From Paralichthys olivaceus (lineage: Eukaryota; Chordata; Actinopteri; Pleuronectiformes; Paralichthyidae): 64,000 nt of DNA. Positions within the stretch are counted from its first letter, which is position 1. Each line of letters opens with the position of its first letter. This document shows, in pieces, positions 1-64,000 of the stretch. The translations under genes and the position numbers were made by a program. The notes beneath the pieces were generated by a model. The model was not told the origin of the DNA. It saw only the letters and a program-made list of their open reading frames with translations, and searched no databases. Location of the stretch: assembly GCF_024713975.1 (NCBI RefSeq), contig NC_091104.1, forward strand, positions 15,767,580-15,831,579. The letters are read 5' to 3'.

Positions 1-925
1 CCGTTTCTTAGTCTCACAACAAACCGTTGCGATTGGCAGCTGTCAAGATGTTGGATCCAGAAGGAGTGGAACTCCAGCGAGCGCTTTTCAAATTATTCTC
101 GTAGTATTTGGAATCTTTTCTTCACAATTAAGACTTTATTCCTCGTAATCTCAGAACTTTATTTTCTTCAAGATGGCTCCAATGCTCTGTCATAAAAAAA
201 CAACACAAAGCCTCTAAAACTGTCATGTTTATCCGACATGTTAGCTATCGCTTTTATCTCATGCAAATATATCATTTTTGAATTTTGCATGTTTTATTAT
301 AGTATAAATAGAGCATAGAGCATTTGGGTGAAACACGAAACTACTGATTAATTTTTTTACAAGTATGTTACTCCTTTTATTGCCGTTTTTGACTCTTGGA
401 TTCTCAGCGGTGCAGCACATGTAGGTTTATCTTCATCATGAAAGAACACTTGGAATGTGGACAACATGGTCTTTAAAGCTTTTATCACCTTGCAGCTCTT
501 TGTTGTTTTTTATTGTACTTTTTTAACCATTTAATCCGTCTTTGGTACTTCCTGAAATGTGTCAGGTGAAGAAAAAAAAAAAAAGCAAATGTGGAAGCAA
601 ATGTTTTTGCTTTTATTTGAGATCTGCTGATTTTGTTCATTGTGTGCAATTATATGTAAAAACCCTTTTCATCATAATAAAGCTTACAAGCTGATGTCAA
701 CCTTATAACACTGGCAGTAAAATGCTATGTGAAATACAGAGTGTGCCTTACAAGCCATTGAAACCAAAGTTAGAGCAGCAGTATGACGATGTTGTGCCTT
801 TATTATACAGTGTGACAGCATGTAATATGTGGTTTATATTGTGGAGATGTAACACTTGTATAAACAAACACTCCTCTGCTCACAGTCCTATTGTTGCCTT
901 GTGTTAAAGCCATAAATAAAACTTA
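1..925 (+). other. probable 3' UTR and end of an upstream plus-strand gene
   Basis: No convincing coding exon is visible here. Two canonical AATAAA signals lie on the plus strand at 676-681 and 915-920, so a plus-strand transcript probably ends in this stretch. Human ZC2HC1C is convergent with NEK9, and the next gene here (zc2hc1c, minus strand) would be convergent with whatever lies to the left. nek9 is therefore the obvious candidate, but this is inference from gene order and no NEK9 protein sequence is visible. Confidence 0.35.
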
Positions 926-1769
926 TCAGCTGTCTTTTTCGTGTATATGGTCAATATTTTCCAACAGTGTTATCTACAATACACTGTCGCTATCTCTGAT
1001 AGTTTATATGAACAGATTTAGAGATCAAATTAAAGGCCTGAGAGTGAGGAAACTCTGAGGAAACTAATCTTGGCGTCAGTTCAGGCGAACTTTGTCTTCC
1101 TCCCATTCATTCACATTTCCATCTCCCTCTTCCCACCACTTCTTGCACGCTGATTGTAGGGTGTTTACAATAATCCAATCCAACCAGTGAGCAGACCCTG
1201 GGAGGAGGACCCAGAAGTCTCTTCTGATTGAAGTATGCTTGCACCTGTAATGTCAGCATTTAGACTGAATATCATCAGGTATTAAAGAATATGAAATAAA
1301 CTGCAAAATACACTTGCAAAACCTTTACTAATTTTAAGACTATAAAATGAACACAACCTTCCCAACTATCTTTAATGACTACTTTGATAGTTCTGCACCA
1401 TCAAATTGTAAATGTAACGCCCCTGACTCTGAGCATCACAGATTTTACTCAAAATACAACAAATAAACTATGATGTTTTATTAGTTATTAAATTCTAAAC
1501 TTTTCATTGAAGAATTAAATGCAGAACGTTTTCTTTAGACTGCACTTATCTTTAAAACTACATTTCTGAAGAGTTCAGATGATGCTTTGACAATTTCCCA
1601 TTGGATTTACAAACATAATTTAATCCCTGAATTCAGATACTGTATTGACAAAAACAAGATGGTGCCTTTCTGTATTCAGCTGGTCCAGGGCCACAGCGTC
1701 GTCTCCCTTTGGGTCGACTCACTTGAACCGTTTTTGCGTTGAGTTTCCAGCCGGGAGTCCACTCTGCTG
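926..1769. other. intergenic / convergent 3' flank
   Basis: AT-rich sequence without a supported gene. It probably holds the 3' UTR of zc2hc1c: a minus-strand AATAAA (TTTATT on the plus strand) is at 1477-1482, about 290 bases past the predicted zc2hc1c stop. Nothing else is recognised. Confidence 0.4.
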
Positions 1770-3208
1770 CTACACATTCTTTGTTTTTGACTTGTTGTTT
1801 TGTCTTTGGCTCTTTTTCTTTATAACCTGAACAAAAGACATTAAAAACAGATTGTCTTTCAAACCACACACAAACAAAACTGTCATCTCCAAACCAAAGA
1901 AAACCCACGGTGACATCACTGCACATCATCAGGGTGAACGTTGTTTTAATGTAACAATGTTTAATGTCCTACCTCTGGAGTCTTGCTTCTGCTGTGGGAT
2001 TTCATATACTCCCCATTGGCAGATCCTTTGAGTCTGTGAGCGTAGGAGCTGAAGACTTGACGAGATGGTTTCCTCTTTTTACAGATTTGCAAATGCTTCT
2101 CCAACCTTTCACTCGCAAACGTTCTGTTGCAGTTTCCACAAGGGAGAAGCTTCGAGCTGGAGTCTGAGCTCTCGACTTCCAGCTCCTCCCTCAGTGGTCT
2201 TCTGGTGGGAGGACTTGAAACTGGTGGGAGAGAGGATTTCCTCGATATTCTACGTTCCTCACCTCGGTGGTTTTCTTCTACCAGTGTATCGGCAGTTTGA
2301 TTTATTTGAGGCATGTCTTGTTCAATATAACTTTGCATGTCCTCATATGTTTTTTGCCTGTATTTCTTTTCCTCTGTCCAACCTGTAGACGTTTTCTTTT
2401 GCTCTCTGTCTTTTCCTTCCTCTATTCTGTCCTGTGGCCTCAAACTGGCCTCTCTTCCAGTGAAATGATCTTTTTCATCCCCTTTTCGTCCGGTATGCTC
2501 TTTCACATTCTTCCATCTCAATTTGTTCTGCTCTCCACTCACTTTTTGCTTGATGACTGAGATGTTATGGGGACGCTCTGCAACTTTTGTCTCCCTTCTT
2601 TTCCATCTGCCCCCCTCTTCTTCTTGTGGACCCTTCATCTTGTCTTTAGGCTGCTGATCTTGCCTCCTCCCAAGTTGCTTAAAATCCTGTTGTCGTCTTT
2701 CCTGGATCAGCAGCCTGGTGTTTGTCTGAGCTTTTGCCCGCTCTGGTTGTCCCCTGCCTCTCCTCTCCTCTCTCTTTAACTCATCATTACTAGTAGTAGC
2801 CTCAACACCATTGATCTTTTGTCTTAGTTTTTCCTCAACCCTCAACAGCGTTTCCTGTATCATTACTTTTTTTGCTTGGATTGCTCGGGCGACCTGATCT
2901 TCTCCACTGGATAGTCTGTGTGAGTCTTTTCTTCTATGCTGGGATCCTGTGGTCTCTCCGATGTCATTTAAATGATGATCCTGGGGCAACACTGAGCCTC
3001 TTGGTGGTTTTGTAATAGTAATTTTTTCAAAATCCTTCAGATCAAGCAAGTCTTGTGTCCTGGGGTTGAAGGGTCTTCTGTGGCAAAGGGGCTTATTTGG
3101 AAAAGGGCAGTCTACTCCATCCGCTCCCCTTCCAGGTACAACATCCTGTTGTGTTTGAGTGTTGCCTTGCCTTTGTCCTGTGAGCCTTCCTCTTGTGCGC
3201 GTACTCAT
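1770..3208 (-). CDS. zc2hc1c: zinc finger C2HC domain-containing protein 1C-like (two coding exons)
   Basis: A long minus-strand reading frame starts at ATG 3208 and runs unbroken to 1961 (415 codons). Most of it is low-complexity, charged, glutamine- and lysine-rich sequence, probably partly coiled coil. Near the C-terminus, at about residues 357-376, is one C2HC finger of the form C-x2-C-x11-H-x3-C (PCGNC ... EKH ... QIC). It is followed by a VFSS(Y)A-type segment like the region after the first finger of the ZC2HC1/FAM164 family. A consensus donor (GAG|GTAGGA) at 1973/1972 and an acceptor (TTGTTCAG) at 1827 allow splicing to a small last exon, 1826-1770. This gives 430 aa ending in a basic tail; without splicing the frame ends 3 codons after the donor. 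Location head to head with acyp1 matches ZC2HC1C-ACYP1 in mammals. The function of the family is poorly known. The second finger expected in the family is not seen. Confidence 0.8.
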
Positions 3209-3212
3209 GACT

Positions 3213-3260
3213 TCATCTGCTGTTGAAGCTCACGTCTTTGAGGATGACCTGTTGCTTCAT
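3213..3260 (-). promoter_or_regulatory. upstream ORF in the zc2hc1c leader
   Basis: On the minus strand an ATG at 3260 opens a 15-codon frame that stops at 3213, only 4 bases before the zc2hc1c ATG at 3208. Such a close, non-overlapping uORF would favour reduced or reinitiation-dependent translation. Whether the leader includes it depends on the unmapped 5' exon. Confidence 0.4.
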
Positions 3261-4449
3261 ACACAACCAGCTGCCTTTTTTTATTTCTAAAGGAATAAAA
3301 TGACAAACAAAGTAAAGTCAGAGAAAAGGTTTAGAGGACAACTTAAAGAAAGATCTTGGTGATATCCAGGAGAGTTTTCAGGAACTTTGGGGGCCCCAGG
3401 TAAAAGGGACCATGGGGGCCTCTACATTGAACTAGACAGACCCCCATTCCTCCACAAAAACACATGATACCAAATCACTCCAATCTTCAAACAATGCTTT
3501 TATTAAATCAAAATGTAAACCCCTACCACTATCCTGGGGACATTCCACACAAAGTCGATATTCTTCCCGATTGTCTCATTTGTTGTTGAAGGTCATAAAG
3601 AGGCAGCGATGTCAAAATAAGACCGTTTCATAACCAGTTAAAAACTCCTTTACGGGGCTTGAATAGAAATAATCAACGAGGTGTTGGTGAAGGAGAGAAG
3701 AACATGTGATGCAGTCCACAGCCCCAGAACATGAAAGTAAGTTCACAGTGAGTGAAGGTAGTTTTGTCATCTGCTATTTTAAACAGAAAGAATGAACTGT
3801 CCCACTAACAGCGTAACCCTCAGTGTAATGGAGACTTCAGTTATTATTATTATTGCCTTGATGATCTTGATCTGAAACATGTGTCAAGTCTGTCATCGTT
3901 TCATTCCACAAACAGCATTGATTTAAAGAAGCAAATAATCAGAAACCTCAATAGAACAACACACAGAGGATTTGCTCACGAGATGAAAAGAGTTCAGGAG
4001 GAAGAATATTAAACTCTACTCACCAGAGCAACATTTGTAATTCTGTAAAATCCATAAAGATAAGATCCTCTCAAGTGTCCCACTGATTATAAATGAATTT
4101 ATAAATGAATGTATAAATTCCAGAGCTGTCTGCTGCGGCGCTCTGTCCTCCAACGTTTACACTTGTTGCCTGGAAACCAAGGGGTTCTCTGATAGGTCCG
4201 TGAGACGTCACTTCCTGGAGCAGAGTCCCGGATGTTTTAAAACTGTCAGACCCGCTTGTTGACGTCACAGCCTCCCAGCGACTTCCAGGTGATTCTGCTG
4301 CGAACTGAGCACGAAGCTAAAGCTGCTCTTTAGCAAGAGCTGCTCGTCGTTTGAATGCACATGAACGGTGTTAGCTTAGCTTGTAGCTGCGATGGAGCAC
4401 CTGCATGATGCACTCACCTCCACTGTCTTGTTCCTCCTCCAGGTCCAGC
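3261..4449. promoter_or_regulatory. divergent promoter region between zc2hc1c and acyp1
   Basis: This 1.2-kb gap separates two genes transcribed away from each other. A perfect palindromic CRE (TGACGTCA) is at 4260-4267. A second CRE half site is followed by an ETS-like CTTCCTGG at about 4204-4219. No TATA box is evident. The segment 4120-4440 is richer in G+C than its surroundings. Transcription starts for both genes probably lie near 4250-4440, so the long zc2hc1c leader would contain an intron. The start positions are inferred. Confidence 0.5.
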
Positions 4450-5360
4450 ATGTCCACTGAACACCTCGTCTCGGTGGATTATGAAGTTTTTGGCAGAGTT
4501 CAGGGTGTTTTTTTCCGGAAATACACTCAAGTAAGTTTGACGAGCTAGCTTAGTCCTTCATCAGCACTTTGCATCCTCACTGATGAAGACTGACTTTGAG
4601 TTAAGATTTATTTTTGCTACTTATGTTCAATGTGTAATGTTTAGATTCTGTTTTACTAATATGTGTTTTCTTTGGGTTGTTCCAAGGATCGAATATCATA
4701 ATTAATTAATTAATGAATAATAATAGTACTTATCAAGAAATACAAAGCCAAACTAACTTATATCGATGCCTGTCGTAAAATTGTATATTTTTTAAAGCTT
4801 ATGCACAATAGCCTACGTTGAGGGGCGTCCTGATTTATGAAGTGATCATCGTTTACCTGCTCTTTTAATTATTTTAAAATCCACAAGCCTTTTAAAACAC
4901 CAGATTTTTTTAATGATAAATAACAAATGCTTATTTTGTATAATTTGATGACGTAATTATTGAACGCAGCAGCAATACTCAATACAGTGTTTGGTATTAA
5001 TAGTTTGGTGTCACCATTTATTAGGCAGTATTATTAGTCTGTCAAATAGCCACAAGACTTTCTGAACTGTATTTTTACTCCTTCCAAATCACACGTATCC
5101 AAGTCCAGCTTCGTTACCCATCATCACTCTGTTTCATTTTCCAGGCAGAGGGGAAGAAGCTTGGCCTGGTTGGATGGGTCCAAAACACAGACTCAGGAAC
5201 AGTTCAGGGGCAGTTACAAGGGCCCCGCAGCAAGGTGAACGAAATGCAAGAGTGGTTGAAATCCACCGGGAGCCCCAAGTCCCACATCAGCAAGGCGGAG
5301 TTCAAGAACGAGAAGACAGTTGACAGCCTAGATCACTCATCTTTTAACATAGTAAAATAA
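4450..5360 (+). CDS. acyp1: acylphosphatase-1 (two coding exons)
   Basis: Coding exons are 4450-4530 and 5145-5360, joined in phase 0 at consensus GTAAGT and TTTTCCAG sites. They give a 98-residue protein, the normal length for acylphosphatases. The family signature GRVQGVFFRKYTQ is present at about residues 15-27, including the Arg that binds the acylphosphate. GLVGWVQNT, with the catalytic Asn, follows at about 34-42. GTVQGQLQGP and the C-terminal FNIVK strand complete the ferredoxin-like fold. The enzyme hydrolyses the carboxyl-phosphate bond of acylphosphates such as 1,3-bisphosphoglycerate in the cytosol. The sequence is closer to the ACYP1 (common/erythrocyte) than the ACYP2 (muscle) form as I recall them. 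ACYP1 is also the isozyme adjacent to MLH3 and ZC2HC1C in mammals. Confidence 0.95.
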
Positions 5361-5499
5361 GACAACCCATAGATTGTGACTGTGGTGTTAACTTTAAAGC
5401 AGATGTGTTTATTTATTTAGTCTTTTTACTGGCTGGAATGTAACTCATATAATTTGTTGAAAATAAGTGTATGTTAAGTGTTCTTAACATGTACAATAT

Positions 5500-5505
5500 A
5501 ATAAA
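5500..5505 (+). terminator. poly(A) signal of acyp1
   Basis: AATAAA lies 140 bases after the acyp1 stop codon. Another AATAAA follows at about 5774. Either could end the transcript. Confidence 0.55.
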
Positions 5506-6780
5506 TGGAAAAACCATTTCAGCAGATTTCACATTGTTTGAATGTTTATTGTGGTAAGAGCGATAAGGGGATATTTGTGGCAGAACAGAAAACAGAGAAA
5601 AGAGCATTTAGAGGAACATGAGTTGTACGCTCACTAGGAAGCTGCTGCCCTCCTTTGGCAAGGACTGATCTCTGTTAATGACTTTGGAGAAATGCTGACA
5701 AAGATGTAGAATCACTGAATCTTCAATTTGTGTTGATTTGATCCATTTGGGAAATACTCACGTAGAGTCCCAAAATAAATGTCAGGATTAGTACAGCGTC
5801 TTGGCAGTAAGACGGGTGAGATGGTCACAAACATTTTAACATGAAACTCACAGGTGAAACGAGCGGAGAGAGAAAAACTCGGACATCTTCCTTGACCGGT
5901 CGGGGCGAGAGGAGAAAATGGTGGAGAGAGGAGAGGTGGGTGAAAGAAAGAGAAGAGAGAGAGACCAGGACCAGTTGTGTAACTGTCATATTCAAGCTCT
6001 GTCAGACTGATTGTTATAATGAAAACAATGAGTGATACTTACAGACATAGTGTTATTGATGACAGCAGCACCAGCTAATAGTAGTAATTATGATGTGTTC
6101 ATTTAATTTGCTTTAGCTTCATGTTCCTGTGTTCTACTGACTCTGTCACTGTCTTGTCAGGCTGGCTCCTCTTTAGTGTTATTGCTAACACCTGTTCCAC
6201 CAGGACTTTTCCTGCTGTGACCAAATCAAACTGTTGATAAAATCGTGTTGCTCAATGATGTTATGAAGCAAAAACAGTGGAGCCAGTGGTCACATCTGAA
6301 GATAGATTTACTGACTTTCTATTTGTAGGAAAGAAAGAGTCGTTCTTACAGAGAAAATGGAAATGAAATGGAGTCTGGAGGGAAAAACAAGAAAGAAGAA
6401 GCGGAAACCTGCTCGGCTCCAGGAAATAGGTGAGATTTTTACTTAACTGAACAAATACAGAGAAAATATAAACTCGGTTGATAAACACATGAGATAACAG
6501 TTTTCGTACAGCAGGGGGCAGTATACAAAATAAAATGAATGGTTGTTTTCCATTGACCGCCGGAAAAAGAAGATGCAGTGCGTCCTCCTGAACAGCAGAT
6601 GGCGCGGTTAGCCTTGGACGTTAGCTGCGCTACTCTCTTAGTGTTCCACGTTGACTGTAAACAACAGTAGAGGTTGTTGTCACTCAGGTTGTAGCTTTAG
6701 CTTAGCGTTTTTAGTTTTATGTAAGTTTTTATAAATATGTCACGGTTTTAAAAGCGTTGGCGCTAAAGGAGGCAGCTAAC
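5506..6780. other. intergenic region, acyp1 to mlh3
   Basis: No gene is supported. A purine-rich stretch of GAGA-type sequence is at 5905-5970. The last 200 bases, up to the mlh3 start, become richer in CpG and probably contain the mlh3 promoter. Confidence 0.4.
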
Positions 6781-6788
6781 GTTAAGCT

Positions 6789-6800
6789 AATGGCGGAAGT
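6789..6800 (+). promoter_or_regulatory. YY1/ETS-like composite site upstream of mlh3
   Basis: AATGGCGGAAGT combines a YY1 core (AATGGCG) with an ETS core (CGGAAGT), 107 bases upstream of the mlh3 ATG. Such sites are common near starts of TATA-less housekeeping genes. Function here is inferred. Confidence 0.4.
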
Positions 6801-6906
6801 TACTGGACGTTAGGGGCTAACTGACAGTTAACGAGTCGTCTCCTTGTATCGTGTCGGTTTAGGTCGGTGGATAAACACAGCGAGATGACTGGACGTTACG
6901 GACGCT

Positions 6907-9900
6907 ATGATTAAGTGTTTGCCCGGAGAGGTTCAGGAGACGCTCCGCTCCGGTGTCTCCATCCCCTCCCTCCAGCAGTGCGTGGAGGAGCTCGTCCTGA
7001 ACAGCATCGATGCAGGGGCCACCTGTGTGGGGGTCCGGGTGGACATGGAGTCCCTCAAAGTGCAGGTCATCGACAACGGGGACGGCATGAGCGCCGAGGA
7101 CATGGAGCGTGTGGGAAACAGATACCACACGAGCAAATGCAGCTCCCTGGAAGACCTGGATGATCTCCGGTGCTACGGTTTCAGAGGAGAAGCCCTGGCG
7201 AGTATTTTTGCTTTATCCACACTTGTTGAGATCACGTCCCGCACCAGGTCGTCAGTGAAAACACACGTGAAGGTTTTCAAGAGCGGCAAAGGCCTCCGTG
7301 TGTTTGAGGCAGAGGCTGCTCGACCCTCTGCGGGCACCACCGTCGTCATCAGTAACTTCTTCCACAGCATGCCGGTCCGGAGGAAGAGGGTGGACGCTGT
7401 CCTGGAGGGAGAGAGGATCAGACACAGAGTGGAGGCCATTTCTCTGATGCATCCCTCTGTGTCCGTCACCCTGAGGAATGACTGCACCGGAGCCATGGTG
7501 GTGCAGCTCAGCAAAGCCAGGAACACTCACCACAGGTTTGCTCAGATACACGGCACTGAGCGAGCACAGAAACTGGGAGAAATCAGCCACACGCACGGGC
7601 AGTTTGAAGTGACTGGCTACATCGGCAAAGAGGGCCACTACAACAACAGCTTACAGTTCCTGTACGTGAATGGCAGACTGCTGTTGAAAACACGCATACA
7701 CAAGTTGTTGAACTTTCTCCTGCGCAGACTGAGCAGCACTAATCAGAGAAACGACAGTCCCGATGGGCAGTCTGCCATCAGGAGTCCAAAGCATAAACGG
7801 AGCCAAGAGCTGAATGGAGTATACATCATCAACATCAAGTGCCCTTACTCGGAGTACGACATCTGTCTTGAGCCTGCTAAGACGTTGATCGAGGTGAAAG
7901 ATTGGGATGGCATTTTGTTCTGCATAGAAGAGGCAGTGAAGGGTTTTCTGAGCAGAGAGAACTTGATAGCTGTGCTTTTTCAGGTTGATTTGGACGCTAT
8001 ATCTCCTGCACAGATTAGTATGGACAATACATCCAGAGAGGGTCACAGTGCTTCCACACTAGATCACAGTATTGGAATGAAGCTGGCCTCTGAATCTGTG
8101 TATCGTCCACGCAAAGATTTCTGTGTTTCGGAGGACGGTGTTTGCCGGGAGTCTGGTCTGCTTGAGTGCAGCGAATACAAGGCTGATAAGAGACCTGCAA
8201 ATGATTTGGAAAAGACACAACATGAAGAATGTGTACACAAAGACTGTAGAGATGAGCCGCAGTGTGATTTGACTCAACCGGAACTTGCATCTGATAAAGA
8301 CATCACTGAGGAAGAGGAGAAACCATCCAGTAACGCTCAGATTTTATGTGTTTCAGCTTCCCCAGAGAGTGAAAAAACACAATTTACAAAAAGAAGAAGA
8401 AAAGATCTAGGATTAAGCATCACTCAACATATTCAGCCTGATCTAAACAGCACTGAGCAGTTACTACTGTCCTGTCAGGGTGCAGGAGGACACAGACCTT
8501 TAATTAGTAACAGAAAGATCAGCGTGTCTGATCCATTCATTCATCCAAATCTGCAGGATCAGCACCCATCCCAAATCAACAAGTCAGTATTTCAGCAGCA
8601 GAATCCAGCACAGAGAGCAGCGGAGACATCATTTACATCCAAGTGCAAAATTTCACTGGTTACAGGCCCTGACAGATGTTCTCGAAGACGATGCAACGAC
8701 TTTGCTCCCGTCGTTCCCTCAAAGATCCCCAGAATTGGATCTTGTCAAAGGTTGTCTTTATGGAATGAGTCTGGATCTCTTGATAAGTTTAGAAGAATAT
8801 TTGGTAAATCTAAAGAATCAAAATTATCCTCTCTGGAGACTCGTATTGAAAACAATTCTCAGCTCCCTCAGACAAACCGCCCAATTTTGAACCAGCAGAA
8901 TTTGTTGGTTTTTCAGAAAAATCAGGTAGATGGTGGTGATACAGAGACAAGAGAAAATGAGACACAGAGCAGTCTCCAAAGTCCCCCAACCCTCTCAGGT
9001 TTCACTCAGCTAAAACCACACTCAGCTCAGAATAAAGGCAAAAAATCTTTGGCGGCTAAACTCTGCCATTTGAAACAACACGAGCCAGTGGACTCTAAAG
9101 TGTCAGTGGACATCTCTGGGACTAACTCACAGGTAGTCACAGGTGGTAATGACATCCAAGACAGCAATAACAACGAGAATCCCTGTGACCCTTCACTGGA
9201 CCCTGAACCAGCCTCGGGTTGTAAGACAATCGCTCAGCAGGTTGAGAAGGAAGAGGATACAACATCAGGTGACTGGCTCCATCACTACGATGCATCAGTG
9301 GGAAAGACAGTTTACGTCAACAGAGTGACTGGTCTTAGCAAATACGAGGACCCAGAAGAAGAAACTCAAGTGCGTTGTACATCTGATGTCACCAATATGG
9401 CCGTTAGCGTCATCTCTGAGACAGGTACGTTAGTTGACATAATTTATAGAGTTAAAGGGGAATTCTTCAACCTGGGACCTCTTTTTATAAATGTGGTTGT
9501 GTAAATAAATGCTACTTACAGTAGATTACCTACGCCGACAGCCACGAGGCGGCAGCAGTGGCTACAATGTAATCTTATGGCACAACTGCTACAAGTAATG
9601 TGTAATAAAAGTGATTTTTTTACCAATAAAATGCTGAAATAGTTTTCCTGGGTCTTTGCTAAGAGTCTGGCAACATTGCACTTGGGTTGTTCTAGGAAGA
9701 CGGAGGTGGAAACAAATGAGAGAGAGAGAGAGTTGGAAAAAAAGAGTTTGGATTTCACTGAGAGAAACTGTTATGGCTCAATCATTTTCTGATGTGAACA
9801 ATGTGGATGAAGCATCTGACTTAGATGTTTCCAGACACTTGGCAAAGACTAAGTATACCAATTTGAATCTTTTTATTGTTGAATACAACTTCTCGTTGAC

Positions 9901-12900
9901 TGTTTTGATTGTAGCAGTTGCCCCAGTCGATTACAGTGTAGCGCCTGCTGGTGTGTCGCAGCTACCCGGGACAATCTACTGGAACGATTCCAAAGGTTTT
10001 GTTAGTACAATTCATTTACAAACTCACATTTATATACATTGGGCCCTGGTGGAAAAATATGAGTAGTCATCAATAAGAAAAATACTCTTCACTGTGATTG
10101 CTTCAACTTAAAAAGCTGATTTATGTGGGATGGATCAACCTCAGCCATGTTTATTTCCATGTTCACGTAGGGATGGAGTACAGGTGTTACCCATTTCAGG
10201 TGGATCTCGTTTTGCCCTTCCTGTCTAAATCCAGGACTGAGAGAGTGATTAGTTCAGGGCTTGATGGCAGAGGTACCTCACAGACAGATCAGACTGTAGA
10301 CTGTAAGGGCCCTAACACACACTTCATGTACAAAATGATGGATACCAGCTTGTTTGTGTTTGCATGTGCTCTCGTCTGAACTCACAGGTGACGGTGGTGA
10401 GAATTCACTTTCCTCATTGTACTCAAAGTGGAGTAATCCCGTGTTCGTCCAACCTCCCATGGTAAACAATGATGACTTTTAATGCATCTGTGAACTTTTG
10501 CTTGTTTTTAGTGATTCATAATTAACTTTGTCTACAGGTGGGCGTGGACATATCAAGTGGACAAGCGGATGGACTCTCTGTGAAGATTCACAACATCCTG
10601 TTTCCATACCGCTTTTCCAAGGCCATGATTCAATCAATGAAGGCACATTTCTCTTGTTTTAAATAATTCAGACAAAATGTTTTTTGTTGGTCTTCACTGA
10701 TATATTGTAGTAACTGCTATTTTATTACCCTACAGGTTATTCATCAAGTGGATAAGAAGTTCCTTGCGTGTCTTATCAATACACAAAATGAAGAACCGGC
10801 AGCACGACCTGAAACTAAAGGTACAGACCCAAACTTCACTGTTTTGTCATTTGTTGCTTTACCGATGTTTTATATTTGTGCATCTTTACATTGAAACTAC
10901 AGAAAATCTTCTGGTGCTGGTGGATCAACATGCTGCACATGAGAGAATACGACTTGAAAATCTTGTTGCAGGTAAAAAAAATAAAACAACAATTGAGAAT
11001 TAAATGTTGGATTCAAAAGTATGTCAATGTGATGCTAGTACACAACCATATGTGCTGTTCCAGATTCCTATGAGGATGACCCAAACGCACCAGGGGAGAG
11101 ACGTCTGCGTTCGTCAAACATTTTGCCACCTCTTGAGATACATGTGACGGAAGGGGAGCTAAGGCTGCTTAGGTGAGTTTATCAACTCTACATTTTCAAC
11201 GCAAAGCCACTTGTGCCTGTAAAACCAGCAGAATAACTTAAAGGCTGATACAATTGATTTTGAGAGGATAAAGTTAAAAGTATCTATAGACAGGTCAAAC
11301 AACTGGGGATGTAGATTTTGTTTAGACCCAATGCTCATTAGCTGATGATTAACCATTAACCATCAAGATTAAAAAGTTATAATACCAATGGAATTTTTTT
11401 TAACAAGTGATCAATTTTTACAAGTGCAAAGAGCAGCATAAATAGTAGAACATGAGGATTCATTCATCACACACCTGCAGCGCTGCTCTGCCATCTCCCT
11501 CAGTCAGTAGAAATCCATTCTGCTTTTTGGCCTGATGGATCGTCAAAACAGCCAGAGTTCCAAGTTTTTAGCATCTTCGGCAGGTGAGGCATAACTTTCT
11601 GCTTTAGCTTTACACAATGTGCACGAGAGTCAACCTTGTACGTGTCCTCAGCAGTTTTCCACTTATTATTCAGAGATAGTTACAGTCTGCTGCTCAGTTT
11701 GTCAACTGTGACAACTGATGGTATTAATCAGTCAATATTCTTATTGTCGGTAAACAGTTAATGATAAACATTCCTACAACCAATAGTAAGTCATCCCTCG
11801 GGGGAAGTTAAGTCAGTATTTGATTTTCAGGAGAGAATGTTGCCAAAAACACGCGTCCTCACTATTCAGGAACTTTTTGTCTTGTTGAAGCTGTTAAGGA
11901 TCCACAGGTGTTTTTCTTACTTTTGTGTAATGATGTTGTCACTGCTTGATGGATTTACTGACTCTCCGAACTGGTTGGGGATTTAACAGCCTGCTGTCTG
12001 CTCTGTAGAACAGCCGAGACTCCCGGCAGCAGATTTTGGCAATGAGGTGAAGGATGGCAGCAGTAAAGATGACAAAAAAGGCTGGGTGCTGTGACGCAGC
12101 CTCATTTCACCCCTGTCCTAACTCAGGGCTGTAGCGTAGCACTTCAGCCCATGTCATCAGTCAGTAGTGTCATTACTCCTGTGCCTGTACTAATAGTGTA
12201 AACCAGATTTCCTGCAAGATACAGTGGAAAAAGCCTCTGTTTAATCTATTAAACTGAGGAAGAAAAGTTCCTGTTATTACCTCTATTTTTCTTGGACTCT
12301 GTTTTGTCAGAATATTATTTCAGCATGCCTCTGTCTGAGAACAGCCTGTAAAGTACTTCTGGATCGCCGGTTTCTGGATCCACTTCCAAGATCTCTGGCT
12401 GATTTGGACGGGATGGCAATGATTCTGATGCCGCTGCCTCGCACATGGGAACATTACTTTGAATTCTGTCAAACCACACAATGCAGCCTTCTTTAGAGCA
12501 CACAGCCTCTTTCTGTTCTTTACTGACTTCAGCTGACAAGTGAAACAGTTAAGAGTTTTTCCCAATCTGTGCATGTCTTACCATAACATTGATTAAAACA
12601 ACATTTCACGCATTGTTTCTCCTACAGGTCCTGTCAGCCACATTTCCAGAATCTGGGCTTGGAAGTGACATTCTCAGAGGCAGCAGATACACAAGTGTTT
12701 GTGGGGAAGGTACCACTGTGCTTTGTGGAAAGGGAGAGTAATGAGCTTAAGCGAGGGAGACCATCTGTAATTAAGCCTATAATTGAGGTAAGATGTGTGG
12801 AACCTCAGTATCCACATCATTTACGCTATCGCACACTTAGCCAAGCCAAGTGATGGTTTTACAATTTTGTTCCCTTATGTTCATCTTTTCTCTCATTCCA

Positions 12901-13526
12901 GGAGTATCTTCGAGAGCAGATTGAGGTAAGCATGAAAGTGTCTTTCTGCCTCCTAAACGTTTGTGATGCAGAAACAGTCTCACTGTTCGATAAATGGTCA
13001 AACGTATCGCTTCTTTTACTGTTTCAGTTGCTCCGCTCAGCTGGTAGAGTGAGAGGAACGTTGCCTCTCACTGTGTTGAAAGTGCTTGCCTCCATAGCAT
13101 GTCATGGTACAGTTATACTCTCCACCACAGAGTGTCTTTTTTTCTCCAGTGCTCAGCTTCAAATCTTAACACTGGTGATTTATTTACGTGTGTGCATTAA
13201 ACAGGTGCCATCAAATTCAACCACAGCCTGAGCAGCATTGAATGCAACTGCTTGGTATCATCCTTATCTACCTGCAAGCTGCCCTTCCAGTGCGCCCATG
13301 GCCGCCCCTCCATGATTCCACTTGTTGACATCCTCCATTTGGACAAAGACCAGAAGGTACTATGATGGAGTAGCACACTTTGGACTAAATTTATGATTTA
13401 AGACCTTTTACAGCCCTTATATCAGGTGGTGACTAAATATTCTTGTCTCTGCAGGAATTAAAGAAACCAAATCTCCAGAAGCTGAGAAGAATGCATAAAG
13501 CATGGGAACTATATGGCAATAGATAA
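6907..13526 (+). CDS. mlh3: DNA mismatch repair protein Mlh3 (12 coding exons, 1182 aa)
   Basis: Coding exons: 6907-9424, 10171-10272, 10388-10461, 10538-10642, 10736-10820, 10903-10971, 11064-11172, 12628-12787, 12902-12925, 13028-13106, 13205-13356, 13455-13526. Phases agree throughout and the total is 3549 nt. The N-terminal GHKL ATPase has its three motifs: [13 protein letters not shown] (about residues 24-36), VIDNGDGM (about 55-62) and [12 protein letters not shown] (about 90-101). The long central linker sits in the giant first coding exon, as in the human gene. The C-terminal domain has the [12 protein letters not shown] metal-binding endonuclease motif across exons 5-7, then [25 protein letters not shown] and QCAHGRPSM. 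Mlh3 pairs with Mlh1 as MutL-gamma, the nicking enzyme of meiotic crossover resolution and a minor mismatch-repair nuclease. All known catalytic motifs are intact. Intron 4 uses a GC donor. Confidence 0.96.
10643..10735 (+). other. mlh3: GC-AG intron in mlh3
   Basis: The conserved junction Q-S-M-K | V-I-H-Q-V-D requires the exon to end at 10642 (ATGAAG). The following bases are GCACAT, so the donor is GC, not GT. The 93-base intron ends in a normal CTACAG at 10730-10735. The nearest downstream GT (about 10655) would add 13 bases and break the frame. Confidence 0.85.
11173..12627 (+). other. mlh3: large mlh3 intron 7
   Basis: This is the longest mlh3 intron (1455 bases; most others are under 150). 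No transposon is recognised. It holds a 74-codon antisense ORF at 12315-12539, preceded on the minus strand by a pyrimidine tract ending in CAG. That ORF is treated as a finding, not as a gene. Confidence 0.6.
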
Positions 13527-13778
13527 AAGGGTGTTTATTGTATTGTGTATGTGTGTATTTTATATTAAATATTTTATTTATTGTCAGTGAAATTAAATGT
13601 AAAAAAAAATTCTAAATATGAACTTATTAAATGGCTAAAAGAGTCAGATTCCCCTGAATGCCCTGCTGTTGAATCCTTTTGTTTTGTAAAGCAACTGTAA
13701 ATTAGGGAAAGTTTAGTATTTAAATGGATATAAATACGACATTGTCATGATATGTAAGAAAACAAGAGGAAATACTAA

Positions 13779-13784
13779 AATAAA
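13779..13784 (+). terminator. poly(A) signal of mlh3
   Basis: AATAAA lies 253 bases after the mlh3 stop codon. A second AATAAA is at about 13924. The 3' UTR is AT-rich. Confidence 0.5.
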
Positions 13785-13929
13785 CACTGATGGTGTGTGA
13801 TGCATCATCAAGAAAGTAGAAAAAGGTACATTGTAGTGAATATTCCTAAACCTTTCATCACAGCCTTTTTTGTGACTGAAAATCGTTTTCATATTTTATT
13901 ATTTGTGTTAAAGAATCATCTCGAATAAA

Positions 13930-15068
13930 AAAAACTTCCATGTGATGACACAGAAGAGCAGCAACTGTGTATAAGAACCTGTTCAAGAAACAGATAAAAG
14001 AAAATGTCTAATTGGGTTAAATATGTCAAAACCTTTAATACACAGCTCAGTCAACTCGGATGGATCATAGGAGAAAACTGTTCAAACCCTCCAACTTGTT
14101 CTTCAATGGCCACATCCCAAAGTCAGGTGATCTTCAATTCAGTCACAGATTGCATTATTAAATATTAAGATGTGTTCTTCAGCGATAATAACACACTTAA
14201 CATGTGAGTGATAATGTTGGAAACTATGGAAAACACACAGGGCAGGTGCAGAGACTCTCTGAGTGGATTTCTAGTTTTCTCACTGTTGAATATGATGGAA
14301 AACTTCAGGGATCAGGAGGAAAACAACATCTTTCCTCTGTGGTGCTTTATGTTGTGATGGGAGTGAAGGATGGTGACGCTAACCCCCCACACCCCGCCCT
14401 CACAGTTCCGGGTCGTGTCACGCGAATTTTTCCGCCCCCACATGTCCAACCCCTGCTCCTCACCACCACCACCACCTCCTCCTCCTCCTCCTCCCCCCAA
14501 GTAAACAATTCAGCAGCATTTCATTATGTCTGCCAGCAGCCCTCGATCCTTATCAGAGGAAAAGACAGTGCTGATGTCTGTCTGTTGTCTGTCAGGGCAT
14601 CCATCGTGGAGGCTGCTCATTCAGGACGATTTCATGTGTGAGATATTGTCGACAAATGCTTCTGCATTTTTCAAACGGTCGTTTTAAAATGTGTTGCAAT
14701 GAAATCAGCTTGTAAACAGTGATTTTTTTCTTTTTTTTGCCAAGTCCCAGGTTTACCCTTGATTTCATGAATGCGCCAGAACATCACAGCTTTCTTCACG
14801 CAGGAAATGGTTTCATACGTTCATTTATAAATAGGCTCACGTTTCTCCCCCCACAAGAAGCTGATATTTGGGGAGGGGGCGTTTGGTTTTCGTGTGACAA
14901 TGAATTCGTGATCACATATAAGAAATGATACTAAATGAAATCAGGGGAATTCATTTCAATGTAAAGCTTTTGTTATTCCAGAATATATAGGCTAGACCTG
15001 TCAGATCTGCCCCCCCTCCTCCGTCGTGAATGGTACAGTCTTGGTTCATTCATAAAATTCTAGCAGAG
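13930..15068 (+). promoter_or_regulatory. fos upstream regulatory region
   Basis: No gene is supported in this interval. A CACC/CTCC simple tract lies at 14461-14493. A MEF2-like site TTATAAATAG at 14825-14834 sits downstream of an ETS-like GGAAAT. A CArG-like GAATATATAGG is at 14981-14991, about 90 bases upstream of the TATA box. Both could stand in for the serum response element of mammalian c-fos, but neither is a perfect CC(A/T)6GG. Roles are inferred. Confidence 0.35.
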
Positions 15069-15076
15069 CATAAAAG
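15069..15076 (+). promoter_or_regulatory. TATA-like box of fos
   Basis: CATAAAAG is followed by a GC-rich segment, and the fos ATG lies about 155 bases further on. Position and context fit the TATA box of an immediate-early gene with a start near 15100. Confidence 0.55.
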
Positions 15077-15231
15077 GAGGGGCTTTCATTCTAGTCGTCC
15101 AGTTGCCAGGTAGATACCTGGAGAACAGAGCCGCGCGCGCTCTGCCCCGCGGAAGGCCACAGTCATATTTGCCTTTGATTGGGGGCTTTGACATCTCTTT
15201 TTTTTCTCCCTCTCCTCCTCCCTCCCTCGTG

Positions 15232-17457
15232 ATGCTTCATATCAACTTGACGCCTGACATGGACGCGGTGTCGCCCACCACACGCCGGACAGAGTCTCCT
15301 CCTGCCGGGACGCTGTGCCAGAAGACGCCGCCAGAGGAGGCGAGCTCTCCAGCCTCCTCCTCAGAGAGCAGTGCAAAGGTATGAATGGATTCGTTGATCA
15401 CATATATTCAGCACTTAGCCCAGCCCCGTTTACACACGCATCTAACGACCTGTGTGTTTCTTTAATGGGACCCCCAGACTGACTGCAGACCCTCATGCTT
15501 TTTAATCTGTGGGGGTGGGGGGGGAACTGATTGATAAGATTTTAATAAACTGGCATCTATTTTTTTTAACGTCACCCCCCCACCCTCAATCCATATATTA
15601 ATGTGTATTCGAACTATACACGAGCGCAGGTGCAAATGTGACAGAATTGCACTGTGGCTCGACTTGTTATGATTCTGACGTCCTGGGACCGAAAAGATGC
15701 GAGCGTGTTGATGCAGCGGTTCATTGAGAAAAATAAAAATCCATTCAGGAGACTCCACAGCATCCCTGCGTCAGTGCTGACGTCAGACACAATGATAAAG
15801 TCAAATAGCCTATTGATCTGGAGGAAGCTATTTCTGGTCAGGTATACTTCAAGAAAACATAACACATGCAGGCTCCCCTCCGTTTTACACTCTTAACATA
15901 TGATTGGTGGGTTTAATTAATGACTGTCATTGTGAAAAATATTATTTTTAAAACAGATAGCATGGAAATATAATAATAATAATAAGAAAACAACATATTG
16001 TAATCCTCTTTGTTGATTCATTCCATTTGTTCCAGGAGGTTGGCCGAGATGTGAGCTTTCAGGACGCTCAGTTTGTGCCGACAGTCACTGCAATTTCCTC
16101 TACCCCAGATTTCCAGTGGATGGTCCAGCCTACGATCATCACATCTGTCTCCCCGTCTCTGGGTAGCAAACAAGCCAAGGAGCCGCAGAGCTCCCACCAC
16201 ACAGCACCCAAAGCAGGCAGGAGCAAGGGGAAAAATGCTGCCAGGAAGGGGAAAGCCGAGCAGGTAGGTCAGCCCGGACGATGTCTACACCTGCCACAGA
16301 CCTGTCAACAGTGTGAATTTACATTACAATCTGAATTCCTTGTGTGCAACAGTGCTATTGTGCATGCTGCTGTGGTGCCTTGAGCTGGCTGTGTGCCTTC
16401 CTTCAGCAGTCAATTTATATTCAGGTCACAGCAAGTCTGCAACAATGGTCTATTTTTAGACGCATTGCAGCGAAACATGCTTTTGCCATTTTTCAGAGGG
16501 TGAAAACGGATGTTGTGGATTAGGAGGTGGAATGGCTGGATTCTTCATGGCAATAACTGAATTATTTATTTCACATCCCAGCTCTCTCCCGAGGAGGAGG
16601 AGAAAAAGAGGATAAGGAGGGAGAGGAATAAAATGGCTGCAGCAAAGTGTCGCAACAGACGGAGGGAACTCACAGACACACTGCAAGTTGTAAGTAAACA
16701 GTGATGCATTTACTCAGCTATCATTTGCACCCACTGTTGTGTGTGTTTTTTACCATGTGGATGATTCTGGATGTCGCTCTATCTGAAGGAGACAGACAAG
16801 CTGGAGGAGGAAAAAGCAGCCCTGGAGACGGAAATAGCCAACCTGCTGAAAGAGAAGGAGCGCCTTGAATTCATCCTTGCAACACATAAACCCGCATGCC
16901 AAATGTCCGAAGAGCTGGAGGCTATTTTCCAGGAGCCCGCAGCATCCTTAGAGCTACTGCCCAGTCCAGACGAGGACAGACTTCCAGAGGATGGCACCCA
17001 GGAGGCTCCTTCGCTTCAGGACATGGACATCCCCAGCGATCCATGCACAGCCATCTCTGGGAACTCCAATATCTTGCTGTGTGCCAGTGCTGAAATCAAC
17101 ATCTGTGATCTTGAGCCCTCCCTGGACATTAAGGAGGGGCTGCTGGACGCTATGCTGCCCAGTCTGGAGGAGAAAACGCCCATGGAGACGGCTCGGTCCG
17201 TGCCAGACATAGATCTCAGCAGCTCCCTCGGGGTCTCAGACTGGGAGACCCTGTACAAGTCTGTGTCGAGCGATCTGGAGCCTCTCAGCACTCCCGTGGT
17301 GACGTCCACCCCCACCTGCAGCAGCTACCTGTCTGTGTTCACGTTTGCGTGTCCTGAGCTGGACTCTGTGCCAGAGGGGCTGGACAGCAATAAAGGTGGA
17401 GGGGGCAAAGCTGAGTCTGTTGATATCCTCAACTCTCCAACTCTCCTGGCCTTATAA
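15232..17457 (+). CDS. fos: Fos bZIP transcription factor (four coding exons, 383 aa)
   Basis: Coding exons are 15232-15378, 16036-16263, 16582-16689 and 16789-17457, all joined in phase 0 like vertebrate fos. Exon 2 carries the conserved [20 protein letters not shown] segment. Exon 3 encodes the basic region ([20 protein letters not shown], then [12 protein letters not shown]) and exon 4 begins the leucine zipper ([20 protein letters not shown]). The C-terminus has [15 protein letters not shown]-like [12 protein letters not shown] and the terminal SPTLLAL hallmark. The protein dimerises with Jun-family partners as AP-1 in the nucleus. The first 49 residues lack the usual MMFSGF-type start and are rich in Ser, Thr and Pro. 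This suggests the more diverged teleost paralogue (fosaa type), but that assignment is uncertain. An upstream in-frame extension exists only with non-ATG starts, so 15232 is chosen. Confidence 0.93.
15778..15785. promoter_or_regulatory. palindromic CRE in fos intron 1
   Basis: A perfect TGACGTCA lies 400 bases inside intron 1, with a further CTGACGTC half-palindrome at about 15675. CREs are central to induction of c-fos, normally from the proximal promoter. An intronic position is plausible for fos but untested here. Confidence 0.45.
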
Positions 17458-18068
17458 TGTACAGAGGTTTTCTGTTTGCGGGTTGCTATCTGAACAATGA
17501 ACAATGTATGCCACAGTATGATGTAACACTTGAAGGGATACATTCATGAAATGTCTCGTGTGTGACAAAGAAAACGTATAAACTTTCTCCGGACACATAG
17601 CCGATACACTGATGTAGCTAAAAGCATGGCTTTTATTTGAACAGGAGGGACTGAAAAGTTTCCGTTTTAAAAAACGCATGCAGAGAAATTCCAAATAATT
17701 TTCAAAGCTCATATATATCTGATCTGTTCCTAGATCTAAGACGTAACGTGGAATTAAATGTTACAGTATGGTTTTGTGTTTTGGTGTCAATAGTGTATTG
17801 ATTGCTGTAAATGTTGTATTTACACATACATCCATGTTGAGTACCTGCATACCTCAATGTCATCAACTGTGGTTTGAGCTCATTGTTACAATGTTGAAAG
17901 TTTTCCATGAAAACATCCAGTGCTATATATAAACTGTATATCTTATCAAGATGTAACTTATGGTTTATTTTTTTACCTTTCAGATTTTTGTTTTATTTGT
18001 TAAATTGGAAAAAATGAGTCGAATGAGCATTGATTGCTTATCTATGCTGCTGAATACTTATCAATAAA
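17458..18068 (+). terminator. fos: fos 3' UTR and poly(A) signal
   Basis: About 600 bases of AT-rich sequence follow the stop codon and end in AATAAA at 18063-18068. One ATTTA and several U-rich tracts occur (for example 17815-17822 and 17960-18000), in line with an unstable immediate-early mRNA, though classical clustered AU-rich elements are not obvious. Confidence 0.6.
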
Positions 18069-18176
18069 TCTACAGTCAGAGTGGTGCTGGTGTTTGTCTC
18101 TGAGGAATCCAATATGAAAATATTAAAATTGTATGTTAAACTTAAAGTGTTCCAGTATATTAAATCAGAATGTGCA

Positions 18177-18574
18177 GGCCCTGAGCAAATCATAAGGTTG
18201 AATTACAAAACACAACCGCAAATAAGAAAATGACAGCAAATAAGAAAAAACAACAACAAATCATGAAACACATGTGATCAGCTAAGAGCCTTGTCAATAG
18301 CAGCTACCTGCCTTTTCTGTAAGCAGTTAATGGTGTTTTTGTAAATGGTTATGTTTTGTGATTTGCCTTTGTGTTTTATTTACTGTTGTGTTTTGTTATT
18401 AGAGTTGTATTTTCTCATTTATAGTAGTATTTTCTTTTTTACTGTTGTGTTTTGTTATTTACAGTTGTGCTTTTTTTATTCACAGTAGTATTTTCTTATT
18501 CACAGTTGTGTTTTCTTATTTACTCTTGTGTTTTCTTACTTACAATTGAGTTGTGTGATTTGCTCCTCAGGGCC
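18177..18574. mobile_element. 398-bp foldback (inverted-repeat) element
   Basis: The ends are perfect 9-base inverted repeats, GGCCCTGAG at 18177-18185 and CTCAGGGCC at 18566-18574. The inverted similarity continues inward: AGCAAATCA at the left pairs with TGATTTGCT-type sequence at the right, and the A-rich left arm (CAAATAAGAAAA) pairs with the T-rich right arm (TTTTCTTATTT). The right arm is itself a degenerate tandem array of a TTATTTACAGTTGTGTTTTC-like unit. No coding capacity and no clear target duplication are seen. It looks like a non-autonomous foldback or MITE-type element. Confidence 0.65.
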
Positions 18575-18579
18575 ACCGT

Positions 18580-21086
18580 ATCATATTTTGTCACATGGTC
18601 TCACAGCATGTATCTAACGTGGACGGCAGAGTTAAGTCGAACGTGACTTTGGATTTTTAAAATGACTGATCGTTTGTGTTTGTGCGTGATGATTACTCAC
18701 AGTAGATGAGCGGTGGTGGTGCATGTTGCAGTGCAGCCTGTGGAGGCCTCCATCTGAGCCACATTGCAGCAGTAGTGCAGCCTCAGTGTATCTTGATGGG
18801 AGGAGCGGTAAGTCTTCCCCACTTCTGCCCCCACTATGTTACTTTTACATCCCTGCTGCTGCTGCTGCTGCTTACGTTTGGCTGGCATCGCCTGATTTCC
18901 GCATTCCCAAATCCTCCCAGATTGGGATCACGTTTGAAACAATCGGGCTGATGCAACGGTTCCCACTTTTTAAAATCTACTCTCGACCCTCGGCTGAGCA
19001 GAAGAAAGGACATTTGTTGCACCTGGGATCCAAGTCAGGTCGGTACAGACAAACTTCTTGATGCTTTCTTTTTTTAATGGTGAGTTTATTGGCGCGCCTC
19101 GCATCGGTCATGGCGAGCATGTAGTAGCCGTGCAGACACGGGGCAGCTCTGCGGGGACGTTTGCGCTTTTACGCTGCGTTTTTGCGCATTCCGCCACTTT
19201 TACGCGTTTCGCGGCGTTGAAAGTAAAGGTGACATCTGAGCGAACATGCCGCAGAAAAGATCGCTCCTCTTTTGTTTGCATGCTGCTCTGACATGGACCC
19301 ACGTCTTGCACAATACAGAACAAAATGTCCCTGTGTTTTAGTGCAGTGTGGTGTTTGCATTGTGCCGCAGAGTGGATCTTAAAAACACGGGGTTTTATTG
19401 ACAGACGCGTTGTAACGTTTTTCACACTGCGGCTCTGTGATGGAATCACAAAGTTACGTAAGATAAATTGTTGCCGCACTGAAGAAAAACTTCCGCTTTC
19501 AAGTTGACCAGAGGCTCCAGCTGCATGTACATGTATTCATCAAGTTCTCACACAACATGAAATAAACAGTTCTTTCCTATGAAACAGTGCAGAACACAAT
19601 GATGATACAGTTCAGTGTAAGTGAACTGATTCCTTGTATCCTCAGGCTATAATAATAATAATAAGTTAGAACCGTTCCAAGATAATGTTGAATAGCTGTT
19701 TCAATCACACTTACACCTTGAACCCTAATAAACCTAAATGGTTCTCATCATTGTGTGCAGGGGAATCCTTTTTATTCAAGATATTAGAGATTTGTGGCAT
19801 TAGGTGGTTTTGTTTTTAACTTTGGTCTAATTGTGTGTGTGTGTGGGAATCCTTTTCTTTAAATGAAATATATTTTTATTTGAGATTCAGGCGTTTAAGG
19901 TGGTTTTCGATTTAGCTCTGGCATCATTCGAATGTCAAACCACAATATAAAAGTCTGTAGCTAATTCCAAATTACCCCTACTATAAATTTCACACCAGTT
20001 GCACCAGTTTTAAAATCCAAAACGTTGCCTCTGGCTCTCATGTGACACTGGCCGGGTCGGCACATTTCCGCTCTTTCCTTTTTGACCTGCAGTTTTGGGG
20101 GGGAAGTGTAAAAATGGAAAGTTATTCTCACGTCTCCTGTAAAGTTCACAGTCTGCAGCGCTGCATATTTGACACATAAACTCTTCCCCTTAACCTCACA
20201 GGGGTCAGCAGCTCAGTTTATTTCAGTTATTAGTTTTCTAATGTCTCTGCCCGTTTATTCCTATAATGTGGGCTAAAGGGATAATTGACCTTAAATAGTC
20301 ATTTTTGGCTTTGTCATGTGGGCTGGAAATCTGCTGAGCTGTTGCAGTAATTTCCTGTGTCTTTGACTGGCTTTGCTCACACGTCCCTCATTGTCTGCAG
20401 AGATATGTTCCAAATCAAGATATTCATCAGTATCAAACTGAACAGAAATCTTTTTAGTGCAAAACACAAGAAAACAGTGCCATCTTTAAGGCTTTCATCG
20501 GGATAAACAAAAGAAAACATGTTAAATTTCAATCTTCAACACATTATTCTCTTGTTATTCTGTTGGCAGCCGTATTCCACCGACATGATGTCTCATAAGG
20601 AGAAAATCAAAGCTAATGGATATTTCTTGGCAAAGTTCAGCTTTAGCTCCCCCTGGAATTAAGAGGAATTTGTGTCTGTCTGGTTTCTACTCTGTTCATC
20701 TTTCTTTTGGCTTTTGGACATTAAGTAAGGTAAATTCTTGCCAGGACTCTTGTAAATGTTTGTATATCAATTCCAGAAAAAATAATGAAATAGCATAATG
20801 AGAGCAGCCTCAGCATCCGGCAACTTTAACAGAGCGGCCATTCATCACAGTAAAGGAAAGTCCTCCACCTGGGGAAAAAACCTTCTCGAGGCCCTTTATC
20901 AAACGGCAGGTCAAATAAAACACTTGGACGTCTATTTTTTATGGAAAATGGCTGTTTCCAACCTTCGTAACATAAACTATGCTCCCGGTGTGTTTTATAA
21001 CAAGCAGAGCAGACAGTTTTTCATGATTTTTCATTGATCTGGCTACGTTCTGAGTCTGTCTCCCATTTTCTGCCTCTGCCTCGTAG
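18580..21086. other. fos to jdp2 intergenic region / jdp2 upstream
   Basis: No coding gene is supported. A CTG repeat of five units is at about 18854-18870. A CpG-richer island at 19085-19270 is the best candidate for the jdp2 promoter and a non-coding first exon, since the jdp2 ATG exon starts after a splice acceptor at 21081-21086. The rest is AT-rich and unremarkable. Confidence 0.35.
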
Positions 21087-21112
21087 CTGTGGTCACGACC
21101 GAGTCTGACGCG

Positions 21113-23169
21113 ATGCCAGGACAAATCCCAGATCCCTCTGTGACAGCAGGCTCCCTGCCCAGCCTGGGCCCGCTGGCCGGGATCTCAGCCACCACGCTGA
21201 CTGACAAGCTCAAATTTGGTGACCTCCAGGAGTTTGGGACGATGCTCTCACCGCTGCACTTCCTGGACAGTCTGGGGAAAAGGCCCCTAGTCATCAAAAC
21301 GGAGGTAAACAGGACACATTGAGCAGATGGAAACCAACAACTCTTAAACATCTGCACATGTAAAAATATATTTAGAGTTTTTAACTCAAACCTGCCCATT
21401 ATAGGTCAGTTACTACTGGCATATTTATGTGTTATTTGTATTGGATGGGAATGCTGACAAAAACAAAATCTATCTTATACTGTATATCATAAACGCTCAT
21501 TTGCTGTTAGAGTATTGTGTCATATCTTAGTCAACAAGACCTCCTAGTGGACATTGTGGGGCTTGTTTCTGTCTCTCCACCCTCACTGTCCAGGGATCTT
21601 TTGGGTTCAAGAGTCAATACTTTATAGCCATGTTGACAAAGTTAGATGGAATTTGTCTCGGCGAGATCATTTAAACAGCAGGAAAAAATGCACACACTCA
21701 AAATATATCATTGAGTTTAAAACATGTATAAACATATAAAACACACAAATACAACCCAAGCCATTAAAAATTATGAAATAAAAAAATCCCCAAACCAATT
21801 TGAATAAATAAAACCTATTTAAACAACAGCAGATCAACTAGATTCATTGCGTGATACAAAAACATCTGCTTCACTGCCCTTTATTAAAAACAGCAGACAG
21901 TTAGTACTTTTCTGGAACCTGCTTGTTCTTGTTTTTACACTTTTCAGTGTCTTATGAGAGGGGGAGAAGTGAAAAGGGGATTTAGCTGGGTGGGAGGGGT
22001 CTTTAAAATGGAATCTAAAAGGCTTTTATTTGTTTGAGTTGTTTTAGAGAAAGGGTAAAAGGACGAGGTATACACTGACTGACAAAGTTGGCTGCTGTTG
22101 TAGCATCATGCATGAGGACGACATATACTTACATCAGAGCTTTGTGTCTTTATGTTAGAAGGGTTTAAGTCTTGTCTTAAGATTTGTCTTTCTGTGCCAG
22201 AATGAAATGTGTTTACACTGTGTAACATGTGGATAGTCACACTGACAGAAATATCTGAATATATATGTAGTTCAAGCTCATTCTCCATTACCTTTACATC
22301 TTTTCCTGTAAGACGTGATGCAGGGGCAGGGTGCACCCTGGACAGCTCGCCAGCCTATCATATGGCCTTCATGCACAGACAAACAACCATTCACCCTCAC
22401 ATTCACACCTATGGTCAATTTAGAGTCTCCAGTCAACCTGATCTGAATCCAAAGCATGTCTTTGGACTGTGGTGAAAAAATCCACACAGACACGAACATG
22501 CAAACTCCGAACAGAAAGGGATTTGGACTACAAACCTTCTTCCTTATTTAAATAGAATAGTAACTCAATAGTTTCCCATAATTTATCATGTAGACTCATG
22601 TTCAACCACTGAAGCAGTCATTAATGTCACAGTAGAGAGATACAGTCAGACATAAATTGTATGTCTGTTTTTAGTTCAACGTTCACTTTATATAACTTTT
22701 TTACTCCTACACTTGGAGCTGCAGGTCCTTCATACTTTAACATGCTGTCAACCCCCCCCCCCCCCACCCGCTCTGCTCTTTAGAGAGACGATGAAGACGA
22801 GAGGAGGAAACGAAGGCGAGAGAAGAACAAAGTGGCTGCAGCTCGATGTCGAAACAAAAAGAAAGAGAGGACAGATTATCTACAAAAGGTGAAAGACACT
22901 GCCCAGATAATGATAATCTGTTGTACTGCAATCATTCCTTCATAAATCCAGTGTTTCTTCCTTACTGCTCCGTCCTCTGACAGGAATCGGAGCGACTGGA
23001 GATGTTAAATTCCGACCTCAAAGCGCAGATTGAGGAGCTGAAGATGGAGCGCCAGCAACTCATCCTCATGCTCAACCGCCACCGCCCCACTTGTATTGTC
23101 AGGACAGATAGCGTCAAAACCCCAGAGAGCGAGGCAAACCCCCTGCTGCAGCAGCTGGAGGACAAGTGA
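21113..23169 (+). CDS. jdp2: Jun dimerization protein 2 (three coding exons, 160 aa)
   Basis: Coding exons are 21113-21304, 22784-22888 and 22984-23169, all joined in phase 0. The protein starts MPGQIPDPSV, as in other JDP2 proteins. It contains the APLHFL-like SPLHFLDSLGKRP segment, then the basic region (RRKRRREKNKVAAARCRNKK) and the zipper (ERLEMLNSDLKAQIEELK). It ends with the conserved tail RPTCIVRTDSVKTPESE and NPLLQQLEDK. Length is close to human JDP2 (163 aa). JDP2 is a nuclear bZIP repressor that dimerises with Jun and ATF proteins and blocks AP-1 activity. A splice acceptor at 21081-21086 shows that at least one upstream non-coding exon exists. It lies downstream of fos in the same orientation, as in mammals. 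Confidence 0.95.
21305..22783 (+). other. jdp2: jdp2 intron between first two coding exons
   Basis: The intron holds an interspersed repeat at about 22299-22530 and a poly-C run at 22751-22765 directly before the acceptor. The poly-C forms part of the pyrimidine tract, so its length could affect splicing. Confidence 0.6.
22299..22530 (+). repeat. common teleost interspersed repeat, copy 1
   Basis: The sequence reads GGGTGCACCCTGGACAG, then TCGCCAG, CAAACAACCATTCACCCTC, GGTCAATTTAGAGTC and GTCTTTGGACTGTGG. This is a very widespread fish repeat. A second copy in the same order is at about 57095-57310. The class is not assigned here. Confidence 0.6.
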
Positions 23170-24719
23170 AGGTGCGACGGGTTCGTGCAGACGGCAGCTG
23201 AGAAGAAGCAGCCAACAAGCAGCACTTAGCTCTCTGGGCCTCCGTCACGGAGGAGAATCAGTGGAGCCCTCGTACCTTAAAGACACGGAGCGTCGCGGCA
23301 CAATATGAGGATCCAGTATGATTGGATGTTGTTATGGCAGATAAATCAAACTTTTCAATTTGGTCATCAGAGCCACTAAACGAAAACACACAACACGTTA
23401 TCTTACATTCAGCTTGTTGTTTTATGGCAGATTTTCTACTTTATATCCCCTGAACTTTAGCCGTTAGCCAAAACGGAATTGATTCATTACAGCTATCTTC
23501 AATCATGACATCCGGAGGATGTCCGGAGAGTTTGGTCTGGACTTTCTCCGGTGTTTGCTTTACACACATGAGCAACACAGCAAGAGTTTCTCCGCTCAGA
23601 CACATTTACAAGAGCAACGAATCTTTAGGGTGTTTGGGTGGGGGGGGGGGGGGTGGGGGGTGCAGAGGCAGGAAGTAACATATTAATTCTGCTGTGGAGA
23701 TCATATGTTTTTGTTTACAGTATATTGTAGACTGGTGTTTGCTCCACAAACAGCTTTCTAGACATCTTCATCTTCCACTCTTATTGCACCACTTTTTCAT
23801 TCGCAGATATTTGTTTTCTTTTACTTTTTCATTTTTGCGTGTGTAGAATCGTCCTCACAACAACCCACACTCACTCGCTGTGAATCCTGCGGAGGATCTC
23901 TTGCTGGGATCTCACACCGGCTCCTTCTGACTTTCCGAAAAAAACAGCCTCTCCTGGGAATGTCCAGAGGATCTATGTTGTTCAGTGCATGTCTGTAAGC
24001 AGTTTATGTTACAGCAGCTAACATTTTGTGATACAGAGAAAAAAAGAGTTGGCTTTAAAATAAAAGTCACATGTTAAAGTTCATAAAGAAATGATTAACA
24101 TTTTAATCATGTATAACTTTGGCTCAAACTGTGCTACAAAGATTTGTTTGCATGTAGCCAAGTTTCAGCAGCATTTCAATCACTTTTAGTTTCAACCATG
24201 CTTTTACTGTCTGTGGGATCAGGCCACAAAGAGATGTCATAAATCACTGAGGGGTTTCAATACTTCTCTGTCTGTATGCTGATGATTATTTTTCCTGTTT
24301 TGGCGTTTTAAGAATACAATCCGGGAAATTTGAACTAAAATTGAACGAGACAAGGGCAAAGCAAGAGGAAATGGGTAGATGCGAAGATATATAGTATTTT
24401 AACTAAATCAACTTGTTATAGCTACAGACTGATTACTTAGTGTTTTCATCCTTTTTTTTTCTTTCATACATTTGAAGACAATTTGGTGATGATTGACCCC
24501 CCCCCTCCTTTTATTCATATGTTTTGGCGCAGGCGTCACGTATGCACATATATATATATATATTTATATATATGGACTGTTTACATTGTACTTTTACATT
24601 CTGTTATAGATATCATATTGTTACTACCCATTATGTTTTTTTATACTTTTGTATAGGATATATATATATATATGCATATAAGCTATCACAAAATCTCATT
24701 TTGTATTTCATCAAATAAA
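23170..24719 (+). terminator. jdp2: jdp2 3' UTR and poly(A) signal
   Basis: A stretch of about 1.5 kb follows the jdp2 stop without any supported ORF and ends in AATAAA at 24714-24719. A weaker signal is at about 24059. It includes a poly-G run (about 23637-23660), a poly-C run near 24499 and TA-rich microsatellites at 24549-24574 and 24658-24672. Confidence 0.5.
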
Positions 24720-24734
24720 TCTTTAGTTTCTTTT

Positions 24735-25788
24735 TTACTGAATTTTTTTGGAGTCCTACAACAACAGCAAAAACATAACACTTATGTGTTAAATGTTCGT
24801 GACCAAAAACTCTGGTAAAGTCTTCCATCTAGTGGTCAGCAGCCGCACAATTAGGTAAAACACATTTTAATGCTTCCAAGGTGTTTTTCCCCAAGTTTCA
24901 AGTGTTATTGTTTATCAGTTAACAAAAGGTCAAATGTACAATGCAAAGTGTTAAACAATAGTACAGGGCAGCTCAGCAGTGATGCCAATGTTATCAAAAG
25001 TATAAGTAAGAAAAAACACATTTGATTCAAAATAAAATACATCCCTTTTGCTATTCAAATATTCTTCATGCAGGAGCTTTTAAACTATTTACATTTTATT
25101 GTCAAAAGCATGTTTTCCAGTTTACATTGTAACATATGTACCTCTCCGGGATCACAACATTTTAGAAGATGCCTAATTGGAATGTCTATCTCATGAAGTG
25201 AAATAATCAGATCTATATGTGTTCTCTCACTTCCTGTGTGATTCTGAAGTAAGCCATCAAACCATCAAAATCTTGCCACATGATTTTGCTTTTGTTTCAA
25301 ATCAAATGGGAAACTAAGTTGTAATGTTTTTTTCAAATTTGCCATTTCACCCACACGTTGCCTGTAATGAATAAAACATAAGAAGCCTATAGGGTATTAG
25401 TGCTTCGATATGTGCACAAAGAAATAAGGCACTCGTGCTCAGCAGGAGGAATTTAACTTTAACAGGATTAACAGGATGAATGTCAGGCAAACCCAAGATA
25501 AATAATAGAAATAACCTAATAAATGAAAACTATATTATTGATTATTGCTGTGGTATGCTGATAATCTGCAATAAGAGATGAAGTTAAAACAGGACAAACT
25601 ATATAAGTCACTGAGTTTGTTTGTGTTTCCTTTGTTTTTATTCTATAGTCTGTCTTCTGTCTTATCTCTAAACTCCACTGACCGGCTTTTTGTTTATTTA
25701 AACATATACACACATTTACACATAGTTCCAGTGATAGGTGACCGTCGTTTCTTATCGGAGCAGCTGATGGGTGGAGTAAAAGTGGCTG
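24735..25788. other. jdp2 to flvcr2 intergenic region
   Basis: AT-rich, with no exon recognised. In mammals BATF lies in this position. No bZIP basic region can be found here on either strand. Confidence 0.5.
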
Positions 25789-25794
25789 TATAAA
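25789..25794 (+). promoter_or_regulatory. TATA box of flvcr2 promoter A
   Basis: TATAAA lies 256 bases upstream of the ATG of exon 1a, with no splice acceptor required between them. It suggests that exon 1a has its own promoter, starting near 25820. GATA-like TTATC and a nuclear-receptor-like AGGTGACC lie just upstream. Confidence 0.5.
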
Positions 25795-26049
25795 CCCAGG
25801 GGATCGATCAGACTGCGCAAGTAGTGAATGAACTTGTGGAGCAGCAGGAGTTATCTCACTGATGCTGAGCGGAGGAACGAAGGATCCTGAAAGCTTGAAT
25901 TGTTTGTTCTTTCAACTTGGAACGACAGTGACAGGTGATCTGCGTTCATTTCTGCGCCATTTTTCTGCGTTTTTGGAGATTTTAAGAAAAGTGCTGTGGT
26001 GCTGGAGGAATTCTTTATCCTCCCAGTGCGCTTATAACCGAAGCAGACC

Positions 26050-26709
26050 ATGGGTGATAATACTGGCACCTCTCAGGACGGGAGCGCACGGGAAAAAGAG
26101 GCGCATGATGGTCCACCTTTGGGAGGCAGTGGACCAGAACCACAGGACGGGAGCGCACGGGACTCGAAGGTGCATGATGGTCTCCCCTTGAGCGGCAGGG
26201 GACCAGGACAAGGAGAGGACCACGTTGAGAGCGGCAACATCCCAAACGGCGACAGCTGCTCCGCGGCCACAACGCGTCTGTACAAGAGGCGCTGGTTGAT
26301 CGTGTTCCTGTTCAGCTCGTACTCCCTGAGCAACGCGTACCAATGGATCCAGTACGGCATCATCAGCAACATCATCATGAAGTTCTACAGTGTGGAAGCC
26401 TTCGCTGTAGACTGGCTGTCCATGGTCTTCATGCTCACCTACATCCCCTTCATCTTCCCGGTCACCTGGCTGTTGGATAAGAAAGGGCTGCGCGTCACGG
26501 CACTGTTGGCCAGCGCGCTCAACTGCGCCGGGACGTGGATCAAGGTGGCCAGTGCCAGTCCCGACCTGTTCGGCGTGACCATGCTCGGGCAGTTTGCCAG
26601 TTCCCTGGCTCAGGTCTTCATCCTCGGGATGCCCTCCCGCCTGGCGTCGGTGTGGTTCGGCGCGGACGAGGTTTCCACCGCCTGCTCCATTGGAGTTTTT
26701 GGGAATCAG
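26050..26709 (+). CDS. flvcr2: flvcr2 alternative first coding exon 1a
   Basis: The reading frame starts at ATG 26050 and gives 220 codons up to a phase-0 GTGAGT donor at 26710. The N-terminal 75 residues are hydrophilic and contain a duplicated 23-residue unit. Then come RLYKRRW and the first membrane segments of an MFS transporter: [17 protein letters not shown] (TM1), [20 protein letters not shown] (TM2), [17 protein letters not shown] (TM3) and [20 protein letters not shown] (TM4), ending [19 protein letters not shown]. It keeps the TM1 tryptophan (QWIQYG) linked to choline binding in FLVCR2 by published structures. It matches exon 1b in 86 of 146 positions by eye. No own downstream exons are found in 26710-33800. 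It is either an alternative first exon of flvcr2 (preferred) or an orphan duplicate. From memory it resembles human FLVCR2 exon 1 more than 1b does. Confidence 0.8.
26074..26211 (+). repeat. 69-bp in-frame tandem duplication in exon 1a
   Basis: Two copies, 26074-26142 and 26143-26211, each encode a 23-residue unit starting QDGSAR and containing HDG-PL-G-GPG. The cytoplasmic N-terminus is thereby lengthened without a frame change. The copies differ at several codons, so the event is not very recent. Confidence 0.8.
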
Positions 26710-27613
26710 GTGAGTGGATAAAGTGTCGCTGCAGTAAATCTCAATACTCTGATTTGATATCCTTTTATCCCAAAAAAGAAAATCCCACTGAAATGTTTTA
26801 GTGGTCACTTTTAATCACGTTAGAAGCCAGACACTTTTTCATGGCTGGATTAACCTCTCATGGGACAAGTGGGCTGGTTGCCAAAGGGCCCCAGCTGACC
26901 AACTCTCATCTCTCCACTCTGATGACAAGCAGTGGAACTGGGGCCTTTTAGGGGTCCTGCAGGTCCTGGAGCCCTGCAGTTGCCTGCTTGTCTGTATGAA
27001 GGGATTTCTGGAAAGGATCCTTGGAAGTCCTCAGACCTCAGGCCAAATATTTAAATTCAGACCAGTGTAAAAACAATAGTGATGGAAAACAGTCTAATAA
27101 TGATCCTTGACTCAATGTGTGAGAGGTGGGATACCCAGGACTTGAGTTATAGCCCAAGAGATATCCACAATCCTTATTTACCTCTGATAATCTGCAGTCT
27201 AAATGTCAATACACATGCTGCATTTATGTTGACTCCAAATAGGTGTATCCGTGTGTCTTTGGCTGTGCCACCTTTCATCACTGAATGTGTTTGCAGTCAT
27301 CTGAAGTGAGACTGAACACACAGGATACAAGAGCTCACATGTTCACATGTTGCATGAACAGATATGTACGTTTCATTGTCTGTATAGCGAGAGATAACGT
27401 GTGTGTCTGTGATACCTCTTCAGCACATTTTTCAGCGTAATCAGTGACCTTGTCAGGACCAATAGAAATCATGGACTAAAGCCTGGTCCTAATGAGGCAG
27501 AGCGTCATTTCTGAGCTCATGGTCAACATTAGGGTTAAGGTTTTGGTTAAGCTGTGCACAATGATGGAAGTCAATGCAAAGTCTTAATAATAATAAGGAT
27601 AGATATGCAAACC

Positions 27614-27654
27614 TGTGTGGGTGTGTGTGTGTGTGTGTGTGTGTCTGTGTGTGT

Positions 27655-27685
<31 letters not shown>

Positions 27686-27686
27686 C
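27614..27686 (+). repeat. GT microsatellite
   Basis: An interrupted (GT)n run with CT interruptions, about 73 bases long. Confidence 0.9.
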
Positions 27687-27859
27687 AGATGTGGTAGAGC
27701 TTATCTGTATATTCACAAGTGCTTTGCCTTGAAAAAGCTTATCAGGATTTTCAAAAAACTCCACATCTGATTTTAAGCCAACACACTGAGGCAGAAACTG
27801 GTCCATCCCGAAGACAAATTACCCAGACATCAGCCGAGCTATGTAGTATATGCAGTTGA

Positions 27860-28230
27860 ATGTTGTGAGGAGTGCATGGCACAGCACAGGCGACCCAGCT
27901 CCTCAGGTCCGGACTCAGCAGTCGACCCACATCTAAAGGACAAGGGACAATAATTTGAATACATGTCCATATGTTGGCCATGAAGACAGTTGGTTTGAAA
28001 GAGGAGTGAAGGAAGCCATCTATGATAAACATGAGAAACCATCTCTGACCAGAGGAAGTTTAGGACACATACAATACAGACTTGTCTTCCATCAGCAGAA
28101 CGTTTGACAACAGTTTTACATCTAAGGACACATGACTCAGGGGTGGCTGCTTCAATGACCCACAATAACTGAGAAACTCCACAGACATACAGACGAACAG
28201 CCAAATGTAGTTGTGTGATGTTGGCCCCAG
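27860..28230 (+). mobile_element. decayed retroelement fragment (WFERGVKEAI motif)
   Basis: A plus-strand frame around 27981-28070 reads EDSWFERGVKEAIYDK, followed by EKPSLTRG. This resembles a motif recurrent in fish retroelements with a C-terminal GIY-YIG-like nuclease. Stops occur downstream in the same frame. It is a fossil fragment, and the family assignment is from memory. Confidence 0.5.
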
Positions 28231-28330
28231 TGACTGATATATTAGCTATATTACCTAATTGGATTTTCATACTAAAGAATGATTACCCATGATTTTTCAG
28301 TTGGAGCTGGTCAAGGTGGAGCTATTTCTA

Positions 28331-28440
28331 TCAGTCAGTGATTCCCAACCCAGGGGTCAGGCCCTGGGTTGAAACCCAAGGGTCAATCCAAGAGGCAAAT
28401 GATCAATAGGGTATAAAAGAAGAAAATGAATATCCTAAAC
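28331..28440 (+). mobile_element. hAT-like MITE end fragment
   Basis: The segment contains GTGATTCCCAACCCAGGGGTC, the typical terminus of a widespread vertebrate hAT-derived element, followed by GGGTTGAAACCC. It is truncated. A related end, AGGTTGGTGACCACTGG, is at about 50140-50160 in an erg28 intron. Confidence 0.45.
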
Positions 28441-28639
28441 AAATTTGTATTATTTTTTGTTGTATTGTATTATAAATGCATGTAGAATCACATCAATAGA
28501 CTGAACTGTGATTTTTTCCATCTATTTTGGCATGTATGAAAACTTACATTTGGAAAAATCAAGCCAAGTTTAGTCATATTGCACACTTAGAAACAAGTGC
28601 AGTTAACCGAAGTGCTGTATGATTAAAAATAGACACAGT

Positions 28640-29140
28640 GTGAAATACAAGAAAATAATACATTTTATATCATAGACTAGTATAAATTAAGATAAAATAA
28701 ACCAGTAAATTGAATTATCAAGGTAATTTTAGTGGAGTAAAAGTTATAATATTTACCTCTGAAACTAAGACCAGTTTGCAAAATACAAGAAAAGAGTAAA
28801 ACAAAATAACATAGACTAGTTTAAAATAAAGTAAAATAAACCAGTAACTTGAGTTATCAGGTTAATTATAGTTACAATACTTACTTCTGAAATTAAATGA
28901 AGTAGAAGAAAGAAAAGTACAGTATTTAACCATGATGTATGATTAAAAAAATACAGAAAAAGAGTAAAATAAAGTGAATAAAATAAAAAATCGAAATGAA
29001 ATAAAATAACATAGACTAGTATAGAATTAAATCAAATCAAAACCAGTATCTTAAGTTACCGGGGTAATTGGTGTAGAAGTGAAAATATTGACCTCTGACA
29101 TTAAGTGAAGTAAAAAAGTACAGTACAGTATTTAACATGC
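28640..29140 (+). repeat. degenerate tandem array
   Basis: Three imperfect copies of an A-rich unit occur. Each has an ATAGACTAGT landmark (near 28673, 28812 and 29010) followed by AAACCAGTA and a TTACCTCTGA/TTGACCTCTGA-like landmark. Spacing is irregular (about 140 and 200 bases) because of insertions. No coding potential is seen. Confidence 0.6.
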
Positions 29141-29199
29141 AGTTTATTCATGTTACAAAAACTGTATCGACTTGTTTTCTCCAGTGACACTTGACTGAA

Positions 29200-29700
29200 T
29201 GTTTATTAAGTAGTGCTGCAAAGAACCTACAGAGGACAAGTTGTCCGTGTTTGTTTCGCTGGTGGAAAGTGCATGAGGGGAAATGACGTGTGGACCGAGT
29301 GTAGGCTCTCGCCATCTTCTGCTGGTGGACGGCAGTGATCCAGTTTAACTCCCAGACTGAGGCTGTGAGGTGACTGGGGGCGAGCTGCAGGTAAACACAC
29401 GGCTCTTCTCACTCGGTTAGATTGTGTGACACGTGTTTCCTGTTGTTTATTTGTAGCGCACTTGTTTACATGTCCTCGCTGTGAGTCCAGACCGCGAGAG
29501 CAGCGACGTGAGTTTGCGTTTGTCTGCTTTAATTCACGCTTTTATTTGCGCTGTTTTTAACGGAAGTAGCTGCCAACGAGGCGATCTGTGCCTGACAACT
29601 TCTGTACTTGTGCTTTACTGAACTACAGCAGAGACACACGCTTTGTCAGAGTCATTTCTTTACGCACACGTGAGATTACAGGACATTGGGTGTATCTGGG
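29200..29700 (+). promoter_or_regulatory. possible promoter B / non-coding first exon of flvcr2
   Basis: This segment is clearly richer in G+C and CpG than its neighbours. It has a donor-like GAGCTGCAG|GTAAAC at 29391. Exon 1b begins after a strong splice acceptor at 33880, so an upstream non-coding exon is required, and this is the best candidate region. A transcript is not demonstrated. Confidence 0.35.
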
Positions 29701-29799
29701 GTTTGTAGTTTAAACATAACGTCGGTGGTGACGGCTCTCCCTTTCTCCCTTCACTCCTTCCCGAGAGACGAGGGGCAGACAGCAACACCACACTTCATA

Positions 29800-30020
29800 G
29801 ACTGTATACAAACATACAGCCTGGACAAACTAAAAACATATATCTTTAGATAAAGCCTATACAAATATGAATCTTAAGATAAATATATATAGCATATATG
29901 AATAACAACTATGTATCTATAAAGATATAGCCTATACAAAGAATAAATATGGAAATAAAGATTTAGCCTATACAAATGACAAATAGGCATCTTCATATAT
30001 AGATTTAGCTGATACAAATA
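29800..30020 (+). repeat. degenerate short tandem repeats
   Basis: Imperfect repeats of an AT-rich unit containing AGCCTATACAAAT recur at about 29852, 29928, 29966 and (altered) 30005. No function is apparent. Confidence 0.5.
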
Positions 30021-30288
30021 ACAAACGTCATGTTCATAAACTTCCCACAAGTCATGCTGGTGTCTCTAATAACTTTCTTTCTAATATAGTCTGTATTTAT
30101 CGAGCACTTTTCAAAACTCAAGGTATAAAGTGCTTCACAAGGCAGCAAATTAACAGACAAGTCATAAAATTGTCAGACTTAAAAGGACTTTTTAAGTCAG
30201 ATTTAAGACGATTCAAAGGCATTTAAAACTCCAGTAAACTTAGGAAAGGCTGTCAGATAAAAGTTTCTCTTAAGGAGGGTCTTAGAAT

Positions 30289-31015
30289 ATGATCAGAATC
30301 ACTTTTATTGCCAGGTATGTGAACACACGAGGAATTTGACTCCGGTTTTACTTAGCTCTCTTACAAACAGTTAAGAAAACAAACAAACATAAAAAAGAAC
30401 AAATACAAGAAAAACAAAAACAAAAGCTAAGTACGCTAAATAGTTTGGTGCAATGGTGCATAGTGCATGGATGAAATGATAAATATACATATACAGTGTG
30501 CACAGTATATTGGTATGTACAGATATTCTACAGGAGATGTTACTGATATTTGAGTCCGATTTTAGCTGTTCAACACAGAGACAGCCTGAGGGAAAAAACT
30601 GTTCTTAAGTCTGGATGTTTTGGCCTACAGTGTTCTGTAGTGCCTTGCAGAGGGGAGAAGTTTAAACAGTTTGTGTCCAGGGTGTGATGGGTCTGCAGAG
30701 ATGTTACCTGCCTGTTTCCTGACTCTGGACAGGTACAGGTCCTGGTTGGAGGGCAGGCTGACACCAATAATTTTCTCTGCAGACGTCTTTTCCTGTTTTG
30801 TGGCCGATCCAAACCAAACAGTGATTGAAGAGCGGAGAACAGACTGAATGAAGGAAGACTAGAATTGTGTCAGGAGTTCCTTAGGCAGGTTGAGCTTCCT
30901 GAGCTGGCGCAGGAAGTACCACCTCTGCTGGGCCTTTTTGATGATTGAGATGATTGAGATGATAGAGTCAGTTGACCTGATTTCCACGATCTGCTCTCAG
31001 GCCCTGAGTTAAAAG
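30289..31015 (-). mobile_element. degenerate non-LTR-type interspersed repeat
   Basis: The segment starts ATCAGAATCACTTTTATTG followed by an ACACACGAGGAATTTGACTC line. It continues with AAACTGTTCTTAAGTCTGG, CCTGACTCTGGACAGG and GAGCTTCCTGAGCTGGCGC, then AGGAAGTACCACCTCTGCTG. These are recurrent parts of an abundant teleost repeat that I associate with LINE tails. Numerous stops show it is dead. Strand and class are uncertain. Confidence 0.5.
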
Positions 31016-31019
31016 TCTG

Positions 31020-32420
31020 GCGGCTGAGTTCTGTTAAGTTTGGATCAATATAAAAATAGGTTAAGTTGCAGTGACTCTAAACTAAAATGGCCTGAAATCG
31101 AAATGATCATTTTGTTCAGTATTGATGCCTTGATCAACACGTTTACTGAGGATTGTCCTAAGTATAACACAGTACTAATGAAGAAAAAACATTTCAGAGG
31201 AAAAATGGACAACATGCCCCAGTTTCCACTATAGTTGAATGTAAAAAGTGTATTTTATAACCCAGATGTTATCACCATCTCAGCATCAACACCACATATT
31301 TAACCTCTTCAGCACGTCAATAGGCTGTCAATCATTCAAACATGTCCTGACTTTATCCTTTTGTCACATCAGTCACTCAGTCCTCCTGTGTATGTTATCT
31401 TTAGAGACAGAGCTCACAGCTTTCTCTCTTAAACGTCCATCGAATATTATACATCAAATTTGTGTGGAAAAATGAAGATATTATGTAACGTAATGTAGCT
31501 TAAACTCCAGGAGAACTGATCTCATTTGATCATCACAGTGACTTTCCAACTATGTCAATGCTTCTTTTGTTACTACACAGTACGGAATGCAAGGCAGTGA
31601 TTGTTCCCTCAGATGAGTCAACTAATATTCCTGCCTGTACATCTTATATGTCAAAATTTGTATATATTATCAGCATATATATGTAGTTGTATATTTACCC
31701 ATGGCAGGAAACAGAAAGACAATTTATTATATTATTATTTAATATTTGTGTGTGGTGTGGTTAATGATCACAGTAGTGCAGGCCAGGCAGAACCTAACCA
31801 GGAAACATATGAAGTGTCCTGCAAGTAAAATGCTGCATAAATTACTTATTTCTGTTCTCCTAAAGATGGAGCACAGTGTATTCAAATCTACGACTCTCAC
31901 ACTGACTATATAATGTGGATGTGAATGCTTTAAATTGCTTAAATGCTCTATTTAGTGTTTATGCAACCAGCGTATTAATTGAACCATCGTCAGGGCTGCC
32001 TTTGTGGTAAAGCTTTAGACGGAAGATGTTATATAAGTGATTTTGCAGAAGTAAATCCAATTTATGAACCAGAAGCATAAACACTTAAATCTTCAGTCTT
32101 CAGACTGCAGTGTGCAGTGTGCAACACCCCCCCCCCTTCCTCCTAATAGCCACAGCATGAAAGCATTCAGCTAGTTTAATGGCTTTATTATAAATCATAA
32201 TTACATAAGTAATACACATTGATAAAATACTGTTACATTTTTAAATCTGTAGCACTATGGGTGTGGGCGATAAATGTATAATGCAGTAGATTTATTCATA
32301 TACTTTCTTGTAGTTGCTGCAAATACTGCACCTCACAGAAATCATTTGGGATGTATTTCTGCCAACCACAAGCATTTGAAACAGTAGTTTCACACTTGAA
32401 ATATAAGAAGTACAATGACG
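31020..32420. other. AT-rich flvcr2 intronic/intergenic sequence
   Basis: No gene, domain or clear repeat is recognised, apart from a poly-C run near 32127-32138. Confidence 0.4.
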
Positions 32421-32423
32421 CTC

Positions 32424-32600
32424 ATTAGAGCACACACCTCCGCCAAGGCCCAACAGTGTCCTCCTGAAACCACAATTAAATTCACTAGATCAGGATTTGT
32501 ATTAATTTTTATTTATTATTGAAACTACATGGACACATTACCAATTCAATTTTGGTACGGATCGAGGAAAATTCAGGAATATTTTTTTTATCACTTTCCT
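32424..32600 (-). repeat. percomorph dispersed repeat, copy 1 (partial)
   Basis: In reverse orientation it carries the landmark CACACCTCCGCCAAGGCCC at 32431-32451, followed by AACAGTGTCC and CACTAGATCAGGATTTG. The same family occurs elsewhere in this window, with a near full-length copy at 53582-53872. Confidence 0.6.
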
Positions 32601-33402
32601 TAGCCTTGAGAGTTTTCTTATTTTCTTCTTTATTCTGCTTAGTCATTAAAACATTTACACAATTCATTGCCTGTCCCTTCCCCACAATAAGCACATACAT
32701 ATGCAACATCAGTAATATCAACAGACCATCCTGGTCACTGGATCACAATTTGCTAACAGGAATATATTGTAGTATACATGTTTTTGCTGCATTCATTATT
32801 AATAGTTTCTTTTCATCATAATTAATCTCTTTGTAGATTTTGACATCTCCCAAAATAGATATCCAAACTAATTCCTTTTTGTAATATTTCAGATGTATAT
32901 TTATAAAAACATCTCCCACAATACCTCAAGTGTGTTTTCACTTCCAAAACATACAGTATATGCATGAGGTTGTCCAGTTTCATAAGTGATACAGATTGTT
33001 GGTCCACTGTTAATATTTCAATCTTTATTCCTATAAATTGATGGGATGGCATCATAACTTTGTAATGCAGCAGATTTATACTGTTCACAGACGTCGTTTG
33101 AGATTTATTTTTCGAACCACAAACAACTGCCTTCCACCTCTCTGCACTAACAGTTTGTCAATTGTCTCGTAAACTTGTTGTCTGTGCTGAGCAGCGGACT
33201 TTAGCTCCTGTTTACACAGGCAAGCGTGTGTGTGTCATGTGCCAATAGAGAACAAAATATCACATGATTAATGAGAGCAGGCCGTCGCGTGTTCAGTCCG
33301 TCAGGTATGTGAGTAAGTGATGGCAGGGATCATTGATTCCCAACACCGCTCATTATTTTTAAACTGCAACCCAGATCCACCTGAGCAATATATATATCAA
33401 CT

Positions 33403-33778
33403 TTAAAGGTACAGTGTGTAGAATTTTGTGATATCTAGTGTTGAAATTGCATGTTGCAGCTGAACACACCTCACCTCACCCTCTCCTTCCAAACATGAAA
33501 AAGAAACTGTGGCAGCCTTTAATTGTCATAAAAACTCAAAAGGTGTTTAGTTTGTCCAGTCTGGACTAATGTAAAAAAACATGGCAGCCTCCGTAGAGAG
33601 GGTTCCCTCAATGTAAATATAAAGTATTTAAATATAAAGGGTATTTTCTGGGGTAAAGAAAACTACAATTCATACAATTTAGATGAAAGGAACTAGTGAA
33701 AACATCATGAGGATTATTCTACATTAAATTTCTGCCAATAGTTCCCTTTCACCTAAATCATACACACTGGACCTTTAA
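33403..33778. mobile_element. piggyBac-like MITE flanked by TTAA
   Basis: The element is bounded by TTAA at 33403-33406 and 33775-33778. Terminal inverted repeats of about 20 bases adjoin them: AGGTACAGTGTGTAGAATTT on the left, and the right end reads AGGTCCAGTGTGTATGATTT on the minus strand. Length is 376 bases with no ORF. TTAA duplications are diagnostic of piggyBac-type transposition. It ends about 100 bases before the splice acceptor of flvcr2 exon 1b. Confidence 0.75.
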
Positions 33779-33924
33779 GCACAGCAGACAAACCTGTTTC
33801 ATGAAATACCAGCTTGGGTGGGTCAGGTGAACAAACACACCCACACACACACTCGGAGAAATATTTGCTCTTCCTTCCAGCTATTAAGTGCCACAGAAGA
33901 GTGAAGCATTTCAGTGGGAGCAAC

Positions 33925-35462
33925 ATGAGCGTTAGGGAAGATCTCCCTCACGAGTGGATGGACGAGGCCAGGGAACATGACTGGTCCCTGTCGAGAAGCA
34001 GAAAACTGTCACTGGGAGAGTTCAACCACCACCTGCCTCTGGGTGACAGCTTCGACACCCTGGAGACGGCCCTCCTGGACACTGCTCAGGTCTTCCCGCT
34101 CATGGAGACCAAGCTGTACAAGCGGCGCTGGGTCATGCTGATGGTCTTCTGTGCCTACTCCATGAGCAATGCCTTCATGTGGCTGCAGTATGGCATCATC
34201 AGCAACATCTTCATGCGCTTCTATGACATTGACTCCCTCGTCATCGACTGGCTCTCCATGATCTACTTCCTCACCTACATCCCCCTCATCCTGCCTGTCA
34301 TGTGGCTGCTCAACAACCGGGGCATCAGGGACGTGGTGGTGGTGGGGTCGGCCTTCAACTGCATCGGGGCTTGGATCAAGACGAGCACGGCGGACCCCAA
34401 CATGTTCGCCATGACTTTCTTTGGCCAGTTTGTGTGTTCAGTGGCCACAGTTTGCATCCTGGGCATCCCATCCAGACTGGCGTCCCTGTGGTTTGGACAG
34501 CAGGAAGTGTCCACTGCCTGTTCCATTGGCGTTCTTGGAAACCAGGTGTGTCTCTGCATGTACCTGCTGGACTCAGAGCATCTTATGTTGTATGTATTTA
34601 GTGTTCTGCAACCCTCCTTGTATTTGATCTGAATGGCATTGTGTTAAATAGAGTCAGGTACAGGTCACGTGTGCCTTGATGCGTGACTCAGTTCCTATCA
34701 GCAGGTTATAAATCACTCTCTCTGCCAGGGGGAGAAAACTTAGGGCTTCCAACAACAGCGAGAGGAGTCTTAGAGACAAGATGCTCACTCATTTGCAGAA
34801 CTAAGTACTTACACTGTTAGTTTCAGGGTTCCCCACAGACAGTAAGCATGTGGTGCATCCATAGACTGTATGGGGTGCATCGCAAGTTATTTTGTTTGTC
34901 AGCTGTGTATTGGTTTAAGCTCATAGCTTAAGGCACCTTGGGTGTGTGTGTTCAGTCCTGATGAGGTAAAACATAAGGTCCTGGTTAGTGGTCAGATGTG
35001 AATTGTGGTTAGGGATAAAGTTTTGGCTTGAATGTCCACATTGAGTGGAAGTCAACAAAAAGTCCTATGCAAATCTCTATACAAACCTATGCATTTCTCA
35101 GGTATCTGTACTTTTAAAGTATATTTATTTTCAGGTACTTTTACTTCACTACATACATCCGCAAATACCCATACTTTATACTCCACTACATTTATACAAT
35201 GTACTGCATTACATGTTCACATTTAAATTTTTTATAAGTAACTAATAACAAAAACAGCTGCACTCTCTGGTGAATAAAATCTAAACTGAACCTCAACCAT
35301 AGTAATGTACTTACCGACTGTTGCATTAGGATAGATATGTTGAATAGGCTGCACTCAGATAGTTTATTTAAAAGCAAGAGCTTACTTACTTAAACTCAAG
35401 TAGAAAGGTTCATGTGGTACTTTAACTTTTATTTGAGCACATTTTTGTCCATTTATATGTAC

Positions 35463-35540
<78 letters not shown>

Positions 35541-38500
35541 CTCCTAACCAGGGGGTTTGCGGGTGACTTGTACTGTTTGAATTGTCCACTTCTGAACAAG
35601 CTCCCACACTTTTTCAACATCACTAAAAAAATGAAAATGTAAAATTTGGCTTCATAATCCAGTTCACCTCTAAATGTTTCCTTCTAACAAGCCAATAAAA
35701 ACAGTCAGTGGATGCTGAGAAAGCACAACAATTCCTATTTAACTGGCTATATATGGCTCCCCTGTGATCCCACCACCATCTGCAACACGATGCATAAACA
35801 GAGATTGCTGAAGGACATCCAACCCCTCTGATGTTCTTTTAACTCTGAAGCCAAACAGTTTTTCTCTCTGCATTTGAAGTGTGTCCTCTCTCACCTGCGC
35901 CAGGCCAAACACTGCATGCCGGTCATTGTCATGCATGTTCTGATTGTGTGTTTTAGTCCCGCTCCCCGCTGCTGAACACAAAAGGACACATTGTTGTTGA
36001 TGTTTTTCTCGCTCACCATGACTTTATTCCTTTTGGCTCGGATCTCCTCGACCTGATACTTCCACGTTTTCAGGATGAAGTAGTTCACATATTCTCCCTT
36101 TGGGTGTTTTAAATATGGTTAGTGGTAACAAAAAGTAGGCGGGATTTCCATGAAGGCCTGCAAAGCTTTGAAGATCAAAGAGTTTAACAGTTTTGGCGCT
36201 AAAATAACTTCATAAGAGAGGTCATCCTTGATTTAGATGTGTGAATATGCTTTTTTCTATTTTTAACGGGTTATCAGGGCTCCATCTTCTTATCTAAGAT
36301 GCATAAATAGTTGCACAGTGTGTTTTCTTTGCTGTGAACACAGCAGATGTGTTACAGTGATTAAACAAACATGACTCTCCCGTTATTCTTTGGTAAAAAT
36401 CATTTAAAGCTTTCTCGAGCAAAATGACCAAGAGGTAGTTTAAGGACTGCTTAAGTAGCTGATCTTTGCTAACTTAAACTCAATAAAGTGTTAACAGTGT
36501 CTAAGGTAAGGTTGTAGACGAGAGGGTAACGGGTGCAGATCCATGGGGATTCTAACCTTCTCGTTGGATTGAAGAGGTCTGATGCACAGTGTCTGTTATT
36601 ATTGCTCACTTCAGACACTTATCACTGGATTGTTCCTCCTCTTTTTGCAATTTTCCTTCTCTCACCTCTCCCCTAGAGCCAAGGGACCTCAGCTGGTGTG
36701 CCCCCTGGGATGTTCTTGGGGCTGTAGAAAGCTGAGGAAATAGACACTACTTGTGTTGTATTCACATTTGGAAAGTTTAGCAAACCTCCTCCCCTTCCAC
36801 CTAATTTCTCATAAAGTCACAGTAAAATTTCTGTCGGACCCTGAGAGTGGGATGGGGTATGTTGGGGGGTTGTCAGGAGCTGAAAAGTTGGACATACATT
36901 GTAGCTTCATGTTGATTAGTCGTCTTTGCCCATGTCAGAAGATAACATAGTCTACCTACCAAAACTTTAACCCTCTGTAAAAACAAAGAAAGTAATAAAA
37001 TATTTCAACTAGTAAGTAGAGTGCATACCTGCCAAAAAACACAAAATTGCTCACACTCATAGATATCTGTCTCCAAAAATGTACCTGATTTTTTTCATCA
37101 AGATCCATGATCCCGGGAAATCACTGAAAATGTCAAAAAAACGTAAAAAAAACCATTCTGGAACCACCTGCCTTATCAGGATTCACAGCAAATTTGAATG
37201 GGTGCTTCCCTGACCCATACCACATCCTTCCCCCAAGTTCCATGGTAATCTGTTTAGCAGTTTTGTCATAATCCTGCTAACTAACGCTGATGAAAATATT
37301 TTGTTACCTTTGGATGGAACCAGTTAGCCGAGGATAGCTCTCTGTATTCAGTCTCCTCTGCTTTAACCTTATGAGAGGGGTGTCATTCTTCTCTTCAAAT
37401 CTCAGCAAGAACATGAAGGGGTGCATTTTGTAAACTCTCTGACATATGTAAAACTAAGCAATATACAGTATGCATGTACTTCTTATGTGTTTACAATAGC
37501 TGGTATACCATCAGACAGATGTCGAGGATTCAAATGTCAGTTAGATGTGAATGTTTGCTGCATCAGATCATTTTAGAAGTGGACACTAACTTTTCTAACA
37601 GAGTCAAACACTCCTTTACCTTTCTCTTTTTTATTTCAACCTACTTTTACTACTGTTTTTAATTAATTGTACGTATCTGTGTATGTGTGCGTATGTCTAA
37701 TTGTCAGCTGAAGGTACAGGGTCATTATTTTAAATTTAGCGCTTCTCGCCTGCAGATGGGTATCGCCATCGGGTTCCTGATCCCGCCTATCCTCGTGCCT
37801 AATGTGGACGACATGGATGAGCTGGCGCACTACATCAGAATCATGTTCTACATCAGTGCCGGAGTTGCCACCCTCATCTTTGTCCTGGTGGTGATCGGTA
37901 AGTCTTCGAGGGAAGATGATGATGCTGCTGCTCTTGTCCCCGGGCTCACAGAGTGGGTATATAAGAGCTGTCAGGGTTCTTCACTCACTCACTCATGCAG
38001 TAATAGCCCACTGCCAGTCCCCTCCAATGTCAGACAGCTCCCACAGTCATGGTTGTGAAAATACATGACGCAGATAGAGTTATCTTGACAGTTTGTGGTT
38101 TCCAGTGGTCGAGACCATGACAAAGCTGCTACCTCACCTCCCTTTGTCCCTCACAGTAATGCTTGGTTATAGCACCGATTTATTTCTAGAATAAGTTCCT
38201 CAACATTAAATTTCATTGTTTGACACAGTTTCCTTCATCCTTTCATGGTCGAGCCTCTTATCTCATCGCTGGGCTCTGTGGGCAGCTCTGCTGGAAGGCT
38301 GAATCTCCCTGAGCCGTGCTTTCTCCCATGAGCTCTGCAGCGTTACAGTCCTCTAGATGAGCAGCTGCAGTAATTGCTGTAATTGTCCAACTTCTGAAGA
38401 GATGTGTTCGGACACCCAGGGAGTCAGGAGTGTTTAATGAAATCATCCTCTCGCCCCCTCAGCTCTGTGAAATCCTCCTTTTCACCTCTGTGAAGGACTA

Positions 38501-41500
38501 AAAGTCGCTGACAGTCAGAGGAACATGGAGAAACTTCACAGTTTATTTCTGGAAGATGCTCAGTGGCTCACAAAAAAAAGATACTTGATCTTCAGTCGCA
38601 GCTTTGACCCTGTGTGAGGACACATGTTGGTGAGTTTAGGTTTCTCTCTGTGATCAGTGGAATCATTTTAATGGGGGTCAGATGCTTTTTTAATCTGAAC
38701 TTTTCACTTTGTGGATTTAAATAACCCACAAATGGATCCACAGTGAGAAAAAATGGATTCCTTAAATAATCTTTGCCAATAAACCCACAATAAACCCAGC
38801 ACTGACCATAGATATATAAATATATAAAGATGGATGACAGGATAGCTCCCAAAAGTGAAGCCAAAGCATCTCGATCGCCACCTGGCGACTGTCTGCAGTA
38901 ACAATCTCACCTCATCCATGTTAGTGGATGGGACATGGACCAAAGTATCTGCTTTTCCTCCTGAGCCATAAACTCGGGATCACCGCCAGATACTGTTTAT
39001 CAAGGCTGTGATGACAACATTAATTATATCAGATAAGATAAGACGTGGAAGATGTGGTAAAATTCTATTCAGAGACCACATTACTCCTAATTGGTTTATA
39101 AGGTTATAAAGTTATTATGAAATTAAAGCTGATAAAATTAGGCCTCCTGTAATGTAAAAGCACACACACACAAACACACACACTATTTCACCTGGCTTCT
39201 CTCCCTCAGATTATAATGTCCCACATCCTAAATATTCACATAACCTCCTGAAATCTGTGTTTCCCAGTGTTTCAGGAGAGACCAGAGATTCCTCCCACAC
39301 AGGCCCAGGCTCAGGCCCGGAACGTGGACCCAGACGAGTACTCGTACACAGCTTCCATCTTGAGGCTGCTGTGCAACAAGCCCTTCATGCTGCTGGTGGT
39401 CACCTACGGTAAGTCTCCCCCTGCTTCATTTGACTAATGATGATTTGAATTCACATTCTGTGCTCTCTAGAGCTCCAGATGACGATTGAAGTTACAATGA
39501 TATTATGACAGTACTAGTCAGTACTCTGTAGGGTCATATAAAGGTCACATAAAGGGAGAAAGTCCACGTCAGATTAGTCTTTATATAATTGTCTCTTCAT
39601 TATATTGGTGACTGTATACATGTACAGGAATATTCAGACTATTGACTTCATTCTGAATAATACGTTATTTAGATTATGATGTTTACATCGGTTACTGAGT
39701 ATATTCCATTCATATTCCTGTTTGTATGTTACAGAGCATAAATCCCTTTAGTTTATACTTAAACAAAGGGCGTGTATCACGAAGTGCCTGACCAGACTCG
39801 GATGTTGTTGCATTATTGAGGTGAAAGGTAACAAAGAGTAGAAGCTGTCACAGACATATTCGGTTTGCAGATATGAGGATGTGTCATCATTACTGACTTC
39901 TCTACTGCACTGCCCATGTGTAGCCGTGATCTAAAGGTCACTCTGAGATGTCAAATTGTGCTCAAAGGTTACTGTGTAATGATGATAATGTTATTGACTC
40001 ACAGTTAGAAGAATATTCCTCATCAAGTCAGATTATTGGGATTTTAACATAATTTTGTGTTTATAGGGATGTTTGCACCAAGAAGTGCTGATTGCCATGT
40101 GCTGCAGTATAAACTTAAATGCTGCTAGCTGAAGTAATGACACAGTGGCTGCTTCAGACTGGACGTGTGAGGGTGTCTGTGGTATTTTTAGAAGGGTCCC
40201 ATCTGGACCTTCTCCTTCCCTACAGATCTGTCAGAGTAGAGACTTTTTCCATTTGTTGTCTGCAGGCCTGAACGTCGGCTGCTTCTATGCTGTCTCCACC
40301 TTGTTGAACCGGATGATCATCGAACACTATCCTGTAAGAAAACCTGCTGACTTATGTCCTTATTTCCAACCAGATGAGCTTTGATCCTGCTTCTCTTTCC
40401 ACATTTCCACACGTTTGTGTGAATCACTTTGACACTAGCAATAAACCTGCCGAGCACATGACCCTGACACAGATTACAGGATTCTCTCACACTGTTTGTT
40501 TTGACTGAAAGCTCCCAGGACAAGATAACTGCAGAATGTAAGGTGTCTTATATGGCCTGAAAAAACGGAGATGTTTCTACCGTTGTTTTAATCTCAGGGT
40601 GAAGAGGTGAATGCTGGGAGGATCGGTCTGACCATTGTCATTGCCGGCATGGTGGGGTCCCTCATTTGTGGCATTTGGCTGGACAAGACTAAAACCTACA
40701 AGTAAGACAAACATGGTTTTATTACTATTCATCTGTGCATTTTGAAAAGCAAAAGCATCACAAAAATGAGTTGACGTTATTTCTCCAGTCACTAAGAAGG
40801 GACCAAGACTCAGCCAAACTTTCATTGTAGTTTCTCTTCTCTTGTTTTGGTGTCATACAAATGATTATTATTACAAAAAATCCTCTCAGATTCCCGACAT
40901 GCCATCAGGATGCTTTCGCTGTCAAAGCAGAAATTAGGCCCAGATTCATTTTGTTGATCCTCTTGCTCCAATTGTCCCATGTTGGGATAGACAGTGAAAG
41001 GACCATGTTATATTAACAATGTTTTGCAGCAATTATTTACGCGTGGTTGCACAAAAGACTTCACAGGAGTAAGCCTGTTGATGGCAGATGGCCCCGGGGT
41101 CTTTAGTGACTCAGGAGTGTTGATAGTCAGGCACCATCCTCAATGAGCAATACGTCAGCTGCATGAAGTGAGATGAATAGTGAGGACGTTTATCTGCTCT
41201 CAAAAAAAAATTAAAATACCACTAATAAAATTTTATTAGCAGCAAATACTGAGCATAGTTTTTTATTATTATTCAATTATTATTATTGTCACTTAGGCTT
41301 GACACACTACGTGCATTTAATGCATGCAGAGGAAGTGATGCATGTAAAAGGAAAGAGAGGAGGGAAGAGTCATGTGACACTCTTCAGTTTAACCCTGCTG
41401 TTTGCACAGATGAGTTTTTCTTCTCTTCATGGATTTCAACACTAAATGATTTTGCTTACAAACCTTTAAGAATAAAAGTATTGATTTATCATTATTTTAC

Positions 41501-44500
41501 ATATAGACTGAGGAATGTCAGGAGATATTTCCCTGAAGTAGCCAAATGGCTTTTATTTAAATCTATACAGTAAAAACAAAAAACCTGTCGTTAAATTGTT
41601 CTGCAGGATTTCAGTGTCTAATCAGCCTGGACAGGAATGTAGGAATCGAGAGCCCTGTCACAATATTCAGATTCTTAAATATGTTAAAGACAAATCAGAT
41701 TAAAATTAACCCTTAGATGATTTTGAGACTTTATGGTCAAAATAGTATTTTGCTGTATACCACACAAACCATGTTGGCTGTGTGTAAAAGTTGTTGCTCA
41801 AATAAATTGATCCACATCCATCCCCTCTCTTTTCAGACAGACCACCCTGCTTGTGTATCTCCTCTCGCTGATCGGCATGCTGGTCTACGCCTTCACCCTC
41901 AACCTGGGTCACCTGTGGGTGGTGTTTATCACGGCCGGAGTTTTAGGGTAGGTAACCATTAAAGAACGGAGGCCACCAAGGTCTTAAACATCACAGCCGG
42001 GGTTTGAAATCAACACCTGACAACCTTCAAGATGAGGGTAAAAATTAACTGGCATGATTTGGGTTATTTAAAGAAAAACTTTGTGGCGTGTAGCTATTCA
42101 GAATTTCTGGTATCAATAACAACTCCAAAATAATACAAATCAAAGCTGCTGTATTTAAATCAAATATCTCTGTATTATTATTGTTCATTTTTCTTTTCAG
42201 TTGCTGATCAGTTAGGGACCTGTGAAATGAAAACAGTTTGTCTCTGTGTTTATGTGACTTATGAACCTGGATCACTGCAGTACAACATTATTCTGTTCAT
42301 AACAGTATTTGAGCTTCACACCGGAAAATGGCCGCTGTGTGAATATGAGCTGTGTTTCAATTTGGGGCTGCACCTTACGGTCTACGGCCCATGAAGACCA
42401 CCTAGGCCTCGTAGACCACGAAGGCCAACCAGCATCACCAGCTCATCCTGCCCATGTGTACAATTAGTTGTGGAGTTGAGTTGAGGGTAATACTCAAGTG
42501 TTGGGCGTCTCATCGCTTGTCGGCACCATTACCTTTTTGAAAAGTCCTTAGTTACTGAGGTTGGGTCAGGAAGGATCCGCCAGTTCGAGCCTTGTCACTC
42601 GGGGATGAAAGGATGCAGTTGTTGGCCACATTTGAAGGACACTTCAAAATGAGACACTCTAGTTGCTGTGACGCAATCAATCTTCAAATGCAGACTCTGA
42701 AGGAAGCAGCCCCTGAATTGAGACACAGCTGTAGTCTTATATCTGGAAGTTGTTATTTAAAGCTTTGACTGTTAATGATCCCTCAGAGCTGTTCAGTTTT
42801 GTTTGTAGCTAAAAAGCTTTTTAGGCAAAGTTAACTTTGAGTTGACTCAGTCTTTTAATGTCTTTTCAAGCCTGAGGTGATAATGGATCACATGTATCAC
42901 GTGAGATCTTCAGGTCTGAGCACCTCCAAAGCTTTTGTGCTCATAATGTCTGCGTGTCGTTCACGTTCTCTGCGTTTCTCTCAACAAACTCCTCAGACCA
43001 CGTGCCATGTCCTTAAAATTATTGCTATTTATGGTAAGCTGATTATGCCCATAACTGGTTTCCATAGTGATTCCTTTGTCTGGTTGAAACCCAGACAGGA
43101 TTTATTATAGAGCAATATGTACTTGCACTACTTTCACACTCACTGGGCTCTTTTCTATTCCATGGTGTGGTTGAACACTCAGTGATGTTAGAGAATAAAT
43201 AACTGCAGATCACACACTTTTGTTTTTGCTGTTAACTTGACCGCTGTTGTGTGTTCGCAGCTTTTTCATGACGGGTTATCTGCCTCTGGGCTTCGAGTTT
43301 GCCGTAGAGCTCACCTACCCTGAATCAGAGGGAACCTCGTCAGGGCTCCTCAACTGTTCTGCTCAGGTTCCTAATTTTTCAACATCTGTATAAAGTAACA
43401 CAGTCTAACTTTGGTTTGTGTCTGTACTGTACTTATTTCTTTTTAAAACTAATTTCAGATCTTTGGAATCATTTTCACCATCTCCCAAGGGAAGATTCTC
43501 GATAAATGGGGCACTTTTGCAGGAAACATCTTTCTATGTATTTTCCTACTAATAGGATCAGTGATGACAGGTGAGATCAACTGCTTCTCTGTTTCCTCTG
43601 AAGATTTATCCTCTTAACAGTCCTGGCAACACAGATCAACTCTCCAAACAACAGGGAACACTGAACTCATGTTATTAAAAACATTCATGCATGTAATGTT
43701 AAAGTCAACTTTGAACACAACTTGTATTTCAGCCCTGAGTTATTCGTGCAGGAAGTCATAGCTTTCGTGGGATAAAGTCTCCCTCTAGTGGATGGATGAA
43801 TAATCACATAGTGTTTAAGACAAATTATAATGGCACACAGTAGCGCACATATATCCACGAAGACCCATCAGTCCCCTTGTGAAACCACATTCAAATTCCC
43901 TGGATTTTTATTTGGGTCTGCTCCAAATTGTACACACTCATAAATATCAAGATTTTGTCATCAAGATCTATAAATGATTCTCTGAGAAATGAATGAAAAC
44001 ACTGGAAAACACCCCGTCTCACAATGTTAAAGTAAGTGACATAAATTACTGGATCAACCCCCTGATCTGGATGGGCACCAGAATTTAATGGGTTCTTACT
44101 TGGGTCATACCGGAGCCCTCCATAAAATTAATGAAAATCGGTTGAGTAGTTTTTGCATAATCTTGCTTTCTAACAAAAAACAAATGTAAGCAGTGGTATA
44201 GTCTCCTTGGCCACAGTAAAAATCATTGGTTAGTTTTGAGTATCATACAGCAGAAAATAGTTTTTATAGAAATCACATGATTGCATTAAGGTTAACTTAA
44301 AACTCTCTGATGCACCTAACTGAGAGTTGCATAGGTGACATCAGGTCGTGGCTAGAAACCCCTGTGACAATTTTATATGGAAATGGACACCTTAACTTGT
44401 CTCTTGGGTTTCTGGACGTAACTTTGAGGTAATACATGACGAGTATCTTCAAGGTGCCTGCTTGGAAAAGTTTTCTGTGGCCTGTTCCTAAAATACATTG

Positions 44501-46611
44501 AAACACAATTCATTTCTGATCATAGACTGTATTTAAGGAAATAAACTCAGCTTCTGGGTGTGAAAGGTTTTACTGATGCGAAAGTGCTTTAAAGTGCATG
44601 GCTTTTGTTGATTTAATAGATGAACAAAATTTTCCTCATTGTTCTTGCCAACATGATCCAGCTCTTCAGTTTAACAGAAAGTCCCCCAACGCCGTAACGT
44701 TTCCCTCTCGTCTATGTGCATCACAGGACTCATCAAGGCTGACCTCCGACGGCAGAAGGCCAACCTGCAGGCCGAGATGCAGACAGTGAGCGTGAGTACA
44801 TCTGTGTGTGCTACGTGAAGTCAGAGACGGGATCTTCACATCCCTGTGGTGAGGGGGATGTGTTGGGTACCACGCTGGCTCTGGGCTGAAGTCACTCTGC
44901 TGACTGCCTCCTACATTCCTCACACTGCAGTGCACGGCTGCAGGCATAGACACCAGACAACACTGGGGCTGCTCTGCTGGAACCGTTTCTGTCTCTGAAC
45001 TCTCTGAAATGCTCATCACAGAAAACACAGCTCTGCTTGTGTGTGATGGCTCTTCAACTCAAACCTACAGCATGTTTTCAAACTTCTGCTATAACCACCT
45101 GGTTTCAGGTTGATGCTTGGAAAATTGCTCTTTTTTTACTTTTTTCACATTGGTGCTGTTGACAGCTCTCAAACAAACCTGTAACCAATAATAATCCTTT
45201 TTACCAATCAGTGTGAAAATATATTAATAACTCACCACAGGAAGAAATATGAAGCAGGTCATTTTGAGAACCATCTAAAACAAGATCAAATTCACTGAAA
45301 CAAAAAATGTGGCCTTTGAATTTTCGAATGAATGAAGGACACATTAATTGCACAAAACTTCACATTGCGTGTCTTCACACTTGTTGGCTATTTGACAAGC
45401 ATGGGGATTTCTTGCTCTTTTTACTTTTTTCTTTCTGTTTGTAATATTTCAGTTCTGACTAGAATGACACTCAGTCGAGTGCACACCTCCGCCAAGGCCC
45501 AACAGTCCCCTTGAATTTAATCAAGCTGCACCAAGTTCCATGAATGAATCACTGGGAAATCTGTGAAAATGTCAAAAAAAAAATCTTGCAAATTGTTGAT
45601 TTTACAAAAAAAATCCTCGATCCACACCTTTGTCTGGATCAAGCCAAATTGTAACACTTTTTAACAAGTAACAATACAAACGCAGCTAAAAACTAATTAA
45701 TAATATACTTTCTTTGTTTTATTAATGAGCCAGTTCTGTTAAATTGTTAGAAAAAAAAAGAACCAACAGTGACATGACTATTGTAATAACTGGATATTAC
45801 CAACATGTATTATATATTATATAATACACAGCACTCCATATGTCCCTCACTCAGTGGCTCTTAGGTTAGCAGGCAGGTAGCAGCAGTATTAGGTGGCTGT
45901 TAGTTTGGTGGAGGCAGACTCATGGTGGTGGTGTGTGGAGGTATAGGAAGAGAAACCCCCTCAAGTCCCCTCAGAGGTGTGACCCCCAAGCTATTGTTCC
46001 AGCCTACAGGGTCCGAGGTATCGGCGCTGGACTATGGGGCCACAGCGTATAGCGGCCCCTGGCAACTACATGAAAACACAGCCTCACAAAAACAAAAACA
46101 CACACCTGCAAAGGTACAAACACACACACACACACATATAATGGAATTTTGATAATTTATAAACCGTATCTTCAATGTAAAAATGCCTCTGAAACTTTCA
46201 GCACTTCACAAAACAAAGTGTGCCAGACCACACTGTGTTGTTTCATTAATTCTTTCCAAAGGTTAAGACTTATTTAATAAAGACTTATATGTAAGAAGTA
46301 TTTATTTAATCAACTTTTTAAATGATCTATGTGATTAACTCACAGTACTAACTGGTAGGTTCTAGTACACGAAGGATCATATTGATGTGAGAGATGAGAA
46401 GTTAATTGTTTAACACTAAATGTAAAGAATGATTAATGCTGATGTTCTTGTGTCGTTCTGATGTGCTGACAATTTGTTTGTTTTGATGAAATACGGAACT
46501 ATCTCTTTTCTCGTCTGTGGTTGTTTCTTTCCTCGTCCTTCACAGAAAATGACAGCTGATGTGGAAGAAGACGTTTCTCCACCTGAAGTCCTGAAGCAGA
46601 TGAAGTTATGA
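33925..46611 (+). CDS. flvcr2: FLVCR2 choline/haem transporter, exon 1b plus exons 2-10 (511 aa)
   Basis: Coding exons: 33925-34545 (1b), 37756-37897, 39268-39408, 40266-40333, 40598-40701, 41837-41947, 43261-43366, 43459-43570, 44727-44791, 46546-46611. All phases agree and the total is 1536 nt. Twelve membrane segments of an MFS protein are expected. Signatures include [16 protein letters not shown] and [11 protein letters not shown] in exon 1b, [11 protein letters not shown] (exon 2), [11 protein letters not shown] (exon 4), [12 protein letters not shown] (exon 5), [16 protein letters not shown] (exon 6), [15 protein letters not shown] (exon 7) and [11 protein letters not shown] (exon 9). 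FLVCR2 imports choline at the blood-brain barrier and was earlier linked to haem. Human mutations cause Fowler vasculopathy. It is placed between jdp2 and ttll5 as in mammals. The exon 1b ATG follows an acceptor (CTTCCTTCCAG) at 33880, so a non-coding 5' exon lies upstream. Confidence 0.94.
35100..35410 (+). repeat. interspersed repeat with TACTTTTACTTCACTAC motif
   Basis: Sequences such as GGTACTTTTACTTCACTAC and ACTCCACTACATTTATAC belong to a common teleost repeat. The copy is decayed and its class is not assigned. Confidence 0.45.
35466..35539 (+). repeat. GT microsatellite, uninterrupted
   Basis: A pure (GT)n run of about 74 bases in an flvcr2 intron. Length is likely polymorphic. Confidence 0.95.
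37030..37290 (-). repeat. percomorph dispersed repeat, copy 2 (reversed)
   Basis: Reverse-oriented similarity is shown by CTCATAGATATCTGT, TTTTTCATCAAGATCCATGA and GGGTGCTTCCCTGACCCATA. The same blocks recur in other copies. It sits in the intron before exon 2. Confidence 0.55.
42346..42731. mobile_element. MITE with about 25-bp terminal inverted repeats
   Basis: The left end, GAGCTGTGTTTCAATTTGGG, then GCTGC, matches the reverse complement of the right end (CAGCTGTGTCTCAATTCAGG, then GGCTGC). Length is about 386 bases with no ORF. Such ends are typical of hAT-related MITEs in fish. The target duplication is not clear. Confidence 0.65.
43835..44185 (-). repeat. percomorph dispersed repeat, copy 3 (reversed)
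   Basis: Landmarks include CCATCAGTCCCCTTGTG, ACACACTCATAAATATC and GATTTTGTCATCAAGATC, then GGGTTCTTACTTGGGTCATA. These correspond in order to the reverse complement of the copy at 53582-53872. Confidence 0.55.
45465..45660 (-). repeat. percomorph dispersed repeat, copy 4 (reversed)
   Basis: GAGTGCACACCTCCGCCAAG at 45478-45497 starts a reversed, truncated copy that continues with CAACAGTCCCCTTGAATTTA. Its outer end, AGAATGACACTCAG, is present at 45461-45474. Confidence 0.6.
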
Positions 46612-48912
46612 AGAGGACAGACGTCGCATGACACCGTGTACAGATAAAAAAAACAATCAAATAATAACTCAACTCATATCAACATGCAAGCATTGCCACA
46701 GAGTACACTAGAAGGGTGTACCTCTTCTCAGGCTGACATCCTAACTTGCCATGTTACAAAAAGTGAAAAAAATCATCCTTATCTGAAATGTAGTGACTTC
46801 TTCCCTGGGTCATGTGCCTCCCCTCTACAAAATTTCACAGAAATCGACCCGGTAGTTTTCGAGTCATCCTGCTGACAACAAACAACACTGAAAACATATC
46901 CCTCTTGGTGGAGATGAAAAGCTGCTGTGACGAGTGAGCACCGTGGTGGTGATGGAGTCTGTGAGGCGTTTATGAACTGAGTAAGACGGAGCACACCTGC
47001 TGTACAACATTCTGTATGTATGTATGGATGCTGCACTTCGACCATAGACTCACACTAATTAACCCAGAGCAACTTAGCACAAATGAAATCAAGCACAAGT
47101 CAATCCTGCACCCAGGGAACACACTTGGAACCTTAGAGGTATTTTTAAATCCCTACATGAAACCATGTTTCATTTCATTCAGCGTGCTGCAGACATGATA
47201 AACGCTGTCACACTCCTCATCTTATTTATACTTTTTAATGTTTCCTATCCTTTTACTGTCCTCTGATAAATGTTAATGTTTTATGCATATAATGAGCAAT
47301 ATTTGAACAGTGTGTTTCTTCATATGGGACCAATACTGTATGTTTTCGTGAACTGTTCTGTTTGTTTAGAAAATGAATCTTAAATGCAGACTAAGCACTG
47401 TGATGTGGTATCCTGTCGCGGCGGTGAGGTTAGCCATCGCATCCTCTCTGCCTGTTATTCAGGATCACATGGAAGTACTGTATGTACCTTTGAATCCTGC
47501 TGATTATAGATATGGTTGATGCCGTGCATCTGAGTACACTTTTGACGGTCAGTGTTGTTTTGCTGTAGACGATCTCTATAAGACGTTGAACATCTGGCAC
47601 ATTAAAGCCACGCTGTGTAACTTTTGCTGAGAAACAGCGCCCTCTGCAGCCAAAGGGCGTGATTACCTCTGTTTGGGTCCATGTAGGAGCGATTGTTTTT
47701 CATGTAGAGACAAATCAAAGCTTATAAATCTGTTGTGAGGTCTGACTGCGTAGTTCCACTCACTGAACTGAAACGGTGGATGTTACCCATGATCCTCAGC
47801 TTCCAGAAACCAGAAGAGCTGCTGCTAGAACAAATAGACTTAACTGTTTAGAATTCTTAATATTTTTAAGTTTCCTCTGCAAATATCAAAGATAAACCGT
47901 TTTTTTAATGATCTCTATTTCTTTTTAACTGATCTACAGTTCAACAACTTGTTGGGCCACATTCTGGCAATCAAAGCTGTGATAATCGACTATTGTGTCA
48001 ACTAGCAAGATCGTACCGGCTCACCAAAGTTACATAGTTGCACCTTGTTTTAAGAATGTCCACACAGCACAAGACAGATAGGAGGAAAAGGCAAATTTAT
48101 CAGTTGCCCTTTTGTCAATTTGCACAAAAAAATATTTTTATGTTTGATAGTATTTGCTTGAAAATTTGTTAAAGAGTCATGTCGTTCAAACTAGGTAACC
48201 GGTGTTTGTACAGGTTGTCAGTAACATGTGTTGTGGCCAATTGTGTTATTTCAGTGGCATTATTTTATTATAATGTTATATATGTATATATATATATATA
48301 TATATAATTCATTTATTTCATTGTGCTGTGAAAATGTTTCTACACCTGGAGAGTTTTTGCCATGTTTTTAAAAGTACAAACATATGAGAGGAATCTATGG
48401 GAGTTTTGTTCCCCACCTCACTGGATAAACGATCATTTATTTTTCTTAAATTCTTACAAACCAAAGTGTGTGAGTGTTTTTTGGCACTTTAATCCGTCTC
48501 ATTAAGACAAAGTCAGCGCTGAAAACAATATGTAAAACACCTGGCTGAGGAACCCAAATATAACATATTACACATTTATCAAAATAATGTAAAAACACAA
48601 TCACACCCCTGACAACAAGATGTCTGCATATTTAACACAACTGTATTTTCTTTTAAAGTTTAGAAATACATCACATTTGCTTATTACTCTAATAGAACTT
48701 TAAAAATCATTTAACCTTATCCTAAGGTTTTATATGACAATAACAGAGCAGAAATTTAAAGGGTGTACAAACTTTCACAGAAACCCAACAATTGCTGATT
48801 TAAGTGTTTGTGATATTTTGTAATGAAGAGCATAGTTTCATAGTGTGTCTATTCAGTTCTTTGGTAAATCGTGAATTTAAAAACTGAATGGGACGCAATA
48901 GACTGAAATAAA
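46612..48912 (+). terminator. flvcr2: flvcr2 3' UTR and poly(A) signal
   Basis: The first clear plus-strand AATAAA after the stop codon is at 48907-48912, giving a possible 3' UTR of 2.3 kb. It includes a dispersed-repeat fragment (46750-46880), an inverted-repeat element (47602-48056) and an AT microsatellite (about 48276-48306). A shorter transcript using a variant signal is possible. Confidence 0.45.
47602..48056. mobile_element. inverted-repeat element in the flvcr2 3' flank
   Basis: The left end (GCTGTGTAACTTTTGCTGA) matches the reverse complement of the right end, which contains CACCAAAGTTACATAG, so TGTAACTTT and AAAGTTACA face each other. A related truncated copy is at about 49485-49710 in an erg28 intron: both share ATGATCCTC-GCTTCC, GAGCTGCTG and TAGAATTCTT. 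Confidence 0.55.
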
Positions 48913-49312
48913 AATCATTCTGAGAGAAATCTGCTCTGAATCATTTCTCTGATCGCTCAACTCAACACAAGTTTCAGTTTCAAACTTCTGCGTTTGTCAC
49001 TGTGATCACTACTAAGACACAAAATGAACATCATAAAACCTATCTATGATATTTTTCCCTTGAAGAAACCAGCACACATCCATCACTGTAGTGTAACATG
49101 ATTGTGCATTAGAGGTGACACATTTTTTAATTGCACATTCAACTCTAAAATGTCCAATTAAAAAACACTAATTACACCGAGGCCGAGTACGTGTACAGTC
49201 TTTAGAAAGTGTCACAGTTCAAAATGAAAGCACATCCACGTCTCATGTTCGTCAAGAGCAGAAGCAGCACGAACAGGACGAGTCCACTCCACAACTGTTT
49301 GGTGCTGGGACG

Positions 49313-51054
49313 TTAGTTGCGTTTCTTGTGTCGTGCTCCCACTTCTTCTTGAGTCTCTGGAAAACACTGGAATCCAATCAGCATTCCTACAACAGAGAAA
49401 CCTGAAGACAAAAAAACAAATAGAGATGCTATTAGGGTTCTTTAATATGACATTAATGTTGTCAAAATGTTCAGTATTTTGATATTTAAAGCATCATTGT
49501 GTGACTTTTACCCTGGGCTTCATGCCTGAGAAATGAAGTGGTTTTCACATAAAGGAAAAACATTTTTTTAAACTAAATATAAGTGGAAGTTCCTCATGAT
49601 CCTCGGCTTCCTGAAGGAGGAGGAGCTGCTGTCTAGAATTCTTGATATTTTGAAAGTGTCTTTGCTGAATATTGGAAATAAACATTGGTTTTTAATGACT
49701 GCTTTACTCGTGAACTTCCTGGGCCTTTGAGGCTGTTATTATAAGTTTCAAAAAATAATCTGTTCAATTTGTAAAAATAAGGTTTTTTTTATTGTGAAAT
49801 ATTTGAGGGAGCAGAAGATGAACGTCTTCAAACTGTATAGTACCCGTACTTATTTGAGTACACAGGACTACTTTTATATGAGGAAATAGTCATATTTATG
49901 GCCATATTCAAGGCAAAGCTATTACAAAAACACTGTGCATGGAACAGATGTTGTAAATATGAATTGATATTAATGTGAATATTGTGCAATGAATAGATGA
50001 AGTTGCATAACTGACTGTCCTTGTAAATTGAGCCTTATTATTTGCAACAATAATACATATGACCCTCCTGAGTGGGTTTTTTGGACAATATCAGGATGGT
50101 AAATCTTGGCTTCAGGAATTAAAAAGTGATCTTGGGCCTGAAAAGGTTGGTGACCACTGGTTTAAAGAGTCTTACTCACTTGCCACAATGAGCGGCGCCA
50201 TGACCCCGATAGTCAGCGGGGCAGTTTTGTAGATGAAGGCTTCAGACAGAAAGTGTCCTAGCGCCAACACAAATGTCCATAAGGTGATGTGATACAGCCT
50301 GCGGGGGACAACATAGCACACAGTAACAATATATTATTTGTCGACGACCAACAGAAAGATGATGGAGAACGTGAGGAGCCATCTTACGTCTTGTTCTGAA
50401 TATCAATGGCACAGGCACAGCGAATAATGGATGACAGCAATGTCCAAATACCGAATGTTCGAGCTTGGAGACCATTCACTAGGGAAATGAACGAAAAAAG
50501 GTAAGGTTGGAGTTTAGACAAATAAAGACAGACATCATCATACAGTCATCTGTTATTACTCTGACAGAGAAACAGAAGAGACCGAATCTGCCTCATTTAA
50601 CCTTCATATATTTACAAAATGTATGAAGAGCCTGATCTATAAATTAGCTGGGCCAATATTAAAGTCTGATATCAGCTTATAACAAACACTATATTGGTTA
50701 TAAACATTTGAATGCCAGAGTGAATAGAGGATCAGATCTGTGATGTGAAAAACTGCTCTTGAGTCTATTTGTTTGACTTTTGATGCTCCTGTACTGCAAG
50801 TGGACATCTTGTGACCAGGATGGGAAGAGTCTTCTATTTATATTTATTCATATTTAACGTACTCAAATCAAAAGTGCTCTGCAAGTTGCAGTGTCCATTA
50901 GGTTGAGTCAGCTTCACTCACCAAACTCTGGCGCGCCCGTGTAGAGTTTCTCTGACAGGAAGCTGTGATCCCTGAAACTCTGCACCGTGTTTCCCATCGC
51001 GATGATGGACACCATCACCAGCCAGCTCCGCAGGACGTTCAGGAGGCGACTCAT
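49313..51054 (-). CDS. erg28: ergosterol biosynthetic protein 28 homologue (four coding exons, 143 aa)
   Basis: Read on the minus strand, exons are 51054-50922, 50478-50388, 50298-50180 and 49401-49313. Phases agree and the total is 432 nt. The protein starts [20 protein letters not shown] and carries [69 protein letters not shown] and [20 protein letters not shown], ending in the ER-retention-like KKRN. Four membrane segments are expected. Human ERG28 (C14orf1) is 140 aa and very similar. The protein sits in the ER membrane and tethers the sterol C-4 demethylation enzymes. It is divergent from ttll5, as in mammals. Confidence 0.96.
49485..49710 (+). repeat. truncated copy of the 47602-48056 element
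   Basis: It shares TTGTGTGACTTTTACC-like start and internal blocks (CATGATCCTCGGCTTCC, GAGCTGCTG, TAGAATTCTTGATATTTT) with the element in the flvcr2 3' flank. The far inverted repeat is missing. Confidence 0.5.
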
Positions 51055-51056
51055 CC

Positions 51057-51420
51057 TGTCTCTCTGTCTTTGTCTGACTCTCTGCCTGACTGCTTGTCTG
51101 TCTGACTGCCTGGATATGTCTGTATTTCTGTCCCTCTACCTGTGTGTCTCTGTCTCTCTGCCTGTGTGTGTGTGTCTGTCTCTCTGCCTGTCTAAGTGTC
51201 TGTCTCTCTGTCTATGTGTCTGTGTGTCTCTCTCTGTGATTGTCTCTGTCTCTCTGTCTATGTGTCTCTCTGTGTGATTGTCTCTGTCTCTCTGTCTAAT
51301 TGTCTGTCTCTCTGTCTATGTGTCTGTGTGTCTCTCTGTGTGATTGTCTCTGTCTCTCTGTCTATGTGTCTGTGTGTCTCTCTGTGTGATTGTCTCTGTC
51401 TCTCTGTCTATGTGTCTGTG
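51057..51420. repeat. minisatellite, 46-bp unit, plus decayed flank
   Basis: The clearest part (51238-51420) consists of repeats of a CT/GT-rich unit with a 46-base period, for example copies starting at 51342 and 51388. The 51057-51237 part is a more irregular array of CTGTCTCT-like words. It starts 3 bases upstream of the erg28 ATG, so it must lie in the erg28 leader or its immediate promoter. Confidence 0.85.
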
Positions 51421-51714
51421 TGAGAGAAGCACCTGTCAGTGATGCGAGCCGGATAAACAACTTCAAACCACACGTCAACACATCACAGCCTCTCTTCGCT
51501 AACGATACATCAACAACTAATATGTAGCATAATATAGCAGCTAATGTTGCTATATACTGGTTGATAACGCATTATGATAAATCAAACAGCATGGATGGTT
51601 GATGTATTTACCTGATGGTGTCTATCAAAGCACCGTGTGGCTGCACATCTGGGAACAACACAGAAGTACACGATGTCAAGCAGGATGTCATTTGGACCTG
51701 GACTCTGAGGTTGA

Positions 51715-51814
51715 CCAATAAGAGAGCTCGAAGAATGGCTCCATCGAGTCGCACCACTGATGTGATTGGCCCATTCAAGAGTTATGACAACGCCTATTTT
51801 CCTTACTAACCAAT
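51715..51814. promoter_or_regulatory. three CCAAT boxes upstream of erg28
   Basis: CCAAT occurs at 51715-51719 and 51810-51814, and its reverse ATTGG at 51765-51769, spaced about 45-50 bases apart. Clustered NF-Y sites are frequent in sterol-regulated and divergent promoters. They lie 660-760 bases from the erg28 ATG, so an upstream non-coding exon or start near 51600 would be expected. Confidence 0.45.
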
Positions 51815-52312
51815 AGGAATCGAGCAACCCTGTCACCTGTAGACCGAAGGCTAGGCTGCATCTAAACAAAGAAGTAGATATTGGAGCAAGAGCACAATCT
51901 GCACTGGAAGGTGTTTTCGTTAGATCTGGCGCGGCAGAAGTGGTGAAACGCGATTTTGACAAAATGATCTCGTTGAATCTGTACAAAATGTCCCAGCAGC
52001 ATTTATAAACCTCGAGTAACAATTCACAACCAGTCAAACATTTCATTTTAGAACCAAGTTGATTGAAGTTAAAGCTATTCTGTCTGTAAACTGTTTTCAG
52101 CACCGTAATATGAACATGAAGGTTCACGCGTTAATTCCAATTGATTTAACCTACACGTCTTTGATTATCGGCCGCCATATTTGACACTACCTGTCACATT
52201 AGAATGTGGACATCGTCTCTGTTTTGCCCCGTGACGTTCACACGTGTTCCCACAGTGGGAGGGTGCAGCGCAAACTTTGGGTCAAGCGGACACACAAACG
52301 TCGTTCAGCCAG

Positions 52313-52323
52313 TGCGCATGCGC
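52313..52323. promoter_or_regulatory. NRF1 site of the ttll5 promoter
   Basis: TGCGCATGCGC is a perfect NRF1 palindrome in a CpG-rich stretch. A non-coding first exon probably follows, ending CTG|GTGAGA at 52390, with the second exon starting at 52833 after TTTGCAG. Confidence 0.55.
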
Positions 52324-52850
52324 GTCGCTCTGTTGCTACTCAGTTGTTGTAGTTACCAGGAAGATTAACCGCGATGATCAGGTGGCCCTGGTGAGACTTA
52401 GCTAGCTAGCTGTTAGCACGCTCCTCCGAAATAAAAGGCAAGTTCACATTGGTGTTTATTCACATGGCGTCACTAAAACGTGTATTTCATAGTCCTTGGA
52501 CTCAGCGGAAGTTAACTCGATAGCTGCCCATGTTTAATGGAGCATGTCAGAAACCGTAGTCTTTATTTAGCTAACGTTTGTGGGACTGTCTGCGTGGGTT
52601 TGGGTCTTAACGTCTCGTGTCTGTTGTGAGGTACAAACAGATAAGTTCACTGTAGAGACACAAAGCAGATGTTCTCAGCTAACTGTGTGCTAACTGTACA
52701 GCTGCTGGGGGACTGCACCAGTGTGGCAGGTTTCTCCAGCGAACCGTAATAACATGGTTGTTATCTGTCTTTCACGAGGCTGGTGTTTATATGAGCTGAC
52801 ACGTTTCTCTGACCGGTGTGTTTGATTTGCAGCTGGAGGTCTCAGGGGCC

Positions 52851-52919
52851 ATGCGTAAACCTGGACACCTGATCCCTGCCAGATTCCACCGGGCAGCTCG
52901 TGCGCTTCTCCTCCCGTGA
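52851..52919 (+). promoter_or_regulatory. upstream ORF in the ttll5 leader
   Basis: In the exon that carries the ttll5 start, an ATG at 52851 opens a 22-codon frame whose TGA (52917-52919) ends 2 bases before the main ATG at 52922. It is spliced into any transcript using the 52833 acceptor, so it should influence ttll5 translation. Confidence 0.6.
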
Positions 52920-52921
52920 AG

Positions 52922-62477
<9,556 letters not shown>

Positions 62478-62686
62478 GTAATCATTTTTCCTTATTCTTC
62501 TTAAAATCTTAAAAAAACAATATAATCCAATAAAAACGAGCATGAACCTCAGTCAAGTCGGTTATGGAAAACAAGCTGTTCGAGACAACGAAATTAAACT
62601 CTTGAGATCTGCAGCTTCACAAGAATTTCCTTTTCAATGAAATCCAATCTCCGGACAAATTCTATCTTTTTTTTCTCACAGTGTAG

Positions 62687-62724
<38 letters not shown>

Positions 62725-64000
62725 ACACACACACACACACACAGACACACACACACACACAGACACACACATACACACACTAAGTCATACACACCACCAC
62801 ACCCCTTGCATTTCCTTTCGGTTTCAGATTCATTGTTCAGCAGTTCCTCCAAACTATTACTCCACTGAGCCATGCTGAAGCTGTAGACAGTCATTTCTCA
62901 GCGTGGAGTCTTCCTGTACGTTGCTGCCCTCTGACTGTGCTGCCCGGGCACCGAGGGCCTGCTGCCTGAAGCAGGAATTCGCTTCCTCTCCACTGTTTCT
63001 ACTCAGGTCTCCCTGATTTAGGCTGACTCTTTTCTTGGCTCCTCCCGCTGAGCAGCGGGCTTGTGTGAACTCCATTTTGGAGCCATTATCCATGTTAGTG
63101 TTGGCACTAATTGTCTGCGCTCTTTCTCTGCGTCTGGCAGTCTCTCTGAGATTTGGGGGTTGAAAGCGAGCGCGTTGGCCGAGCCTCCCTCGGCACCACT
63201 GTCTCTTTTTCACTTTTCTTTTTTGCCCTTTTCTCTCGCTGTCTATTTGTTTATTAACCCCCCGCTCACACTCTTTTTCACCTCCCAAATGTGAGTAAAA
63301 ATAAAGGGCTTTTACAGTTGTGACAGGCTGCTGTAGACATAATACCCCCCCAACCCCCCGATTGGTGGTTGTTTGGACTGTAATGGGCATGTAGCGGCAC
63401 AGACTCACACCACGAGATTGTCGCCTGCTAAAAGATGCTATCTGCATATGAGCAACACTGCTACGTTGACAAACCACATTTACCCAGGGTATGAATGTTG
63501 ACCATGCAGGTATGTAGAGGAACATGTGGTTTACCAAGTCTCAACCTGGCTGTGAACACAACACCTGAGGGATATAAGTAAACAACCAGCTGACACATAT
63601 CTTTGAGAAAGAGAGTGAAAAATAGGAAATGAAAAACAAGTTTGCTCATATTCTCATTCATTCTTACACTCGGTATGCCTGTGTATCAGATAACATGTTT
63701 ATACACATCCCCATATCCCAATCACAAGTACGCCCAACTGCAATTTAGTGATAAAATAAGAATTTACACACTCATCCATCATCTATTTAGTTGAAAAAAG
63801 GATTTTGGCTTGTCATGTGCAGATCTGTAGGCAGCCACGGTTTGTCAGTGTGACTGAAATTATTCCTATTCACTTTGCACTGCAAAATTTTGACAAGTTG
63901 ACCTTACGTTCTCTAGTTCTTGTCAATGAAATTAGGGATTGGCACAGTTCCTCAAAAGGCTAAGCACTACAGATAATAGACGCCCAGAATAGGTGTGTGG
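62478..64000 (+). other. ttll5: ttll5 intron 11, incomplete
   Basis: The intron continues past the window end. It contains a CA microsatellite and, at 62857-63537, a GC-richer stretch with a 226-codon antisense ORF. No plus-strand exon is recognised. Confidence 0.55.
62689..62780 (+). repeat. CA microsatellite
   Basis: A (CA)n run with several CAGA and one CATA interruption, about 92 bases long. Confidence 0.95.

Follow-up and report, generated by a model that had tools for sequence, protein, structure and literature searches.

Two homologous first coding exons, each predicted to join one common tail, in a teleost flvcr2 gene and its second locus

FLVCR2 (SLC49A2) belongs to the major facilitator superfamily and is a uniporter for choline and ethanolamine. 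FLVCR1, a member of the same family, yields two products from one gene, FLVCR1a and a shorter isoform, FLVCR1b, that starts downstream of exon 1. The first-exon clusters of protocadherin and Dscam genes join one common tail. FLVCR2 is the Fowler syndrome carrier, and its cargo, haem or choline, is disputed (PMC11168923). Transcripts of both FLVCR1a and FLVCR1b are seen in zebrafish (PMC10998817). Variable first coding exons are found in the clustered protocadherins and in the 5′ cassettes of chelicerate Dscam (PMC4835542). SLC39A14 (ZIP14) carries alternative exons 4A and 4B, each encoding the first two membrane segments, and the two forms differ in uptake kinetics (PMC10287928). Tandem duplicated exon substitution events produce proteins that are identical except for one homologous region and are mostly ancient, 40 of the 236 human cases being N-terminal (PMC9741552). 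The main text of that survey, as distinct from the human list in its supplement, has 0 occurrences of FLVCR.

The flvcr2 locus described here resembles each of these systems in part. Unlike the known FLVCR2, it appears to have two alternative first coding exons, 1a and 1b, the second with a Thr in the substrate site. Unlike FLVCR1b, both predicted products are full length with homologous halves, and unlike exons 4A/4B of ZIP14, which are internal, mutually exclusive and cover a smaller region, the alternatives are first exons. The protocadherin and Dscam clusters encode adhesion proteins, whereas this locus has two exons only and encodes a membrane transporter; in contrast to the tandem duplicated exon substitutions, a transport-critical ligand residue is altered. 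To our knowledge, it is uncommon for alternative first exons to exchange half a transporter membrane domain and for two old gene copies to retain this arrangement.

The window, a stretch of 64 kb, contains two open and homologous first coding exons ahead of a single set of downstream exons (Table 1). Exons 1a and 1b match each other in BLASTP with 204 bits (E 1e-71), and the identity of 86 in 147 aligned residues (58.5%) is the figure of an earlier note on this DNA. As that note had described, both end in phase 0 after GNQ at a GT donor, CAG/GTGAGT in 1a and CAG/GTGTGT in 1b, and exon 2 begins in phase 0. Scored with approximate vertebrate frequencies as weights, as were the acceptors below, the donor of 1b (9.8 bits) is weaker than that of 1a (12.8 bits), and the same holds for their counterparts 1b′ and 1a′ at a second locus (4.9 and 12.6 bits). 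Against FLVCR2 chains, exon 1a reaches 218 bits (8vzn) and exon 1b 195-199 bits (three chains); the protein ends N-terminal of TM1 are weakly conserved. Each tail exon has a single match within the window. The isoforms modelled through exon 9, whose 3′ edge is arbitrary, with the final exon excluded, have 502 (1a) and 489 (1b) residues. The 1b isoform aligns with FLVCR2 chain 8qcx over 423 residues without a gap (656 bits) and scores 659 and 650 bits with the remaining FLVCR2 chains versus 590 bits with FLVCR1. Judged by similarity over the whole protein, the gene is FLVCR2 (SLC49A2), a better match than FLVCR1. Like tandem duplicated exon substitution events, the pair consists of adjacent homologous coding exons in one gene with equal 3′ phase. 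Inclusion of both in one message would shift the frame, with a stop 7 codons past the junction at the window locus and 24 codons past it at the second locus, so that each message should carry one first exon; 1a and 1b would be mutually exclusive.

Table 1. Positions of first exons, putative upstream elements and common tail exons in the window
Feature	Position	Strand	Remarks
Candidate TATA box for 1a, TATAAA	25789..25794	+	261 nt upstream of ATG
Stretch after acceptor-like site	26027..26049	+	9.9 bits; 23 nt upstream of 1a ATG
Exon 1a, coding part	26050..26709	+	Open, 220 codons; encodes N-terminus, TM1-TM4 and start of TM5
Probable 5′ end of exon 1b	33881..33924	+	Follows strong acceptor-like site, 11.3 bits
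Exon 1b, coding part	33925..34545	+	Open, 207 codons; homologue of 1a
Common exon 2	37756..37897	+	Phase 0 start, preceded by AG; partner at second locus (C19) of equal length
Common exon 3	39268..39408	+	Tail match in genome search
Common exon 4	40266..40333	+	Holds F324/Y325 pair
Common exon 5	40598..40701	+	Tail match in genome search
Common exon 6	41837..41947	+	Tail match in genome search
Common exon 7	43261..43366	+	Holds Q447
Common exon 8	43459..43570	+	Tail match in genome search
Common exon 9	44727..44789	+	Tail match; 3′ boundary arbitrary

The distance of about 7.9 kb between the two exons and their difference of 41% would suit a first exon that belongs to another gene with downstream exons of its own elsewhere. 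A search of the whole genome (588 Mb in 25 contigs), in which the best candidates alone were scored, speaks strongly against this. Five strong flvcr-type first exons stand against three downstream exon sets; the 21 downstream-exon matches fall in three loci, 8 at the window locus (C12), 7 on C19 (at 11.29 Mb) and 6 at a third locus, and exon 2 has 3 matches at E 0.001 or better. A strongly diverged tail could escape such scoring. A separate tail for either 1a or 1b is rejected by these searches, and ownership by another gene is improbable in the extreme. The earlier finding that the window holds no second set of downstream exons is thereby extended to the genome, including the case of separate downstream exons for 1a, for which none were found.

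The second locus, on C19 at 11.28 Mb, has the identical order 1a′-1b′-2, and its exons 2-8 are equal in length to those of C12. Both first exons are intact there, so the disruption of exon 1a that the earlier note had proposed to look for in relatives is absent from this copy, within the one species covered. FOS relatives, a single neighbour family, lie near both loci, 8.6 kb away on C12 and about 0.2 Mb away on C19; ORF comparison of the 64-kb window with 140 kb of C19 found no further common genes.

The exons of the two loci pair by type. Protein identity is 78.9% between 1a and 1a′ and 81.6% between 1b and 1b′, and the tree groups 1b with 1b′ (SH-aLRT/UFBoot 100/100) and 1a with 1a′ (90.5/86). 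Three distinct trees were compared, since H2, H4 and H5 are identical once the root is ignored. Independent duplications at C12 and C19 (H3) are rejected with a delta lnL of 62 and an AU p of 0.00025; p-AU is 0.83 for H1 and 0.17 for the H2 tree, and this unrooted comparison does not place the duplication before or after the split from mammals. Because like pairs with like and independent duplications are rejected, these sequences place the duplication of exon 1 before the split of the two loci. That split would probably be the teleost genome duplication, with which the FOS relatives near both loci and the divergence of the locus pair (dS 1.7 or saturated) are in keeping. Exon 1 would have been duplicated anciently, either alone or within a larger piece that later lost its other exons.

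Loss of this kind is common after tandem duplication, and one of the exons might be an unused remnant of a tandem gene copy, open by chance after the other exons of that copy were lost. Both exon pairs are under purifying selection. Twice the log-likelihood difference against omega = 1, from our own GY94 fit, is 82 for the 1a pair, 151 for the 1b pair and 288 for the tail, which supplies the separate dN/dS tests that the earlier note had suggested. The omega of the 1a pair is 0.061 by GY94 and 0.24 by NG86, the higher value arising probably because third positions of 86-93% GC depress the NG86 dS. For the 1b pair dN is 0.107 and dS is saturated and unbounded under GY94, so that only dN and the omega = 1 test are used. 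Changes at otherwise invariant sites number 16 of 68 in the 1b pair and 10 of 62 in the 1a pair, so 1b is not faster by a wide margin. A relic would not retain 79-82% protein identity, the donor and the phase at two loci, nor remain open and constrained despite high or saturated synonymous divergence, and this explanation is very unlikely. As one species was examined, retention holds across two loci rather than across species. Two working alternative first exons in one flvcr2 gene are the highly probable reading, in which we infer that both exons are used in RNA.

The earlier note had located the difference between the isoforms in the half that contributes to the substrate cavity, and this can now be sharpened. 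In human FLVCR2 numbering, with the pocket residues listed in PMC13160678, the choline-site Gln (Q191) is kept in 1a and is replaced by Thr in 1b at both loci. Q101 is likewise Met in 1b and 1b′, and position M131 is Phe or Leu in the 1b exons (Phe in that of C12). The Thr at Q191 and the Met at Q101 are new here; six other compared sequences have Gln at both sites. The pocket residues Trp102 and Asn222 and the tail residues Ile226, Phe324, Tyr325 and Gln447 are all intact, and 1b keeps the gate residue N110. By its residues, 1b seems to depart from the known FLVCR2 substrate site although the gene is FLVCR2. In human FLVCR2, Q191A abolishes choline and ethanolamine transport (PMC11168923), which suggests that isoform 1b may have an altered cargo; since Thr differs from Ala, the loss of choline transport in that mutant is not transferable to 1b.

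The 1b half lacks the conserved Gln through which the substrate hydroxyl is contacted, so its product would most likely have altered cargo or affinity, a change for which the chances are about even. Both exons might instead be used with equal transport, the duplication serving expression control through two promoters and the pocket changes being tolerated. This alternative, which concerns cargo only and overlaps the reading of two working exons, is in keeping with the unaltered W102, N222 and tail pocket residues. Known duplicated-exon pairs are mostly tissue specific, and within the region they exchange 80.6% of the predicted ligand residues are retained, a range inside which a single ligand residue change falls (PMC9741552). 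The changes at Q101 and Q191 are, however, non-conservative, common to both 1b exons and at sites invariant in the six other sequences, and equal transport is rather unlikely. A still less likely possibility, also limited to cargo and overlapping the same reading, is that isoform 1b transports nothing itself and acts as a partner or decoy, for instance by regulating isoform 1a; it has lost a transport-critical Gln and retained the rest of the family sequence, but W102 and N110 are retained, as expected of a working transporter. The fuller proposal, for which the chances fall slightly short of even, is that 1a makes the choline/ethanolamine carrier and 1b a carrier of another cargo, the alternative first exons exchanging the N-terminal membrane half and the pair being kept in two gene copies since about the teleost genome duplication. 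If both exons are used, nature already supplies a test of site selectivity in an isoform that shares the tail and replaces the substrate Gln by Thr, and a flvcr2 knockout at one first exon would leave the other product, which affects the interpretation of fish mutants.

The upstream sequences of the two exons bear on how transcripts would enter them. Two intact first exons with one tail stand from the earlier reading, and both exons are kept by selection. The TATA box that the earlier note gave to 1a stands only in part: a TATAA 17 nt upstream of the ATG lies too near to act for exon 1a, and a more distant TATAAA, which has a C19 partner at -187 of the 1a′ ATG, is a candidate. The C12 and C19 promoter regions of 1a align poorly. 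The acceptor reported ahead of 1b is borne out by a site whose score is rare (10 bits or more at 1.0% of the window's 3967 AGs) and whose C19 partner, 31 nt upstream of the 1b′ ATG, has 10.9 bits, implying a putative leader exon for 1b. A similar site lies ahead of 1a too, with two weaker candidates (7.7 and 7.4 bits) before 1a′, and exon 1a may also be preceded by a leader exon. Comparison of the C12 and C19 introns found neither a leader exon nor a conserved promoter: it returned a dispersed repeat (33400-33793), a match that recurs elsewhere on C19 (38856-38944), an out-of-place match (28640-28730, E 4e-4) and a few others with E > 0.05, none of them a convincing leader. Transcripts starting at 1a or upstream would join 1a to exon 2 and yield a typical FLVCR2 in which the choline/ethanolamine site is complete. 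Those entering 1b via its own leader would join it to exon 2 and yield the same C-terminal half with a different N-terminal half. Separate promoters for 1a and 1b are plausible. CpG o/e is 0.75 and 0.86 at 1a and 1a′ versus 0.39 and 0.58 at 1b and 1b′.

As the earlier note had proposed, the flvcr2 gene of the window carries a pair of homologous first coding exons, both of them open (1a and 1b; table below). They score 204 bits against each other and share 86 of 147 residues (58.5%) within the part common to FLVCR proteins. The best PDB match of each is an FLVCR2 chain, at 218 bits for 1a and 199 bits for 1b, ahead of FLVCR1 at 203 and 184 bits respectively. Both exons indeed finish at GNQ in phase 0 with a GT donor (CAG/GTGAGT for 1a, CAG/GTGTGT for 1b), and exon 2 starts in phase 0 at 37756. 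The model downstream of the pair covers exons 2-9, short of the last exon, and the 3′ edge of exon 9 is arbitrary. Against the FLVCR2 chain 8qcx the modelled spliced 1b isoform gives a gapless alignment of 423 residues. The pair 1a and 1b is real, ancient and kept by selection, and probably serves as alternative first coding exons.

Features of the window and of the second flvcr2 locus on C19 (bare positions are window coordinates)
Feature	Position	Strand	Basis or product
zf-C2HC	1964-3229	minus	Pfam
Acylphosphatase	5025-5357		Pfam
MutL-type mismatch repair	6889-9501		Pfam
FOS-like exon	16765-17454		leucine-zipper look; no Pfam match
Exon 1a	26050-26709		220 residues encoded
Exon 1b	33925-34545		207 residues encoded
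Exon 1a′	C19 11282995-11283588		
Exon 1b′	C19 11286507-11287160		

The first exons outnumber the downstream exons (the tail) that they could join. In the 588-Mb assembly of 25 contigs (window at C12:15767580-15831579), a search with exon 1a gave six matches with E of 0.001 or lower. Five are strong, namely 1a and 1b themselves and three on C19, of which two lie near 11.28 Mb and one near 19.18 Mb. Exon 1b has five matches, all at these same places. The exon-2 protein matches at three places, and the 282-residue tail gives 21 exon matches, eight in the window, seven at C19 11.29 Mb and six at C19 19.18 Mb. There are thus five first exons for three tails. A whole-genome search by best-candidate scoring, which a very diverged tail could escape, found no separate tail for either window exon, in agreement with the earlier remark that no second downstream set is visible. 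The third locus (C19 19.18 Mb) is flvcr1-like, with 76% identity of its exon 1 to human FLVCR1, compared with 62% to human FLVCR2. The sixth, weak match of exon 1a (C9:23759013-23759195, 36% identity, one TGA inside) is possibly an exon of a more distant transporter.

The C19 locus near 11.28 Mb repeats the order of the window, with 1a′, 1b′ and exons 2-8, the latter being equal in length at both loci (142, 141, 68, 104, 111, 106 and 112). Over 147 residues 1a and 1a′ are 78.9% identical and 1b and 1b′ 81.6%, against 63.9% for 1a′ and 1b′; the tails are 84% identical over 275 residues. In a tree of eight sequences the 1b exons group at 100/100 (SH-aLRT/UFBoot) and the 1a pair is set apart at 90.5/86. 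Independent duplications of 1a and 1b in C12 and C19 are rejected (delta lnL 62.1, AU p 0.00025). The trees allow the duplication to be either older or younger than the split from mammals: in the best one 1a and 1b come together, away from the mammalian FLVCR2 chains (p-AU 0.83), and the alternative has an acceptable p-AU of 0.17.

The C12 locus and the C19 locus near 11.28 Mb probably arose as a pair in the teleost whole-genome duplication, an assignment that rests on one neighbour family. The window exon that we take to be FOS-like from its leucine-zipper appearance lies 8.6 kb upstream of exon 1a, and of its other genome matches the best two are at 11.50 and 11.51 Mb on C19, some 0.2 Mb away from the C19 flvcr2. 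These two exons (11502686-11503366 and 11511338-11512018) lie about 8 kb apart on opposite strands and are 58% and 44% identical to the window exon. No other gene common to the window and 140 kb of C19 turned up when their ORFs were compared. Neighbour order across 1964-17454 presumably resembles that of human 14q24.3.

Both first exons and the tail are under constraint. GY94 fits put omega at 0.061 in the 1a pair and 0.025 in the tails; the 1b pair is saturated at synonymous sites, with a dN of 0.107. A value of omega=1 is rejected for the 1a pair, the 1b pair and the tails (2dlnL 82, 151 and 288). NG86 gives 0.24, 0.066 and 0.071 in that order, the 1a value probably being inflated by high third-position GC (86 and 93% in that pair). 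Such constraint at both loci is not what a relic exon would show.

The choline pocket of human FLVCR2 is described as Ser99, Trp102, Gln191, Asn222, Ile226, Phe324, Tyr325 and Gln447 (PMC13160678), of which the first four are encoded by exon 1. Trp102 and Asn222 are kept in all four exons and Gln191 in 1a and 1a′; in 1b and 1b′ position 191 is Thr, and position 101, adjoining Trp102, is Met. Both 101 and 191 are Gln in all six other sequences compared. Position 99 is Ala in 1a, 1b, 1b′ and mouse and Ser in 1a′. Position 131 is Phe or Leu in 1b/1b′ and Met in the six others; it corresponds to FLVCR1 Met154, whose C-alpha serves as a reference atom for ligand orientation (PMC11168923). Sites invariant among the six non-1b sequences differ in at least one 1b exon at 16 of 68, seven having the same residue in both, compared with 10 of 62, four of them shared, when the 1a pair is counted likewise, so that 1b is just somewhat faster. 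What sets 1b apart appears to be which sites changed, rather than the rate. Replacing FLVCR2 Q191 with alanine is reported to abolish both choline and ethanolamine transport, and the pocket residues listed there are given as fully conserved across mammalian homologues (PMC11168923). Because threonine, the 1b residue, differs from alanine, an altered cargo of the 1b isoform is an inference.

Mutually replacing tandem duplicated exons are a known, mostly ancient class, with 236 human events reported, 40 of them N-terminal (PMC9741552); FLVCR does not occur in the main text of that survey. Among transporters, exons 4A and 4B of SLC39A14, each coding for the first two membrane segments, confer different uptake kinetics (PMC10287928), and FLVCR1b is described as a second, shorter FLVCR1 isoform (PMC10998817). 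In flvcr2 the exchange would involve first exons and would replace TM1-TM4 and the beginning of TM5, and a transport-critical substrate residue is among the changes. The titles and abstract openings listed, from a literature with subscription journals mostly outside it and no bioRxiv preprints, hold no description of alternative first exons in fish flvcr2; both isoforms may already be in gene databases.

The earlier note had suggested that two promoters could give two transporters, and a two-promoter model for 1a and 1b is plausible. The TATAA earlier assigned to 1a is misplaced, since it lies only 17 nt upstream of the ATG and transcription would begin downstream of the ATG; a candidate TATAAA at -261 has a more suitable position, and 1a′ has a candidate at -187. 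CpG observed/expected is 0.75 near 1a and 0.86 near 1a′, 0.39 near 1b and 0.58 near 1b′, and 0.45 in the whole window. Where the earlier note had placed a splice acceptor, 1b has a strong acceptor-like site 44 nt upstream of the ATG (11.3 bits, on approximate weights, as for all splice scores here), and 1b′ has one at 31 nt (10.9 bits); 1.0% of the 3967 window AGs score at least 10 bits. Exon 1a also has an acceptor-like site at 26027 (9.9 bits), the 1a′ partners being weaker. Comparison of the C12 and C19 loci revealed no leader exon for 1a or 1b. A message containing both exons would meet a stop 7 or 24 codons past the junction (C12 and C19 loci), which would fit mutual exclusion, though such stops are frequent by chance. 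At both loci the donor of 1b scores lower than that of 1a. Further downstream, two C12 splice sites at window 43366-43459, the donor of exon 7 (1.2 bits) and the acceptor of exon 8 (-0.6 bits), score far under their C19 counterparts (8.4 and 7.5). A dispersed repeat at 33400-33793 ends 88 nt before the 1b acceptor-like site, and related copies occur on C19 at 11281500-11281826, 11285450-11285803 and about 11301856-11302200.
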